Positions 1-64,000 of a DNA stretch of 64,000 nucleotides are shown piece after piece. Numbering within the stretch: position 1 is the first letter of the stretch; every line of letters begins with the position of its first letter. Location: positions 184,597 through 248,596 of the forward strand of contig JAJVIK010000011.1 in the NCBI GenBank assembly GCA_022072055.1, in the 5' to 3' direction. Both the position numbers and the translations under genes were made by a program. Below the pieces are notes generated by a model that was given only the letters and a program-made list of their open reading frames with translations, ran no database searches and was not told where the DNA came from. The stretch comes from a bacterium (GTDB lineage Bacteria; Hinthialibacterota; Hinthialibacteria; OLB16).

Positions 1-1
1 C

Positions 2-616
2 TATGAGATGTTCATGGGACCGCTGGAACGTGAAAAACCCTGGACCGAGGAAGGAGTCCAGGGGGTTTACCGCTTTCTGCGGCGGGTCTGGGCGCTGTTC
101 ATCTCCGAGCAGGGGGAACTGACCGCGAAGATAGTCCCCAGCGGCGGCGATCCGGAGGTGAACCGCATACTTCACCGAACCATCAAGGAGGTGACTCACG
201 ATATCGAAAACCTCCAATTCAACACAGCCATCTCACGGATGATGGAGTTTGTGAATGCGGGCACCAAGGCCGAGCGGATCGACCGTGAAGCAATGGAGAA
301 GTTCACCCTGGTCCTGTCCCCCTTCGCGCCGCATATCGCCGAGGAGCTGTGGGAGCGGCTCGGGCATTCCACCACCCTTGCCTACGAAACCTGGCCCGAG
401 TTTGACCCCTCCCTCCTGATCGAGGAGACCCTTCTGATTCCGGTGCAGATAAACGGCAAGCTTCGGGATACACTGGAGCTGCCGGTGGGATTGGATCAGT
501 CCGCCATTCTCGCAGCGGCGAGAGCCTCGGAGAAAGTGGCCCGCCACCTGGAGGGGAAGGCCGTGGTGAAAGAGATTTACATCCCCGGCAAACTGCTGAA
601 CCTGGTGGTGAAATAG
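2..616 (+). CDS. leuS: Leucyl-tRNA synthetase, C-terminal part (5' truncated by window edge)
   Basis: Charges tRNA-Leu with leucine in the cytoplasm. Only the last 204 residues are inside the window; the frame is open to the left edge. What remains is the anticodon-binding alpha-helical domain, with the class I LeuRS signature LSPFAPHIAEELWERLG, followed by the small C-terminal domain (IPVQINGKLRDTLELP, then a VVKEIYIPGKLLNLVVK end), which is typical of bacterial LeuRS. The match is clear by family knowledge. The stop is TAG and the next gene begins 20 bases further on. The catalytic HIGH and KMSKS motifs lie outside the window. Confidence 0.96.
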   Translation, partial: YEMFMGPLEREKPWTEEGVQGVYRFLRRVWALFISEQGELTAKIVPSGGDPEVNRILHRTIKEVTHDIENLQFNTAISRMMEFVNAGTKAERIDREAMEKFTLVLSPFAPHIAEELWERLGHSTTLAYETWPEFDPSLLIEETLLIPVQINGKLRDTLELPVGLDQSAILAAARASEKVARHLEGKAVVKEIYIPGKLLNLVVK

Positions 617-636
617 CAGCCGCCGCGACTGGAACA

Positions 637-1443
637 GTGAAGAAGAGCGTTGGCCGATCCATGCTGGGTGTGGCGTGGGTGGCGTTCCTGGCCACGGGCC
701 CCTCGTGGGCGGCGCATGGCGGTCAGCTGACGGGGGAGACGCCCGCGGAGTGCGAGGGGCTCCAAGATGGGGGCTTCGAACAGGGACGCCCCAATCCGTT
801 CTGGGCGGAGGAATCCACCGGATTTGGAGTCATCAGCTCAAGCTCCTTCTTCGCGCGAAGCGGGCAGTTTTACGCGGCCTTTGGAGGCTCCTTCGAGGAC
901 CCTCTCACCCAGGCCCTCACCCAGACGGTCACCATCCCGGTGGGGGGGGCGGAGCTCCAGTACTATCTTCGAATTCCCGAGACTTCGACCTCCACCGCGG
1001 ATTTCCTGAGAGTGCTGGTCGATCAGGTCCAGATCGCGCATTACACCCGCGCGGCCAGTCCGAGCTTCGCCACGTACACCCTGGTGGAACAGGATATTTC
1101 TGAATTCGCGGATGGCGGGATGCACACGATCCGCTTCGAATCCTTCGTGGGTGGTGAGCCGCTGACCACTTTCCTGGTGGATGATGTCTCCCTCGACCTG
1201 TGCGCCGCTCCACCCGTCACCTCGACCCCCTCGCCCACTCTCGAGGAAACCCCGACCGCAACCCTTTCGGAAACATCGGTCGAAAGTCCGACACCCTCCC
1301 CCACGTCAACCCTCGGGGACACGCCCACCCCAACGGTCACCCCCACTGAGGGGGCGGTTCGGGACGCGATTTTCTCTCACGCGAGGGGATGGTATGACGG
1401 CCTGCGGGTGGAGGACTTGCTGGAATTCCTGAGGAGCCGTTGA
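637..1443 (+). CDS. Secreted protein with beta-sandwich-like domain, Thr/Pro-rich linker and short C-terminal motif
   Basis: 268 residues from a GTG start 20 bases after leuS. An N-terminal signal peptide (basic MKKSVGRS, then a hydrophobic stretch ending at SWAAHG) indicates export. Residues about 35-190 look like an extracellular beta-sandwich of the carbohydrate-binding type (a repeated pattern of G, F and D with DGGFEQG at the start, and VDDVSLDLC at the end). I do not recognise a named family with confidence. Residues about 192-240 form a low-complexity linker of Thr, Pro and Ser. The last 25 residues (AIFSHARGWYDGLRVEDLLEFLRSR) are ordered and amphipathic and may be a sorting or docking tail. 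Function unknown; surface display or exoprotein binding is an inference. Confidence 0.7.
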   Translation: MKKSVGRSMLGVAWVAFLATGPSWAAHGGQLTGETPAECEGLQDGGFEQGRPNPFWAEESTGFGVISSSSFFARSGQFYAAFGGSFEDPLTQALTQTVTIPVGGAELQYYLRIPETSTSTADFLRVLVDQVQIAHYTRAASPSFATYTLVEQDISEFADGGMHTIRFESFVGGEPLTTFLVDDVSLDLCAAPPVTSTPSPTLEETPTATLSETSVESPTPSPTSTLGDTPTPTVTPTEGAVRDAIFSHARGWYDGLRVEDLLEFLRSR

Positions 1444-1459
1444 GGTTCCGACTTCCAGG

Positions 1460-2347
1460 TTACTTGTGGCTGACAGCCACCTGGACCGCGAAGGGCTTCC
1501 CGAGCGCCTCGAAAACGATCACCAGGCAAGGCGCCCCGCTGCGGTGCGGAATTTCGTGCCCATGGCCGGTCACGATGGCCGGGAGGGTGAAGGCAATCCG
1601 CTCCCCCTTAAGGTCGGCCAACTGGTTGGCCGCCTGCCCGGAAATCACATTCACCAGTTCGCCCAAACCATCGTTGATCTGTTCCGAGGAAACCGGGCGA
1701 CGCCCCGCCCCCCACATCCGAGTCACCAGCTCCCGCACCAAGTCCTCGTGGAAGGTCAAGCCCACGGAACCTTCGATCTCTCCGCCGGAAATCCCAAGAA
1801 TCGCCGAGACCTCTCCGAACAGGCGGTGATCCTTCTTGAGAAACACATCCCGTCTCCGCGCCTCCACCCGCGCCATGGCGCGCAGAACATGAAGGGTGGC
1901 CTCAATGAAAGGGTTGACCAGGCCCGCATCCAACCGAGACTCCTGGCCGGCGGGACGGAGGACCAGGGCCACGGTCTCACGCACGCGAGCCTCGTCCAGC
2001 GGGGATTGAAGAACATTGGCGGCGGCCATGTGCGCCACCGAGCGAGCATCCTCCAGATCGCGCTCGTCGGCCAGGATGAGGACAGGGACATCCTTGAAGG
2101 CGAGGGCCTTCTTGAGCTTGGTGAGCAGGATCGTGGTGGCCGTGGCGTTTCGCAGACGGCGCTCCTCTTCGGTGTCTCGCCAGTCATCCAGACCGGCTCC
2201 CCAACCCACAAAAACAATATCGAGAGACGCGGAGGCCCGACCGATGTCCTCCACCGATCCGGTCATCACGCTCCCCGACTCCTCGAACACGGCGCGGAGA
2301 AGGGCCAACTCATGGACCCGGCATTTCAAGGCAAACGCGACTGTCAA
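1460..2347 (-). CDS. Degenerate receiver domain fused to CheX-like domain
   Basis: 295 residues from a TTG start. The open frame continues to an ATG at 2512, but the TTG has a strong Shine-Dalgarno sequence (GAGGAG, 6 bases away) and upstream residues are Pro/Gly/Arg-rich without fold character. Residues 1-130 have the alpha/beta pattern of a response-regulator receiver (DIVFVGWG, VPVLILADE, NVLQSPLDEARV), but no Asp sits at the usual phosphorylation site. Residues about 145-290 match the CheX/CheC phosphatase family: the signature D-x3-E-x2-N-x3-G is present at D226, E230, N233 and G237. CheX proteins dephosphorylate CheY. No chemotaxis genes are nearby, so a role in a two-component pathway is inferred. 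It stands divergent from the dehydrogenase at 2533. Confidence 0.75.
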   Translation of the reverse strand: MTVAFALKCRVHELALLRAVFEESGSVMTGSVEDIGRASASLDIVFVGWGAGLDDWRDTEEERRLRNATATTILLTKLKKALAFKDVPVLILADERDLEDARSVAHMAAANVLQSPLDEARVRETVALVLRPAGQESRLDAGLVNPFIEATLHVLRAMARVEARRRDVFLKKDHRLFGEVSAILGISGGEIEGSVGLTFHEDLVRELVTRMWGAGRRPVSSEQINDGLGELVNVISGQAANQLADLKGERIAFTLPAIVTGHGHEIPHRSGAPCLVIVFEALGKPFAVQVAVSHK

Positions 2348-2353
2348 CTCTTG

Positions 2354-2359
2354 CTCCTC
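2354..2359 (-). promoter_or_regulatory. Shine-Dalgarno sequence that decides a TTG start
   Basis: On the minus strand GAGGAG lies 6 bases before TTG at 2347. This is the best ribosome-binding site in the reading frame and is the reason for starting the CheX-like protein there rather than at the ATG 165 bases upstream. Confidence 0.6.
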
Positions 2360-2532
2360 TTGGTAGGCGGGAAGATTAACGCAGGAATAGCGGATAATGG
2401 CAACACCCTTCCCCCTTCCCGCTCCCGGTAGAATCCGAAGCGCGGGGCGGAGTACGATTCGCAAACCGGGGGCCGTGGGGGTGGGAAATCCCTCGCGGCC
2501 CCCGGATTTCATCAGATTGGAGTGTGTGCTTC

Positions 2533-3600
2533 ATGGAGTCTTTTCAAATTGCTGTTTATCCCGGTGATGGGATCGGAGTGGAGGTTGCCGAGGCCGCCCT
2601 TCAGGTTCTCGACAAGGTTCAGGCCGGTGAGGATGGCTTCAAGTTGAACTATACCCGGTTCCCCTGGGGGGCGGATTACTGTCTGGAGCACGGCAAACCC
2701 GCGCCGGAGAATTATCTGGAGATCCTGTCTCATTTCGACGCTGTCTTCTTGGGGGCCTTGGGAGACCCGAAACGTGTCCCCGACCATATTGCCCTCGAAC
2801 CGCTCATCAGCATGCGTCAGAAATTCGACCAGTACGCCTGTGTCCGACCGGCCAAGCTCTTCCCGGGCGTCCGCACCCCGCTCGCGGACAAGAAGTGCGG
2901 CGACATCGACATGGTGGTGGTCCGCGAGAACTCCGAGGGGGAGTATGTCAACAATGGCGGCAGGTTCCGCGAGGGAACCCCGGAGGAATTCGCGGTCCAG
3001 ACCGGAATCCACACCCGCAAGGGGATCGAACGGATTCTCCGATTCGGATTCAACCTGGCGACCCAGAGAACCAAACGCCTGGCGATGATCACCAAGTCCA
3101 ACGCGCAGCGCTACTCCTTTGTTCTCTGGGACGAAATCCTGGAGGAGATGAAAGACGAGTTTCCGGATATAGAGGTGACCAAGAACCACATCGACGCCGC
3201 GGTCATGAATTTCGTGCGCTGGCCCGAGCGCTTTGATGTGGTGGTCGGCTCCAACCTGTTTGGGGACATCCTGACCGACCTGTCGGGAATTCTGATCGGA
3301 GGGCTGGGACTTGCTCCCAGCGCCAACATCAATCCCGAACGGAAGTTCCCGTCGATGTTCGAGCCGGTCCATGGCTCGGCCCCGGACATTGCCGGTCAGG
3401 GGATCGCCAACCCCACCGCCGCGATCCTGTCCGCCGCGCTGATGCTGGATTGGCTCGGATTTCCGGATTCAGCGGAGGAAATTCGGGGGGCAGTTGAACG
3501 CACCCTATCGGCCGGTCAGAAAACCCCCGACTTGGGAGGAAACCTGAGCACCCAGGCCTACACCGACAAGGTCCTTGAAGCGTTGGAGAAGTCCGCTTGA
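2533..3600 (+). CDS. Isocitrate/isopropylmalate dehydrogenase family; tartrate/D-malate dehydrogenase type
   Basis: 355 residues from ATG 2533, with GGAG upstream; a GTG at 2524 is a possible alternative. NAD- and metal-dependent beta-decarboxylating dehydrogenase fold: N-terminal YPGDGIGVEV, active-site region VVRENSEGEYVNNGGR, Asp-rich metal site (GSNLFGDILTDLSG) and EPVHGSAPDIAGQGIANP near the C-terminus. The NSEGEY form with the long CVRPAKLFPGVRTPL segment resembles tartrate dehydrogenase/D-malate dehydrogenase (TtuC/DmlA) more than LeuB or Icd. Substrate is therefore likely a 2-hydroxy dicarboxylic acid, but homologues of this type have broad specificity. Its TGA stop overlaps the ATG of the aldehyde dehydrogenase by one base, so the two are probably translated together. 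Confidence 0.88.
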   Translation: MESFQIAVYPGDGIGVEVAEAALQVLDKVQAGEDGFKLNYTRFPWGADYCLEHGKPAPENYLEILSHFDAVFLGALGDPKRVPDHIALEPLISMRQKFDQYACVRPAKLFPGVRTPLADKKCGDIDMVVVRENSEGEYVNNGGRFREGTPEEFAVQTGIHTRKGIERILRFGFNLATQRTKRLAMITKSNAQRYSFVLWDEILEEMKDEFPDIEVTKNHIDAAVMNFVRWPERFDVVVGSNLFGDILTDLSGILIGGLGLAPSANINPERKFPSMFEPVHGSAPDIAGQGIANPTAAILSAALMLDWLGFPDSAEEIRGAVERTLSAGQKTPDLGGNLSTQAYTDKVLEALEKSA

Positions 3601-5051
3601 TGCTTGAATCGCCGCTCCTGCCCCAAACACGGAGCCTTATCGCCGGCGAGTGGACCGACGGAGGCGAAGGGACCCTGTTGCGGGTCAAGAATCCCGCCAC
3701 GGGCGAGCTCTTGGCGGAGATTCCCGAGGCTGGAGCGAGGGACGCCCGGCGGGCGATTGAGTCCGCCCGCGCCTCGATGGCGTTGGTCCCGGACCCAGGT
3801 CGGCGCGCGTTGTACTTGAACCGAATCCATGAGCTCCTCCTGGAAAACCGGGAGGATCTCGCGCGGATTATTACCCTGGAGCAGGGAAAGCCGCTCCGTG
3901 AATCGCACATAGAGGTGGAGTATACCGCCGCGTTCTTCCGCTTTTTCGCGGGGCGGACAGATCTTCTTGATCCTCACCCCTTTGCGGTTCCCAACAGTCC
4001 GCTCCGTTGGGTGGTGCATCATCGTCCCGTCGGGGTGGTGGCGATGATCACCCCCTGGAATCTTCCGCTCGCGATGCTGGGCAAAAAGTTCGCGGCGGCG
4101 CTGCTCGCGGGATGCGGGGTGGTGTCCAAACCCGCTCCGGAAACCCCGCTCTCAGCGATTGCGCTCTTTGCCCTGGCGGAGCGGGCCGGAATCCCCTCCG
4201 GCTTGGTGAATCTGGTGGTGGGGCCGGCTGAACCGATTGGCGTTGAGCTCTGTTCCCATCCCGCGGTGCGGGTGATCAGCTTCACCGGCTCCACGGAGGT
4301 GGGAAAACTCCTGATCCGCCGGAGCGCCGATTCGGTCAAACGAGTCTCCCTGGAGTTGGGTGGAAACGCCCCGTTCATTGTGTTTGAGGACGCGGACCTT
4401 GAACTCGCGGTCGAGTCCCTCATGGTCAACAAGTTTCGTTGCGCGGGACAGACCTGCATCTGCGCCAACCGGGTCTTTGTCCACGAAACCCTCGCGAGTG
4501 AGCTCCTGATGCGATTAAGGGATAAGCTCCCCAAACTAGTGGTCGGAAATGGAATGGACCCCGCCACGGACATCGGGCCGCTGATTGATCCAAGCGCTTG
4601 GGAAAAGGTTGATTCGCTTGTTAAAGACGCGCTCTCCAAGGGGGCGAAGCTCGCGCATGGCGGCAACCCGGACCGGCCGCGCGGGAGCGACTGGGGGGCG
4701 TTTTATCCTCCGACATTGATCGTGGGCGCGAACGAGGGGATGCGCCTCTTCCATGAGGAAATCTTCGGACCGGTGATCGCGGTCACCACCTTCCGCGAGG
4801 AGGAGGAGGTCCTCGCGCGGGCCAACAGCTCCCAGCATGGCCTCGCGGGGTATGTTTTCACGAAGGACGCCGCGCGCGGAACGCGGATGGTCACCAAGCT
4901 TCAGTGCGGGCATGTGGGCTTGAACAGTTCTTCCGGTCCTACCCCGAGCGCGCCGTTTGGCGGGATGAAGGCATCCGGAATCGGACGGGAAGGGGGCGCC
5001 GAGGGGCTGATGGAGTACCTCGAAACCCAGACCGTTGTGGAAGGGATTTGA
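3600..5051 (+). CDS. NAD(P)-dependent aldehyde dehydrogenase, succinate-semialdehyde type
   Basis: 483 residues, typical for the ALDH family. Oxidises an aldehyde to the acid with NAD(P). The catalytic Cys is C286 in the GQTCICANR motif and the general base Glu is E252 in SLELGGNAP; the cofactor-binding FTGSTEVGK and the C-terminal FGPVIAV and PFGGMKASGIGREGG motifs are present. The CICANR motif and the GGMK...GREG tail are characteristic of GabD-type succinate-semialdehyde dehydrogenases, though other short-chain semialdehydes are possible. ATG overlaps the stop of the upstream dehydrogenase (TGATG), indicating a two-gene operon that could oxidise a hydroxyacid- or sugar-acid-derived product. 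Confidence 0.9.
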   Translation: MLESPLLPQTRSLIAGEWTDGGEGTLLRVKNPATGELLAEIPEAGARDARRAIESARASMALVPDPGRRALYLNRIHELLLENREDLARIITLEQGKPLRESHIEVEYTAAFFRFFAGRTDLLDPHPFAVPNSPLRWVVHHRPVGVVAMITPWNLPLAMLGKKFAAALLAGCGVVSKPAPETPLSAIALFALAERAGIPSGLVNLVVGPAEPIGVELCSHPAVRVISFTGSTEVGKLLIRRSADSVKRVSLELGGNAPFIVFEDADLELAVESLMVNKFRCAGQTCICANRVFVHETLASELLMRLRDKLPKLVVGNGMDPATDIGPLIDPSAWEKVDSLVKDALSKGAKLAHGGNPDRPRGSDWGAFYPPTLIVGANEGMRLFHEEIFGPVIAVTTFREEEEVLARANSSQHGLAGYVFTKDAARGTRMVTKLQCGHVGLNSSSGPTPSAPFGGMKASGIGREGGAEGLMEYLETQTVVEGI

Positions 5052-5061
5052 GCGCGCCGCT

Positions 5062-6252
5062 TTATTTGGGGATGAGCTGGTCCTCACTCGGAACAAGGTC
5101 GAAGCGGGTGGCCACTGCTTTTCCATGGAAATGCTTGTCGGCGAAATCCACCAACGCCCGCCAGTCCTCGGCGGAGTGGTTGTGCTTGCCGGGGCGGAAG
5201 TGGATCCCATTCCTGTCCGTGGCCCCCAGAAAATCAAATACGGGCTGAGCCGCGCGATAGGTCGCCACGGTCCCTTTCAGGTTTGCCCAGTAATCCTCCA
5301 GCGCTTCAGTGGAAAGCAGCGCGCGCGGAGCGACCAGGGCCTTGAGGAAATGCTGGTCGAAGGGGAGCTTGGTCTCTTTGTCGGCAAAGTCCCTGAAACG
5401 GGGATGGAACCAATAGGAAAAGCGCTTGGGGTCGGTGATCGCCGCGAGGGATTCCGACTTGGGGCCCTGTATCCGGTAGCATCCCGCGCCTCCGCAGCCT
5501 GATCCGTTCGGGTTGACCAGCGCGATGCGCTCATCCAGCGCGCCCGCGAGCAGCGCGGTCTTCCCGCCTCGAGAGTGGCCGGTGATCGCGATCTTTCCCT
5601 TGTCCACGATGTCGAGGGTCTCAAGGTAATCGACCATGCGAAGCCCACCCCAGGCCCACACCGCGAGAGTGGCCCAGTCATATTCCGGATAGGCCGCCTG
5701 AGCCGGCCCCACGATCCCATTGACGTCCGGATCCAAGTCGGTGCGGAGATACTCCGCGATCAGATAACCGCGGCGGATGATCTCTTCCTCGATTGGGATA
5801 TTCCCAAGCGCGTTGGTGTTTTGGAGCAGAACCGGATAGGGGCCCTTGGAGGCGGTCGGGACCACCAGTCGCGCGTGCATCTCGATCCGGTCTTGCGGCC
5901 CCATGCTGAGAACCAGGCGGCGCTCGGTGGCCGCGCCGGAGTAAAGCGGAGCCTCGGTCGCGGATTTCACCCGGACATTTCCCGGCGCGGGCGGCATGTG
6001 ACCATACTCGTAGTAGAGGATCATGCGCTTGATTTTCTCGCGGCGTTTGGCCCACGCCTCGGGGGTGGCGATCTTCTCGCCATCCGAGATCAGCGGGTCA
6101 GGGAGCTCCACGATCTCCGGAAGCTGGTCAACTCCCGGCAAGTCGATCACACCGGGTGGATTCGCGGCCTGGCTGGGTCCCAATGCAAGACCAGCCAGGA
6201 AGAAGGCTGACAGAAATATCGGTGGGATGGTCTTCGACAAGTTCGCGCGCAT
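5062..6252 (-). CDS. Secreted alpha/beta hydrolase, CE15 glucuronoyl-esterase-like
   Basis: 396 residues with a signal peptide ending near SQAANPP. The nucleophile elbow is GHSRGGK with Ser228; the G-x-S-R-x-G-K form is the hallmark of carbohydrate esterase family 15, which cleaves ester bonds between 4-O-methylglucuronic acid in xylan and lignin. Other supporting features are the conserved region after the elbow (LVNPNGSGCGGAGC), VAPRALLSTEALEDYWAN near residue 310, and a C-terminal catalytic His in KHNHSAEDW. The minus-strand gene follows the large PQQ protein by 27 bases, has a good AGGGAGA ribosome site, and is probably co-transcribed with it. It faces the aldehyde dehydrogenase tail to tail. 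Exact substrate unproven. Confidence 0.8.
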   Translation of the reverse strand: MRANLSKTIPPIFLSAFFLAGLALGPSQAANPPGVIDLPGVDQLPEIVELPDPLISDGEKIATPEAWAKRREKIKRMILYYEYGHMPPAPGNVRVKSATEAPLYSGAATERRLVLSMGPQDRIEMHARLVVPTASKGPYPVLLQNTNALGNIPIEEEIIRRGYLIAEYLRTDLDPDVNGIVGPAQAAYPEYDWATLAVWAWGGLRMVDYLETLDIVDKGKIAITGHSRGGKTALLAGALDERIALVNPNGSGCGGAGCYRIQGPKSESLAAITDPKRFSYWFHPRFRDFADKETKLPFDQHFLKALVAPRALLSTEALEDYWANLKGTVATYRAAQPVFDFLGATDRNGIHFRPGKHNHSAEDWRALVDFADKHFHGKAVATRFDLVPSEDQLIPK

Positions 6253-6279
6253 GCTGGTTCTCCCTGCTTGTGAATGGAC

Positions 6280-9200
6280 TCACCAACCCTCGGGAAGGAT
6301 TTCGACTCCGGACAGAACCGGCTCAAGGGGGACATTCGGATCGGCCTTGGCAAAGGAGATCTTCAGGCTGCCGTTGAGCTTGGCTCCCTTGACCTCCTTG
6401 ACGATCCCCTTGAGGCAACCCCCCGCTTCGGCGGCGATATCCAGTCGGTCCAGCACCTTCCGGCCCTGCAAAAAGACATCCATCACCCGCTCCCCCGGCT
6501 GAGCCGCTTCCGGCTCGGCGAAGTAGAGCTTGACGGTGTAGGTTCGATCGCTCCCACCCTCGGCGCCGAGAGGGACTTGCAGTTCCGAAATCCCCTCCGC
6601 GCCGGAGGCGTTCACCCAGGCATGCCCCTCACCCGATAGGGTGGTGGCGTGGTGACGGAACCACCGGACCTCCTTGGGCTTCAACTCCACAGGCACATCC
6701 GGGGAAGACCCGCCCACGCTGGGGTAGTCAAGCCATAGGGTCCCATCCTCCGCGACCCGATCCCCCGGCGCGCCGAGGTTCAATCCCACACGGCGGATCG
6801 GCTGACTTCCCGCGGACTTGAAAGTGGTGAAGGTCCAGGTCTCGACCTCCGGCATGTGCACAAGCGCAAGCGAGGTTTGAAGCTGGTAAGTGCAGATACA
6901 GGTCCGGGTGTAATCCGGTGCGTTCAAAACCCCATCGGCGGGGATCAGGTTAGAGGTGCAGCCCGACCGGAACCCTCCAAGATTCCCAGTGCCGCCATCC
7001 CGCTCAAGGTCATAGAAACCCGCCGCGGCGGACCGGAAGGTCAGCAGGCACTGTCCAGCGACGGCATAATTGCAGCCATAGTTCCGCTCGAAGGTCCATG
7101 GTTCAGACTCTCCGGTGAGCGGATTTTCGCGCATCTTCTCCTCGCCCGTGCGCAGGTCCATGGAAAACCCTTGGGTGATCAAGGTTTCGCCATGCAACAT
7201 GCAGGGGCCGCCATATTCGATGTTTCGATCCCATAGCAGCGCGCCATCCGTCCCCAGGAAGGCGCAGATTCGCTCATTCGGCTCCGGGAGCATGTCCCTG
7301 GAAAACCGTGTGGCCTGAACCAGAATATCCTTCGCCTCGGAATACCCCAACCAAGTCCCAAAGACCTCCTCTTGGTTGGACCAGACCGGTTCTCCGGAAA
7401 GCGCATCGAGGGCCAGGAGCTCGAAATCCCCATCGGGGGATTTGCCGCGCCGCTCAAGGCTCTTCACCACGAAATCCGGAAGGCGATCCAGACAGAAGAC
7501 CTTGCCGCCGCCGAGGATGATGGAATTGTGGATGAAGGCGTGACGCGCCCTCCGGCTCCAGAGTATCTTCCCCGTGTGGCGATCCATCGCCACCAACCTC
7601 CGGCTTGAGATCCCCGAGGCGACCCATCCCCCCACCTTGATGGCTCTCGCACGCATGTCCGGAACGATGGCCTCCACCAGCGCCCGGTTCAGGCTCTTGA
7701 GAAGGTTGTCGTTCCTTGGGGGCGCGGGATGGGCTTTGAGGTAGTCCGCGATGCGCGCGCGCGCGGTCTCGGATTTCGACGCGCCATCCCCTTCAAGGGA
7801 CAGCCGCTCCGAGAAGTGTGGGTCGCCGAGCAGATCGCTCAGGGTGTCCACCACCTTCTCGAAGTCATCGGACTCCAGCGGCTTGCCGGAGGCTCTTTCC
7901 ACCCATTCGGTCACTTTCGCGCGGTCCTCGTCGGACACCTTGCGGAATTCGTCCGGATGGAACTCGATGTCGGTGTCGAAGGCTGAGGGCGAGGTGGCCG
8001 CGAGCAGAACATTGTCGCGCGCGTTGAGAAAGCCCCACTCCTCGGTTTCGGATGGGTCTTCCTCCGAGGGAACCACAAACCGGGAAAGGACTTCGCCGCT
8101 GGCGGGGTCGAGACGGAGGCACTCCTTGCCGTGAATGATGTAGATACCATCCTCGAGGGAGACATAATTGGCCCCGGTGGCGTTAGCCCCAGGCTGGTGC
8201 GCGGTTTCGTCGTACTTGGCTCCGACCCCCGGAAGCGATTTTTCCCAAAGCAGGCGCCCGGTGTAGACATCCACCGCGCGAAGCATGTCCGGCCCCTCAA
8301 TGAACAAGCGGCCCCCGATTACCTGTTCGGAGGGACCGTGCCCATGCCTCGGCAGGATCCCCTGATGAGAGGGGCCGCCAAACCAAAGAACCCCCAGCGG
8401 CGCTTTCACGAGCGTGTCGCGGGACACCACGCTATTGGAGGAATCCGCGTACTGGTGAGTCCACGGCGCGGATCCAGGAAGGGGTCCGGGGCGACGCAGC
8501 AGAATCCAGTCCCCTTTGCTCTCCACTTCGGCCCCCTCCGACTCGGCCTCCTGGACCGCCTTGGCGGAGGATTGCGGCAGACAGACCGTCCCTCCGTAAG
8601 GCCTGAGCGACTCGAACAAGGTCCGGATTCTGTCGGAGCTCAGTTCGCCGGTGGCGGCATCCTGCCCCTCGACGACGATCAGGTTGGCGACATAAGGGGG
8701 AAGAAGCATTTCCCAAGGGTCCCGCGCGATGGCCGAGGCTCGCCGCCCGTACAGATCGCGCGCCGCCATCCTCTCCCGGAAACCGGAGACCTTTGTGGGA
8801 TCGGAATCGAACGCGATCAGGTGGAGATTGGACCGGTTCGCCAGCTCCTCCGCCAAGCTACCGTCGCCCAATCCGAACACAAGGGCGTAACCCTCGCGCT
8901 GGTCGGTTTCCTCGAGGATTCCCGCGGCCCGGGCATGACCGGTGGAATCGCTCCTGTCCGGGTTTGAGCTCCCTGGAGGGTCATGCCGGACAACCTGGGA
9001 GATGCTCGCACCGGCGAAACAGTGGATTCCTCCATCGCGAGTCACCACAAACAGGCGGCCATCCGAGGCGATCATGCTCCAAGGCTCGCCCTCGATCCGT
9101 TCAGTCCAGGCCACCCGGGGTTGCCCCCCCTCGGGAGGGATTTCGAGAGCCATCACAATCCCCGGCGCGCCTCCGTATAGGCGATTCCCGGCGGCCAGAT

Positions 9201-10287
9201 GCACCTTCTCAATGGGGGGGTCGGGAGTGAACTCCCAGAGCGGCGGACGCCAAGCGGTGAGCTGTTTCTCCGCCTTTCCGCGCCGGCCGATTCTCTCTTC
9301 CTCCTGAACCGAGATCGGGCGCGCGACCACTTTGCCGTCGAGAGCCGAATACGCCACCCCGCCGCTCAGGACCGGAAGGTCCACCACATCCTTGCCGCGC
9401 TCGATCAGGTCCCCCTTCGCCAAGTCAAAAAGGATGTCGTGATTCAAGAACCAGGAGTCCCCCGCCGCGACTTGGTAGCCCCCGGTTCCTTTGCCGTGGT
9501 TGGCATCGAAGTAGCGTTGCTCTCCGGTCTTTGAATCATAGGCCGCCGGGACCGACCGCCCTCCCGGAACAAGCAAGGTGTCCCCGGAAAGAACCAGATA
9601 CCCCTGTGGCGCGATCCCCGCGAAGGCCGGGCTGCTGTGGGGTTGGGTGATGTAGGTCGAACCCACGCCGCTGTTGCACCAGATCGACTTCCCGGTCTCG
9701 GCATCCACGGCGTGGATAAAGATCCCCATGAAGGGCCAGATGCCCGCCGTGAAGTACACAACTCCATCCCTGACCACCGGAGCGCCACGCGCGGGCCAGA
9801 GAGAGATCAGGCGGTGATTGCCGATTCCCAGGCGCTCCTCCGGCGCGCCTCGGAAACGCCAAAGCAGTTCGCCTGAATCGAGTTTGAGACAATACAGATA
9901 GCCGTCATCGGAAACCAGAAAAACCTTGCCGTTGGCCACGGATGGCGCGAAGCGAACCGGGCCATCGGCGTGAAAGGACCATCGTTGCTCCCCCGTCCCC
10001 ACGTCGTAAGCTGTCAGTGAATCGGTGACATTCGAGGGAACCAGGAGCAGACCCCCGGCACAGACCGGCTGATACGAGGTGTCGAACAGCAGGCTGGTCT
10101 GATCCTCGGGCCACGCGGGCATCGGCGGCGGGAGGGTTCGGGTCCAGGCCAGGGTCAGCTTCTCCGGAAGGGCTTCCAAGGTGGAGCCCGATCGTAAAAC
10201 ATCCGCTCGCCACATCGGCCAGTCGGCGGCGTGGCCGTTCCGTCCAAGCAGGACCGCCAGGATCAATAGAGATTTGATTCCCTTCAT
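6280..10287 (-). CDS. Giant exported PQQ-like beta-propeller protein with embedded methyltransferase-like domain and malectin-like C-terminus
   Basis: 1335 residues with a signal peptide (MKGIKSLLILAVLLG...). Residues about 20-430 are PQQ/BamB-like propeller repeats (LTAYDVGTGEQRWSF, LYCLKLDSGELLWRF, IHAVDAETGKSIW). Residues about 455-590 look like a Rossmann SAM-methyltransferase core (YALVFGLGDGSLAEELA, LIAFDSDPTKV, ANLIVVEGQDAATGEL, LRPYGGTVCLP). A second propeller follows (LRAVDVYTGRLLWEKSL, LVAMDRHTGKILWSRR, LLALDALSGEPVW). The last 100 residues (TYTVKLYFAEPEA, RVMDVFLQGRKVL, LSGVEILPE) resemble malectin-type carbohydrate binding. Its ATG overlaps the stop of the upstream membrane protein by 4 bases. 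Proteins of this architecture occur in planctomycete-like bacteria; function is unknown. Confidence 0.82.
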   Translation of the reverse strand: MKGIKSLLILAVLLGRNGHAADWPMWRADVLRSGSTLEALPEKLTLAWTRTLPPPMPAWPEDQTSLLFDTSYQPVCAGGLLLVPSNVTDSLTAYDVGTGEQRWSFHADGPVRFAPSVANGKVFLVSDDGYLYCLKLDSGELLWRFRGAPEERLGIGNHRLISLWPARGAPVVRDGVVYFTAGIWPFMGIFIHAVDAETGKSIWCNSGVGSTYITQPHSSPAFAGIAPQGYLVLSGDTLLVPGGRSVPAAYDSKTGEQRYFDANHGKGTGGYQVAAGDSWFLNHDILFDLAKGDLIERGKDVVDLPVLSGGVAYSALDGKVVARPISVQEEERIGRRGKAEKQLTAWRPPLWEFTPDPPIEKVHLAAGNRLYGGAPGIVMALEIPPEGGQPRVAWTERIEGEPWSMIASDGRLFVVTRDGGIHCFAGASISQVVRHDPPGSSNPDRSDSTGHARAAGILEETDQREGYALVFGLGDGSLAEELANRSNLHLIAFDSDPTKVSGFRERMAARDLYGRRASAIARDPWEMLLPPYVANLIVVEGQDAATGELSSDRIRTLFESLRPYGGTVCLPQSSAKAVQEAESEGAEVESKGDWILLRRPGPLPGSAPWTHQYADSSNSVVSRDTLVKAPLGVLWFGGPSHQGILPRHGHGPSEQVIGGRLFIEGPDMLRAVDVYTGRLLWEKSLPGVGAKYDETAHQPGANATGANYVSLEDGIYIIHGKECLRLDPASGEVLSRFVVPSEEDPSETEEWGFLNARDNVLLAATSPSAFDTDIEFHPDEFRKVSDEDRAKVTEWVERASGKPLESDDFEKVVDTLSDLLGDPHFSERLSLEGDGASKSETARARIADYLKAHPAPPRNDNLLKSLNRALVEAIVPDMRARAIKVGGWVASGISSRRLVAMDRHTGKILWSRRARHAFIHNSIILGGGKVFCLDRLPDFVVKSLERRGKSPDGDFELLALDALSGEPVWSNQEEVFGTWLGYSEAKDILVQATRFSRDMLPEPNERICAFLGTDGALLWDRNIEYGGPCMLHGETLITQGFSMDLRTGEEKMRENPLTGESEPWTFERNYGCNYAVAGQCLLTFRSAAAGFYDLERDGGTGNLGGFRSGCTSNLIPADGVLNAPDYTRTCICTYQLQTSLALVHMPEVETWTFTTFKSAGSQPIRRVGLNLGAPGDRVAEDGTLWLDYPSVGGSSPDVPVELKPKEVRWFRHHATTLSGEGHAWVNASGAEGISELQVPLGAEGGSDRTYTVKLYFAEPEAAQPGERVMDVFLQGRKVLDRLDIAAEAGGCLKGIVKEVKGAKLNGSLKISFAKADPNVPLEPVLSGVEILPEGW

Positions 10288-11270
10288 AGAGCTCGTTCCC
10301 TCTGAAAGATGAATATTGCGCCGATTAAGACGATTCCGGACAGGATGGCCAATGTCAGAAGAAGAGTGCGAAGCGCCACGCCTTGTCCGGGCGAAGGAGC
10401 GCCGCTCGCGCTCGCCGAAGGGGCCTCCACCTCCTCAAGCATGGTCTTCACGGCCGAGTTCCAATCCGCCGCGAGGAGGAGATCGAATCCGGGGTTCAGG
10501 TCCTTGACCTGACACGAGCAAGGTCCCACCACAAAGCGGCACGCCTCCTCGATGTTTCGTGGGGTGATTCCCTCCCCGACCAAGGCATAGAGGATTCTCC
10601 CGCGCCCAAAGATTGGGAACGCCATCGGCGACCCGGCATATTCCTCGCTGTCCAAATCCTCTTCGCTGGCGAGCAGGGATCGAACGAGGAAGTCCTCAGC
10701 GGGATCGGACCGGGAAACTCGAAGCACCGAAAACTCAGGATGCTCCGCGACTGTGTCGGGAGTGGCGGGATCCACCGGTAACGTGAGCTCCCCTTCCAAC
10801 CGGTCAAGTTCGCTCTCCAGGAGCGCGGCGATCGCCCCGTTCCATTCGGGCGAGGCGCCTTCGAGGAGCACCCACACCGCCGCTTGGCCGGAAAAGAGCC
10901 GATCCACGATCTGCCGCCTGGCCGTGGAATGGACAACTCTTTCGAGGTCCGCGCGCTCCATGGGGCCGGACCACAGCGGAGCCGCGCCGGCGCCGCAGGG
11001 TGCATGAATCTCCACGACCGAGGCAGACCCCGCGCCCTCATCCGCCTTGGCTTCGAGGTTCATGTTCATCGGGACGCGTGAAAATCCTTGAAGCCACTCC
11101 TCCATGTCCGTGCTATCCCCACGAGGGACCATCAACCGGTAGGAGTCAGGGGGCCAGAACTCGAGGGCGTAACGAAAGACCGGAATGCTACAGGCCCCGG
11201 AGGCTTCGGACAGAGTCAAGACAAGAAGGGGAAATCCCCGCACGAAATGGGTGAGGCTCCCCTTTCGCAT
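10284..11270 (-). CDS. Unknown exported protein with C-terminal membrane anchor
   Basis: 328 residues. An N-terminal signal segment (FVRGFPLLVLTLSEASGACS) precedes the block CSIPVFRYALEFWPPDSYRL, which I recall as a conserved start of uncharacterised proteins in PVC-type bacteria. The body has thioredoxin-like alternation (VWVLLEGASPEWNGAIAALL, FSVLRVSR, FPIFGRGRILYALVG) but no CxxC pair in the usual place; paired Cys occur in GPCSCQV. A single hydrophobic helix near the C-terminus (LLLTLAILSGIVLIGAIFIF) plus basic tail gives an inner-membrane anchor with the body outside. Start of the next gene overlaps its stop (ATGA), so it is translationally coupled to the giant PQQ-propeller protein and probably works with it. 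Confidence 0.72.
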   Translation of the reverse strand: MRKGSLTHFVRGFPLLVLTLSEASGACSIPVFRYALEFWPPDSYRLMVPRGDSTDMEEWLQGFSRVPMNMNLEAKADEGAGSASVVEIHAPCGAGAAPLWSGPMERADLERVVHSTARRQIVDRLFSGQAAVWVLLEGASPEWNGAIAALLESELDRLEGELTLPVDPATPDTVAEHPEFSVLRVSRSDPAEDFLVRSLLASEEDLDSEEYAGSPMAFPIFGRGRILYALVGEGITPRNIEEACRFVVGPCSCQVKDLNPGFDLLLAADWNSAVKTMLEEVEAPSASASGAPSPGQGVALRTLLLTLAILSGIVLIGAIFIFQRERAL

Positions 11271-11281
11271 GGTGGCGGCCC

Positions 11282-11635
11282 TCAGGACCCGCGAGGATCG
11301 GCCGCTTCACCGATCTCGAAAATATCGTTCAGGTGCGCGGAAAGGAGAATATGGCGGATCAAACGCCGGGGGTTTGAGATTTTGAGGTCGGCCCCATGAG
11401 CGCGGACTGTCTGGTGAATCGGCACCATCTCGGCAATTCCCGCTGAATCGATGTAGCTGACCCCCTCCAGGTCCACATCAATGGTCTTGATTCCGCCATC
11501 GAGGACTCGGGACACCTCCGAATGGAAGCGCCTGACCTCGCTTCCCGCGAGCTTGCCGGAAAGACGCATGAGCACGGCGCCGGGAATTCGGCCGTGGGTT
11601 TCCGCCGACACCTCCAGGAGTTCCCGCTCTTCCAT
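11282..11635 (-). CDS. STAS-domain protein (anti-sigma-factor antagonist type)
   Basis: 117 residues, single STAS domain. The motif GVSYIDSAGIAEM contains Ser64, the residue phosphorylated by a kinase in SpoIIAA/RsbV-type antagonists. Such proteins bind an anti-sigma kinase and release a sigma factor, or act in other partner-switching modules. The gene lies 18 bases downstream of a second, similar STAS gene and 11 bases upstream of the membrane-anchored unknown protein, all on the minus strand, so it may be part of one long transcript. No RsbW-type kinase or PP2C phosphatase is seen in the window, so partners are unknown. Confidence 0.86.
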   Translation of the reverse strand: MEERELLEVSAETHGRIPGAVLMRLSGKLAGSEVRRFHSEVSRVLDGGIKTIDVDLEGVSYIDSAGIAEMVPIHQTVRAHGADLKISNPRRLIRHILLSAHLNDIFEIGEAADPRGS

Positions 11636-11653
11636 GGGCTTGTGGTTATCTTA

Positions 11654-12013
11654 TCAGACCGGAGAGCGTTCTTCGACCGCGAACTCAAGGACAGTGTCGA
11701 GATGGGAGGAGACGAACAGATGACGGATGAACTTCCGAGTGTTGACAATCCGCATCCTTCCGCCGGCGTTTGTGAACAGCTGGTGGACGGGAAGGAAAGC
11801 GGCAAGACCCGCGGAATCCAAGTATGAAAGCCCCGCAAGGTCCAATTCCAGTACGCGAACGCCGGACTGAAGGACCCGCCCCATTTCATTCTGGAATTGC
11901 TTCACATGCGGCCAGGTCAATTGGCCGGCGAGGGAGACTCGCCCTTCCCCAGGTGGAAAACTTTCATTTGATATCGAGATTTTTAGACCCCGGTCTTGCT
12001 CGTGAACCGCCAC
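11654..12013 (-). CDS. STAS-domain protein, second copy
   Basis: 119 residues from a GTG start preceded by GAGGGAG. Single STAS domain with the motif GLSYLDSAGLAAFL; Ser67 is the putative phosphorylation site. It is clearly related to the adjacent STAS protein: both share the order of a first strand, a SAGL/SAGI loop and a C-terminal RKFIRH or RRLIRH segment, suggesting tandem duplication followed by divergence. First gene of the minus-strand set that runs to 5062. A role in partner switching or in controlling the downstream exported proteins is possible but not shown. Confidence 0.85.
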   Translation of the reverse strand: MAVHEQDRGLKISISNESFPPGEGRVSLAGQLTWPHVKQFQNEMGRVLQSGVRVLELDLAGLSYLDSAGLAAFLPVHQLFTNAGGRMRIVNTRKFIRHLFVSSHLDTVLEFAVEERSPV

Positions 12014-12097
12014 GTCGTCGAACCTACTCCCTCATGATTTTACTGGAATGATGCCTTGAAGGGGTTCCCCTGCCAACCCCCTTTCAGAGGGATTCTC

Positions 12098-12187
12098 ATG
12101 AAGACCTTGGTTTCTTCCATCTTGGGGGGTATACTCTTTTCATTCGTGGCTAGTCGGGGGCGCTGCTTCCAACCGAGGGGGGAGTGA
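12098..12187 (+). CDS. Possible short leader peptide, signal-peptide-like
   Basis: 29 codons, ATG preceded by AGAGGG with 6-base spacing. The peptide begins MKTLVSSILGGILFSFVASRG, which resembles a signal peptide or single membrane helix, then stops at TGA 60 bases before the TolC gene, in another frame. It might be a translated leader that couples to tolC (whose own start has no clear ribosome site), a relic of an older start of tolC, or chance. Not a recognised family. Confidence 0.22.
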   Translation: MKTLVSSILGGILFSFVASRGRCFQPRGE

Positions 12188-12246
12188 TGACAGCGTGGGG
12201 CCACTGAGGCAGTTGGGGTGGAAGCAGTCGCAGGGGGTGTGGGTGT

Positions 12247-14094
12247 ATGGTTTTCTTTTGTGGTGGTGCCGGGGCCGAAAGCCGCGCGAGCGCGCTGGCG
12301 TTTGTCTTGTGTGTCGTTGTCCCCGCAAGTTTCTCCGCGGATCCGGTGGACCCCTCCCCAGCTGAGGTGGGGGCGCTCTCTTCAGCTGCGACGATTCCGC
12401 CTTCCGTGGCCGCGAATTCACCCTCAACCGTGACAAGCGCCTTGGCCACTCGCCCGGAGGCCTCATGGCCCACATCCTCCGGTGACACCGAGTCCCCGTT
12501 GATTGATCCGTTCATCAAACTACCGCTCCATCTCCACGATGCCACCAGCACCTCCCAGCTCATGGCTCAGACTCAGGCCATCATTGACGCCACCACGATT
12601 CATGTGCCCGCCGGTTCGCGGCCTGTTCACTTGGTGGATGTGGTGCAGGAGACCCTCGCGAAGAACTTGACGCTCATGCGCGAGCGGCTTTCCCCCCTAA
12701 TCGAGAACACCAACATTGAGGTGGCCTGGGCGGAGTTCGATCCGGTGGGCACGGCGCAGATCAGCATCGGGGAAACGCGCACCCCTCGGGCGGGATTCTT
12801 CAGCGGGAATATCGGTGGAGGGGGAGCCGTGACCATCGCCAAGGTCAAGGAGAACTTCTTCGGTTTGAACTCCCCCACCGAAGGAGAGCCGGGGCTGATG
12901 GTGTCTCGGAAGTTGACCACGGGCACGGAGGCTTCGCTCGGAGTGGGCGTGAACCGTCAGGACAGCAGTGTCAGCTTTTTCCAGCCATTCGATCAGGAAT
13001 ACCATGTCGGTGGGACCTTTGCCCTCATTCACCCCCTGATGCGAGGGTCTGGCGAGCTGGTGAACCTGGTTCAGGTTCGGCTCAACTACAACGCCAAGCG
13101 AATTTCCGAGATCGCCCTGCGGCAACTGTCACTGGATGTCCTGAAGGCCGCTCACGAGTACTACTGGAACTTGGTTTTCGCGCGGATCAACCTGGCCATC
13201 ACCCAGCAGTCGCTCGCGCTCGCGGCGGACTTGCTCCGCGAGAACCGGATTCGCTACAAGTACGGAGACCTTGTGATCGTGGAGGTCTTGGAGGCCGAGG
13301 CCGGTGTCAAACTGCGCGAGAAGGATGTGATCCAGGCCGAAAACGAACTCGAAAACGCCATGGACAGGATTCGGGAGCTGGTCTCCCTCAATCGGAAGCT
13401 CCCGGACTGGCAGGCGCCTCTGGTTCCGGTCGATCCTCCGGTGTTCCAGCCGGTGATTGTCGAACCCACGCTGTCCCTGTCGGTGGCGCTTCAGAAAAGC
13501 CCCCGAATCCAGGACGCCAAGGTTCGATTGGACAACTCGCGCGAGCAGCAGATTCTTGCCCAGGACGCCTATCGTCCGGGTCTCGACCTGACCGGATCGG
13601 TGAGTGAGTCCGGACTGGGCGAAAACCTGAACCAAAGTAACAGCGAGCTCAGCACCTTTGATTACACCTCTTGGAATGTGGGGATCAATTTCAACATGCC
13701 GCTCTACAGGCGCGCCGAGCGAGCGGGGATCCTAGCCAGCAATTACTCGCACCGTCAGGCTCAGCTTGATTTGATGAACACGGAGCAGGAGGTCACCTAC
13801 GAGCACCGCGCGGCGGTCCGGAACATCGAAACCCTTCGCCGTCAGGTCGAAGCCTCCATGGCCTCGGTTCGGGCGGAAAAGGACCGTCTTGAAAAGCAGA
13901 AGATCAGCCACGAGCAGGGGATCACCACCTCGCATGACCTCCTGGAGGTTCAGGAAGCCTTCGCCCAGGCCCAGAAGACCGAGATTGGGGCCATTGTGGA
14001 GTACTACATCTCGCTGATCGAACTGGAGCGGGTCCGGGGGACCTTGCTTGAGAATCTTGGGTTTGAGCTGGTTCCCCACGAGGGACCCCGGTAA
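12247..14094 (+). CDS. TolC-family outer membrane efflux protein
   Basis: 615 residues. A hydrophobic signal region (ALAFVLCVVVPASFSADP) is followed by about 80 residues rich in Pro, Ser and Thr, then the outer-membrane efflux protein domain: two repeats of long helices and short beta strands (LVDVVQETLAKNLTLMRERLSP, LRQLSLDVLKAAHEYYW; second half LSLSVALQKSPRIQDAKVRL and HRQAQLDLMNTEQEVTYEH). Forms the trimeric channel through which the following membrane fusion protein and RND pump export their substrate. The N-terminal Pro/Ser-rich region is longer than usual. ATG is the first start after an in-frame TGA at 12205, but the ribosome site is weak. First gene of a three-gene efflux operon. Confidence 0.9.
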   Translation: MVFFCGGAGAESRASALAFVLCVVVPASFSADPVDPSPAEVGALSSAATIPPSVAANSPSTVTSALATRPEASWPTSSGDTESPLIDPFIKLPLHLHDATSTSQLMAQTQAIIDATTIHVPAGSRPVHLVDVVQETLAKNLTLMRERLSPLIENTNIEVAWAEFDPVGTAQISIGETRTPRAGFFSGNIGGGGAVTIAKVKENFFGLNSPTEGEPGLMVSRKLTTGTEASLGVGVNRQDSSVSFFQPFDQEYHVGGTFALIHPLMRGSGELVNLVQVRLNYNAKRISEIALRQLSLDVLKAAHEYYWNLVFARINLAITQQSLALAADLLRENRIRYKYGDLVIVEVLEAEAGVKLREKDVIQAENELENAMDRIRELVSLNRKLPDWQAPLVPVDPPVFQPVIVEPTLSLSVALQKSPRIQDAKVRLDNSREQQILAQDAYRPGLDLTGSVSESGLGENLNQSNSELSTFDYTSWNVGINFNMPLYRRAERAGILASNYSHRQAQLDLMNTEQEVTYEHRAAVRNIETLRRQVEASMASVRAEKDRLEKQKISHEQGITTSHDLLEVQEAFAQAQKTEIGAIVEYYISLIELERVRGTLLENLGFELVPHEGPR

Positions 14095-14164
14095 ACCGCG
14101 GTCGAGTTCAACTTAAACGGTTCTTCTGGCATGTTTGTGAGCGCGTCGCTATACTGATGGTTGC

Positions 14165-15586
14165 GTGTCTGATTTTGTGAGGGGACAAGCCGAGGATCAG
14201 AGGCAACGCGCCCGATTTAGCTCATCCAACCCCGTGAACCCACAACCCTTCTTTCCCAAATGTTGGAGCAAGGCCTCGTTTCCGGACTCCCTCGGGGGAA
14301 ACTCGCTCCGCCGGCTTGCCATCCTGGCGCTGGCGGCGATGATGATGGGCTGCTCCGAGAAAGCGCCCCCGCCCCCCACCGAGCCAACCCCCAAAGTTCG
14401 AGTTCTAAAGGTCGAACCGACTGTCGTGGAACCCACTTTGGAGGTGACGGGGACAGTCATCAGCCAGGAAATTGCGCGGGTTCACCCCGAGGTTTCAGGC
14501 AGTCTCCTCCGGGTTCACGTGCGTGAGGGGGACAAGGTTCAAGCGGGCGATACACTGGCTGAGATCGACCCACGGACTTTCCAGCTCAATCTGGATGTAG
14601 CCACAGCCGAACGACTCAAGGCTCAGACGGAATACAATCGCATTTCTCGCGGATACAGGCCCGAAGACATCGAGGCCCAGCGGGGCAAATTCCGCAATGC
14701 TCTCGCATGGTATGAACTCGAACTCTCAAACCTGGATAGGAATCGGAAGCTGAACGAGTCCGGAGTCATGACCCCCAAGGAGTGGTCGGATTTTCTGCAG
14801 AAGCTGACTGCTCAGAAGGCGCTTGTGGAGAGCGCTTCCTCGGAGTTGGTGAAGATGGAGGCGGGGTATGAATCCTACGACATCGCCGGCGCCAGCGCCG
14901 CTCTTCGCTTGGCGACAGCCCGCGAGGAGCTCGCCCAGAGGGACCTTGAGCGGACTCGCTTGAAGTCCCCCATCAGCGGGGTCATCACCAAGCGATTGGT
15001 GGAAGTCGGCCAGCTGGTTTCCCCCAGTCTCGAACTCTTCGAGGTCCAGGATCCCAAGCGGCTTTGGTTGCTTGCGGAAGTGGGTGAAAAACATGCTGCC
15101 CAGGTGGCGCCGGGGCAGAAGGCGACCTTGAGGCCCGACAACGGGTTTGGCGAGGCGCCTGGGTGGGTGGACCGTGTGGGTGGGGCGCTCAGCCCGCAAA
15201 CCCATTCCCTTCAGGTCTGGTTGTCCTGGGAATCGGACAACGCATTGCCGCCGATTGGGGTTTTCGCGCGCGGGGTGATTGACCTCCCGGACATTCCGGA
15301 CACCTACAAGCTCCGCCGGGAGTGGGTTCACATGTCGGAGGGAGTCCACTTTGTCTGGGAGGTGCGCGAGAAGACCCTGCATCAGCGTCCGGTCACCCTC
15401 GGCGAAGACCGTGGCGATCAGGTATGTGTCGCGGAAGGGCTCGAGCCGGGCGTGCTGGTCGTGGTGACCCCTCCCAGCAACTTCCGTGAGGGGATCGCGG
15501 TCCTTTCGGAGCCCTACCTCCCCCCCGCGAACGGCCATCCGAGCGACAGCCAGTTGCTCTCCCAATCCCGACTTCGGACCGAGTAG
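14165..15586 (+). CDS. RND efflux periplasmic adaptor (membrane fusion lipoprotein)
   Basis: 473 residues as drawn from a GTG; the start is uncertain because neither this GTG nor the ones at 14177 and 14234 has a clear ribosome site. The hydrophobic segment LAILALAAMMMGC ends in a lipobox Cys, giving an inner-membrane-anchored lipoprotein. Domains: biotinyl/lipoyl-like half motifs (PEVSGSLLRVHVREGDKVQAGDTLAEID and LKSPISGVITKRLVEVGQLV) flanking an alpha-helical hairpin (residues about 130-260), then beta-barrel and membrane-proximal domains (VTLGEDRGDQVCVAEGLEPG). HlyD/AcrA family. Sits between TolC and the RND pump; links the two across the periplasm. Confidence 0.9.
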   Translation: MSDFVRGQAEDQRQRARFSSSNPVNPQPFFPKCWSKASFPDSLGGNSLRRLAILALAAMMMGCSEKAPPPPTEPTPKVRVLKVEPTVVEPTLEVTGTVISQEIARVHPEVSGSLLRVHVREGDKVQAGDTLAEIDPRTFQLNLDVATAERLKAQTEYNRISRGYRPEDIEAQRGKFRNALAWYELELSNLDRNRKLNESGVMTPKEWSDFLQKLTAQKALVESASSELVKMEAGYESYDIAGASAALRLATAREELAQRDLERTRLKSPISGVITKRLVEVGQLVSPSLELFEVQDPKRLWLLAEVGEKHAAQVAPGQKATLRPDNGFGEAPGWVDRVGGALSPQTHSLQVWLSWESDNALPPIGVFARGVIDLPDIPDTYKLRREWVHMSEGVHFVWEVREKTLHQRPVTLGEDRGDQVCVAEGLEPGVLVVVTPPSNFREGIAVLSEPYLPPANGHPSDSQLLSQSRLRTE

Positions 15587-15595
15587 CCCGACGCC

Positions 15596-18500
15596 ATGTA
15601 CGGCATCCCTCGGTTCTCCGTCACTCAGTCGGTGATGACCAATCTCCTCACGGGAATTGTCATCGTCACGGGCCTGGTGTCCGCATACCTGCTCCCACGC
15701 GAGCTTTTCCCGATGGTCTCAACCGATTTCGTGACGGTAGTGACCATTTATCCCAGGGCGTCCGCGGATGAAGTCGAGAAGACCATCACGGTTTTGATCG
15801 AGGAGGAGATTTCGGACGTCCGCGGGATCAAGACCCTCCGGAGCACCACGGTCGAAGGGCGGAGCGTCGTTGTCCTCGAGGTCGACCCCGACATCGAATC
15901 CTCCGCGAAAGTGGAGCGTGACGTTGAAAACGAAATCGACAAAATCCTCACGGACCTGCCCCGCGAAGCCGAGGAGCCGGTGGTCCGGGAGTTTGTGTTT
16001 GATTTCCCGATCATCAATGTCTCGGTCTCCGGCGCGGCGAGCGAGAAGGAGCTCAAGCTGGTCGCCGAGGGAATCCAGGATCACCTGAAAAGAGTCCCCG
16101 GGATCAGCGACGTATCCATCAGCGGCGAGCGCGAGGAGGAGCTGTGGGCTGAGATTGATCCGAATCGCCTCTATGGCTACGGCCTCACCTTGGAGGATGT
16201 TCGATTGGCGATCCAAATGGGCGGAATCGACCTCGCGGGTGGAGTAGCGCGCGCGACCGGTCGGGAATTCATTGTCCGAACCAAGATGCTCTATAACGAT
16301 CCCGAGGATCTCCGCCGGGTGGTGCTCAAGACCGATGGGGCCGGGGGACGAGTCCGGATCGCCGATATCGCGGATGTCCGCGACACCTTCGAGGAAGCGG
16401 TGGTCATCGGGCGCGCCGAGGGCGAGCGCTGTATCAACCTGGAGGTGAAGCAGCGGCCTGGGGGCGACTCGATCCGATTGGTGGACGCGGTCAAGGCGAC
16501 ACTGCGAGACGAAATCGAGCCCACTCTGCCCTATGGCGTGAGGGTTGGGCTGAATCGGGACATTTCGTTCATGGTCCGCGAGCGCCTCGAACTGCTTACC
16601 TCCAACGGCCTGATGGGCTTAGTGCTGTGTTTGCTCCTACTGAGGATGTTTCTCAATTCCCGCATGGCATTGATGACCGCGCTGGGAATCCCCTTCGCGC
16701 TCATGGCCACTCTCGCTCTGATGAGCTTCACAGACATCTCGCTCAACATGATTTCGATGTTCGCGCTGATCATGGTTCTGGGGATGCTTGTCGATGACGG
16801 CATCGTGGTTTGCGAAAATGTCTATCGCTATCGACAGATGGGAATCGACCCGATTACCGCTTCGATCAAGGGGGCCGGGGAGGTCTTCTGGTCGGTGGTC
16901 GGCGCGGTTTCCACCACGGTGGCGGCGTTCCTTCCCATCCTCTACATGACCGGGATCATGGGGAAGTTCTGCCGCCCGATCCCGATCGTGATTTCGATCG
17001 CGCTTGTGGCTTCCCTGTTCGAGGCCTTGATGGTCCTGCCGGTGCACCTCGCGGAATGGGGAAAACCCCGTGATTGGACTCGATTGACCAGGTTCAACGG
17101 CCCCTTCCTGAAGGCGTATCACAAGGGGGGGCTGGGGCGAATAAGCCAATCCCCCGCGCTGCTTCGTCCGTTGCTGTACCCCGTCAGTCTGTTTTTGACC
17201 GTGGTCTTCGCGGTCGCTTTTCCACTCCTCCAATCCTTGGTCTTGTTCATGCGGGGCGCGCAGTGGGTCGGTCGGACCTTCGACTCCTCGGCGGTTAGCC
17301 CGAATCAATGGTTCCCCCGATTCATGCGGACATACTATCGGACCTTGAACCGATGCTTGCGGAACCGTTACGCAATCCTGGTGGCGCTTCTCGGCATCAT
17401 CGGGGTGGTTGGAATCTCTTTGGGCATCGACTCCACCCCGGTGGATCCCACTCCCAGGGTGGTTTACCCGGCGTTGGTCTTGGCGGGAGTCCTGGTCTGC
17501 TTCGCCACCTTTGTCTTGTGCCTCCACAATCGGCTTTTTCATGTTGTCGTTCCGATCATGGTGGTGGTCGGAGGATTCGCCTTTTACACCATCGAACACA
17601 TGCGCTTTCAGCTTTTTAAGAACGACGATTTCAGCTTCTTCCTGATCAACGTGGAAATGCCGCCGGGGACTCGCCTGGAGGCGACCGAGAAGGCGATGGA
17701 GGACGTGGAACAGTACGTGATGGCCAAACCGAGGGAGTATGTGGACTCGATTGTCACCCGCGTGGGCATGATTGAGGAGGAAGGCGGAGTGATGAACATG
17801 GGGTCGCATAAGGGTCAGGTCTGGGTGGACCTGACCGAGGTGGATGAGCGTCCCGGAATCAGCGCGCAACAGATTCTGGACGACTTCCGCGATCACTTCC
17901 CCCCGATTGCCGGCGTGAGCTCCGTTCAATTCTTCGTGGACCAGGGAGGGCCGCCCCTGGGATCGCCGGTCACTTTCCGAGTGATGGGAGAGGACTATGC
18001 CGCTCTCCTTGCCGTCTCCGAGGAGGTCCAAGCATACCTCCGCACTCGCCCCGGAGTCCTCGACATCAAGGATGATTTCGAGTGGGGTAAGGAGGAGTTT
18101 CGAATTGACGTGGATGAAAAGAAGGCCGCCGACCTTGGACTGGAGGTTGTCGATGTGGCCCGCGAGGTCCGCAGCGCCTTCGCCGGGGGCCTTGCCACGA
18201 CCTTCGTGCGCGGCAAGGAGGATGTGGAGATCTACGTGAAGTTTCCCGAATCCTACCGGGTTTCCCCTCAGAACATTCATCTCATGAAGTTCCGGAACAA
18301 GACGGGCGGGCTGGTCCCCTTCGGCAGCGTGGCCTCGGTGATGTACGGCCAGAGCTATTCGGTCATCAACCGATGGAATCAGAAGCGCGCGGTGACCGTG
18401 ACCGCGGATGTGGACGAAAAGAACATCACCTCGCGAGAGATCAACCAGGAATTGCGGGAACGCTATGGCTACACCCACAAGACCGATCCGAAGGTCACCT

Positions 18501-19120
18501 TTGATTACGGAGGCGAGGAGAAGGACTCGCAGGAGTCCATGGCGGCGCTGGGCCGCGCCTTCGCCCTCGCAATGTTCGTCAACTATGGGATCATCGCCAC
18601 AATCTTCAATTCGGTGCTCCAGCCGGTTGTTGTCATGTCGGTGATCCCGCTCTCCCTGGTCGGCGTTCTGATCGGGTTGCTGATTCATGATGAACCGCTT
18701 GGTTTCATGGGCCTTCTTGGGGTGGTGGCCCTGGTGGGGATCGTGGTCAACAACTCCATCCTTGTCGTGGACTTTGTGAACATCGCCCGGAAGCGAGGAT
18801 GGAACCGCTGGCGCAGTCTGTTGTGGGGGGCCGGCTCTCGGGTCCGTCCGATCCTGTTGACCACCGGAACCACCATCGCGGGACTCTTCCCGATGCTCTT
18901 CGGACTCAAGGGGACTTCAAGTTTCCTGATGCCCCTGGCGATCTCGCTTGTATACGGCCTCGCCTTCGCCACCACACTCACCCTTGTGGTTGTTCCGCTC
19001 CTGATGGCCTACCTCGATGACCTCAAGGAGCACTTCGGTTTTCGGCTAGTGCGCGAGGAATACGACGAGAAGCTTCTCAACCAGGACTTCCGCCTCCATC
19101 CGTCCGCGCGCGAGGGTTGA
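15596..19120 (+). CDS. RND efflux pump, HAE1/AcrB type, with extra central membrane segments
   Basis: 1174 residues, compared with about 1050 for AcrB. Proton-driven export of small molecules across the inner membrane with the adjacent adaptor and TolC. N-terminal TM1 (NLLTGIVIVTGLVSAYLLP), first porter loop (YPRASADEVEKTI), TM2-6 with the proton-relay motif LGMLVDDGIVVCENVYRYRQ on TM4, second porter loop from about residue 680, and TM8-12 (LLGVVALVGIVVNNSILVVDFV and LLTTGTTIAGLFPML). Between TM6 and the second loop (about residues 500-670) there are more hydrophobic stretches than TM7 alone needs (LYPVSLFLTVVFAVAFPLL, VVYPALVLAGVLVCFATFVL, VVVPIMVVVGGFAFYTI). Substrate unknown. Stop TGA; the sugar transporter starts 35 bases on. 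Confidence 0.92.
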   Translation: MYGIPRFSVTQSVMTNLLTGIVIVTGLVSAYLLPRELFPMVSTDFVTVVTIYPRASADEVEKTITVLIEEEISDVRGIKTLRSTTVEGRSVVVLEVDPDIESSAKVERDVENEIDKILTDLPREAEEPVVREFVFDFPIINVSVSGAASEKELKLVAEGIQDHLKRVPGISDVSISGEREEELWAEIDPNRLYGYGLTLEDVRLAIQMGGIDLAGGVARATGREFIVRTKMLYNDPEDLRRVVLKTDGAGGRVRIADIADVRDTFEEAVVIGRAEGERCINLEVKQRPGGDSIRLVDAVKATLRDEIEPTLPYGVRVGLNRDISFMVRERLELLTSNGLMGLVLCLLLLRMFLNSRMALMTALGIPFALMATLALMSFTDISLNMISMFALIMVLGMLVDDGIVVCENVYRYRQMGIDPITASIKGAGEVFWSVVGAVSTTVAAFLPILYMTGIMGKFCRPIPIVISIALVASLFEALMVLPVHLAEWGKPRDWTRLTRFNGPFLKAYHKGGLGRISQSPALLRPLLYPVSLFLTVVFAVAFPLLQSLVLFMRGAQWVGRTFDSSAVSPNQWFPRFMRTYYRTLNRCLRNRYAILVALLGIIGVVGISLGIDSTPVDPTPRVVYPALVLAGVLVCFATFVLCLHNRLFHVVVPIMVVVGGFAFYTIEHMRFQLFKNDDFSFFLINVEMPPGTRLEATEKAMEDVEQYVMAKPREYVDSIVTRVGMIEEEGGVMNMGSHKGQVWVDLTEVDERPGISAQQILDDFRDHFPPIAGVSSVQFFVDQGGPPLGSPVTFRVMGEDYAALLAVSEEVQAYLRTRPGVLDIKDDFEWGKEEFRIDVDEKKAADLGLEVVDVAREVRSAFAGGLATTFVRGKEDVEIYVKFPESYRVSPQNIHLMKFRNKTGGLVPFGSVASVMYGQSYSVINRWNQKRAVTVTADVDEKNITSREINQELRERYGYTHKTDPKVTFDYGGEEKDSQESMAALGRAFALAMFVNYGIIATIFNSVLQPVVVMSVIPLSLVGVLIGLLIHDEPLGFMGLLGVVALVGIVVNNSILVVDFVNIARKRGWNRWRSLLWGAGSRVRPILLTTGTTIAGLFPMLFGLKGTSSFLMPLAISLVYGLAFATTLTLVVVPLLMAYLDDLKEHFGFRLVREEYDEKLLNQDFRLHPSAREG

Positions 19121-19155
19121 TCCGGGCCGGGACTGTTCTTTAATCTACTGTCCCG

Positions 19156-20034
19156 ATGAAACGCGCCACTCAGGAAACCCTATACGCCTACGGCTTCCTC
19201 GCCTTTCCTCTCATTATCATCGCTTTCTTCGTTCTCTTGCCCTCGCTCGGAAGCATTCTGCTCAGCTTCTTTCACTATGACGGCTCCAGCACGGTTCCTC
19301 CTCGTTTCCTCGGACTGGACAATTACAAGCTGCTTTTCTTTTCGGAGCCGCTTTTCTGGGGAACAGTCCGAAACACCTTTGCTTTCGCGCTCTCGGTGGT
19401 TCCGCTGACTGTTGGACTAGGATTCCTATTCGCCCTCCCTCTGAATGCCGACTGGTTTGTCGGACGGCATCTTGTGCGGTTGTTGTTCTTCCTGCCCAGC
19501 GTGGTTTCGATTGTCGCCATCGGGTTTGTGTGGCAATGGATTTTCAACCCCTCCTTTGGGCTGTTGAACGGCCTGATGGATGCCTTGGGGTTGCCGCCGC
19601 AGCCCTGGCTTGGCCATCCGCGTTGGGCTATGCCATGCGTGGTGCTGATCGCGGCGTGGCATGGGCTGGGTTTTTCGGTGATCCTGTACTCCGCCGCCCT
19701 GCAGAACATCCCGGCGGACCTGTACGAGGCCGCGGGCCTGGATGGGGCCACCGCTTGGCAGCAAGCGGTCCATGTCACCTGGCCGCTGGTGGCCCCCACC
19801 ACCCTGTTCCTGTTCATCACCGGCCTGATCGCGGCCTTCCAAGTCTTCGATTTGGTCTACATCATGACCGCCGGGGGGCCCGCCAACGCCACCAATGTCC
19901 TCAACAACCTGCTCTATCGAAAATTCATCGAGAATGATCTCGGGGTGGCGGCCGCGATCTCGGTCGCGATCTTCGGCATCATTCTCCTGATCACCCTCGC
20001 GCAAGCCAAACTGATCCGAACCAGCCACCCATGA
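19156..20034 (+). CDS. Sugar ABC transporter permease, MalF/UgpA type
   Basis: 292 residues with six predicted membrane helices. Belongs to binding-protein-dependent transport permeases of the carbohydrate uptake-1 group. The EAA loop that contacts the ATPase is seen as YEAAGLDGATAWQQAVHVTWP around residues 193-213. It forms a heterodimer with the next permease, whose ATG overlaps its stop by 4 bases. Begins 35 bases after the RND pump. Direction is import of a sugar or sugar-like solute captured by the solute-binding protein two genes further on; the substrate cannot be told from sequence. Confidence 0.92.
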   Translation: MKRATQETLYAYGFLAFPLIIIAFFVLLPSLGSILLSFFHYDGSSTVPPRFLGLDNYKLLFFSEPLFWGTVRNTFAFALSVVPLTVGLGFLFALPLNADWFVGRHLVRLLFFLPSVVSIVAIGFVWQWIFNPSFGLLNGLMDALGLPPQPWLGHPRWAMPCVVLIAAWHGLGFSVILYSAALQNIPADLYEAAGLDGATAWQQAVHVTWPLVAPTTLFLFITGLIAAFQVFDLVYIMTAGGPANATNVLNNLLYRKFIENDLGVAAAISVAIFGIILLITLAQAKLIRTSHP

Positions 20035-20867
20035 AACGAACCGGTCCCGATCCGCTCACCAAGGCGATCATCCACCTTCTCTGCTATGGATTAGCGCTCA
20101 CCATGCTGGTCCCGTTCCTATGGATGCTTTCGGCCTCCCTCAAGACCAACCAAGAGGTGTTCCTGTGGCCACCGACCCTCATCCCGCGCTCATGGGAGTT
20201 CAAGAACTATGCCCTCGCCTGGGAGGTGGCCCACATCGGGCGCTACTTCATGAACAGTCTGATTGTGACCGCGGTGGTGACCACTTTCTCCCTGTTCTTC
20301 AACACTCTCGCCGGTTACTGCTTCGCCAAACTCCGTTTCCCGGGAAAGAACCGTGTGTTCCTCGGCGTGATCGCCACGATGATGCTGCCCCAGCAGGTGG
20401 CCATCATCTTCGCCTATTTGTTCATCGTGCGCCTCGGCTACGCCGGGACTTATCAGTGCCTGATCCTGCCCGGGCTGGCCGGCGCCTTCGGGATCTTCTA
20501 CATGCGACAGTCCATCCAGGCCGTGCCGGATGACTTGATAGACGCCGCGCGCGTGGATGGCCTTACCCCCTTCGAAATCTTCCTGTGGGTGGTCCTCCCA
20601 TTGATTCGCCCGGCGCTCTCCGCGCTAGGAATCCTCACCTTCCTTGGCTCATGGAACTCGTTTTTCTGGCCGCTGATCGTGGTGGACTCCGCGGAGCTCA
20701 AGACCCTCCCGCTGGCGGTGGCGGACCTTTCGGCGGCTCAGGTGGTTCAGTCTTGGCCAATCCTCATGGCCGCCGCCACCTTGATCATCACCCCCAGCCT
20801 GCTTGTGTTCTTGATCTTCCAGCGCCAGTTCATCCGCGGCATCGCCATGACCGGACTCAAGGGCTGA
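20031..20867 (+). CDS. Sugar ABC transporter permease, MalG/UgpE type
   Basis: 278 residues, six membrane helices (ALTMLVPFLWMLSASLKTN at the start is the standard MalG-type first helix with the SLKTN hinge). The EAA loop appears as IDAARVDGLTPFEIFLWVVLP near residue 170-190. Second membrane subunit of the importer, coupled to the first permease by a 4-base overlap and one base away from the solute-binding protein. No cognate ATP-binding gene is present here, so the pump is likely to borrow an MsmK/UgpC-type ATPase encoded elsewhere, as is known for other carbohydrate transporters. Confidence 0.92.
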   Translation: MKRTGPDPLTKAIIHLLCYGLALTMLVPFLWMLSASLKTNQEVFLWPPTLIPRSWEFKNYALAWEVAHIGRYFMNSLIVTAVVTTFSLFFNTLAGYCFAKLRFPGKNRVFLGVIATMMLPQQVAIIFAYLFIVRLGYAGTYQCLILPGLAGAFGIFYMRQSIQAVPDDLIDAARVDGLTPFEIFLWVVLPLIRPALSALGILTFLGSWNSFFWPLIVVDSAELKTLPLAVADLSAAQVVQSWPILMAAATLIITPSLLVFLIFQRQFIRGIAMTGLKG

Positions 20868-20868
20868 C

Positions 20869-22320
20869 ATGCGCAATTCCACCCTGCTCCTCCTCACGAT
20901 CGTAGTCCTGGTACTGTTGCTGCTTTTCGTGCCGGTCCGGCCCCCCGAGGAGCGCGTTGAAGGCTCCGAGACCTCCGAATCCCCCTCCGACAAGGACCGG
21001 GAGATCAGCATCCTGGTTTCGATCTGGGGCATGCCCTGGGAGGATGCGCTCTTCAAGGATTACTACTGTCGCGAATTCGAGCGTCTGCATCCCAATGTCC
21101 GCGTGCGCTTCATCCGCCTAGCGGGGGACATGGTCAGCAAGTACATGCTCTGGCACATCCGGGGAGACGGCACCGGAGCGGATGTCTTGCGCCAACACAC
21201 CGGGTCCTACCTTCGCCTGGTGGACGCCGGGGTGAACGAGCCGCTGGACGGGTACATCAACCACCCGGAAACCGGCATCGACGACCTCAACGACTACATC
21301 CCGGAAACCCTCGAGGCGATGACTGTGAATGGCAGGCTGTATGGCCTCCCAGCCGATCTCAACACCGTGTGCCTCCTGTATAACAAGGACCTTTTCGACG
21401 CCTACAACCGCGAACACACCGATTCTCCAATCAGCTACCCGACCAATGACTGGACCTGGGAGGACCTCCGCCGCGCCGCGAAGGCGTTGACTGTGCGCAA
21501 GGGCGCTCGAACGGAGATCTACGGGTTCGATTTCATGCGCAGCAGCGGCGAATTCAACGCCTTTCTCCTCCAGGCCGGGGGAAGGATTTGGAACGAGGAC
21601 AAGACGAGGACGCTGATTGATTCGCCGGAGGCCCTCGAGGTGATCCGCTTCTGGAAGGACCTCACCACCGAACTTCAGATCGCCCGTCCAAGCGCCATGC
21701 GCGACACCGCCATGGGACCCGACAAGTTCTTCCAGTTCGGAAAAACCGCGATGCTGATCGACGGCACCTGGAGGCTGCCGGACGTGCTCCTCCAGGCGCC
21801 GGGGATGCGCTTCGGGGCGGTTTGTATGCCGCGACACCGTCGAGCGGTTTCGGTGGGGGGAAGCACTCTCTGGGCGATCAGTTCGGATTCACGTAACAAG
21901 GAAGTGGCCTGGGAATTCATCAAGTTCGTGAACTCACCCGAAAACCTCCACAAATATTGGGACATGCTCTGGGTCGCGCCCCCCTCGCGCCTTTCGGTTC
22001 TGTTCAGCGAAAAGTTCAAATTCACCTCGGGTCTCGCGCGGAACGGGGAGGTCTTCATTCCGGGTTTTCCGAGGGAATCCTTTGAAGACCTGGCGGGATG
22101 GATGCTCGAGGCGCTTTCGGTCAACCCCGAAACCGGGAAGCGGCGGGTCACCTTGGAGGACGCCTCCAGGTACGGCGAACTCTATGCCCGACGCCTTCAG
22201 GTGGCTCTGGACCGGATCTTTCTCCCGGAATCAACCTATGATCCGGAAACCGAGCTCCGCAGGTGCGCTGAGGACATCAACCTGGAAATCTCACAAAAGC
22301 TCAGAGCGCGTGGAGACTGA
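20869..22320 (+). CDS. Extracellular sugar-binding protein of ABC importer
   Basis: 483 residues. A strongly hydrophobic N-terminus (LLLLTIVVLVLLLLFVPV) without lipobox Cys indicates a signal anchor or signal peptide into the periplasm. Family 1 solute-binding protein: ISILVSIWG at the start of the mature protein, DVLRQHTGSYLRLVDAGV, YGLPADLNTVCLLYNKDLF, then WTWEDLRRAAKAL and the lobe II signature AWEFIKFVNSPENLHKYWDM. It captures the substrate and delivers it to the two permeases encoded just upstream. Longer than the usual 420-440 residues, with extra length at the C-terminus (VALDRIFLPESTYDPETE...). Confidence 0.9.
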   Translation: MRNSTLLLLTIVVLVLLLLFVPVRPPEERVEGSETSESPSDKDREISILVSIWGMPWEDALFKDYYCREFERLHPNVRVRFIRLAGDMVSKYMLWHIRGDGTGADVLRQHTGSYLRLVDAGVNEPLDGYINHPETGIDDLNDYIPETLEAMTVNGRLYGLPADLNTVCLLYNKDLFDAYNREHTDSPISYPTNDWTWEDLRRAAKALTVRKGARTEIYGFDFMRSSGEFNAFLLQAGGRIWNEDKTRTLIDSPEALEVIRFWKDLTTELQIARPSAMRDTAMGPDKFFQFGKTAMLIDGTWRLPDVLLQAPGMRFGAVCMPRHRRAVSVGGSTLWAISSDSRNKEVAWEFIKFVNSPENLHKYWDMLWVAPPSRLSVLFSEKFKFTSGLARNGEVFIPGFPRESFEDLAGWMLEALSVNPETGKRRVTLEDASRYGELYARRLQVALDRIFLPESTYDPETELRRCAEDINLEISQKLRARGD

Positions 22321-22420
22321 TTCTTCCCTCCCCGCCGTTGCCAGCGCCCGGAATCTGTGCAAAATCAGCGCGCGCGACCGAACAAGGGCGCACATTCCAT
22401 CCAAGGCGGAGGAACAAGCG

Positions 22421-23467
22421 ATGTCGGCGGTTGAAGGAAAAGGTTTATACCGGCGCGACCTGCTCAAAGGGGTTGCCGGAGGGATGGCGGCGGCGGTGGT
22501 CGCTCCGAATATTCTGACTGCACACGCGAAGGACGCCGAAATGAACGGAAAGATTCTGGGCGAGGGTGCACACAAGTACGAATTGGTTCCGGGTTGGGGA
22601 CAGCTCCCGGACGGCAAGGCCTACGGCTACACGCACGGCGTGGCGGTGGACTCCCAGGGGCGCGTGATCATCCATCACACCGGCAAGGATTCGGTCACGA
22701 TCTTCGACCCCGAGGGCAAGTTCATCAAGTCTTGGGGCTCCGAGTTTGAGGGGGGCGCGCATGGCCTGCAGCTGAGCAGGGAGGGCAACGTGGAGTTCCT
22801 GTACCTGGCCGACACCAAACGCCGGATCGTGGTCAAGACGACTCTCGACGGCGCAACGGTCTGGACCTTGGAATATCCCAAGGACTCCGGGGTCTATGAA
22901 AGCGTGGAGAAATACTGCCCCACGAACGTGGCCATCGCCCCGAACGGCGACTTCTATGTGGCGGACGGGTATGGTTCGAGCTACATCCACCAGTACAACT
23001 CCAAGGCGGAGTACATCCGCACATGGGGCGGTCCGGGGGCCGAGCAGGGAAAGATGAAGTGCCCGCACGGCATCGCGGTGGACACGCGCGGGGCGGAGCC
23101 CAAAGTCCTGGTCGCCGACCGCGCCAATGTGCGCCTCCAATACTTCACCCTCGACGGCAAACCGCTCTCGATGGTCACCGAGGAGCTCCGCCACCCCTGC
23201 CACTTTGACCAGCGCAACGGGGACCTGCTGATCCCCGATCTGCATGGTCGGGTCACGATTTTCGACAAGAACGACAAACTCATCGCCCATTTGGGCGACA
23301 ACCCGGGAATTCAGACTGTCAAGGGCTATCCGAACCTGCCGCATGAGGAGCGGATTCCGGGCAAGTTCATCTCACCGCACTCGGCTTGCTGGGATCACGA
23401 CGGGAACATCTATGTGGTGGAGTGGGTGAATGACGGGCGCATCACGAAGCTCCGTCATGTCGCCTAA
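22421..23467 (+). CDS. Tat-exported NHL-repeat (six-bladed beta-propeller) protein
   Basis: 348 residues from ATG 22421, with GGAGG 8 bases upstream; the open frame extends further 5' but over the previous gene. The twin-arginine signal YRRDLLKGVAGGMAAAVVAP indicates export folded through the Tat system. The body is a chain of NHL-like repeats: THGVAVDSQGRVIIHH, PTNVAIAPNGDFYVADG, PHGIAVDTRGAEPKVLVAD, ending with CWDHDGNIYVVEW. Such propellers act as lyases, peptidyl-amidating-type enzymes or binding scaffolds. Next to a sugar importer and immediately before an epimerase (next ATG follows the TAA directly), it may act on an external carbohydrate; catalytic assignment is not possible. Confidence 0.85.
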   Translation: MSAVEGKGLYRRDLLKGVAGGMAAAVVAPNILTAHAKDAEMNGKILGEGAHKYELVPGWGQLPDGKAYGYTHGVAVDSQGRVIIHHTGKDSVTIFDPEGKFIKSWGSEFEGGAHGLQLSREGNVEFLYLADTKRRIVVKTTLDGATVWTLEYPKDSGVYESVEKYCPTNVAIAPNGDFYVADGYGSSYIHQYNSKAEYIRTWGGPGAEQGKMKCPHGIAVDTRGAEPKVLVADRANVRLQYFTLDGKPLSMVTEELRHPCHFDQRNGDLLIPDLHGRVTIFDKNDKLIAHLGDNPGIQTVKGYPNLPHEERIPGKFISPHSACWDHDGNIYVVEWVNDGRITKLRHVA

Positions 23468-24460
23468 ATGAAAGTCTGCGTTGTCGGGGGAACCGGCAAC
23501 ATCAGCGCGAGCGTGGTTCGTGAGCTCCTCGCGCTGGGACATGAAGTGGTCTGCTTCAACCGGGGGACCTCGCGTCCCCCGGTCTCCGGAGCGCGGGTGA
23601 TTCGTGGCGACCGGATGGATCGAGGCGCCTTCGAGGAGCGAATGCGGGCGGAGAAGTTCGACGCCGCGTTTGATTTTATTTGCTTCACCCGAGAGGACGC
23701 CGAAAGCAGCCTGCGGGCATTTCGGGGAGTCGGACACCTCATCCATTGCTCCACGGTCTGCACCTACGGTGTGGACTATGATTGGCTCCCGGTTACCGAA
23801 GACCACCCGCTCCGGCCGATTAGTGACTACGGTCGCAACAAGGTCGAGGCCGATCATGTGCACCTCGAAGCCTTTCACCGCGAGGGTTTCCCGGTCACTA
23901 TCATCAAGCCTTCTTCAACCTACGGTCCCATCATGGGGTGCCTGCGCCAGGTCGCATGGGACTTCTCCTGGATCGACCGAGTGCGCAAGGGTAAGCCGAT
24001 TCTGATCTGTGGGGATGGACGCGCCATTCACCAGTTCCTGCATGTGGATGACGCCGCCCTTGGATTTGCTCATGTCCTCGGCAAGTCCCACACGCTTGGA
24101 CAAACCTACAACCTGGTTCGCAAGGGCTTTATGAATTGGCGGGAATATCACCAGACCGCGATGAGGGTCCTGGGGCGGGAGGTGGAGATGGTCGGGGTGC
24201 CGCTGGAAGACTTGATCGCGCTGGATGTTCCCGAGGTGGGAATCTGTCGCGACATTTTTGCCCACAATTGCTACTACGGCTCCGAGCGGGTCTTTCGGGA
24301 TGTTCCGGAGTTTCAACCCAAGATTTCACTGGAGCGGGGGTTGGCGCAAACCATTGAGGCGCTGGATCGAGAGGGCCGAATTCCGGATTCCGACATGATG
24401 ACTTGGGAAGACAGGATTATCACCTCCCAGCGGCGTCTTCGGGACCTGCCGAGGGGTTGA
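23468..24460 (+). CDS. NAD-dependent epimerase/dehydratase, extended SDR type
   Basis: 330 residues. Rossmann N-terminus with nucleotide-binding VVGGTGNISASVVREL, and the SDR catalytic pair in STVCTYG and YGRNKVEAD (Tyr-x3-Lys). Residues around 170-205 (RVRKGKPILICGDGRAIHQFLHVDDAAL) are typical of sugar-nucleotide epimerases. It could change a hydroxyl stereocentre or reduce a keto group on a sugar or nucleotide sugar. ATG directly follows the stop of the NHL-repeat protein, so they are one operon together with the ABC importer. Its last 41 bases overlap the SGNH gene on the opposite strand. Confidence 0.88.
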   Translation: MKVCVVGGTGNISASVVRELLALGHEVVCFNRGTSRPPVSGARVIRGDRMDRGAFEERMRAEKFDAAFDFICFTREDAESSLRAFRGVGHLIHCSTVCTYGVDYDWLPVTEDHPLRPISDYGRNKVEADHVHLEAFHREGFPVTIIKPSSTYGPIMGCLRQVAWDFSWIDRVRKGKPILICGDGRAIHQFLHVDDAALGFAHVLGKSHTLGQTYNLVRKGFMNWREYHQTAMRVLGREVEMVGVPLEDLIALDVPEVGICRDIFAHNCYYGSERVFRDVPEFQPKISLERGLAQTIEALDREGRIPDSDMMTWEDRIITSQRRLRDLPRG

Positions 24461-25658
24461 GGAGACTCAAAACCGGAGTGGAGGTCGCGATGAAATCCGC
24501 CAAGGTGGCGTGCGTGGCCGCGTTTGGGTGTCCATCCCCAGGAATACTCCCTCGGTCAGCCGAGGAGGCATCCAGCCAGGGGAGCCCCTCCTCGGCAATC
24601 AAGTCTTGAACGTATTCCGGGACCCCCTGATCCATCCGCGCCTCATCCGGGAGCGTGACCTTTCCGATCGGCAACGCGATCACGATGAACGGAATCGAGC
24701 GCTCCCGGGTCCGACCGTTCATCTCGCGCAGGAACGCCCGTGTCAGGTCGATCTCCTTCCGGATGAGATCGGGAGGGTCCTCGGCAAGGTCTTCCTCGCC
24801 GACCACCCCTTTGAACACCAGGCGCCCCTTCTCAAGCTCAAAATGAGGATGCTTCCGGTTGGGGAACGAGGAGACGGCCTCCGATTCCCGTCCGTTCCAG
24901 GGAATCAGCCGAAGCCCTCCCCGCTGAAGGTCAGAGACCCACCCCCTTCGGATGAAGTTCCTCATCCGGTGATTGGGGATCCAGCCGTAGAGGACGAGTC
25001 TGGGAGGGTCTTGCTCGGTCAATTCATCTTGAAGCGCAAGGAAGGCGTGGACGGTTCCCCAACCGCTCACGGCACGGTTCCGGATCTTGAACTCATTCCA
25101 GTACTTCGTCCCTAGAACGTGAGGATAGCATTCACTGTCTTCCACACCCCACCCGAAGGAGAAAGAGCATCCCAGGCACACAATCCGACCCTTGGAGTCC
25201 AGGGGATCTGGAGTCACCCGGAAACCGCCGCCATCGATGGTATAGGTCACGGTTCGGTCGGGGAGAATGTGTCGGCCCACGGCCCCGGGGGCGTGGCGGT
25301 AGCCATATTGGAGGTCGAATCTCCAGATCCCGATCGAGGGTGGGAATAGTCGAATCCATGTCCGCTTCACTGTCTGGACCGGATCAAGGCCAAGGATCTC
25401 CAGGACGATCAGCGCAAGCAAGATTGAGCCCATGGTGGACCCCGCCGCCAGTGAGAGAGAGATCGGCGCAAAGTCCAATGTCAGACCCAGGACGATCAGG
25501 GCGCAACCCACGGCGGCCCAAAGCATTTCCATTCCACTCCACCCGGCGCCCTCTCTCGCCAGGACACGGAGTCCGGCGTGACAGAGGACGATCAATCCGA
25601 TCAGGGTCAGGGACGCTTGGAGCGCCAGTTTGCGCCCGTATGGATGGAGGAGGGTCAT
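24420..25658 (-). CDS. Membrane-anchored SGNH/GDSL-type hydrolase
   Basis: 412 residues. Three hydrophobic segments at the N-terminus (LQASLTLIGLIVLCHAGLRVL, LWAAVGCALIVLGLTL, LSLAAGSTMGSILLALIVLEIL) anchor it in the membrane. The soluble part carries a Ser-hydrolase block GCSFSFGWGVEDSECYP near residues 173-190, and a C-terminal GDGHPNAATHATLADFI that holds the Asp-x-x-His pair. Proteins with the same start of mature domain (LDLQYGYRHAPG, YTIDGGGFRV) are found next to exopolysaccharide and lipid modification genes, but that is family memory. Likely an esterase or acyltransferase. Its ATG overlaps the stop of the MFS gene by 4 bases, so they form a coupled pair on the minus strand. Confidence 0.78.
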   Translation of the reverse strand: MTLLHPYGRKLALQASLTLIGLIVLCHAGLRVLAREGAGWSGMEMLWAAVGCALIVLGLTLDFAPISLSLAAGSTMGSILLALIVLEILGLDPVQTVKRTWIRLFPPSIGIWRFDLQYGYRHAPGAVGRHILPDRTVTYTIDGGGFRVTPDPLDSKGRIVCLGCSFSFGWGVEDSECYPHVLGTKYWNEFKIRNRAVSGWGTVHAFLALQDELTEQDPPRLVLYGWIPNHRMRNFIRRGWVSDLQRGGLRLIPWNGRESEAVSSFPNRKHPHFELEKGRLVFKGVVGEEDLAEDPPDLIRKEIDLTRAFLREMNGRTRERSIPFIVIALPIGKVTLPDEARMDQGVPEYVQDLIAEEGLPWLDASSADRGSIPGDGHPNAATHATLADFIATSTPVLSLLNPSAGPEDAAGR

Positions 25659-26914
25659 TCACTTGGTCCCTCCAAGTCTTTCGCCTCGGTGGGTCCGACC
25701 CGCCTGCCCCACTCCACCCAGATCAGGAACAGACAGGAGGCGAGAATCAAACCGGTCGCGATCCAGGAGGCGGTTTGCACCGACTCCCGTTCCGCGATCC
25801 AGTAACCGGCATAGGGGCCGACGATTCCCCGGACCCCGGTGAAAAAGGTGTGCATGGCCATGTACTTGGTCGTGTCCGCCGGGGAGGAATAGCGGGTCAC
25901 CCACAGGCTCCAGGCCACGGACCCTCCCGCGTTGCCGATCCCGAGAAGAACGGACGCGAACACCAGCATCGGGATCGAGTGCGCGGTGAAGAAGAAGATT
26001 TGAAAACCTGCCAGGAACAGGTTGATCAGCAGACGGAGGGTGATGAAGTTCATTCGATCGAAAAGGCGCCCCATCGGGAGGACCGCAAGGACACGTGTCA
26101 CCTCTGGGACCACGCCGATCAAGAGCGCGGTCATTCCCGGGGACAGGGAAAAACCGTAGCGCTCCTGGGAGACATACTCGAAACGTTGGGGAACCATCGC
26201 AAGATTCGCCAGCCCGAACAAGAACCAGGAAATCAACATGGCCACAAAGGTGGAGTTTTCCCGCAAGACCTTGAAGTACGCGAAGGGATTGGGGAGCGGC
26301 TTGCGCGGGCCTCGCTCGGAAGGGATTTGCAGGGTGGCCATGGCCCCCGCGATAGTGAACAGGACCGTGAAGCAGATGACCCATGGAAATCGCTCGATGC
26401 CACCGTTCAAGAACCGTCCCCCAAGGGAGGTAAAGGCAACCCCCCCGAGCGCGGAAACCACGAGTGTGAGACCGTAAACCTGGCCGCGCACGGCATCGCG
26501 ATAGTTCTCGCGGTAGATCGCGGTGAGGAGTGGCACGCGCATCCCGAGAAGCATGGGTCCGAGGGTGGCCGCGGCCGCGTAGGTTGTGGGGTCATCCGTC
26601 AAAGCTCCCCAGCCGATGGCCATCGCAGCCAGGAACATCGGAAACGCAGCCTCCAGGCTGCGCCGACCGATGAGGGCGTGGGCATAGGTGGCGTAGAAGA
26701 CCGATAGCCCGAGGCCCAGCGAACTCCCGGCCGCGATCAACGATTTCTGAAGCGGAGTGCAGTTGAAGTAGTTGATCGCAACGAGTAGCGCGAATGTGGA
26801 CCCGAAGGAACTCGCGGCGCCATCCGCTCCACCGCGAATGAGGTCCCACGGCAAGGTCTGTCTTCCCCGTTCCGACATCCGGATCCACAAGCCAAAAAGA
26901 TATCTTGCGATCAT
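25655..26914 (-). CDS. MFS transporter
   Basis: 419 residues with about 12 hydrophobic helices. Major facilitator fold; a cytoplasmic loop between helices 2 and 3 is recognisable (IGRRSLEAAFPMFLA) and a second conserved loop in the C-terminal half (PMGRLFDRMNFITLRLLIN). The sequence is consistent with the sugar-/drug-transporter side of the superfamily, but the substrate is unknown. Upstream 132 bases separate it from the divergent pilT. The 4-base overlap with the following SGNH hydrolase means the two are coupled, which suggests that the MFS protein moves the substrate or product of that enzyme. Confidence 0.85.
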   Translation of the reverse strand: MIARYLFGLWIRMSERGRQTLPWDLIRGGADGAASSFGSTFALLVAINYFNCTPLQKSLIAAGSSLGLGLSVFYATYAHALIGRRSLEAAFPMFLAAMAIGWGALTDDPTTYAAAATLGPMLLGMRVPLLTAIYRENYRDAVRGQVYGLTLVVSALGGVAFTSLGGRFLNGGIERFPWVICFTVLFTIAGAMATLQIPSERGPRKPLPNPFAYFKVLRENSTFVAMLISWFLFGLANLAMVPQRFEYVSQERYGFSLSPGMTALLIGVVPEVTRVLAVLPMGRLFDRMNFITLRLLINLFLAGFQIFFFTAHSIPMLVFASVLLGIGNAGGSVAWSLWVTRYSSPADTTKYMAMHTFFTGVRGIVGPYAGYWIAERESVQTASWIATGLILASCLFLIWVEWGRRVGPTEAKDLEGPSE

Positions 26915-27046
26915 GGGCGCACCCCGACGGAAACTATGCTAAAGTATTGAGTTTGGGGAGGGCGCGGCGATCACTAAGGGTCAGCCGCATACCGGCTAGC
27001 GAGAAAGACTCGGATTTTGTAACCTGTTTGTCGAAAGGGAACTGGA

Positions 27047-28135
27047 ATGCCGCTGAGTTTAGGTCAAATGCTTAAGACAATGGTGGACCAGGATGGAGCC
27101 GACCTGTTCCTTTCGGTGGGCGCGCCCCCCACGATCCGCGGAGGCAAGGGGATTTACACGATCGATGCGGAGCCACTCAGCGACGAGCTCGCCCTCGATT
27201 ACGCCTCGGAAATCATGAGCGATCACCAGAAGCAGGTCTTCTTCGAGACCAATGAGATGAACATGGCCTTTGAGCGAGAGGGGATCGGGCGGTTTCGCGC
27301 GAGCATTTTTCAGCAGAAAGGCCATGTCGGGCTTGTTCTCAGGCAGGTCAAGACCGTGGTCCCCACGGTTGACGAGCTTGGGTTGCCCCCGATTCTCAAG
27401 CAGCTCATCAACCTCCCGCGCGGACTCATCTTGGTCACCGGCGCCACGGGATCGGGCAAATCGACCACGCTCGCCGCGATGGTGGATCATCGGAACTCGA
27501 CAATGCGGGGGCACATCATGTCTCTCGAGGACCCGATTGAGTTTGTCCATCACCACAAGGTCAGCGTGGTGAACCAGCGCGAGATCGGCTTGGACACCGA
27601 GGACTATCACACGGGCCTCAAGAATGTGCTGCGTCAAGCCCCGGATGTCATCCTGATTGGCGAGATCCGCGACGCCGAGACCATGGAGCACGCGATGATG
27701 TACGCTGAAACCGGCCACCTGGTGCTCTCGACCCTGCACTCGCTGAACGCGAATCAAACCCTGGAGCGAATCACCCAGTTTTTTCCGCTTGAGATGGAGA
27801 CCAACATTCACCATCAGCTCAGCAATGTCTTGCGCGCGATCATCTCCCAGCGCCTGGTGCCCAGGGCCGATGGAGAGGGGCGCGTGGCGGTGGTCGAAAT
27901 CATGATCGCGAGCCCGCGCGTCCGCGAGCTGGTCTCGAAGGGGGAGATCGGGGAGATCAAGCCGACCATGGAGCACAGTGTCCAGGATGGGATGCAGACC
28001 TTCGACCAACATCTGCTCCACCTGTACAACCAGAAGCTGATCAATCGCGAGGAGGCCTTGCGCGCGGCGGACAGTCCGGGAGATTTGAACCTGCGCATGC
28101 AAGGCCTGACGACGGGAACTTCGAGCTTGTCGTAG
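27047..28135 (+). CDS. pilT: Type IV pilus retraction ATPase PilT
   Basis: 362 residues. Hexameric cytoplasmic ATPase that depolymerises the pilus for twitching. Walker A GATGSGKSTT (about residues 132-141), the Asp box and Walker B region (LRQAPDVILIGEIRDAETM) and the His box ETGHLVLSTLHS are all present, with the AIRNLIRE-type C-terminal motif replaced by VRELVSKGEIGEI. Start ATG 27047 has AAGGGAACTGG upstream. It is followed after 54 bases by a GAF histidine kinase, not by the usual pilU, pilB or pilC genes; other pilus genes must lie outside. PilT and the kinase may be co-transcribed. Confidence 0.95.
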   Translation: MPLSLGQMLKTMVDQDGADLFLSVGAPPTIRGGKGIYTIDAEPLSDELALDYASEIMSDHQKQVFFETNEMNMAFEREGIGRFRASIFQQKGHVGLVLRQVKTVVPTVDELGLPPILKQLINLPRGLILVTGATGSGKSTTLAAMVDHRNSTMRGHIMSLEDPIEFVHHHKVSVVNQREIGLDTEDYHTGLKNVLRQAPDVILIGEIRDAETMEHAMMYAETGHLVLSTLHSLNANQTLERITQFFPLEMETNIHHQLSNVLRAIISQRLVPRADGEGRVAVVEIMIASPRVRELVSKGEIGEIKPTMEHSVQDGMQTFDQHLLHLYNQKLINREEALRAADSPGDLNLRMQGLTTGTSSLS

Positions 28136-28189
28136 ACCGCCCCGGATTCCGGGGTTCGGAAGGAGGACGCCGCCTCCGGCGACCACACG

Positions 28190-29557
28190 ATGTCATCCAC
28201 CGAGCCAGAGCGTCTGGACGCCTTGGAGGTTTCGCTCATTCACGAGGCCGCGGAGCTCTTCGAGGCCGCCGACCACCCGACACTACTCCGGCTGGCGAAG
28301 AGCTTTGTGCGCGTGGTTGAGATTATCGGCTCGGTGTATGACCTCCGGCACCTGCTGGAGCTGATCATGCGCGAAAGTGAACGCGCGGTGGACGCCGAGA
28401 CAAGTTCGCTACTGCTGTACGACACCGAATCCAACGACCTTGCGTTCGAGATCGCGCTGGGACCCAAGGGGGACGAAATCCGTAAGATCCGCCTCCCGCT
28501 CGATGAAAACAGCATCGCGGCGGTTTCCGCGCTCCGGCGCGCTCCGGTCAACATCCCTGATGTGCGCAAGGACCCGCGCTGGAACAAGAACGTCGACGAG
28601 CAGACCAAGTTCGTAACCCGCAGCATCCTGGCGGTCCCGATGCTTCGACAGGGTCGCCTGATCGGCATCATCGAGGTGCTCAACAAGCGCGGCGGTTGCG
28701 CGTTCACCGAGGAGGATGTGAACGTGCTGCTGATCCTCTCCTCGCTGGCGGCCATCGCCATTGAGAACGCGCAGCTCTATCAGCGAAGCCTCCAAGCGGA
28801 GCGTTTGGCCGCGCTGGGCCAAGCGGTGGCGAGCGTTTCCCACTATATCAAGAATGTCCTCACCGGCCTTAAAGGGAGCATCACTCTGATCGAATCGGCG
28901 GTCCATGATGGGGACTACCACATCCTGGACCGCGCGGTGAATGTGCTCAAGCGGAGCTATGGGCGCATCGCGGAGCTGGTCAAAGACATGCTCTCCTTCT
29001 CCAAGGGCCGCAACCCCGAGCAGGTTCCGACCGATTCCAATCAGGTCTTGTTGGAGATTCACGACATGCTGGTCGAAAGCGCCCGGACCCGCGGGATCGA
29101 GATCGCCACCGAGCTGGAGCCGGACACCCCGATTCTGCTTCTCGACCGTGAGGTTCTCGAAAAGGTCATCATGAACTTTGTCGAGAACGCGCTCGAGGCG
29201 GTCTATGAACGTCAACAGACGGACTACCAGATCGAGGGGAGAGTGACCATCCGTAGCCGCTACCGGGATGGAGAGCTCTCGATTGAGGTCGAGGACAACG
29301 GAGTCGGGATTCCCGAGTGGGAGCTCTCGAAGATCTGGACCGCTTTCTACACCACCAAGGGGACCTCGGGAACCGGACTCGGACTCGCGGTGTCCAAAAA
29401 ACTCGCGGAGGATGTCGGCGGAAGAGTCCGAGCGGTCTCCAACCCGGGCCAAGGGGCGACCTTCGTCTTCACTCTCCCCGCTCTGGCGATCGAGTCGCCC
29501 GACATGCTCCCGACGTTGGACGACGAGCGGGCCCCCGATAGCGCCCGTCCCACATAG
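28190..29557 (+). CDS. GAF-domain sensor histidine kinase
   Basis: 455 residues, no membrane segments. Residues about 45-205 form a GAF domain (LLELIMRESERAVDAETSSLLLYD, SILAVPMLRQGRLIGIIEVLNK). The HisKA region has the phosphorylatable His218 in SVSHYIKNVLTGLKGSI, followed by the ATPase domain with N box NFVENALEAV, G1 VEDNGVGIPEWELSKIW and G2 GTSGTGLGLAVSKKLAEDVGG. Cytoplasmic sensor of a small molecule, phosphorylating a response regulator that is not next to it. An AGGAGG sequence 23 bases upstream is in a hairpin with CCTCC, so translation may be weak or conditional. Ends 3 bases before lpxA on the opposite strand. Confidence 0.9.
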   Translation: MSSTEPERLDALEVSLIHEAAELFEAADHPTLLRLAKSFVRVVEIIGSVYDLRHLLELIMRESERAVDAETSSLLLYDTESNDLAFEIALGPKGDEIRKIRLPLDENSIAAVSALRRAPVNIPDVRKDPRWNKNVDEQTKFVTRSILAVPMLRQGRLIGIIEVLNKRGGCAFTEEDVNVLLILSSLAAIAIENAQLYQRSLQAERLAALGQAVASVSHYIKNVLTGLKGSITLIESAVHDGDYHILDRAVNVLKRSYGRIAELVKDMLSFSKGRNPEQVPTDSNQVLLEIHDMLVESARTRGIEIATELEPDTPILLLDREVLEKVIMNFVENALEAVYERQQTDYQIEGRVTIRSRYRDGELSIEVEDNGVGIPEWELSKIWTAFYTTKGTSGTGLGLAVSKKLAEDVGGRVRAVSNPGQGATFVFTLPALAIESPDMLPTLDDERAPDSARPT

Positions 29558-29560
29558 ACC

Positions 29561-30358
29561 TTAACCACGTCCTGTCCGCGGGCGCGCGATGCCGTTTTTC
29601 GAGCTCCCAAGAAAATCAATGATCAGATGGATTTCGGGATGCGAGCCATGCTCCTCGATCATCCGCGCCACCGCCTCATCCTGTCGCAGGCCGCTCAGGT
29701 AGAGGATCTTGTAGGCGTCATGGATGGCGCGAACCTTCTCATGAGAAAAACCGCGCCGCTGCATCCCCACCACGTTGACCCCGACCGGTGCGCCGGGATT
29801 GCCGGCGGCGCGAAAGAAGGGCGGCAGGTCTTGTCTCAACCCTGAAAAGCCCCCCATGAACGAGCCTCTTCCCAACCGAGTGTGCTGGTGCAGAGCGATC
29901 ACTCCGCCGATCACACACCAGTCATGGATTTCCACATGCCCGGCGAGCGTGGCCACATTGGCCATGATGACCTCGTCTCCCACCTTGCAGTTGTGGGCCA
30001 CATGCGAGTTCGCCATCAGCATGCAGCGGGACCCGATGAGCGTGGACTCCCCCTCTCCGGTCGCGCGGTTGGCGGTCACATACTCCCGGAAGGTGTTGTC
30101 CTCCCCGACCTGAAGCCGGCTCGCCACCCGGCTGTTCCACTTCTTGTCCTGAGGAGGGGTTCCCAGCACGGACCCATGGCCGATGAAGTTCCTCTCTCCG
30201 ATGACGGTGTTGGCGTCGATCAGGACATGGGACTGGAGAACCGTCCCCGCACCGATCCGGGCGTTACCCTCGATTCGGCACCAGGGTCCGACCTCAACCC
30301 CCTCTCCGATTTCCGCGCCACTTGAAACAATGGCCGTTGGATGAATGCGAGCGCTCAT
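29561..30358 (-). CDS. lpxA: UDP-N-acetylglucosamine acyltransferase LpxA
   Basis: 265 residues from ATG 30358. Transfers a 3-hydroxyacyl chain to UDP-GlcNAc, the first step of lipid A synthesis. Left-handed beta-helix of hexapeptide repeats over residues 1-185, with His122 in the SHVAHNC motif aligning with the catalytic His125 of E. coli LpxA, then GDEVIMANVATLAGHV and the C-terminal helical domain (EKVRAIHDAYKILYLSG). The open frame continues upstream, but this is the canonical MSARIHPTAIV start and overlaps the stop of the upstream membrane protein by 4 bases (ATGA). Presence of LpxA argues for an LPS-containing outer membrane. Other lpx genes are not adjacent. Confidence 0.93.
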   Translation of the reverse strand: MSARIHPTAIVSSGAEIGEGVEVGPWCRIEGNARIGAGTVLQSHVLIDANTVIGERNFIGHGSVLGTPPQDKKWNSRVASRLQVGEDNTFREYVTANRATGEGESTLIGSRCMLMANSHVAHNCKVGDEVIMANVATLAGHVEIHDWCVIGGVIALHQHTRLGRGSFMGGFSGLRQDLPPFFRAAGNPGAPVGVNVVGMQRRGFSHEKVRAIHDAYKILYLSGLRQDEAVARMIEEHGSHPEIHLIIDFLGSSKNGIARPRTGRG

Positions 30359-31770
30359 GGGGATGACCTTGGGGCCTCCGTGGCCGTGGGTGTCGGCGTG
30401 GGTTGCGCGCCCGGGAATGGACCTTGAGTCCACACCCAGATCGGCCAGCGGGTGTTGGCCGAAAGCATGTTCTTTTCGGTGTTGATGAACCCGGTAAGGA
30501 AGACAAGCAGGATGTAGACAGCCGCGCTCCCACCGATCCAGCCGCGCCAGTTTGCCGTCTCTGATATTTGATCCGGCTCCGAGCAGTCTCGTCGCGCGTG
30601 GATTGTCAGGAAGTAGATCGCGTAAAGGCCCATCAGAATCAGAAGGCCCCAGAAGACCTCGTGCATGTTGATGTATCCTTCCCGCCTCGGCTGGAAGAAA
30701 TACAGCGCGCCGGTGTTTTGGATGAGCAGCATCACGGCAGACAGCCACATCACCGGAAGCCAGGAGAACTCGGTCCGGTTGCGGTTCAGGAGAAACAGAA
30801 TCAGTCCCGCTCCGAGAAACGCCGCCAGCCCCCACAAATGAAGCAGGGCGGTGACCGTTCCGGCCAGTTCGGCGGGATCGCTGATTCCCAGGGTCGGCAG
30901 GGATCCTTTAATGTTTTCCAGGACCTTCTCCGGCCCAAGACGCATGGTGAGGTGGCAGAGTGGGATCCCAGCGATCACGTAGAGGGCCCCCAGGTTGCGC
31001 GCCAGGCGGAACCAGGTGTTCTCCTCCGGCGGGTCGTCGATCTTCCGCCCCAGCATGCCGAAGGCGAAGATGAAGCCGCCGATGAACCCACACCCGGTTT
31101 CCATCACATTCCAATCGTTAATGCTCCACCCCTCGGGAAGGTTGCGCGCGATGTTGCCCCATAGACGGGCCACCGCCATGCCCAGGCCGAACCCGATGTA
31201 CCCGAACATCGCCCCTTTCAGGCCATACCACTTTTTGTGAAGGTACAGCCAGGCGAACAGCGCGATTGCGCCACCGGTGTAGGCGACTGAAAGGTTGGAG
31301 CGGTAGGGATTGATGTCGAACCCGATCAAGGTGTAAACGATGTGGTACGCCGCCCACCCCGAGACGGCGATGGTCGTAGCAAGGCTCGCCCATTCTTCGA
31401 GTCGAAGACGTTTCCGTTCAAGGAAAAGGCCCACCGCCGCGCAACCGAAGGTCCCCCATGCCCCGCCCTGGAGGATCAGGCAGAAGAACCCATAGGAGTA
31501 GTTGATGAAGGTGTTTGACTGGGCGTACCCATGGAGCACCGCGTAGCTCATTTTGCCGCCCATTCCGATTCCGACGGCGGAGAGCGCGGCAAGCAGCGGC
31601 ATCCAGCGAAAGGCGGCCTTCTGGCCGGTCACGAAACAGAACGCGAGCCCCAGGATCGCCCCCGGATAGCTCGCCCCCAGCACATGTCCGAAGTCGCCCC
31701 GGATTCCCCAACCGAGGCCGACTCCAAGCCCCACAAAAGCCGCGCGAAAAAGACGGTCCCAGAATGTCAT
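30355..31770 (-). CDS. Unknown polytopic membrane protein with Pro/Thr-rich tail
   Basis: 471 residues with about ten hydrophobic helices. Begins with the unusual glycine-rich TM block AAFVGLGVGLGWGIRGDFGH and includes a second one, YIGFGLGMAVARLWGNIARN. A soluble loop with GSLPTLGISDPAELAGT and a Pro/Thr-rich C-terminus (PTPTPTATEAPRSSP) follow the last helix. I know uncharacterised planctomycete proteins with similar GWGIRG blocks, but no function. It is coupled to lpxA by a 4-base overlap; 15 bases separate it from dihydrolipoyl dehydrogenase on the same strand. A role in cell-envelope transport or a respiratory-like membrane function would be a guess. Confidence 0.68.
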   Translation of the reverse strand: MTFWDRLFRAAFVGLGVGLGWGIRGDFGHVLGASYPGAILGLAFCFVTGQKAAFRWMPLLAALSAVGIGMGGKMSYAVLHGYAQSNTFINYSYGFFCLILQGGAWGTFGCAAVGLFLERKRLRLEEWASLATTIAVSGWAAYHIVYTLIGFDINPYRSNLSVAYTGGAIALFAWLYLHKKWYGLKGAMFGYIGFGLGMAVARLWGNIARNLPEGWSINDWNVMETGCGFIGGFIFAFGMLGRKIDDPPEENTWFRLARNLGALYVIAGIPLCHLTMRLGPEKVLENIKGSLPTLGISDPAELAGTVTALLHLWGLAAFLGAGLILFLLNRNRTEFSWLPVMWLSAVMLLIQNTGALYFFQPRREGYINMHEVFWGLLILMGLYAIYFLTIHARRDCSEPDQISETANWRGWIGGSAAVYILLVFLTGFINTEKNMLSANTRWPIWVWTQGPFPGAQPTPTPTATEAPRSSP

Positions 31771-31785
31771 GGAACTGATTCCTCC

Positions 31786-33183
31786 TTAACCATGCACCGG
31801 CTCCCCCACCGCGGCGTGAAGGGCCTCCAGGCTCACCTCGGTCAGCGTGGGATGAGCGTGGATGGTGTGGGCCAGGTCCTTGACCGAAACCCGATTCTGT
31901 TTGGCCACCACGAACTCCATGATCAGCTCGGTGGCTTCGGGACCGATGATGTGCGCGCCGAGCAGCTCGCCGGTTTCGGCGTGACGAATGACCTTGGAGA
32001 ACCCATCCGTGTGGCCGAGGGCCATCGCCTTGCCGTTCGCCATGAACGGGGATTTCCCAACTTCCACAGGAATCCCTTGCTCCCTGGCTTCCGCTTCCGA
32101 TAGCCCCACGCTTCCGATCTGCGGATAGCAGTAGGTGCAACGCGGCACCGCGGAGTAGTCGATGGGATGCGCCTCGGCGCCCGCCAAGTGCGAGGCGGCC
32201 AGCCAGCCCTCAACCTCGGCGACATGAGCCAACTGGTAGTTCCCGATGGCGTCCCCGATGGCGTAGATCGAGGGATCATCGGTGCGGCAATACGCATCCG
32301 TTAAGATCACTCCTCGGTCTGTCTTCACTTGGGTGCTCTCCAACCCGATCCCCTCAATCACCGCGCGCCTTCCCACCGCGACCAGACACACATCCCCCTC
32401 GATCCCGAGCTCCTCCTCGCCTTTCTTGTAGATCGCGCGAACCCCATCATCCGTCCGCTCCACCTTCTGAACCGCCACACCTGTGAGGCACTTGATCCGG
32501 GACTTCTTAAAGAAGCGCTCGAGCTGCTGCGACACCTCAGGATCCTCCAGCGGAACCAGGCGTGGAAGGTACTCCAAAATGGTCACCTCGCTGCCGAACA
32601 CATGGTAGATGCTTGCGAACTCCACGCCCACCGCGCCGGAGCCGATCACCAGGAGACGCTTGGGCGGACTCTTCATGGCAAGCGCGCCGACATTCGATAC
32701 AATCCGGTCCTCATCCAGCTCAACACCCGGCAGGCTCTTGGCCACCGATCCCGTGGCGATGATGATCTTGTCCGCTTCAATGCTCCACTTCTCTCCGGAG
32801 GAATCCACTTCGATCCGATTCGAAGTCGCCAGTCTCCCGAACCCGTTCACCACCGTGATGTTGTTCTTCTTCATGAGGAACTGGACCCCTTTGTGAAGGC
32901 GCTCCACGATTCCCCATTGGCGCTGGATAACCGCGCTCCAATCAAAGGTCACTTCCCCCGTCTTGATCCCAAACTGCTCGCTTTCGCGGCAGGTCCGCAA
33001 GACATCCGAATTCTGGATCAGTCCCTTGGTGGGAATACAACCGACATGCAGACAGGTCCCGCCGAGTTTATTCCTCTCGACCAGGGCCACGCTCTTTCCG
33101 AGTTGCGCGGCGCGGATGGCGGCGACATAGCCGCCGGGACCTCCGCCCAACACGGCGACATCAAAACTCTGTGTGGCAGTCAT
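31786..33183 (-). CDS. lpdA: Dihydrolipoyl dehydrogenase
   Basis: 465 residues from ATG 33183; the open frame goes on further 5' but the extra segment is Arg/Ser-rich and non-homologous. FAD- and NAD-dependent E3 subunit that reoxidises dihydrolipoamide. FAD motif VAVLGGGPGGYVAA, redox-active disulfide C44/C49 in GGTCLHVGCIPTK, NAD motif LLVIGSGAVGVEFAS, and the C-terminal active-site His in HTIHAHPTLTEVSLEALH. No E1 or E2 subunit, lipoate ligase or glycine cleavage gene is adjacent. On the minus strand with the unknown polytopic protein and lpxA downstream. Upstream 43 bases separate it from the WaaP-like kinase. Confidence 0.95.
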   Translation of the reverse strand: MTATQSFDVAVLGGGPGGYVAAIRAAQLGKSVALVERNKLGGTCLHVGCIPTKGLIQNSDVLRTCRESEQFGIKTGEVTFDWSAVIQRQWGIVERLHKGVQFLMKKNNITVVNGFGRLATSNRIEVDSSGEKWSIEADKIIIATGSVAKSLPGVELDEDRIVSNVGALAMKSPPKRLLVIGSGAVGVEFASIYHVFGSEVTILEYLPRLVPLEDPEVSQQLERFFKKSRIKCLTGVAVQKVERTDDGVRAIYKKGEEELGIEGDVCLVAVGRRAVIEGIGLESTQVKTDRGVILTDAYCRTDDPSIYAIGDAIGNYQLAHVAEVEGWLAASHLAGAEAHPIDYSAVPRCTYCYPQIGSVGLSEAEAREQGIPVEVGKSPFMANGKAMALGHTDGFSKVIRHAETGELLGAHIIGPEATELIMEFVVAKQNRVSVKDLAHTIHAHPTLTEVSLEALHAAVGEPVHG

Positions 33184-33226
33184 GGCTGGCAACCTTTCCC
33201 TCATGAAGACCGAGCATGTTCCGGCC

Positions 33227-34189
33227 TCAGTAATACTTGTTCTTGAAATACTCGCTGTAGGGAATTCCCAACGCTTTCTCGGTGTGTTTTCTGATTCTTC
33301 CCGCTTTCCGAACAATCCAGCGGATCTGAAGACGCTGCCACCAGCTGAAGCGCTCGGTTTTCCAGTAGGTCCGGAGGAAGCGGATCCGGTCCACCGGACG
33401 GATATAGACCGGGTCCGCCGAAAAGTGAAGAGAGGCCAGGTCCTTGATTCTGGACCGGACCCACCACCCGGGACGGCGACTGGCCCTTTGGACATCGATC
33501 ACCGCAAGCCGTGGAGGGGTCGAAGACCCCTTGGGTTTCACAACGAAGATGTGGCCAAGGTAGAAGTCCCGATGCACCAGACCGGCACGGTGCATTCGCG
33601 CGGCGAGGCGCCCGACCTCCTCGATCGTCCGCCGTTTGTCCTTCACCGCCTCCGGAGAAAGAGGCGGCGCCCAGCTGTGGAAAAGGTGACGCTCCAGCGG
33701 GAGCCCTTCAAGATCGAGGGTGACCACAAAGGAGAGGACCTCGCTCCCCTCTCTCCTCCCTTCCCCCCAGACAATCACTTGCGGAACCGGAATCCCCGCA
33801 TGGCTGAAGAGGGCAAGCTTCTCAACCTCCTTGCGGGCCTCGGTTGCCCTTGGAGCAAGCCCCAGCTTCTGGGCCAGGGTCTCCGCGCGGGGAGGTTCCA
33901 GGTGGCGTTTGACAAAGAGCGCTCCGGGGATGCCGGTAACTTCGATGGCGACCACCGGTCGCTTGGGCCGCATCGAGACCTCTCGGTATTCGACTCGGGC
34001 GAGCGCCATCCAGTCCGAAAAGGATCTCAAACCGACCGCCTCAAGGCGTGGGCGATAGTCCGGGTCGAACCAGACAATTCCCGACTCGGACTCCATCCGT
34101 TCAAACGGCCCCTCGGCGCTTTTCCGCATGACGGATCGGATGATACGGATTAAGGCCGGAAAAGGGAGACTCACGCGCTCATGGGGCAA
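33227..34189 (-). CDS. Lipopolysaccharide core kinase-like protein (WaaP/Kdo kinase family)
   Basis: 320 residues. Eukaryotic-like kinase fold of the RfaP/InaA type: the residues VAIEVTGIPGALFVKRHL around position 80-100 hold the ATP-binding Lys, the catalytic loop is HRAGLVHRDFYLGHIFV, and the metal-binding Asp lies in AVIDVQRASRRP. Family members phosphorylate heptose or Kdo in the LPS core. The start codon lies directly after the stop of the cusA-like gene (no gap), so it is probably the last gene of the Cus operon, although its own promoter inside cusA cannot be excluded. Fits the lpxA-positive envelope. True substrate is unproven. Confidence 0.82.
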   Translation of the reverse strand: MPHERVSLPFPALIRIIRSVMRKSAEGPFERMESESGIVWFDPDYRPRLEAVGLRSFSDWMALARVEYREVSMRPKRPVVAIEVTGIPGALFVKRHLEPPRAETLAQKLGLAPRATEARKEVEKLALFSHAGIPVPQVIVWGEGRREGSEVLSFVVTLDLEGLPLERHLFHSWAPPLSPEAVKDKRRTIEEVGRLAARMHRAGLVHRDFYLGHIFVVKPKGSSTPPRLAVIDVQRASRRPGWWVRSRIKDLASLHFSADPVYIRPVDRIRFLRTYWKTERFSWWQRLQIRWIVRKAGRIRKHTEKALGIPYSEYFKNKYY

Positions 34190-37100
34190 TCAGCCCAGGC
34201 TCCCCCCGAACCTCAATCGCATTTCACGGACCAGGCAATAGGTCACCGGCACGATGAACAGGGTGATGAGCTGGATGCACATCCCCCCGAAACATGGAAT
34301 CGCCATCGGAACCATCACATCCGACCCTTTACCGGTCGAGGTGAGCACCGGGAGCAGCCCCAAGATCGTGGTCGCGGTGGTCATCATGCAGGGACGAATC
34401 CGCCGCATTCCGGCATACAAGGTGGCCTCGCGGATGGACTCGATGGAATCCGGTTTTACCTCCTCGAAACGCTGGTCGAGATAGGTCGCCATGACCACGC
34501 CATCATCCTCGGCGATCCCAAACAGCGCGAGAAATCCGACCCAGACCGCCACCGACAAGTTAATGGCGTGCACCTGGAATAGATCCCGGAAATTCGTTCC
34601 GAAGATCTCGAAGTCCAGGTACCAGTGCTGGGAATACAACCAAATGAATAGGAATCCCCCGGCCCAGGACACAATGATCCCGGCGAACACCATGAAGGTG
34701 GTCGAGATGGTCCGGAACTGGAGATACAGAATCAGGAAACTCAGAAACAGGGAGAGCGGGATCACCACGAAGAGGGTCTTGGTGGCGCGGACCTGATTTT
34801 CATACGAACCGGCGAACCTGTAAAACACGCCCGCCGGCAGACTCAGCTCCCCGGCTTCCTCCTTCGACTTGAGATACTCCTGAGCGGCTTCCACCACATC
34901 CACCTCCGCAAATCCGGCCTTCTTGTCGAAGAGGACATAGGAGACCAGGAAGGTGTCCTCGCTCTTGATCTCCTGAGGCCCGCGGACATATCGAATCGTG
35001 GCGAGCTGCGCGAGCGGGATCTGCGCCGGACCGGCCACCTCGCCGCCCATCGCCGCCGGTTGGGCGCCGGTGGGCGAGGGTGGAGCGCCGCTTCTCATGC
35101 TGGGAACCAGAATTCGTCCCAGTTCCTCCAAATTGTCGCGGAGCTCCCGTTGGTAGCGCACGCGCACGGGGTAACGCTCACGCCCCTCGACGGTCCGGGT
35201 TATGGGCATTCCCCCGATGGCCATCTCAATCACATCCTGAACATCCCGGATGTTGACCCCATAACGCGCGATGGCGTGACGGTCGAGGTGGATTTCGAGA
35301 TAGGGTTTCCCAATCACGCGGTCGGCGATGACCGTGGCGGGTTCCACGCTGGGGACATCCTTGAGGAGCTTCTCGATCTCCAGGCCGGCCTTTTCGATCT
35401 GGTCAAGGGTGTGGCCATAGACCTTGACCCCCATCGCGGCGCGCATGCCGGTCTGGAGCATGACCAAGCGGGTTTCGATGGGTTGGAGCTTGGGCGCCGC
35501 GGTGGAGCCGGGGGTTTGCGCGGCCTTGACAATCTCGTTCCAGATGTCGTCGGCATGCTTGATCTCATCCCTCCAGTTCCGAACCCGATCTCCGGTTTCG
35601 GGATCGATGCTCCATTCCGGTTTATAGTTGATGACTGTCTCCACCATGGAAATCGGGGCCGGATCGAGCGGACTATCCACCCGCCCGATCTTCCCCACCA
35701 CCGAATCCACTTCCGGTATCTGGGCGATCAGTTTGTCCTGCTTGGCGAGGGCATCCATCGATTCCCCGACACCGGCGTGCGGCATCGTGGTCGGCATATA
35801 CAGATAAGAGCCCTCATCCAGGTGGGGCATGAACTCCTTTCCGAGTCCGGGAAACTCGTGGACTCCGGCCACCCACAAGGGGGTTGCGCGCAGGGAGTCC
35901 CCCTTGAGTCCCACCCGGTCCATCAGATGCGGGACCATCCCGAAGGTGCGGTCGAATCCGAGCCACACGGTCAGCCCGAAGAGCAGTATGCTTCCCGGAA
36001 CCATGTAAAAGGTCAGCTTATGGCGAAGGAAGAAGCGCAGGACATACGGATAGGCCGCCTGAAAGAGCACCAGGGCCCCAATGACGGTCCCGTAGATCAC
36101 CAGAACAATAATCAGGTTTTTCGTGAATCCCGGTCCATGCCCCAAAGGCATCCAGCTGTTGGTGAGAATGAATGTCACCACGCCCACCGCGGCGGCGTTG
36201 AAGAAGTAGTGCGTTCCCTTCCTCCACCAGCCCACAAGGCCGGTTTCGATCAGGCGATACAGGCCCATCCCCATCACCAGGAGCCCGAGCCAGAAATTCA
36301 AGGAAGACGCAAGCCACGCTCCCACGCCGAGAGTGAGGGCGGCATGGAAAACCCGGACCTTGAGGGACCGCCTCCGGCGACGGACGATCAAAAGGGTCAG
36401 CGCCGGAACCAGGGCAATCGCCACGATCAGGGAGGCGACCAGGCAGAAGGTCTTCGTGTACGCCAGCGGTTTGAAGAGCTTTCCCTCGGCCCCGATCATC
36501 GTGAAAACCGGAAGGAACGATATGACTGTCGTGGACATCGCGGTCACAATCGCGCTCCCGACCTCCGAGGCCGAGGCGAACACGGTCTCCTTGGGGTCCT
36601 CGTGAGATTTTTCTTTCTCCACTCGGCTGATGATGTTCTCACAGAAGATAATCCCCATGTCCACCATCTCGCCGATGGCGATGGCGATCCCCGCGAGCGA
36701 CATGATGTTGGCGTCCACGTTGAACACTCGCATCAGAATGAAAGAAATCAGAATGGTGAGCGGCAGGAGGCTGCACAGCATCACCGAGCTCATGAAGTGC
36801 GAAAGCATGATGACCACGATCAGGATGCTGGTGAGGACCTCCTCCTTGAGGGCCTCGCGGAGGGTGTCGAGGGTCTCGCGGATCAGCTCGGTCCGGTCAT
36901 AGAAGGGAACCAGACGGATTCGAGACACCGTTCCATCATCGAGTTTCTTTTCGTATCCCCGCAGAACCCATGTGTCCTTGCCGTCCACGACCTCGTGTTC
37001 GCCGATCCGGTCGAGGGTTCCCTTGACATTCCGGATGACTTGGAGCGGGTTCTCCCCGTAGCGGACGACGACCACGCCGCCGACAACCTCGGCGCCCTCC

Positions 37101-38005
37101 TTGTCGAGCACTCCGCGACGAAGCGCGGGTCCCAGGCTCGCCTTGGCCACGTTGCGGATATAGATCGGAACGTTGTCGTTCTCCTTGATAACCGTGTTTT
37201 CAAGGTCTTCCACCGACTTGATGTAGCCGATGCCCCGGACAATGTACTCGACCTGGTTCAGCTCGATGGTGCGCGCGCCGACATCAATGTTGGATCTTCG
37301 GACCGCCTGCGCGACCTCATCCAACGTGACCCGATAGGCGCGCATGGCGTCCGGATCGACATCCACTTGGTATTCCTTGACATGTCCGCCGACCGAGGCG
37401 ATCTCGCTCACTCCATCCGAGCTCTGGAGTGCATAGCGAACAGTCCAGTCCTGAATCGAGCGAAGCTCATCGAGTCCCCATTCCCTACCCTCCAACGTGT
37501 ACCAGAACACCTGACCCAAGCCGGTGGCGTCCGGGCCCATTGTGGGAACCACGCCCACAGGGAGCTCGTTCTGCACGGTCGAGAGTCGCTCGAGGATCCG
37601 CGCGCGGGACCAATAGAACTCGATGTCATCCTTGAAGATGACATTCACGCTGGAGAACCCGAACATCGAGAAGGAGCGGACCTCCTTGACTCCGGGGACC
37701 CCCAGCATGGCCACGGTGAGCGGGTAGGTGATCTGGTCCTCCACATCCTGGGGAGAACGGCCCTCCCAATCCGTGAATACAATCTGCTGGTTCTCGCCGA
37801 TGTTGGGGATCGCGTCCACCGGCACCGGGTTGGTGGGAAAGCCCTTCGAGTCCCACTCGAAGGGCATGACATAGAGGCCCCAGCCGAGGAGCAGAACAAT
37901 CATCAGGAACACGATCAGCGGATTGTCCATGCAGAACCGGATGAACCGGTCGATCAGGGACATGTCACGGGGATCGGGCGGTCGCGGAGTTTCGATAGCG
38001 CTCAT
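34190..38005 (-). CDS. cusA: Heavy-metal RND efflux pump, CusA/CzcA family, with extra central helices
   Basis: 1271 residues, about 220 more than E. coli CusA. Exports Cu(I)/Ag(I)-type or Zn/Co-type ions from periplasm and cytoplasm. HME signatures: N-terminal NPVPVDAIPNIGENQQIVFTDW, EDQITYPLTVAMLGVPGV, TM4 with SLAGIAIAIGEMVDMGIIFCENI, and the C-terminal AEDDGVVMATYLDQRF. The central part (about residues 545-675) holds several extra hydrophobic stretches (AALTLGVGAWLASSLNFWL, AAVGVVTFILTNSW, LIIVLVIYGTVIGALVLFQ). Met residues are present but the three-Met copper site cannot be verified by eye. Start overlaps cusB by 4 bases; the kinase follows without a gap. Ion specificity is inferred from the operon. 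Confidence 0.92.
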   Translation of the reverse strand: MSAIETPRPPDPRDMSLIDRFIRFCMDNPLIVFLMIVLLLGWGLYVMPFEWDSKGFPTNPVPVDAIPNIGENQQIVFTDWEGRSPQDVEDQITYPLTVAMLGVPGVKEVRSFSMFGFSSVNVIFKDDIEFYWSRARILERLSTVQNELPVGVVPTMGPDATGLGQVFWYTLEGREWGLDELRSIQDWTVRYALQSSDGVSEIASVGGHVKEYQVDVDPDAMRAYRVTLDEVAQAVRRSNIDVGARTIELNQVEYIVRGIGYIKSVEDLENTVIKENDNVPIYIRNVAKASLGPALRRGVLDKEGAEVVGGVVVVRYGENPLQVIRNVKGTLDRIGEHEVVDGKDTWVLRGYEKKLDDGTVSRIRLVPFYDRTELIRETLDTLREALKEEVLTSILIVVIMLSHFMSSVMLCSLLPLTILISFILMRVFNVDANIMSLAGIAIAIGEMVDMGIIFCENIISRVEKEKSHEDPKETVFASASEVGSAIVTAMSTTVISFLPVFTMIGAEGKLFKPLAYTKTFCLVASLIVAIALVPALTLLIVRRRRRSLKVRVFHAALTLGVGAWLASSLNFWLGLLVMGMGLYRLIETGLVGWWRKGTHYFFNAAAVGVVTFILTNSWMPLGHGPGFTKNLIIVLVIYGTVIGALVLFQAAYPYVLRFFLRHKLTFYMVPGSILLFGLTVWLGFDRTFGMVPHLMDRVGLKGDSLRATPLWVAGVHEFPGLGKEFMPHLDEGSYLYMPTTMPHAGVGESMDALAKQDKLIAQIPEVDSVVGKIGRVDSPLDPAPISMVETVINYKPEWSIDPETGDRVRNWRDEIKHADDIWNEIVKAAQTPGSTAAPKLQPIETRLVMLQTGMRAAMGVKVYGHTLDQIEKAGLEIEKLLKDVPSVEPATVIADRVIGKPYLEIHLDRHAIARYGVNIRDVQDVIEMAIGGMPITRTVEGRERYPVRVRYQRELRDNLEELGRILVPSMRSGAPPSPTGAQPAAMGGEVAGPAQIPLAQLATIRYVRGPQEIKSEDTFLVSYVLFDKKAGFAEVDVVEAAQEYLKSKEEAGELSLPAGVFYRFAGSYENQVRATKTLFVVIPLSLFLSFLILYLQFRTISTTFMVFAGIIVSWAGGFLFIWLYSQHWYLDFEIFGTNFRDLFQVHAINLSVAVWVGFLALFGIAEDDGVVMATYLDQRFEEVKPDSIESIREATLYAGMRRIRPCMMTTATTILGLLPVLTSTGKGSDVMVPMAIPCFGGMCIQLITLFIVPVTYCLVREMRLRFGGSLG

Positions 38006-40554
38006 CGCGCGACCTCCCCGCCGACCTCGGCCACCGGGAAGGTTTCGCGAAACTCCCCACAGCGGAGCATCTTCGCGCCATAATAGGGATTCGCGATCAT
38101 CTTACCGGTCTGAATCCAGGGGGCCCCGTTTTCCAGCGCCATCGGGCAGAAGGCGTGCTTGACCGGGGTATCGGTCAGATTTCCATAGCGCCGAACCATC
38201 TCGATCAGGACATTGGAAAGCGGGAAGAAATCCTTGCGAAGAGTTTCGATGTCGGCGGCCTTGGAAACGGGATCGAAGGCGACGGTGAGACTTTCTCGAT
38301 CCTTTTTCCACTGTTCTCCGCTCTCCGCGGGCGCGCCCTCGACTGGGAGTTCGGCCAACGCCGCCCCGAGGTCCTTGACCGCCTTGCTTGCCCCCTCGAA
38401 GGAGTCCTGGGAAAGGGCCAACTGAAGCGCGAGATACACACCCAGAACCGCCTTGAATTTGGCGGAAAGAACCGGTCCGAGGTTCACCTCAGGCGCGACC
38501 TTCGGAGCGGGAGTGGGAGTGGGCGCGGGAGCTTCGACCTCGGGGTCGCCCCCAGCCGATTCAAAGGTCCGTCGAAACTCCCCACAGCGGAGCATCGATG
38601 CGCCATAGTAGGGATTTGCGATTTGCTTCCCGGTCTGAAGCCAGAAGGCCCCATTCTCGAGCGCCATCGGGCAAAAGACTTCTTTCAGCGGGTCCGAGGA
38701 GACATTCCCAAAGTGGCCGACAAAGGTGAGCAGGGCATTTGAAAGAGGCGAGAAGGCCGCGCGCAACTCTTCCATCTTCGGGGCCTTGACCACCGCCTCG
38801 ATGGTGGCGCGGAGCTGGACGGAATCCTCGGCCCAAGCCGTGGAGGCCTGTTCCGGGATTCCCCCGCTCGGAAGACTTTGAATGGCGTTGCGGAGGTCCC
38901 CCGCGGCCTTCGCCGCCGCCTCGAAAGAGTCCTCGGCAAGCGCTTTCTGAACCGCGAGATACGCCGCTAGCACGGGTCGGACCTTAAGGGCCTGGGCCTC
39001 GCCGAGGCGCGCCAGGGGTGGCGTGGGCTTGGCCAGCTCCTTGGAGGTTCCGGACCCCGGCGCCTCTTCCCCCATGTCGGGGGGATTCAGCATGCTGGGT
39101 TTGGCCTGAATCTGGAGCGCGCTGTCGATCTTGAAGTTCCCCCGAGTCACCACGCGCTCCCCTTCGGCAAGGCCCCTTTCGACCAGATAGAACCCATCCG
39201 CGCGCGAGCCGAGCTCGATGGTGCGACCGACATAATAGATGCCGTCCTCACGGTTCTCTTCCACATAGACCACCGCGCGCTTCCCGGTGATCAGAGGGGC
39301 GGAGTCGGGGATCACCAGCGGAAGGTTCTCCGGCGAGGCGGTCACCTCGTATCCCAAGGACTTAGCGGTCTCAAGGCGCATGGAGCACACCGGACAGAAG
39401 CCGAAGAGGTCTTCCACCACTTCGGGGTGCATCGGGCAGATCCACTTGTCGGCGAGTTCCGGAGCGATCACTTTGCCGCCGGTCGCGGGGGTGGCGAAAA
39501 TGGTGGCGCGCACGAACATCCCCGGCTTGAGGCGACGGTCCGGGTTGGGAACATTGACCCGCAGCTTGACTGTCCGCGAACGCTCATCGAGCACCGGACT
39601 GATGAAGGAGAGCGTTCCCTCGAAGGTCTCCCCAGGGTAAGCCTCGGTTTCGAAGTGCACATGCTGGCCGTAATGGAGCCATTTCATGTCGGACTCGTAA
39701 GCGTCCAGGAACACCCACACCCCGGACAGGTCGGCGATGGTGTAGATCGGGGTTCCCTCCTCCACATACATCCCCTCCGTTCCCTCCCGCCTGGTGACAA
39801 TGCCCCGAGTGGGGGAATAGATCGTGAGGGTGTCCTTGGGTTTCTTTTCGGCGATCACTTCCTCAACCTGGACCTCGGTGAGTCCCAGTCGCAACAACTT
39901 CCCCTTCGCGGCTTCGATCAAGGATTCCCCGGTCCGCTTCATCAGCGACGAATCGGAGCCTTTCATCTCCTCCTGGGTGCGTATCGCTTGGAGCAGCTCC
40001 TGCTGGGCCGAGTAGAGTTCGGGACTGTAGATCTCCACCAGGTGATCATCCTTACGGACCTCGATCCCGGTATAATCCACGAACAGGTTTTCCAGCCTCC
40101 CGGCCACCCGCGCGCTGATCATCGCGAGTCGGGTCTCATCCGGCGTAATGATCCCCACAAGTCGGACAGTCTTGGTGATCGCGCGACGCTCCACCGGGGC
40201 GGTTTCCACCTCCGCGAGGAAGCGTTCCCGATCCGAGAACTTGAGCTCCGGGACATCGGCATCCCCCGAACCCTCCTCGACCGGGATCAGGTCCATGAAG
40301 CAGATCGGGCACTTCATGTCGCCGGAGGGGAGCTTGATCTGAGGGTGCATGGAGCAGGTCCACCACTTGGGCGCGGCCGCCTCGGTCAGCTTCTCGGACC
40401 CCGAAGCGGCGGAGTGACCCTCAGGGACGGCATCCTTCGTGACAACATCTCCTTGGGGCGCCGAGCGGAGCCCGGCGATGTAGCCGCCCGCCGCAGTGAG
40501 AGCGAGCAGAACAAGGATAAGATAAGGCGTGATCTTGCCTTGCTGGGTGTTCAT
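38002..40554 (-). CDS. cusB: CusB-type periplasmic adaptor with two metal-binding domains and two DUF3347 domains
   Basis: 850 residues, roughly twice a typical CusB. N-terminal helix (LILVLLALTAAGGYIAGL) anchors it. A first heavy-metal-binding domain has the pattern WWTCSMHPQ...KCPICFMDL (about residues 63-95). The adaptor core follows (lipoyl-like IYSPTRGIVTRREGTEGMYV; SPVLDERSRTVKLRVNVPN). A second metal-binding domain lies about residues 368-400 (ICPMHPEVV...FCPVCSMRL). The C-terminus holds two DUF3347-like repeats, at about 525-690 and 700-848, each ending in FCPMALENG.P....GK.IANPYYGA.MLRCGEF. It bridges cusA and the outer-membrane channel and probably hands over metal. Stop and start overlap with both neighbours by 4 bases. 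Confidence 0.9.
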   Translation of the reverse strand: MNTQQGKITPYLILVLLALTAAGGYIAGLRSAPQGDVVTKDAVPEGHSAASGSEKLTEAAAPKWWTCSMHPQIKLPSGDMKCPICFMDLIPVEEGSGDADVPELKFSDRERFLAEVETAPVERRAITKTVRLVGIITPDETRLAMISARVAGRLENLFVDYTGIEVRKDDHLVEIYSPELYSAQQELLQAIRTQEEMKGSDSSLMKRTGESLIEAAKGKLLRLGLTEVQVEEVIAEKKPKDTLTIYSPTRGIVTRREGTEGMYVEEGTPIYTIADLSGVWVFLDAYESDMKWLHYGQHVHFETEAYPGETFEGTLSFISPVLDERSRTVKLRVNVPNPDRRLKPGMFVRATIFATPATGGKVIAPELADKWICPMHPEVVEDLFGFCPVCSMRLETAKSLGYEVTASPENLPLVIPDSAPLITGKRAVVYVEENREDGIYYVGRTIELGSRADGFYLVERGLAEGERVVTRGNFKIDSALQIQAKPSMLNPPDMGEEAPGSGTSKELAKPTPPLARLGEAQALKVRPVLAAYLAVQKALAEDSFEAAAKAAGDLRNAIQSLPSGGIPEQASTAWAEDSVQLRATIEAVVKAPKMEELRAAFSPLSNALLTFVGHFGNVSSDPLKEVFCPMALENGAFWLQTGKQIANPYYGASMLRCGEFRRTFESAGGDPEVEAPAPTPTPAPKVAPEVNLGPVLSAKFKAVLGVYLALQLALSQDSFEGASKAVKDLGAALAELPVEGAPAESGEQWKKDRESLTVAFDPVSKAADIETLRKDFFPLSNVLIEMVRRYGNLTDTPVKHAFCPMALENGAPWIQTGKMIANPYYGAKMLRCGEFRETFPVAEVGGEVAR

Positions 40555-41936
40555 TGGGACTCCTCCAGTGGCGCCTCTTCAGGCGCGGAAAGGGGCGCGG
40601 CGCTGGGCGCGGAACCCACAAGCGGTCGGGCGTTGGTCTCGACCAGGGAGCGCCCCACAAGCGCCTCGATCTTGGCGAGGGCCTGGCCATAACTCGCCGC
40701 CGCGCGGTAGTAATTCTCTTGGAAGGCCAGGAGCTCGCGCTCCGTGTCCACCAACTCCAGGAATGTCGATTCGCCGGCGCTGTAGCCGGTCTCGGTGACC
40801 TCCACGGATTGCCGCGCCTTGGGGAGCAGAACCTCGGAAAGCAGGCGCACCTGACGTTCGGCGTTTCTCAACCGGTAGAGCTCGCTTTGCAGCTCCACCG
40901 CAAGCTCATTCCTCGCCTCCTCGCGCATGCTTTGGGCCTCGCGGACCCCGGACTCCGCCTCGCGCACACCCGCGGCGAGACGTTTCCGGTAAACCGGCAG
41001 GTTGATTCGGAACATCGCGACATATTCATCAGGGACGTCCTCTTTACGGTTGCCGTTCATCCAATTCAGTCCGAACGAGAAATCGGGGTAGTAGTCCTTC
41101 TTGGCGAGATTCACCTGATCGACCGCCTTGCGAATCCGGGCATCCAGACCTTGAAGCTCGGGGTTCGCCTGAAAGGCGATTTCAAGCACCTTGTCGGTTT
41201 CGAGCGCGGCCTCGCGCAAATCGATCTCCGTGGGGGGTGGGAGCGGGGAGGTCGTGGGGCGATTCATCGCGGCGTTGAGGCGCGCTCCCACCGGGGCCCG
41301 TGAATCCTCAAGGTCACGAAGGTCAATCTCCACCTTGCCGAGCTCCACCTGAGCCTTGACCACATCCTGGCTCCCCCCCTTGTCCACTCCATAGCGCGCG
41401 GCCGCCACGCTCTCGAAATGCTTGAGGAGGTCCAGACTCTCCGCCGTGATCCGGATCGTCTGCTCGAGGTAGTAGTATTCGTAGTAGGCATCCTTGACCT
41501 CGGCGCGCAAATCGAGCCTCCTCTTTTCCATTTCCTTCCGGAGCGCCTCGGCTTCGGCGGATTCGATTCGTCCCCGCAGCTCCAGCTTCCCGGGATAGGG
41601 AAACATCTGCATCACGCTGAGTTCCTCTTGCGGCTCCATGGTGCGTTCGAGGTACTCCATGTAGGTGAGCTCGGGATCTTCAAGCGAGGTGACCTGAGGG
41701 ATCTTCTCCAGCGCGCCGCGCCAGCGGTGGTGGGCCGCGCGAAGCCCCGGATTGTTCCGCTCCGCCAGGAGGATCAGATCCTCCAGCGCGGCAACCTGGG
41801 AAAGGTCGCTCCCCATGCCCCCCGATGCCGGGGGCGGCGGCACTGGAACCGAAGCGGGGCTTTGCCCCCAAGAGGGTGAAACCGCGAGTGTTGCTCCCAA
41901 GAAAAGCGGGACGAACCAGGATGTCTTCCCGATCAT
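40551..41936 (-). CDS. cusC: CusC-type outer membrane channel of TolC family
   Basis: 461 residues from ATG 41936 (AAGGGGAAC upstream); the open frame goes further 5' but the leader MIGKTSWFVPLFLGATLAVSPSWG is a proper signal peptide. TolC/OEP helical repeats: LEDLILLAERNNPGLRAAHHRW, then EKRRLDLRAEVKDAYYEY and LREAALETDKVLEIAFQANPEL, with a long helix MREEARNELAVELQSELYRLR in the second half. Forms the outer-membrane exit of the Cus pump. The stop overlaps the start of cusB by 4 bases. The sequence 42109-42124 upstream contains a GC-rich near-palindrome around CCTAGG that might be an operator; about 200 bases separate this gene from the Cys-rich protein. Confidence 0.9.
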   Translation of the reverse strand: MIGKTSWFVPLFLGATLAVSPSWGQSPASVPVPPPPASGGMGSDLSQVAALEDLILLAERNNPGLRAAHHRWRGALEKIPQVTSLEDPELTYMEYLERTMEPQEELSVMQMFPYPGKLELRGRIESAEAEALRKEMEKRRLDLRAEVKDAYYEYYYLEQTIRITAESLDLLKHFESVAAARYGVDKGGSQDVVKAQVELGKVEIDLRDLEDSRAPVGARLNAAMNRPTTSPLPPPTEIDLREAALETDKVLEIAFQANPELQGLDARIRKAVDQVNLAKKDYYPDFSFGLNWMNGNRKEDVPDEYVAMFRINLPVYRKRLAAGVREAESGVREAQSMREEARNELAVELQSELYRLRNAERQVRLLSEVLLPKARQSVEVTETGYSAGESTFLELVDTERELLAFQENYYRAAASYGQALAKIEALVGRSLVETNARPLVGSAPSAAPLSAPEEAPLEESQ

Positions 41937-42133
41937 GTCAGTTCCCCTTTTGGACCTCTTGTCCGCGATGGCGCGCGGAATGTGGATGGGAGGGCGAGCC
42001 TCGCGCCGTTCCCCCCGCGCTCGGGGGCAAGGAGACAACTCGGAGCGCGGAAAATCAACGCACCCAGAGAAACGGGTTGTATCCCGGAAACGGTCGGTGG
42101 GCAGACCTCTCCCCTAGGAGGGAGCAAGGCGGG

Positions 42134-42565
42134 TCAACATCGAATGGCGTGCGAGGCTAAAAACAACGGAAGGTGGGATTCCCATCCCGAAAGAGTCGCG
42201 AGGGACTCGGCGCATCCCTCCACAAGGACAACCGTCCATGTGATCGGGGCCGAGGGGCAGGCCATGTTCGCCAGGTCACGGATTCCACCGCGAGAGTCGG
42301 CCTGTGCGGGGGCCTGATTCGGCTGCTGGGCGTGGTCGTTACAGTGACAGATCCCCAACCCGCAGCGGCAGTCGGTTCGCCCACAGCCGGAACACGTGTG
42401 CTTGGAGCAGCATCCGTGCGAATGTCCGTCCATATTGCGGCAGGTTCTCCCGCAAGGTTCGGATTTCTCCCCTGCGTTCGGATGAACCGAACAAACGCAT
42501 GGGGCGCACGGGATGGTCCCCACCAGGGAGACCGCAAGCCACAGGGCGAAGAGGCGATGGAACAT
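42134..42565 (-). CDS. Exported Cys-rich protein at the head of the Cus operon
   Basis: 143 residues, 16 Cys (11%). A signal peptide (MFHRLFALWLAVSLVGTIPCAPC) is followed by a central Cys/His cluster: CGRTCRNMDGHSHGCC, KHTCSGCGRTDCRCGLGICHC. The clusters could hold several Cu(I), Zn or Cd ions in the periplasm. No family recognised; it is not a recognisable CusF, whose fold has a Met/Trp-based site. Lying just upstream of cusCBA on the same strand, with its own promoter, it is a candidate metal buffer or chaperone for the pump. The C-terminal part is less Cys-rich and has no recognisable pattern. Confidence 0.62.
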   Translation of the reverse strand: MFHRLFALWLAVSLVGTIPCAPCVCSVHPNAGEKSEPCGRTCRNMDGHSHGCCSKHTCSGCGRTDCRCGLGICHCNDHAQQPNQAPAQADSRGGIRDLANMACPSAPITWTVVLVEGCAESLATLSGWESHLPLFLASHAIRC

Positions 42566-42575
42566 GACAAGTTGA

Positions 42576-42605
42576 ATTCTATCCCGAACCGGAAACCGGA
42601 ATCAA
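42576..42605 (-). promoter_or_regulatory. Putative sigma-70-type promoter for the Cys-rich gene
   Basis: On the minus strand TTGATT (42605-42600) and TAGAAT (42581-42576) are separated by 18 bases. This places transcription start close to the ATG at 42565, giving an almost leaderless message with no ribosome-binding site. The -10 element matches the consensus at five of six positions. Experimental support needed to be sure of the start. Confidence 0.4.
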
Positions 42606-42700
42606 GGTTGCAATGATTCCAAGTCGTGGCAAAGGGTTCCGAATTCCGGTACACTGGGACAGATGCGCCCTCAAAACGCGCGGGAACGGGAGGGTTGACC

Positions 42701-43591
<891 letters not shown>

Positions 43592-43721
43592 AGGAACCAC
43601 CAACTTTCGACCCTTCGCCCCTGTAGGACAGGCGCCCTGCTCGGCCCCTCATGTCCCCGACTTACATTCTAAATCATCCCTAGTGAACACTTTGGGGACA
43701 CAAGGTTTCTCAAGACTTCAC

Positions 43722-43749
43722 TTGCATGACAACAAACATGTACTACAAT
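43722..43749 (+). promoter_or_regulatory. Putative promoter of the phosphorelay operon
   Basis: TTGCAT (43722-43727), 16 bases, TACAAT (43744-43749) in an AT-rich stretch that stands out from the GC-rich surroundings. A message from here would have a leader of about 75 bases before the kinase ATG at 43832. The gap 43592-43831 is otherwise without genes or clear structure. Confidence 0.45.
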
Positions 43750-43831
43750 ATTCTTAATTGTTCCGTCGCTCCCTCGCGCTCCCTTTAACCGACTGAGCCC
43801 CGGAATACGTCCCTGGATAGGGGGGCGGAAG

Positions 43832-46240
43832 ATGGCAGACTCAGCGACGAAGGGTTTCTTCCCGGATCAGTTCCCCCGGTGGTTGGCTCTGACCTGGTTG
43901 ATCGCCATGCCCGCGCTCGTGGCGGGAGGAGTGTCGTTTTATCTGGTCCAGGAGGCGATCGTCCGCCGCGACGTCGAATCCAACCTCGATGCCATCGCCC
44001 AACTCAAGGTGAACCAAATTGTTCAGTGGCGAAAGGAGAGGTTGGATGACGCTTCGTTGATGACGGCAAGCACGTTCCTGGTGAAGGGATTCTTGGATTG
44101 GGTGGAGAGTCGCGATCCGAGGATGCGGGACCAAGTCTTGGATCGCATGAGGGCCTCATGCCTGTACCTTCCTTACAGCGATGTTCTCCTGGTGGATGCT
44201 TCCGGGCAGATTCTTCTGAGCGTGAGCGGACGAGAGGATCCGTATCTTGAACCTCACTTGTCCGCCGCCCTCCATGCCGCTCGTCCCATGCTCACTGATC
44301 TGCGGACCGATCCCGGCGAGTCATCCGTCCACGTGGACGTGATCGCTCCGATTGTGAAGGAGGAATCCGGAAAGAACGAAGTCATCGGCGCGATTATCCT
44401 GGAGTCCAACGCCGAGCAATTCCTTTACCCCATGCTTCAGACTTGGCCGGGGAACAGCTCCACCGCCGAGACCACCCTATACCGTCGGGATGGCGATTCC
44501 GTGCTGTTCCTCAATCAGCTGCGCCACCAACGGGATGCCGCGCTCAAACTGCGCGTCCCCCTCTCAAGGACCGAGGTTCCCGCTGTCAGAGCCGTGTTGG
44601 GAGGGGAGGGAGTGATCCACGGCCCGGATTATCGTGGAGTGCCGGTACTGGCGGTGGTGAAGGCCATTCCCAATTCGTCTTGGTTTCTGACTGCGAAGAT
44701 GGACCGGAAAGAGGCGTTCTCCATCTGGCGCTTTCAAGGGGTTATTATCCTTACGTTGCTTCTGGGCATGGTCCTTTTGGGGACCGCCGGCGGGGGCCTC
44801 TTGTGGAGACAGCAGGTCTCTCTCCAGCGCTATACCCGTGGTCTGATCGAGGCCACTTTGGATCCGATGGTGACGATCAGTCCTGAGGGAAGGATCACTG
44901 ATGTGAATTTGGCCACGGAGAGAGCGACGGGACTGAGTCGGAAGGAACTGATCGGCACTGAGTTTTCCGACTATTTCACCGAGCCGGACAGGGCGCGCGA
45001 GGGATACCGGGAGGCGTTCGCGAAAGGCCAGGAACAGGACTATCCGCTTGAACTCAAGCGCGGAGATGGAAGCTTGATGTCGGTCTTGTACAACACGTCC
45101 GTTTACAGGGACGGGAGAGGAAGGGTGGCGGGGGTATTGGCCGCCGCGCGGGACATCTCCGAGCGCAAAAACACGGAAAGGAATCTGCAACTATCCGAGG
45201 AGCGCTTCCGCTCGCTCATTCTGGCCACCGCGCAGATCGTGTGGACGACCGACGCGGAGGGGAATGTCGAGGACATGCCCGCTTGGCGGGCCTTCACGGG
45301 TCAAAGCATTGAGGAAGTCCGAGGCGCGCGTTGGACCGAGGCGCTTCATTCCGATGATCGCGCGAGAACACTTGCCGTCTGGCAAGACTCAGTGAAACGG
45401 CGTTCGCTTTATGACACCGAGTACCGAGTGCGTCGCCACGACGGCCAGTACCGTTATTTCGCCGCTCGCGGCGTTCCGCTGCTCGATGAAGATGGATCCA
45501 TCCGCGAATGGATCGGTTACTGCGCCGATATCCACGATCGCAAACTGGCCGAAGAGGAAATCAACCGCCTCAACGCCGAACTGGAGCAGCGGGTTCTGGA
45601 ACGAACTGCTCAGCTCCAAGCCGCCAACAAGGAGCTGGAGGCCTTCGCCTACTCCGTATCCCATGACCTGCGCGCTCCCCTGCGCGCCATCGATGGGTTT
45701 ACACGCATCCTTCGCGAGGATTTCGAACCGAAATTGGACGCCGAAGGTACACGGATTTGTTCCATCATCTCGGAAAACACAAATAAGATGGGTCAACTGA
45801 TCGACGATCTCCTGGCCTTCTCTCGGCTGGGGAGGGTGGAGATCCGACACTCCTTGACCGACATGGGCGCCCTCGTGAAGGCGGTTTTCCGTGAGCTGTC
45901 CACGCCTAAGGAACGGGAGCGCATTGATTTCCTGGTGGAACCGATTCCCGAGGCCATCTGCGACCAAAGTCTGATTCGTCAAGCGTGGTCTAATCTGATC
46001 GCCAACGCGATCAAATTCTCTTCTAAACGAGAGCGCGCGGTGATCCGGGTCCGAGGGGAATTAGCGGATGGCGAGGTGATTTACACGGTGGAGGATAATG
46101 GGGCGGGATTCGATATGCGGTACGTGGATAAGCTCTTCGGCATCTTCGAACGCTTACACAGCACCCGGGAATTTGAGGGGACCGGCGTGGGGCTCGCGAT
46201 TGTCCAGCGCGTGATTCACCGCCACGGGGGTCGATTATAG
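43832..46240 (+). CDS. Transmembrane PAS sensor histidine kinase ending at an in-frame amber codon
   Basis: 802 residues to the TAG. TM1 at about 17-37 (LALTWLIAMPALVAGGVSFYL), a periplasmic sensor domain (about 40-300), TM2 about 305-328 (IILTLLLGMVLLGTAGGGLLW), two PAS domains (IEATLDPMVTISPEGRITDV; LILATAQIVWTTDAEGNV) with PAC segments, a coiled coil, then HisKA with His611 in SVSHDLRAPLRAIDG and an ATPase domain with N box NLIANAIKFSS, G1 VEDNGAGFD and GTGVGLAIVQRVIHRHGGRL before the stop. Family members continue with Trp and a last strand. Here the stop replaces the Trp codon; see the next feature. First gene of a phosphorelay with the Rcp-type regulator and a hybrid kinase. Confidence 0.9.
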   Translation: MADSATKGFFPDQFPRWLALTWLIAMPALVAGGVSFYLVQEAIVRRDVESNLDAIAQLKVNQIVQWRKERLDDASLMTASTFLVKGFLDWVESRDPRMRDQVLDRMRASCLYLPYSDVLLVDASGQILLSVSGREDPYLEPHLSAALHAARPMLTDLRTDPGESSVHVDVIAPIVKEESGKNEVIGAIILESNAEQFLYPMLQTWPGNSSTAETTLYRRDGDSVLFLNQLRHQRDAALKLRVPLSRTEVPAVRAVLGGEGVIHGPDYRGVPVLAVVKAIPNSSWFLTAKMDRKEAFSIWRFQGVIILTLLLGMVLLGTAGGGLLWRQQVSLQRYTRGLIEATLDPMVTISPEGRITDVNLATERATGLSRKELIGTEFSDYFTEPDRAREGYREAFAKGQEQDYPLELKRGDGSLMSVLYNTSVYRDGRGRVAGVLAAARDISERKNTERNLQLSEERFRSLILATAQIVWTTDAEGNVEDMPAWRAFTGQSIEEVRGARWTEALHSDDRARTLAVWQDSVKRRSLYDTEYRVRRHDGQYRYFAARGVPLLDEDGSIREWIGYCADIHDRKLAEEEINRLNAELEQRVLERTAQLQAANKELEAFAYSVSHDLRAPLRAIDGFTRILREDFEPKLDAEGTRICSIISENTNKMGQLIDDLLAFSRLGRVEIRHSLTDMGALVKAVFRELSTPKERERIDFLVEPIPEAICDQSLIRQAWSNLIANAIKFSSKRERAVIRVRGELADGEVIYTVEDNGAGFDMRYVDKLFGIFERLHSTREFEGTGVGLAIVQRVIHRHGGRL

Positions 46241-46309
46241 GCGCGGGGGTCAGTCAACGAGGGAGCGAGCTTTCACTTCTCACTTCCCCTAAAAGGAGAA
46301 AGTTCATGA
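46238..46309 (+). other. In-frame amber codon and homologous remainder of the kinase C-terminus
   Basis: Codon 803 is TAG at 46238-46240. Read on in the same frame, the next 22 codons give ARGSVNEGASFHFSLPLKGE followed by Ser-Ser and TGA at 46307-46309. Family kinases have HGGR-hydrophobic-Trp-A-x-G...GAxFxFxLP here, so one G to A change (TGG to TAG) explains the stop. The restored stop would overlap the next ATG at 46306 by 4 bases, the normal coupling pattern. This may be a nonsense mutation, a sequencing error or suppressed stop. Confidence 0.8.
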
Positions 46310-46758
46310 ATGATCTGAATGGACTGGTTGCTGTGGATGTTTTGCTTGTGGAGGACAACCCGCAAGACGCGGAACTGATCATGAGGGCCCTGAGGAAGGA
46401 GAATCTGGCAAATCAACTTGTTTGGGTGGAGGACGGCGCGGAAGCGCTCGATTTCTTTTACTGCCGGGGAAGGTTCAAGAGCCGCCAGCCCAACGCCTCC
46501 CCGAAGGTTGTCCTGCTGGACCTCAAGCTGCCGAAGGTGAGCGGCTTGGAGGTCCTCAGAACTCTGAAGCAAGAGGCAAAGACCCGCGCCGTGCCGGTGG
46601 TGATTGTAACTTCCTCGCGCGAGGATCCGGATATCAAGGCGGCCTACGCGCTCGGCGCCAACAGCTATGTGGTCAAGCCGGTGGAGTTCGAAAGTTTTGC
46701 CGGCGCCATGAGCCGGCTCGGCCTTTTCTGGCTTCTTGTGAATGAGGTTTCAAAATGA
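46306..46758 (+). CDS. Response regulator, Rcp1/CheY-like single domain
   Basis: 150 residues, one receiver domain. The acidic pair is in VLLVEDNPQDAELIMRAL near the start (VEDN), phosphorylation Asp72 in KVVLLDLKLPKVSG, conserved Thr/Ser in VVIVTSSREDPD and Lys in SYVVKPVEF. This long form, with the RFKSRQ insertion and NSYVVKPV, is typical of Rcp-type regulators that accept phosphate from phytochrome-like or PAS kinases. No output domain, so it most likely relays phosphate to another partner. ATG has AAAAGGAGAAAG as ribosome site and the gene overlaps the next by 4 bases (ATGA at 46755). Confidence 0.93.
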   Translation: MNDLNGLVAVDVLLVEDNPQDAELIMRALRKENLANQLVWVEDGAEALDFFYCRGRFKSRQPNASPKVVLLDLKLPKVSGLEVLRTLKQEAKTRAVPVVIVTSSREDPDIKAAYALGANSYVVKPVEFESFAGAMSRLGLFWLLVNEVSK

Positions 46759-49283
46759 CTTCGACGACTCCTGCCCGAAGTTTAGGCACCGAAGCCATCC
46801 CAGCGACTGATCTCTCAATCCTGATTGTCGAAGATCTCCCTAGCGACGCTGAGCTTTGCCAACACGTCGTCTCCAAAGTGCTTCCGTCGTGCCGGTATCT
46901 TCGAGTCGAAACACGCGAGGAATTCACCACGGCTCTCGATACCTTCCGACCTGATTTGATCCTTTCCGATTTCATGCTCCCCAGTTTCGATGGCCTGAGC
47001 GCGCTCAAGATCGCGCTGGAACAGGCGCCCGAAGTCCCCTTCATCATCGTGACCGGATCAATCAACGAAGACACCGCGGTGGAGTGCATGAAGGTCGGGG
47101 CGTGGGATTACATCATTAAGCAGAATATCGCGCGCCTGCCGTACGCGGTCAAAGAGGCGCTCGCCCATCGGCAGGCCCAGAGAGCCATGGCCGCGGCGGA
47201 AGACGCAATGCGCGCCAAGGAGACACTCCACCGGACTCTGATTGACAACCTGCCGCAACTTGTCTGGCACAAGGACCGGTCCGCCTCTTTTGTCACATGC
47301 AACCTTGCTTTCGCACAGGCGGTGGGCGTTCCCCCGGAAGAAATCACGGGCAAGGGAGACCACGACTTCTACCCCACCGAGCTGGCTGAAAAGTATCGAG
47401 CAGACGACCGGCGCGCCATGGAAACCGGAGAGATACTGGATCTGGAAGAAGATTGGATCCAAGGCGGGCGGGAGCGGGTCCTCCGCACCGCGAAGGTTCC
47501 TCTGAGGAACGAAAAAGGCGAGGTCTATGGCACTTTGGGGATCGCCGAGGACATCACTGAGCGAAAACGATTGGAGGAGACGATCCGGAGGAGCCGAGAC
47601 CAGCTCCTGGAACAGCAGAAAGCCCTGGCCGCTGTGATCAAGAGCGATGTCTTCACGGGCGATGATTTGGATGAATCCATCCGGCGCCTCCTGGAAGTCG
47701 CCGCCCGTCAGCAGCAGGTCGCGCGGGTCAGCTTCTGGCGATTTGAAGACGGTCACAGCTCCATACGCTGCGTGGACCTGTACGAGCTGGCCGCCGATCG
47801 ACACTCATCCGGGCTGGTGCTGAGAGCCGCCGATTACCCTTCCTATTTCACGGCCCTCGAATCCGAGGAGACCATCGTGGCCGACGACACGCGTTGCCAT
47901 CCGGCCACGCGTGAGTTTTGGGAGTCCTATTTCAAGCCGCGCTTGATCACTTCCCTGCTCGATGTGCCCGTTCAAGCGCATGGGCAACTGGAGGGGGTCC
48001 TCTGCCATGCGCACACCGGGGAGCCGATTGTCTGGTCTCCGGAGCAGCGCCTTTTCGCCCTCTCCATCGCAAACCTCGTTTCGCTCGCGATCGAGCAGGC
48101 CGAGTCGCGGCGTCTCCAAAAGGAGCGCGATTCCCTCCAGGAACAACTCCTCCAATCCCAAAAGATGGAGGCCGTCGGGAGACTGGCGGGAGGGGTGGCC
48201 CATGATTTCAACAACATGCTCCAGGTCATCTTGGGATACTGTTTCTTGTCTCAGAAGGAGCTCCCGGCGGACCATCCCCTCATCGGAAATCTGGATCAGG
48301 TTCAATCCGCCGCGCAGCGGGCCGCGGATATCACTCGCCAGCTCCTGGCGTTTGCCCGCAAGCAGACTGTCAACCCCAGGCGTCTCGATCTGAACATGGT
48401 CGTGTCGGGCATGCTCAAGATGCTCAGGCGGCTCATCGGCGAGGATATCGATCTGCTCTGGATCGCCGGCGATAACCTCTGGGACATCTTCCTGGATCCC
48501 TCGCAGATTGATCAGATTCTCGTCAACCTCACGGTCAACGCCCGCGACGCCATTTCGGGGACCGGGAAAGTCACGGTCGAAACCTCCAATGTCGTGGTCG
48601 ACAACGCCTATTGCGCCAGCCATCTGGAGTCTGCTCCGGGTCAGTATGTCCGGTTGACATTCAGCGACAGCGGCTGCGGCATGGACAAGAAAACCCTGGA
48701 CCAGATCTTTGAACCGTTCTTCACGACCAAGGGGCCGGGCGAAGGAACCGGACTTGGGCTTCCCACCATCTATGGCATCGTTAAACAGAACAACGGTTTC
48801 GTCAATGTTTACAGCGAGGTTGGAAAGGGGACCACTTTTTCAATCTACTTCCCGCGCCACGAAGCCGAAGCCGAGGCGCCGCCGGAGAAACTCGCCCAGG
48901 ACGGCCCGGTCGGAGGAACTGAAACCGTGTTGGTTGTGGAGGATGAGAATGCGATCTTGAATCTCGCGAAAAGGATCCTTGAGAATCTCGGATACCGTGT
49001 GCTGGTCGCCGGTCGGCCGACGGAAGCCTTACGGCTTGCCCAGAGGCATCAGGGTGACATCCATTTGCTGGTCACGGACGTGGTCATGCCGGAGATGAAC
49101 GGCCGCCGGCTCCACGAGCAAATCCATTCCATCCGGCCGAACATCAAATGTTTGTATATGTCCGGCTATCCGGTCAACGCCATCGTGCACCGCGGCGTTC
49201 TCGACAAAGGACTGGTCTTCCTTCAGAAGCCCTTTTCCTCCGACGGCATGGCCGCGAGAGTCCGGGAGGCGCTTGACCGATAG
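46755..49283 (+). CDS. Hybrid sensor kinase: receiver-PAS-GAF-histidine kinase-receiver
   Basis: 842 residues, soluble. Receiver 1 (about 15-135) has phospho-Asp72 in [13 protein letters not shown] and [24 protein letters not shown] about 155-280 ([39 protein letters not shown]), GAF about 300-450 ([22 protein letters not shown]), HisKA with His483 in [18 protein letters not shown], ATPase domain (N box [30 protein letters not shown]) and receiver 2 with Asp775 in [16 protein letters not shown]. The order with an N-terminal receiver indicates that it could accept phosphate from the upstream kinase before signalling on. Third gene of the phosphorelay; ends 4 bases before the sialidase-like gene on the other strand. 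Confidence 0.92.
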
Positions 49284-49287
49284 ACAA

Positions 49288-50490
49288 TCAATCCCCCTTC
49301 TGAATCCATTCCACGCCCACTGCGGCGTGCTTGATGGTCTTGCCCTCCTTCACGGCGTGGGTGTAGGTCATGTGTAGTTGGCCATCCGAGCCTTCGATCA
49401 AGGAGGGATAGGCGAAGCTTCCCTGCCCCGGCTCAGTGAGCTCCAGGTGGCGTTTCCACTTCCAGGTCGCCCCCTCATCGTCCGAAAGCCAAAGCGCGAG
49501 CGAATGCCTGCCCTGCTCCGTGTCGTTGAGAATCATCACCCAGCGGCCATCCTTGAGCACAATGACCTCTAGGCTGGATCCCGGATTGGGGACATCCGAA
49601 TCCACCGCCGAGGACCAAGTCTGTCCGTCATCCTTCGAGGTGCTGACCAGCGCGCGCTGAGGCTCACTCCCACTGTCCCGGCAATAGGCCACGAGCGTTC
49701 CATCTTTCTTCCGCGCCACGGTGGGCTGAATCGGGCCCATGCCGACCAGGGGCTTGCCGGCGCTCCAGGTTTCCCCGGAGTCGTCCGAAATCGCCATCAA
49801 CCCCACGTTGTAACCATCCGAGTAGAGCGGGATGAGGATCCGACCGCTGGGGAGGACCAGTGGGTGGATACGGGTCATCCAGCCGGTCTCTCGTTTGATG
49901 AGGTCCTTGGCCGCTGTGATGATCTGCTCGGTGTAAGGACGAGCATACTCTCCCCAGATTCCTCGATCCGGATCGAGCTCCTTGAAGGCCCGCTCGACCT
50001 CGGCGGCAAACTCATCCCCGGGTTTGGGGAGGATGGTGTCTTGCCAAGACCACTTGGGCGCGCCTTCGCCTTGAAAATCCTCGGAGGTGCGGATCTTCAG
50101 GATGGAATGCTGCCAACCCTTGGCGAGGACCGTGATCCAGACCAGACGCAACCGCCCCTTGGGATCCAGGAACATCACCGGATTGCAGTCCGGATAATTC
50201 GGGGTGTCGGCCATCAGAAACACCGGGCCCCAATCGCTGCTCCCCTTGGCGAGACGGGCGCCCTGGATCACCACATCATCCGCGGTGCGCTCCCCGGAGC
50301 CAAAAAACCAGCACGCCAGGAGATCGCCATTCGGGCACTCGACCAAACTGCTCCCGTGGCAGTGTTTCGACTGCGGGGGGAAAATGAGCTCGCCTGGGGC
50401 CGCGGCGTCCTCCGCGAGCGCGACCGGGACGAAGGCCAAGATGCCGATCCCAAGGGCGACAAGGAGCTTTAAGCAGGGTTGTTTTTTCAT
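49288..50490 (-). CDS. Exported BNR-repeat (sialidase-like) glycoside hydrolase-type protein
   Basis: 400 residues with signal peptide (LKLLVALGIGILAFVPVALAED). Six-bladed propeller with Asp boxes: SDDSGETW, SKDDGQTW and SDDEGATW (pattern S-x-D-x-G-x-T-W). Conserved segments HGSSLVECPNGDLLACWFFGSGERTADD and IHPLVLPSGRILIPLYSDGYN belong to the BNR_2 sialidase-like family of PVC bacteria. It may release sialic acid or another acidic sugar from glycans; catalytic residues of true sialidases (Arg triad, Tyr, Glu) cannot be fixed by eye. Nothing around it makes sialic acid enzymes. Convergent with the hybrid kinase, divergent from the SnoaL-like gene with 64 bases between starts. Confidence 0.8.
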   Translation of the reverse strand: MKKQPCLKLLVALGIGILAFVPVALAEDAAAPGELIFPPQSKHCHGSSLVECPNGDLLACWFFGSGERTADDVVIQGARLAKGSSDWGPVFLMADTPNYPDCNPVMFLDPKGRLRLVWITVLAKGWQHSILKIRTSEDFQGEGAPKWSWQDTILPKPGDEFAAEVERAFKELDPDRGIWGEYARPYTEQIITAAKDLIKRETGWMTRIHPLVLPSGRILIPLYSDGYNVGLMAISDDSGETWSAGKPLVGMGPIQPTVARKKDGTLVAYCRDSGSEPQRALVSTSKDDGQTWSSAVDSDVPNPGSSLEVIVLKDGRWVMILNDTEQGRHSLALWLSDDEGATWKWKRHLELTEPGQGSFAYPSLIEGSDGQLHMTYTHAVKEGKTIKHAAVGVEWIQKGD

Positions 50491-50554
50491 GATTTCCGGA
50501 TAGCCTCCAGACTTGGTTTTTCAAATTCCGCAAATGGGTTTTAGAGGAGTTTTC

Positions 50555-51034
50555 ATGCAAACGCAACCCGGCGAGCGCCCATCCCACATCATCAGTCACA
50601 AGGACATCATGGCCCAAGTCCGGACCGATCCGACCCAGGAGCTCCACAACGAGATTCGCCACCTGTGGAAGATTCATTCGATCGCCGAGGACAACCGCGA
50701 CATACCCGGGCTGATGTCCACCCTCACGGAGGACTGTGTTTATGAGATGGTCACCACGGGAGACATGTGGGTCGGGCACGCGGGCGCGACAGAGTTTTAC
50801 ACCACGCTCCTAGGAGCCTTTCCGGACATCAAGTTCCATTTGACGGATATCGTGGTCGGCCCGCAGGGGGTCTGTGAGGAGGCTTTTGTTCTCGGAACCC
50901 ACGAGAAGGACTGGCTGAAATTCAAGGCCACCGGCAAGCTGGTGGAGTTCCGCGTGGTGATTTTCTTCCCTTGGGACCCGGTGAAACGGAAGTTCAAGGG
51001 GGAGAAAATGTATGTGAGCTACCGGGAGGATTGA
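50555..51034 (+). CDS. SnoaL/NTF2-like small protein
   Basis: 159 residues from ATG 50555, with AGAGGAG 5 bases upstream; the frame runs further upstream but this start has the proper ribosome site. NTF2/SnoaL cone fold: an N-terminal helix (LHNEIRHLWKIHSIAEDNRDIPGLM), then LTEDCVYEMVTTGDMWVGHAGATEFYTTLL, FPDIKFHLTDIVVGPQGVCEEAF and RVVIFFPWDPVKRKFKGEKMYV. Members include polyketide cyclases, ketosteroid isomerases and unspecific ligand binders. No biosynthetic genes stand next to it; it precedes the tRNA by 73 bases. Catalytic residues are not assigned. Confidence 0.82.
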   Translation: MQTQPGERPSHIISHKDIMAQVRTDPTQELHNEIRHLWKIHSIAEDNRDIPGLMSTLTEDCVYEMVTTGDMWVGHAGATEFYTTLLGAFPDIKFHLTDIVVGPQGVCEEAFVLGTHEKDWLKFKATGKLVEFRVVIFFPWDPVKRKFKGEKMYVSYRED

Positions 51035-51107
51035 CACCCACGCGCGGTGTCGTTCAGACTTCTGAAGTGGCGCCCCCCCCATAATCTCACGGGGAGAAGC
51101 CCGCCGC

Positions 51108-51183
51108 TGGGGAGTAGTTCAATTGGTGGAACGCCTGACTCTGGATCAGGAAGTTCGAGGTTCGAGTCCTCGCTCCCCAGCCA
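51108..51183 (+). tRNA. tRNA-Gln (anticodon CTG)
   Basis: 76 bases including encoded CCA. Acceptor stem TGGGGAG pairs with CTCCCCA, discriminator G; D stem GTTC/GAAC; anticodon stem CCTGA/TCAGG around loop CTCTGGA with anticodon CTG at 51141-51143; T arm CGAGG-TTCGAGT-CCTCG. The acceptor end and first U-A type pair are typical of glutamine tRNAs. It reads CAG codons. Confidence 0.96.
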
Positions 51184-51186
51184 CTC

Positions 51187-51263
51187 GGGGCAGCCTCCTC
51201 TCCTGGAGTTATTCTTAAAGCCCTGGGAAGAGGGCTGTCGAATCCCCCTCCCCCGGCTGCCCC
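51187..51263 (+). terminator. Nested inverted repeats downstream of tRNA-Gln, possible terminator or trailer structure
   Basis: GGGGCAGCC (51187-51195) pairs perfectly with GGCTGCCCC (51255-51263), and inside this arm lies AGCCCT-GGGAAG-AGGGCT (51219-51236), a perfect 6-bp hairpin. The structure is between the tRNA and the convergent cation exporter, where a two-way terminator would be expected. There is no U-rich tail, so intrinsic termination is not certain. Confidence 0.45.
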
Positions 51264-51305
51264 CATGACTGACACTCGCCCCAACTCGAGCCCAGATATT
51301 CCCCC

Positions 51306-52199
51306 TCAATCACTGAATTTGTCCGGCTCCACATGAATAAGGACATCCGAGATGCGGGGGTTGCCGCTCCGGATGGCGTCCTTGACCCGGTGCGCGATCC
51401 GGTGCCCATCACGCACCGGCAGATCGCCATTCACGACGACATGCAGGTCCACATAAAAGGTGAGGCCCATCTTCCGGACCATGCAGGTGTCAAGGTCGAG
51501 CACGCCGGGAACCTTGAGCGCGACTTCGCGCACCCCTTTCTCGATTTCCGCGGGCGGGGCGGCATCCATGATCTCCGCCAGAGAGGTCTTGAGCAGCTTG
51601 GTGGCGTTGTAACAGATGATGCCCGAGGCGACCAGCGCGGCCCAGTCATCGGCGGCCTGGTAGCCCTCCCCTCCGACCAGGGCAATCGAGATTCCGATGA
51701 AGGCCGCCGCCGAGGTGAGAGCATCGCTGCGGTGGTGCCAAGCGTCCGCCCGGACCGCGGTGCTGTCCACCGAGTCCCCGACTCTGTGGACCCAGCGGAA
51801 AAGCCCCTCTTTGGCCAAGACCACGAGCACCAGAACCGGCAGCGTGAACGGCGCTGGGGCGTGATGGGGGGTGTGGATCTCACGGACGCACTGGATCGCG
51901 ATGCCGGCCGCCGCCGTGTACAGCGCGATCGCCACGGCGGTGGCGGCGAGAGGCTCGGCCTTTCCGTGACCGTACGGATGGTCCTCATCCGGCGGAAGCG
52001 CCGCAATCCTGAGCCCGCTGTACACCACCAGCGAGGTGAAAATATCCGTTGCGGACTCAATCGCGTCCGCGACCAGGGCATAGGAATGCCCCACAATTCC
52101 CGCAATCCCTTTGATCGCAACCAGGACGCCGCTAAAGAGGATCCCCACAAAGGTGGATCGGATTCCGGTTTGGGAAACTCTTTTCAGTTCCGATGGCAT
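51306..52199 (-). CDS. Cation diffusion facilitator (CDF) metal exporter
   Basis: 297 residues from ATG 52199 (MPSELKRVSQTG); the open frame extends further but without homologous sequence. Proton-coupled export of divalent metal ions (Zn, Fe, Mn or similar). Six helices; TM2 carries VADAIESATDIFTSL (E-x3-D) and TM5 ADAWHHRSDALTSAAAF (H-x3-D), the two half-sites of the transport metal centre. The C-terminal cytoplasmic domain (VPGVLDLDTCMVRKMGLTFYVDLHVVV) is the ferredoxin-like metal sensor. The E-x3-D form occurs in many bacterial CDFs of mixed specificity. It adds to the metal-handling load of this window. Confidence 0.9.
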   Translation of the reverse strand: MPSELKRVSQTGIRSTFVGILFSGVLVAIKGIAGIVGHSYALVADAIESATDIFTSLVVYSGLRIAALPPDEDHPYGHGKAEPLAATAVAIALYTAAAGIAIQCVREIHTPHHAPAPFTLPVLVLVVLAKEGLFRWVHRVGDSVDSTAVRADAWHHRSDALTSAAAFIGISIALVGGEGYQAADDWAALVASGIICYNATKLLKTSLAEIMDAAPPAEIEKGVREVALKVPGVLDLDTCMVRKMGLTFYVDLHVVVNGDLPVRDGHRIAHRVKDAIRSGNPRISDVLIHVEPDKFSD

Positions 52200-52310
52200 C
52201 TTCCACCTGACCTTGGCGGGTTGCGAAAACCCAGGCCGACCGTGGTACCATAGCGGAGATTGCCCTGCTTGACGAAGGCCCAGCAAACCGGCCATGGGGT
52301 GGGATGCATC

Positions 52311-52568
52311 ATGCTTTCTGCGGAGACACGACACTTTCTGGGTGGGGTCCTGATGTGGGGCGGGCTCGGGATTTCCGTCCTGGGTGTCGCCTTTGCCTCC
52401 TCCCTTTCCCCGCTGTCGAGTCTGGCCACGCTGGGAACCGGCATCGGTGTCTGCGTCGTGGGGGGAATCCTCAAGAAGCGGTACTGTCCACGCTGCCGAG
52501 CGGGGGCCTGCACTCTCCCTGATTCAGAGAATGCCCCCGACAGGGGGGGGTCTCAAGCCGGGGAATAG
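52311..52568 (+). CDS. Small membrane protein with CxxC pair
   Basis: 85 residues from ATG 52311; a longer form could begin upstream at a TTG (52260). Two hydrophobic helices (FLGGVLMWGGLGISVLGVAFA and LATLGTGIGVCVVGGILKK) with a short basic tail, KRYCPRCRAGACTLPD, that has three Cys with CxxC spacing and might bind a metal or form a disulfide on the cytoplasmic side. No known family. Located between the divergent CDF exporter and the DUF1553 protein. Because of its size the coding status is uncertain. Confidence 0.5.
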   Translation: MLSAETRHFLGGVLMWGGLGISVLGVAFASSLSPLSSLATLGTGIGVCVVGGILKKRYCPRCRAGACTLPDSENAPDRGGSQAGE

Positions 52569-52649
52569 GGGATTGAAAAAAATCGGCCCGCATGTTGTTC
52601 AACCCGGGGGTCCTTGGGTAGGATGGTGGCGTTGAACAGGAGCCCTTGT

Positions 52650-55600
52650 ATGACCCGCCGCCCGCTTTCTGTCTTTGTCGGAATTGCCCTCCTGGCGCCT
52701 CTTTCCGCCCTGGGAGAGCCACGGGATGAAATCCTCGATTCCATTCGAGGCACGCTCGATCAAATCGCTCGCGATCCCAAGCTTCTGGAGGACACCCTCG
52801 CCACCCTCGACAGTCAGCTGAACCGGACGCGAGCCGATTTGGAAGCCCTGGAACAAGAGATCGGGCGGGTCCGGACTCAGTTGGACTCCGCGCTGAGGGA
52901 GCAGGGGGCTCTGCTCGCCAAACAGAGCCACACCGAGGCGGCGAGCGCCGCGGGTGAAACAGAGATTGTCTTCGGGCGGGATATCCGCCCCATCCTTTCA
53001 CAAAACTGTTTCACCTGCCATGGCCCGGATGAGAAACAGCGCAAGGCCGGTCTTCGTCTGGATCAGGCCGATTCGGCCCGTAGCAAGCTCAAGTCCGGGT
53101 TGGTCGCCATCCAGCCGGGAAACCGAGAGGGGAGCGAGCTTTATCGGCGGATCACCTGCACCGATCCCGACGAGGTCATGCCCCCGAAGGACAGTCACAA
53201 GAGCCTGACCCCAGGGCAGATTGAGCTCCTCGGACGTTGGATTGACGCCGGCGCGGTGTACACCGGACACTGGGCCTTTGAGCCGCTCAACCATCCCGCT
53301 CCGCCCACATTGACAAACACGAAGTGGCGCCGGAATGAAATTGACGCCTTCATCCTTGCCGCGATGGAGTCCAAGGGGATTGAACCCAATCCCGAAGCGG
53401 ACCGTCGCACGCTGATCCGACGCCTTTCATTCGATCTACTGGGGCTTCCGCCTTCCCCGGAGGAGGTGGACCAATTTGTGAGCGATTCATCCCCGGACGC
53501 CTACGAACGGTTGGTGGACCGGTTGCTTGAAAGCCCTCATTTCGGCGAACGCTGGGCGCGTCACTGGCTTGATTTGGCTCGTTTCGCCGAGAGCCACGGT
53601 TACGAGCAGGATTACGACAGGAAGTTTGCCTATCACTACCGCGACTTTGTCATCCAGGCCTTCAATCAGGACTTGCCCTACGACACCTTCGTGAAGTGGC
53701 AGCTCGCGGGGGATGAGCTCTCTCCGGACAATCCTCTCGCGCTCAAGGCCACAGGATTCCTCGCCGCCGGAGTCCACAGCACTCAGATCACCAAGAACCA
53801 AGCCGAGAAAGAGCGCTATGATGAGCTCGATGACATGTCCCGCACCATGGGGGTGGCGATGTTGGGACTCACCATTGGTTGCGCTCGCTGCCACGACCAT
53901 AAGTACGATCCGATTACCACGACCGATTACTATCGCCTTCTCTCCACTTTCACGACCACTGTCCGCTCCGAGATCGATGTCCCCGTGGAGGAGGAGGTCT
54001 ACAAGCAGGAGCGCGCGCGCTGGGAGAAGGAGCACACACCCTTGCTGGAAGACTTGGCCAAGTTTGAGTCCGAGGAGCTCCCCAGCCGATTCGAGGAGTG
54101 GTTGAAGTCCAATCCCACCCCCACTCCGCCGGTAAAATGGGAGGTTCTTGAGCCCACCAGTTACCGCGCCGAGGGGGGCGCCTCGCTCCTGGCGCTCGGC
54201 GATGGCTCGTTCTTGGCGTATGGGAGCAACTCGGAGCAATACTCTTTCGTGATCCCCTCGAAGCTCGAGGGCATCACCGCGATCAAGATCGAAGCGTTGC
54301 GCCACGATTCGCTTCCCCGGCAAGGTCCCGGAAGGGGTCGGAACGGGGAATTCGCGTTGTCGGACCTGCATGTCACCCTCGAATCCCTCACCGGCGCGGA
54401 GGACCCGATTGAGTTGACTTTGGTGGGGCCGAAGGCCACGTCCGCGCGGGATGGAAACCCGGTTTCGAACGCGGTGGACATGGATCGCCACAGCGCCTGG
54501 ACCATCCCCGGCGGAACCGACACCACCTCGGTGTTCGAGATTGAGACCCCGGTGAGCTTTGAAACCCATGTGGTCATCCGGATCAAGCTCAGCTTTGCGC
54601 CGGCAGCATCGATGGGAAGGATCCGACTGTCCGCCACAACCTCGAAACCTCCGATTGACCTTGATTCGGACAAAGTCCCCGACGAGGTGCGCTCGATTCT
54701 AGCCGAACATTCCGTCAACGCCACTTCGGAGCTCTCCTCAAGTCAACGGGAATCGGTGTTGGCCTGGTATAAGACCACCGATGGGCGCTGGCAGGACCTC
54801 ACCAAGAGGATTCGGGACCACCTGCGCGTGGAACCGAAGCCGGACGGGGTCAAGGTCCTGGTGGCCAGCGAGGGAGTCCCGCCGGTTCGAAACCACACCC
54901 AGGGGGTTGATTTCTACCGCGAGACCTACTTCCTCACGCGCGGCGATCCGAAGCAGAAGCAGGGTGTGGCCAATCAAGGCTTCCTGACCCTCCTCACCAA
55001 GGCCCCGGAGAAGGAGAAGCGTTGGCAGGTTCCTCCACCGGAGGGTTGGAGAACTTCTTACCGGCGGTCCGCCCTGGCGAACTGGATCACCGATGTGGAT
55101 TTCGGGGCGGGACATTTGCTCGCGAGGGTGATCGTGAACCGCCTCTGGCAACACCACATGGGACGCGGGATTGTCGGGACACCCAGCGATTTCGGGTATC
55201 AGGGGGATTGGCCCACTCACCCCGAGCTGCTGGATTGGCTGGCCTCGGAACTGATTCGCGGGGGCTGGAAACTCAAACCGATTCATCGGTTGATTCTGAA
55301 CAGCGCGGCTTATCGGCAGAGTTCCGACCACGATGAAGTGAAAGCCCGGATCGACCGCGAACGGAAGTTGTTCTGGGGCCACCCCAGGCGACGGTTGGAG
55401 GGGGAGATTATTCGCGACTCAATGCTGGCGGTGAGCGGACTGCTCGATCCGAGGATGCACGGACCTGGGACCCTCGATCCGAATCACCATCGAAGGAGCA
55501 TCTACTTCACCATTAAGCGCAGCCGCCTCGTTCCGATGATGACCCTGTTCGATTGCCCGGATAGCGTGCAGAGCATCGCCGCGCGTCCCATCACGACCAT

Positions 55601-55901
55601 CGCCCCTCAGGCGCTCATGCTCCTCAACAACTCCAGCATCCGGGACTACGCTGTCGAGTTCGCGAAACGAGTCGCCCCCAAGGATGGAGATGGAATGGAG
55701 GGCGCAGTTCGGGCGGCCTATCGTCTCGCGATCGCGCGCGACCCCTCCGAGGAGGAGCTCCGGGACACCTTGAGGTTCGTGGAGGACCAGGCGGCCTCTT
55801 ATGGGAAGGATGGAAAGAGCATGGAGGAGGCGCGCTCACTCGCCCTTGCGGATTTCTGCCAGGTCGTTCTTAACTTGAATGAGTTTGTCTATGTGAACTA
55901 G
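52650..55901 (+). CDS. PSCyt1/DUF1549/DUF1553 protein (planctomycete-type cytochrome)
   Basis: 1083 residues from ATG 52650 (CAGGAG upstream). Signal peptide RPLSVFVGIALLAPLSALG. A coiled segment (about 25-95) precedes the PSCyt1 c-type haem motif CFTCHGPDEKQRKAGLRLDQ with C120, C123 and H124, then the DUF1549 domain (WRRNEIDAFILAAMESKGIEP, DRRTLIRRLSFDLLGLPPSPEEVDQF, ERWARHWLDLARFAES), a variable insertion of about 300 residues (DUF1553-flanking, sandwich-like) and DUF1553 (ALANWITDVDFGAGHLLARVIVNRLWQHHMGRGIV, LLDWLASELIRGGWKLKPIHRLILNSAAYRQS). Hundreds of such proteins occur in planctomycetes, usually paired with DUF1501. No DUF1501 gene is adjacent. Confidence 0.9.
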   Translation: MTRRPLSVFVGIALLAPLSALGEPRDEILDSIRGTLDQIARDPKLLEDTLATLDSQLNRTRADLEALEQEIGRVRTQLDSALREQGALLAKQSHTEAASAAGETEIVFGRDIRPILSQNCFTCHGPDEKQRKAGLRLDQADSARSKLKSGLVAIQPGNREGSELYRRITCTDPDEVMPPKDSHKSLTPGQIELLGRWIDAGAVYTGHWAFEPLNHPAPPTLTNTKWRRNEIDAFILAAMESKGIEPNPEADRRTLIRRLSFDLLGLPPSPEEVDQFVSDSSPDAYERLVDRLLESPHFGERWARHWLDLARFAESHGYEQDYDRKFAYHYRDFVIQAFNQDLPYDTFVKWQLAGDELSPDNPLALKATGFLAAGVHSTQITKNQAEKERYDELDDMSRTMGVAMLGLTIGCARCHDHKYDPITTTDYYRLLSTFTTTVRSEIDVPVEEEVYKQERARWEKEHTPLLEDLAKFESEELPSRFEEWLKSNPTPTPPVKWEVLEPTSYRAEGGASLLALGDGSFLAYGSNSEQYSFVIPSKLEGITAIKIEALRHDSLPRQGPGRGRNGEFALSDLHVTLESLTGAEDPIELTLVGPKATSARDGNPVSNAVDMDRHSAWTIPGGTDTTSVFEIETPVSFETHVVIRIKLSFAPAASMGRIRLSATTSKPPIDLDSDKVPDEVRSILAEHSVNATSELSSSQRESVLAWYKTTDGRWQDLTKRIRDHLRVEPKPDGVKVLVASEGVPPVRNHTQGVDFYRETYFLTRGDPKQKQGVANQGFLTLLTKAPEKEKRWQVPPPEGWRTSYRRSALANWITDVDFGAGHLLARVIVNRLWQHHMGRGIVGTPSDFGYQGDWPTHPELLDWLASELIRGGWKLKPIHRLILNSAAYRQSSDHDEVKARIDRERKLFWGHPRRRLEGEIIRDSMLAVSGLLDPRMHGPGTLDPNHHRRSIYFTIKRSRLVPMMTLFDCPDSVQSIAARPITTIAPQALMLLNNSSIRDYAVEFAKRVAPKDGDGMEGAVRAAYRLAIARDPSEEELRDTLRFVEDQAASYGKDGKSMEEARSLALADFCQVVLNLNEFVYVN

Positions 55902-55948
55902 CGGATTGGGTCCCGCAACAGGGGAAGCGGGGCTGGGAAGTGGGGCGC

Positions 55949-58195
55949 ATGCCTGAGAAAACGGGCTGGTTGTTCGATTGCTACCCCAGGGGATCGGTCA
56001 TGGTCTTCTGGTTCATACCTGAAGGAGACGGGCCGCGCCTGCGTCTGATCCGCCCTTGGCTTCCCACCGGGTATGTAGAGACGGACAGTCCCGGCTCCAT
56101 GCGTCGACTTGAGGCCGGCATCAGGCGGAGTCGCACGTTTCAACTCGGAGAGGAGGTTCTTAAACCCGATTTCTGGACCGGGGAAGCGCGCCCCCTGCGG
56201 GAACTCCGAGTCTTGAACATGGACAGCGCCTACGGCGACCTCATTGGGTTGTATCGCCGTCACCCCGAGGTCTCCTACTACAATAGCGACATCCCCTTTG
56301 AACAGCTTTACGCCTACATCGAGAACCTGTTCCCCACAGCTTACTGCCGCTTCTCCCATGAGGGGGAGGCGCTCCGGGAATGTGTCGCGCTGGAATCGCC
56401 CCGTGACACGGACTACCCGGCGATGCCGCTGCGAGTCGCCAAGCTGCACGGCGATGCCTACTTGGGGGGTCCGAATCCGCTGATTCGGTTCTTGGCTCTG
56501 GAAATGGGTGACCGAACGTTGGAATGGGACTTCTCCTCGCCCGAGGATGCGCTGCGATCGCTAAACGGTTATCTCGCGGACTGGGATCCGGACCTTCTCG
56601 TCACCGCGGGCGGAGACAGCATTCTGATGCCCTGCCTGTTTTCACTCGCGGCGCGTCTTGGGATTCCCCTGGAGCTCGACCGCGAGCCGAACATCCATCG
56701 CGCGCTCGACCTCAAGGGGCGTTCGTACATGTCCTACGGACGAATCGTCTACCGAGATCCGGACTACCCGCTGTGGGGTCGCTGGCACATCGACCGGAGA
56801 AACTGCTTCCTGGATCACGAATCGGAGCTCGACGGACTCATCGAAGCCTCCCGGGTGAGTCGCCTGCCCGTCCAGCGCATGGCGCGACGCTCCATCGGCA
56901 CGGGGATCTCCTCGGTGCAGATGGCTCATGTCTGCCGGAAGGGTTACGCAATCCCCTGGAAGAAGTCCCGCCCGGAGGGGTGGAAAAGCGCGCTCCAGTT
57001 GCTCAAATCGGATCGAGGTGGACTGACCTTCCAGCCGACTCCAGGTGTTTACGAGAACGTGATCGAGCTCGACTTTGTGTCGATGTACCCTTCGATCATG
57101 ACGAACTTCAATGTCTCGCCCGAGACCATCAACTGCCCATGCTGCCCGGAAAGCTCTCGAAGAGTCCCAGAACTCGGATATCGAATCTGCGAAAAACGGA
57201 GCGGTTTGATCTCGGAGGCGCTTGTCCCGATCCTTGAAAAGCGCATCGAGTACAAGCGGCGCATGCGAGCCGCCACGGACCCGACGGAGCGGAAGCGCTA
57301 CAAGAACCGTCAAACCGCCCTCAAGTGGCTCCTGGTGTGTTGCTTCGGGTATCTGGGATACAAAAACGCCCGCTTCGGAAGGATCGAGGCGCACGAATCG
57401 ATCTGCGCCCTTTCGCGAGAAATGCTCCTGCGGACCCGCGACCTGTGCGAGGCGCGGGGTTTTTCCGTCCTCCACTCGCTTGTGGATTGTGTTTGGCTAC
57501 GACGCTCTCGGCAATCGAAGGAAGAGGTGGAGGATTTGTGCCGAGCCATCGAGACTGAAACCAACCTGCCGATCATGGTGGAGGGGTTCTATTCGTGGCT
57601 GGTGTTTTTCCCTTCGACTCAACATGGCGATCTCCCCGTTCCGGCGCGATATCTCGGAAGGTTCGAGGATGGTTCGCTCAAGTATCGAGGAATTGAGATC
57701 CGTCGCAGCGACCAAGCTCCGTATGTCCAAACCACGCAGGGGGAGCTGCTCGACCTCCTCTCGCGAGCCGATTCTTGGGCGGCCTGCCGGCGGATGGGAA
57801 AGAAACTCCGCGCCTGTGTCGCCAAGGCGCGGAAACGGCTTGAGCGGCGCGAGGTTCCGCTCTCGGAACTGCTCCTTAAGCGGCAGCTTTCGCGAAGCGC
57901 CGAGGAGTATAAGGGAAACTCGATGAGCGCCACCGCGGCCCGCATGGCAGCGAAGGTCGGAAAACGGCTGATCGGGGGACAGGATGTCTTTTTTGTGGTC
58001 ACGAACTCCAATGCGGGCAATCCCGAGGAGCGAATTTGCCTCCTGGAGCTCCTTCGCCCCGAGACCAACTACGATGTGGATTTCTATGTCGAGCAGTTGA
58101 GACGGATGGCCTCAAACCTTTTGGACCCCCTCTTGGGGGAAGAGGAGCGAGGCGAGCGGTTCTTGTTCAAGAGTCTCGGGATCAAGCAGCGCTGA
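55949..58195 (+). CDS. Divergent family-B DNA polymerase, PolB2-like
   Basis: 748 residues from ATG 55949; a GTG at 55940 would add three. N-terminal domain like archaeal PolB (RRHPEVSYYNSDIPFEQLYAY), then a decayed 3'-5' exonuclease region without the DIET motif (DPDLLVTAGGDSILMPCLF resembles exo motif II). Polymerase domain: motif A ELDFVSMYPSIMTNFNVSP with Asp375; a CPCC pair; motif B TALKWLLVCCFGYLGYKN with Lys459 but no Asn-Ser; motif C HSLVDCVWL with Asp513. In RB69 polymerase the motif A Asp and second motif C Asp bind metal; both remain, only the first motif C Asp is lost. I infer an active or partly active, non-proofreading lesion-bypass enzyme. No replication genes nearby. Confidence 0.82.
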   Translation: MPEKTGWLFDCYPRGSVMVFWFIPEGDGPRLRLIRPWLPTGYVETDSPGSMRRLEAGIRRSRTFQLGEEVLKPDFWTGEARPLRELRVLNMDSAYGDLIGLYRRHPEVSYYNSDIPFEQLYAYIENLFPTAYCRFSHEGEALRECVALESPRDTDYPAMPLRVAKLHGDAYLGGPNPLIRFLALEMGDRTLEWDFSSPEDALRSLNGYLADWDPDLLVTAGGDSILMPCLFSLAARLGIPLELDREPNIHRALDLKGRSYMSYGRIVYRDPDYPLWGRWHIDRRNCFLDHESELDGLIEASRVSRLPVQRMARRSIGTGISSVQMAHVCRKGYAIPWKKSRPEGWKSALQLLKSDRGGLTFQPTPGVYENVIELDFVSMYPSIMTNFNVSPETINCPCCPESSRRVPELGYRICEKRSGLISEALVPILEKRIEYKRRMRAATDPTERKRYKNRQTALKWLLVCCFGYLGYKNARFGRIEAHESICALSREMLLRTRDLCEARGFSVLHSLVDCVWLRRSRQSKEEVEDLCRAIETETNLPIMVEGFYSWLVFFPSTQHGDLPVPARYLGRFEDGSLKYRGIEIRRSDQAPYVQTTQGELLDLLSRADSWAACRRMGKKLRACVAKARKRLERREVPLSELLLKRQLSRSAEEYKGNSMSATAARMAAKVGKRLIGGQDVFFVVTNSNAGNPEERICLLELLRPETNYDVDFYVEQLRRMASNLLDPLLGEEERGERFLFKSLGIKQR

Positions 58196-58255
58196 GGCAT
58201 GGAGGGGGCGTACGGCTTTTCGCCTATGCTCAGTTCCCATCACTCCCGAATCGGC

Positions 58256-58645
58256 CTACATCCAGCTCTTCGCGAGCACGATGCCCGCCCGGACCGCGAC
58301 CAGGCCGAGAAATAGGCTCCCGAAGATATTGGTCAGCGCCAAGAGCCAGCTTCCGTCTTCAAATAACGCCTGAGTCTCAAACTCGAAGGTCGAGAAGGTG
58401 GTGTAGGCCCCGAGAAACCCGATGGCGAAGAATAGGCGGATCTGATCCGAACCCGGAACCAACCGCTCGCCGACCCATGTCGCCAACACTCCGAGGAGAA
58501 ACGAACCGGAGACATTGATGATGAAGGTTCCGTAGGGAAATGTGACGCCGAGTAGGCTGGCGCTTCCGCGCGCGATGAGATACCGCGCAATCGCACCAAG
58601 AAAACCCCCACATCCGACGAGCAGACAGGCCATCAGTTCTTTCAT
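58256..58645 (-). CDS. crcB: Fluoride exporter CrcB
   Basis: 129 residues, four membrane helices. The Fluc/CrcB channel exports fluoride ions. Signatures: GGFLGAIARYLIAR, FPYGTFIINVSGSFLLGVLATWV and AIGFLGAYTTFSTFEFET. Here a single subunit is present, which would form the antiparallel dimer. Its ATG overlaps the stop of the preceding DUF190 gene by 4 bases, and both DUF190 genes are coupled in the same way, so it is the last gene of the arsenic/fluoride cluster. No fluoride riboswitch was found in the 115 bases before the first DUF190 gene. Confidence 0.93.
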   Translation of the reverse strand: MKELMACLLVGCGGFLGAIARYLIARGSASLLGVTFPYGTFIINVSGSFLLGVLATWVGERLVPGSDQIRLFFAIGFLGAYTTFSTFEFETQALFEDGSWLLALTNIFGSLFLGLVAVRAGIVLAKSWM

Positions 58646-58983
58646 TCGCTTCCCCCGGCGGCATAACGGATAACCTCCACGCTTTCGGTGGTCACAAGTC
58701 CCTCCTCAACCATTTCATCGAGGCACGGAAGAAACGCCGCGATTTTCTCCTCGGAATCGACAATCTCGATCACCATCGACAAGTCGGTCGATAGGGTCAG
58801 GATGTGGGCGGAGTGGATTCGGCTGTTCTTGCCAAAACCCATCACGCCTCGAAAGACGGTCGCTCCGGCGAGCCCGGTTTCCCTGGCCCTTTCCACAATG
58901 GCTTCGTAAAGGGGTTTCCCGCGCCAGCGGTCGGATTCGCCGACAAAGGCTCGCAATAGTCTCCCCGCGGTTGGTGTCTTCAT
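58642..58983 (-). CDS. DUF190 protein, second copy
   Basis: 113 residues, PII-like ferredoxin fold. DUF190 family signature: RAFVGESDRWRGKPLYEAIVERARETGLAGATVFRGVMGFG, then VIEIVDSEEKIAAFLPCLDEMVEEGLVTTESVEVIRY. DUF190 proteins are commonly coupled to crcB and are thought to regulate or support fluoride export, but a biochemical function is not settled. Overlaps both neighbours by 4 bases. Related to, yet clearly different from, the next copy (tandem paralogues). Confidence 0.92.
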   Translation of the reverse strand: MKTPTAGRLLRAFVGESDRWRGKPLYEAIVERARETGLAGATVFRGVMGFGKNSRIHSAHILTLSTDLSMVIEIVDSEEKIAAFLPCLDEMVEEGLVTTESVEVIRYAAGGSE

Positions 58984-59327
58984 GCCATTCCCTCTCCTCT
59001 CCGGCGGTATGAGATCACGTGGACCCTCTCCCGGGTGACAATGGCGTTCTGAATCATCGGCTCAATCCCCGCGAGGAACTTGTCGGTCTTTTCCTCCGTG
59101 TCCACCAACTCCACAACCACTTCCCGGTCGTTCGCCAGCCGCCAAGGGCGCTCCTGGAGAAGCACTCCATTCTGGCCGAAACCCTCGACCCCGATGAGCG
59201 CGGTCGCCCCGGCCATGTGCTCCATGCGCGCTTTCTCCACGATGACCTCATAGAGTGGGCGGTGATGCCATTTCTGAAAGGTGTTCAGAAAGACGCGCAG
59301 CAAGATCTGGTCGCCTTCGAGCTTCAT
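58980..59327 (-). CDS. DUF190 protein, first copy
   Basis: 115 residues from ATG 59327. DUF190/PII-like fold: LRVFLNTFQKWHHRPLYEVIVEKARMEHMAGATALIGVEGFGQNG and VVVELVDTEEKTDKFLAGIEPMIQNAIVTRERVHVISYRR. The pattern of two DUF190 genes ahead of crcB is seen in diverse bacteria, where a heteromeric partner is possible. Starts 115 bases after the arsM stop on the same strand, so it might be transcribed with the arsenic genes or from its own promoter in that gap; no clear promoter was found. Confidence 0.92.
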   Translation of the reverse strand: MKLEGDQILLRVFLNTFQKWHHRPLYEVIVEKARMEHMAGATALIGVEGFGQNGVLLQERPWRLANDREVVVELVDTEEKTDKFLAGIEPMIQNAIVTRERVHVISYRRRGEGMA

Positions 59328-59442
59328 GTCGGTCGCCTCACGATGGTCACTGAGCAGGGAACCTCATGCTTGGCTCCCCTCACGCCGCGAGACATGGGCA
59401 ACGAACCTACCCCAAGCGCCTCCACGGGGGTTGCCATGGTTT

Positions 59443-60315
59443 TCAAGCCCGGCCACGCGTCGGCTTCGTCGCGTGGATCAACAGGCTCGTGATGAAGTCG
59501 CTCGCCTTCGCGCCGGGTGGCAGGTCCTCGACAATCTTCCGATAGAGCGGATCCTCCCAGTCGCTCATGGCCTCGATATATCGGCTGTTTGTCTCCATCC
59601 GGACCTCCGACAGCCCGGCCTCGCGCGCCATGCGCTCGGTGTCGGCCACCAACACCGCCCCCGCGATGCACCCCACCAACGCCTCGACTATCTCCAGGAC
59701 TTGGGGAGGGACGGGACGCAATAGGGCAAGATCGGAGATGGACACCCTCCCGCCGGGCCGCAGGACTCGGTGAATCTCGCGCCAAACCTGGGGTTTGTTC
59801 GGAGACAGGTTAAGAACGCAGTTCGACAGGATCACATCCACGCTGTTGTCCGCGAGGGGAAGGTGTTCGATCTCCCCCAACCGAAACTCGACATTGTCCA
59901 GGCCCGATTTCTCGCGGAAGGACGGGATCGATCTCCGCGCGCGGGCAAGCATGTCCGGGGTCATGTCCACTCCAATCGCGCGTCCAGTCGGTCCGACCTT
60001 CCTGGCCGCGATGAAGATGTCGAAGCCCGCGCCGCTGCCGAGGTCCGCCACAACCTCACCGGGCCGCAGTGAGGCCAGCGCGACCGGATTCCCACAGGAA
60101 AGCCCAAGGTTGGCCCCTCCGGGGAGGCTTCCGAGATCGTCCTCCGCATAGCCGATGGCCATGGCGAGATCGGAGGCCTGCTCCGGAATGCTCGGCCCGC
60201 AACAGGAAGAGGTCCCGCAACATCCCGGCTGTTCCGAGCGAGCGATCCTTCCGTACCCTTCCCGCACCGTCGCGCGGATCGCTTCCTGTGTTTCAAGGGG
60301 CGGCGCTTCTTGCAT
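59443..60315 (-). CDS. arsM: Arsenite S-adenosylmethionine methyltransferase ArsM
   Basis: 290 residues. Methylates As(III) to volatile or excretable methylarsenicals. Conserved arsenic-binding Cys are seen at C74 (GLSCGNP), C166 (LSNCVLNLSPNKP) and C216 (VGCIAGA), and the SAM site is DLGSGAG (91-97), with GVDMTPDML and HRVLRPGGRV. An N-terminal Cys cluster (GCCGTSSCCG, residues 31-40) is extra and could bind metalloid. Follows arsC by 20 bases, in an arsR-arsC-arsM operon. No ArsB, Acr3 or ArsP exporter is visible here, so methylation may be the main exit from the cell. Confidence 0.94.
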   Translation of the reverse strand: MQEAPPLETQEAIRATVREGYGRIARSEQPGCCGTSSCCGPSIPEQASDLAMAIGYAEDDLGSLPGGANLGLSCGNPVALASLRPGEVVADLGSGAGFDIFIAARKVGPTGRAIGVDMTPDMLARARRSIPSFREKSGLDNVEFRLGEIEHLPLADNSVDVILSNCVLNLSPNKPQVWREIHRVLRPGGRVSISDLALLRPVPPQVLEIVEALVGCIAGAVLVADTERMAREAGLSEVRMETNSRYIEAMSDWEDPLYRKIVEDLPPGAKASDFITSLLIHATKPTRGRA

Positions 60316-60335
60316 GTTCCACTTTTTCCTTTCAA

Positions 60336-60779
60336 TCAGCCGTTGAGGTTGTCGGATAAGTTCTCGATAAACAAGCGAATTTCATCCCGGACCCGCCGGT
60401 AGGGAGCGAGACGCTCCTTCTCGGTCTTGGCGCGCCGCGCAAGCTTGGGGGGATCCTCAAAGCCAACATGAACCACCTTCGTTCGCGCCGGGAAGGTCGG
60501 GCAACTCCGGTTTGCATTGGAGCAGACTGTGACCACGTAGTCAAAGACGATCCCCTCAAACTCATCCAGACGCTTGGAGCGCTGCGTGGAGATGTCCACT
60601 CCCGCCTCGGCCATCACGCGGACAGCGTCCGGATTCAATCCATGGGCCTCGATTCCGGCCGAATGCGCCTCAAATTGGTCCCCTTTGAGACGGCGCGCCC
60701 AGCCTTCCGCCATCTGGCTGCGGCAAGAGTTCCCGGTGCAGAGAAAGAGAATCTTCGGACGAACGGGCGGGGTCGGCAT
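60336..60779 (-). CDS. arsC: Arsenate reductase ArsC, thioredoxin-coupled type
   Basis: 147 residues from ATG 60779; a TTG 15 bases upstream is an alternative. Low-molecular-weight phosphatase fold that reduces As(V) to As(III). P-loop LFLCTGNSCRSQMAEGW with catalytic C14 and the adjacent C19, and the resolving Cys pair C86 and C93 in VCSNANRSCPTFP, which mark the thioredoxin-dependent class rather than the glutaredoxin one. Lies between arsR and arsM. Product arsenite would be passed to ArsM. Confidence 0.94.
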   Translation of the reverse strand: MPTPPVRPKILFLCTGNSCRSQMAEGWARRLKGDQFEAHSAGIEAHGLNPDAVRVMAEAGVDISTQRSKRLDEFEGIVFDYVVTVCSNANRSCPTFPARTKVVHVGFEDPPKLARRAKTEKERLAPYRRVRDEIRLFIENLSDNLNG

Positions 60780-60861
60780 GCCGGCTCCATTCAATGGTTC
60801 ACTTCGTCAATTAACGAAGGATGTCCTCCCCAGTCACGGTGTCAAGGAAGGCCACGCCGAA

Positions 60862-61239
60862 TCAGGCGGCCTCCCGGCAGTTGTTGGAGTAGTGGTTGCA
60901 GAGCTCTTCGAGGCAGGTTTCACGCACCCTCTTCAGTTCGCGATCATCCCTAAGGGTGGTCTTGTCCCGACCCAAGGATTCATGCACCCACCTGAGGGCA
61001 AGCTCGACCAACCGGGTCCGCTCTTCGGGAAGGTGATGGTAGATCCATCGGCCCTCTTTACGCGATTCGATCAAGCCGGCCTGTCGCAAGATGGCTAAGT
61101 GTTTCGAGACAGTCGAAGGCGCGAGTTGAAGCATCTCGATGACCTGGCACACGCAGAGTTCTCCTCCCCGGAGGAACATGAGCGTCCTCACCCGATTGTC
61201 GTCGGCCAGCGCCTTGGCAATGCACATGAACTCTTTCAT
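60862..61239 (-). CDS. arsR: ArsR-family metalloregulator
   Basis: 125 residues from ATG 61239, chosen for the GGAGAGA ahead of it; ATG at 61251 and 61266 are also open. Winged-helix repressor of arsenic genes, released by As(III). The metal site is in the alpha-3 helix ELCVCQVIEMLQLAPSTVSKHL with C29 and C31, and extra Cys lie at C6 and in the C-terminal ETCLEELCNHYSNNC. HTH: LAPSTVSKHLAILRQAGLI. Upstream of arsC by 82 bases, and 61 bases downstream of the ABC remnant on the same strand. A likely operator in front of it was not identified. Confidence 0.93.
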   Translation of the reverse strand: MKEFMCIAKALADDNRVRTLMFLRGGELCVCQVIEMLQLAPSTVSKHLAILRQAGLIESRKEGRWIYHHLPEERTRLVELALRWVHESLGRDKTTLRDDRELKRVRETCLEELCNHYSNNCREAA

Positions 61240-61300
61240 GATTCTCTCCATCCGTTTCTTAATCATTGGTCTCGCCGCAATCGGTTGACTGGGATCAGCT

Positions 61301-61528
61301 CTACCCGATTACATGCGACCCCTCGCCGACGTTGTCCTCCCGATTGGTTCCATCCACAATCCGAAGGGTTCGCTCTGCCCTTCCAGCCACTTTCGAATCA
61401 TGCCTTAACCTGACGATGGCGCGGATCTCTCCTTTTAACTCAGACAAAAAGTCTATCACAGGCTCGCCGGTTTCGGGATCGAAATTCCCAGTCGGTTCAT
61501 CCGCCAAGGTAAGCGCGTGGTAATTGGC
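61301..61528 (-). pseudogene. 3' remnant of an ABC transporter ATP-binding gene (LolD/MacB type)
   Basis: About 75 codons left from a normal 220-240. The frame begins right after the permease stop codon (61529-61531) without a start, and reads ANYHALTLADEPTGN: the Walker B region, where ANHPALxLADEPTGNLD is usual. It continues through DPETGEPVIDFLSELK, an altered H-loop (VRLRHDSKVAGRAERT; normally THD) and LRIVDG, then ends at TGA. The Walker A and signature regions are absent, so it cannot hydrolyse ATP. The first two thirds were lost, probably by deletion between permease and gene interior. Confidence 0.85.
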
Positions 61529-62743
61529 CTACACCTCTTGCAGACTGGCGCACGGATCGAGCTTCGCGGCCCGTCGCGCGGGGAAATAGCTCGCGGCAAG
61601 CGCGATCCCGCAGGAGATCGCAATGGCCCAAAACAAGAGGGTCGGCATCGGAAGCACAGGGATCCCCGCGATTCGCGGGCCCATTCCGACGGCCAGAATC
61701 GTCCCCAGGACGAACCCTCCAACTCCCCCCACCAGCCCGAGGATCATGGCCTTTGTCAAGAAGATGCTGAGAACAACCCTCGAACCGGCTCCGAGCGCCA
61801 TCAGGGTTCCGATCTCCTTGCGGCGCTCATACACATTGGCGTACATGTAATTGGCGATGCTCGCGCCGCCCACCAGGATGATGATCACGATAAAGACGGA
61901 TGAAAGCCGGGCCATCATCTGGTTGGTCTTGACCTGGGTGTCGACAATCTGCGCGATGGTCACCACCTTGGCGTCCGGTAATAGGGCGTTGAGCTTCTGA
62001 ACCATCCCCGCGCTGATCTGCTGACAGCAGCCGATGATCTCGATGGCGTTGATGTTCGGACCCTTGCCGGTCAGATCTTGGACCGTGTGCAGGTGGGCGA
62101 AAACTCGCGAGTCATCCACGGTCCCGGTCTGGGGCAGCGTGGCGAGGACCTTGAACTTAGCGCCCATCACCTCGATGGAATCCCCCTCTTTCAGGTCGAG
62201 ACTTAAGGCCACATCGGCTCCAACGAGCGCATCGTCGGGGGCGAGATCCTGGATAACCCTCTTGCGAACCAGCGACTGATCGGCGATCTCGGCCCCGACC
62301 CCCAATACATCAGCTCCACATCCGAGCGGGCGGTTAAAAACCCCGGCTCCGGCCCACGCGGCCTTGGCCTGGAACTCCGAGAGGGGCAGAATTCCGGTCA
62401 AAAGAAACTTCCTCCCTCCCAGCTCGATGGGGGCGGAGAGCTTGGGCGACAGGTTGTCCACTCCCTCGATCGAGGACATGGCGATGCGTGTGACATATTC
62501 CTCAGGCAGAAGCTCGCTCTGCATGTCGGCGCTGTAGTAATCCTGGAGTGTCACCGATTTCGGCAAGATCAGGACATTCGCCCCGAGGGCATCCAGCTCG
62601 CGCGCCACCGCTTTCTCGGAAAAATAGCTGATGTTCTTGATCGACACGATCACCGTGATCCCGAGAAGAATCGCCATCAGGCTGGTGGTCAGTTGGTTCT
62701 TGCGCTCAAAAAGCTCGCGCAACACCAGTGTGCGCAGGGTCAT
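61529..62743 (-). CDS. FtsX-type ABC transporter permease (MacB/LolC class)
   Basis: 404 residues from ATG 62743 (AAGGAG upstream); the longer open frame has no extra conserved residues. TM1 (TSLMAILLGITVIVSIKNIS), a large periplasmic MacB_PCD domain (about 40-275, with GVDNLSPKLSAPIELGGRKFL and GCGADVLGVGAEIADQ), then three C-terminal helices in the FtsX domain (VFIVIIILVGGASIANYMYANVYERRKEIGTLMALGAG, ILGLVGGVGGFVLGTILAV, LLFWAIAISCGIALAASYFPARRAAKLDP). Cys pairs in the periplasmic domain include GCGADV and GCCQQI. The partner ATPase is broken downstream, so it may be an orphan. 45 bases after the thioredoxin-fold gene. Confidence 0.88.
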   Translation of the reverse strand: MTLRTLVLRELFERKNQLTTSLMAILLGITVIVSIKNISYFSEKAVARELDALGANVLILPKSVTLQDYYSADMQSELLPEEYVTRIAMSSIEGVDNLSPKLSAPIELGGRKFLLTGILPLSEFQAKAAWAGAGVFNRPLGCGADVLGVGAEIADQSLVRKRVIQDLAPDDALVGADVALSLDLKEGDSIEVMGAKFKVLATLPQTGTVDDSRVFAHLHTVQDLTGKGPNINAIEIIGCCQQISAGMVQKLNALLPDAKVVTIAQIVDTQVKTNQMMARLSSVFIVIIILVGGASIANYMYANVYERRKEIGTLMALGAGSRVVLSIFLTKAMILGLVGGVGGFVLGTILAVGMGPRIAGIPVLPMPTLLFWAIAISCGIALAASYFPARRAAKLDPCASLQEV

Positions 62744-62788
62744 GTCCGTTCTCCTTGTTTCCCGCTCGCCCAGGAGTTCCACTCCCCC

Positions 62789-63814
62789 TCACTGACTGAA
62801 GGCTCCCGCCACCTTGGAGAAGAAGCGCTTCACCGCCCCGGGTTGTTGCGCCTGCGCGGTCGCGCTTTGCGGGTTCGCGGCGGGCGGCCCGCACTTTCCT
62901 CCCGCGCATCCCCCGGGACCACATCCGCCCGAGGCCTGGAGCTTGGATAGGAGCATGGTCTTGGTGGTTCCCCCCATGAACTTCCCAACCGCCGAACCGG
63001 GGGGGGCAAGCATGACGGTTTGAGCCACCTTCACGGTCGGATCGACCTGCAACTGGACGAGGAACCGCGCCTCGTTGGGGTCGGCCGGATCGATATACAC
63101 CAGTCTCACCGCTCCCGAGATATCAGGATCGGCCTGAAGCTCCTGAATGCCGTACATGGCCGCTTCATTCTTCTCGGTGGTCGGATTCCGCACGCAGACA
63201 AACACCAGCCTGCGCTCCTGCAGGAACTTCATGGTCTGTTCCATGCCGGGTGTGCCGAAGGCTGCAAGGAGCTGGGTCTCTTCAAACTTGGTCGGAAAGC
63301 CCCCCATGATCGCCCCGTTGGGAGCCACCGCCAGGACGAGCGGCATGGGCGCGCGGTCCACTCCGTATTGGTGAACAATTTGTTGTTCCGCCGGATCGGT
63401 GATGTTGACAGCGACTTGCTCCGCGCGCGCGGCCGCTTGGGTCATCGCGGACTGATAGACCGCCCACATCGCATCTGTCTGCTCGTTCTTCCCGTTGTGG
63501 AAGAAGATAAAGAGGTATCGATTGGCCTGGCCGGCGCGCGCGAGCGCGGCCATTCCCGGCCCGAGCGCGCCTGGGCCCGCCGTCCCCACGGGGGCGGGGG
63601 AGGTTTGTCCCGGGGCCGTGGAGGATTCACCGGGCCGGGCTTGGCTGCCGGCCGTCGCTGGAGATGCCGGCGGGGAAATGCCCCATGGGTCCACAGCTTG
63701 GCCAACGGCTGCCATCGGGCTAAGGATGCAGACCAGGGCGAGGCCCGTGCTGAGAGTGGAACGAGTTGATTTCACTTGGGCTACCCTCCTTCCAAGGGTT
63801 CTTGCGCTTGCCAT
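62789..63814 (-). CDS. Exported thioredoxin-fold-like protein with Gly/Cys C-terminal tail
   Basis: 341 residues from ATG 63814 (AGAGGGGAATGCC upstream). Signal peptide LSTGLALVCILSPMAAVGQAV, then a Pro/Ala/Gly-rich linker (about 45-90), a thioredoxin-like domain that has lost the usual CxxC (NRYLFIFFHNGKNEQTDAMW) and a second, weaker one from about 200 (RRLVFVCVRNPTTEKNEAAM). The end has the unusual Cys-Gly run GGCGPGGCAGGKCGPP, likely a metal site. It precedes the FtsX permease; the pair may form a periplasmic redox or metalloid system. No known family name. Confidence 0.62.
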   Translation of the reverse strand: MASARTLGRRVAQVKSTRSTLSTGLALVCILSPMAAVGQAVDPWGISPPASPATAGSQARPGESSTAPGQTSPAPVGTAGPGALGPGMAALARAGQANRYLFIFFHNGKNEQTDAMWAVYQSAMTQAAARAEQVAVNITDPAEQQIVHQYGVDRAPMPLVLAVAPNGAIMGGFPTKFEETQLLAAFGTPGMEQTMKFLQERRLVFVCVRNPTTEKNEAAMYGIQELQADPDISGAVRLVYIDPADPNEARFLVQLQVDPTVKVAQTVMLAPPGSAVGKFMGGTTKTMLLSKLQASGGCGPGGCAGGKCGPPAANPQSATAQAQQPGAVKRFFSKVAGAFSQ

Positions 63815-63952
63815 GGCATTCCCCTCTGACCCCGGGGATTGGGGGCGATTCGATGAACCCTCCATAACTGATTCTTCGCCATGTATCGAAGTGGCTAATA
63901 ATCGCAACACAGCACCTCTAAGTCAATAAGACTTTCACGGTCCCCAACTCAC

Positions 63953-64000
63953 TCAGCGCCTGTTGAGCGCCACCTCCGCCACTCGTTTCCCCAGGTTTCG
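63953..64000 (-). CDS. C-terminal end of an unidentified gene, possibly NADPH-dependent FMN reductase-like
   Basis: The last 15 codons and TGA of a minus-strand frame that leaves the window: RNLGKRVAEVALNRR. Ends like this occur in small flavodoxin/NADPH-dependent oxidoreductases (ArsH-like or iron-sulfur flavoproteins), which fit an arsenic neighbourhood, but 15 residues cannot prove it. The gap to the thioredoxin-fold gene (63815-63952) has a short inverted repeat CTTCG...CGAAG and no clear gene. Confidence 0.3.
   Translation of the reverse strand, partial: RNLGKRVAEVALNRR

Follow-up and report, generated by a model that had tools for sequence, protein, structure and literature searches.

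A gene for a family-B DNA polymerase lies in the analysed stretch of bacterial DNA (64 kb, here called the window), and its product lacks the first of the two motif C aspartates. This raises two questions: whether such a protein is a working polymerase and, given that no recognizable repair gene stands beside it, whether it acts alone.

The polB2 gene and its surroundings

The polB2 reading frame (Table 1) is open throughout and stop-free when read in its own genome. An in-frame GTG at 55940 offers an alternative start that adds three residues; all residue numbers given here count from the ATG at 55949. The product matches the Pfam family DNA_pol_B (6.3e-38), and its best NCBIfam model is NF004416, with a score of 387 bits that falls under the curated cut-off of 516. 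Orthologues are found in two sister genera (G001 and G002, which together with the window genome, G000, form family f1), at 68% and 60% identity. Variation at codon position 3 (0.57-0.61) is about 2-3 times that at positions 1 and 2 (0.20-0.34). Its conservation in both sister genera and this excess of third-position variation show that polB2 is a maintained gene.

The flanking genes are unrelated to polB2. No iRadA or PPB2 gene lies between the PSCyt1/PSD1 gene and polB2, and a Pfam scan of 28 window proteins revealed no repair protein other than PolB2 itself. Two metal-related loci occur in the same window. An arsenic-type cluster (59443-61266, minus strand) encodes an arsM-like methyltransferase, a low-molecular-weight phosphatase/arsenate-reductase-like protein and an ArsR-like regulator, the last named by sequence only, and lies close to two DUF190 genes and the CrcB gene. 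A heavy-metal RND efflux operon (31786-42038, minus strand), with an AcrB-type pump, a CusB-like adaptor carrying a heavy-metal-binding domain and an outer membrane channel, adjoins a gene for a pyridine nucleotide-disulphide oxidoreductase.

Table 1. Features of the polB2 locus, in window positions
Feature	Position	Strand	Basis or remark
PSCyt1/PSCyt2/PSD1 (DUF1549/DUF1553) protein, unrelated upstream neighbour	52614..55901	+	Pfam; 47 bp before polB2
polB2, bacterial G2/PolB2 family-B DNA polymerase, 748 aa	55949..58195	+	ATG at 55949
D355-R356-G357-G358, PolB2-specific D(K/R) motif	57011..57022	+	alignment of 24 PolB2s
D375, motif A catalytic Asp, in ELDFVSMYPS	57071..57073	+	alignments
K459, motif B Lys	57323..57325	+	alignments; within ALKWLLVCCFGYLGYKN
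H509-S-L-V-D513-C514, motif C	57473..57490	+	alignments
CrcB-like protein, unrelated downstream neighbour, convergent with polB2	58256..58645	-	Pfam

Active site, fold and family membership

Motif A and the motif B lysine are in place, and the Asn-Ser of motif B is replaced by VCC. Within motif C (HSLVDCVWL, residues 509-517), L511 occupies the position of the first aspartate and D513 that of the second. In family-B polymerases such as that of RB69, the metal ligands are the motif A aspartate and the second motif C aspartate. Sequence reading and alignment reveal no Exo I DxE at the expected position, and Exo II (N..FD) is likewise missing from the protein, which has AGGDSILMP there.

An alignment of 24 PolB2s, the window protein included, places these changes in a family context. 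The relatives sampled comprise the two sister genera, 10 Sumerlaeota genomes, other bacteria, haloarchaeal plasmids and Leptospira phages. Neither the first motif C aspartate nor the motif B Asn-Ser is present in any of the 24. The motif A aspartate, the motif B lysine, the second motif C aspartate and D(K/R)GG are kept in all of them, and the motif C histidine (H509 here) in 23. Addition of three canonical phage polymerases to the alignment leaves D375, K459 and D513 invariant. The traits shared by the aligned PolB2s are those published as characteristic of archaeal B2 and bacterial G2 polymerases (PMC7544198). To judge from these alignments, the odd active site of the window protein is normal for the PolB2 family.

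The same residues bear on whether the protein is catalytically dead and retained for a structural or scaffolding role. The family was first interpreted in this way (cited in PMC7544198), and the first motif C aspartate and the motif B Asn-Ser are truly gone. However, Sulfolobus Dpo2 lacks the same aspartate and is as active in primer extension as the replicase Dpo1 (PMC8764526), and a dead enzyme would not need the three residues that stay invariant across PolB2s and canonical enzymes alike. A dead subunit is thus a highly improbable account of the gene.

Structure prediction agrees with the alignments on the overall architecture. A first model, built from 6 sequences (pLDDT 68.6; TM about 0.35 to family-B polymerases), was replaced by one from 9 sequences that is of middling confidence (pLDDT 75.9, pTM 0.68) and not reliable at residues 244-296, which score below 50. 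The predicted fold matches crystal structures of family-B polymerases over its full length, with a best E of 1.5e-36 and TM values up to 0.66. In the model, motif A lies on strand 366-376, and D513 occupies the turn of the motif C hairpin that joins strands 506-511 and 514-518, a predicted placement as in canonical enzymes. N-terminal, degenerate exonuclease, palm, fingers and thumb regions are all recognizable, and the window protein is, as modelled, a full-length PolB2. Escherichia coli Pol II (3k59, TM 0.66), one of the structure matches, shares the bacterial origin and the family-B fold but differs in its intact DxD, its active exonuclease and its membership of another group (G1).

A phylogeny built with IQ-TREE unites the three family f1 proteins in one clade (100/100), placed beside a Sumerlaeota PolB2 (99/98), and separates the canonical polymerases from all PolB2s (100/99). 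By the sequence evidence, the window polymerase is an ordinary bacterial G2/PolB2. The first-pass annotation had proposed the PolB2 type, and this assignment holds in the tree, with all family sequence marks that were tested present. Its reading of D375, K459, D513, the leucine at the first motif C aspartate and the cysteine after D513 is correct from the ATG, and alignment and sequence reading confirm the loss of the motif B Asn-Ser and of Exo motif I. Its description of the enzyme as divergent does not survive, since motifs B and C are typical of the family, nor does that of a minimal catalytic core, given the complete set of regions.

A proposed mutasome encoded in two places

PolB2 has been linked in print to two proteins: iRadA, which is homologous to Rad51/RadA but lacks the ATPase site, and the small helical PPB2, whose N-terminus carries an MGRT motif. 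Bacterial PolB2 operons have been reported solely in the order iRadA-PPB2-PolB2, and the D(K/R) motif is the contact for the N-terminal arm of PPB2 in the published model (PMC11791011). Profiles for both partners were built from intact operons and used to search whole genomes. Within the window genome, PPB2 is found at G000:C6:46989-47234 (E 8.5e-29), and iRadA adjoins it at C6:47323-47748 (E 1.9e-23). This PPB2 begins MGRTIPTF, and inspection of the iRadA reveals no Walker A motif. The polB2 gene lies on another contig, C1 (652.9 kb), at 240.5 kb, and the pair at 47 kb on C6; these positions put at least about 287 kb between the two loci. The first-pass annotation had stated that no partner stands nearby, which is right locally and wrong for the genome as a whole.

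Both sister genera show the same split. There, polB2 stands alone among unrelated, differing genes, iRadA and PPB2 are paired elsewhere, and the MGRT arm is intact in all three genomes. At all other PolB2 loci whose upstream sequence is long enough to tell, PPB2 directly precedes polB2, and iRadA precedes PPB2 wherever the contig reaches. Other genes stand between iRadA and PPB2 in one genome (G238), as the published survey reports for some operons. The window genome thus holds iRadA and PPB2 but not the adjacent order iRadA-PPB2-PolB2. An assembly artefact is rejected as the cause of the split, since the window genome has both loci in the interior of long contigs and the same split is seen in all three genera.

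Co-occurrence of the parts extends beyond family f1. Of the 14 genomes of the class, three have PolB2, and precisely these three have PPB2. Among 386 bacterial genomes, PolB2 is present in 12 (a count that leaves out two canonical family-B polymerases, in G126 and G263) and PPB2 in 11, all of them among the 12; in the sole exception, G110, polB2 lies at a contig end. A tree of iRadA and PPB2 groups the f1 genes together (99.6/100) inside a group of f1 and Sumerlaeota (99.9/99), as in the PolB2 tree. The co-occurrence and the agreement of the trees indicate that the parts have been kept together by descent though the genes are apart.

These data also bear on whether this PolB2 has lost its mutasome partners and acts alone. 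None of the three f1 genomes has either partner gene adjacent to polB2, and no clear C-terminal clamp motif was found in the window or G002 proteins. Yet all three genomes encode both partners, with the MGRT arm intact, and the D(K/R) motif is retained in the polymerase, which makes a stand-alone enzyme highly improbable. The likely alternative is that an ancestral iRadA-PPB2-polB2 operon was broken in family f1, with polB2 now lying apart and every part kept. What is unusual in f1 is this split gene arrangement, whereas the polymerase itself belongs to a known family. The window protein shares with bacterial G2/PolB2 and its proposed mutasome the second motif C aspartate alone, the motif C histidine, the D(K/R) motif, the decayed exonuclease, the partners and the phylogenetic group (PMC11791011, PMC7544198); it differs in the distance of polB2 from the iRadA-PPB2 pair.

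Complete iRadA-PPB2-PolB2 cassettes also occur on Leptospira phages and IMG/VR contigs (L068 3183-6259, L069 3186-6454, L098 1692-5469), so the PolB2 mutasome also moves on mobile elements; in L098, the cassette is followed by a gene that is SRAP-like by its sequence. Two viral PolB2s from IMG/VR, relatives outside the aligned set, carry D-M-GG (L099 2238-4876) and D-Q-GG (L100 2138-4630) in place of D(K/R)GG, and the former is still preceded by PPB2 with its MGRT. A separate viral-contig family-B polymerase (L110 1490-4837) has an apparent intein inside motif C (YGD / TDS). A search of viral contigs with a haloarchaeal PolB2 query gave no match. One genome holds a second PPB2 gene (G356:C466:8093-8350, L084), and its PolB2 is split between the ends of two contigs.

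Proposed function and regulation

Sulfolobus Dpo2 provides the functional comparison; our literature search turned up no biochemical work on any bacterial PolB2. Dpo2 extends primers beyond lesions and shows no exonuclease activity (PMC8764526). Like the window protein, S. islandicus Dpo2 lacks the first motif C aspartate (IID in Dpo2) and proofreading, whereas it is archaeal, only about 555 aa long and has lost much of the exonuclease region (PMC8764526, PMC7390963). Given its family-typical active site and its homology to this active enzyme, the window protein most probably functions as a translesion extender that does not proofread, and the published activity of the family despite the missing aspartate (PMC8764526, PMC7544198, PMC11791011) lends support to the lesion-bypass role suggested in the first-pass annotation.

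We consider it very probable that the window protein serves as catalytic subunit in a PolB2 mutasome, active and proofreading-deficient, whose partners are encoded elsewhere in the genome. D375 and D513 would bind the catalytic metals, and the enzyme would extend primer ends beyond DNA lesions without proofreading. By analogy with the published system, it would assemble with iRadA, which has no ATPase motifs, and a PPB2 trimer. Catalytic activity, complex formation and lesion bypass are here inferred by homology.

The set of other polymerases differs within family f1. The same search that detects a Y-family polymerase in 11 of 14 control genomes detects none in the window genome or in G001, and one Pol IV-like gene in G002. 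The window genome is 96.6% complete, and a Y-family gene may therefore have been missed. S. islandicus, in contrast, has the Y-family Dpo4 alongside Dpo2. The search for DnaE yielded one full protein in the window genome, and G001 and G002 each hold a further divergent DnaE-like protein.

All three f1 genomes possess lexA, with a candidate LexA operator, TGCA-N6-TGCA, upstream of it (L095, L096, L097). A degraded form of this candidate, TG[AC][AT]-N6-TGCA, is found just before iRadA in all three (for example L050 8854-8867, minus strand), in none of 16 other iRadA upstream regions and once in the whole window; the operator pattern was defined after the sequences had been looked at. Upstream of polB2 there is no match to the candidate operator, and the sequence directly before the gene shows no promoter-like site. 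The putative operator before iRadA is a lead only. A broader scheme would be one in which the f1 mutasome is the only dedicated translesion polymerase and is under two-piece control, with polB2 outside damage control and a damage-induced iRadA-PPB2 pair switching the polymerase on by supplying the missing subunits. This combined proposal is doubtful.

The retention of the PolB2 partners even where the operon is broken carries the wider meaning of the locus. Physical linkage does not explain the co-occurrence in family f1, which therefore gives independent support, from the genomes, to a joint function of the three proteins. Moreover, in genomes that have PolB2 and no Y-family enzyme, PolB2 may carry translesion synthesis, and such genomes would offer a clean setting for the study of bacterial PolB2 function.
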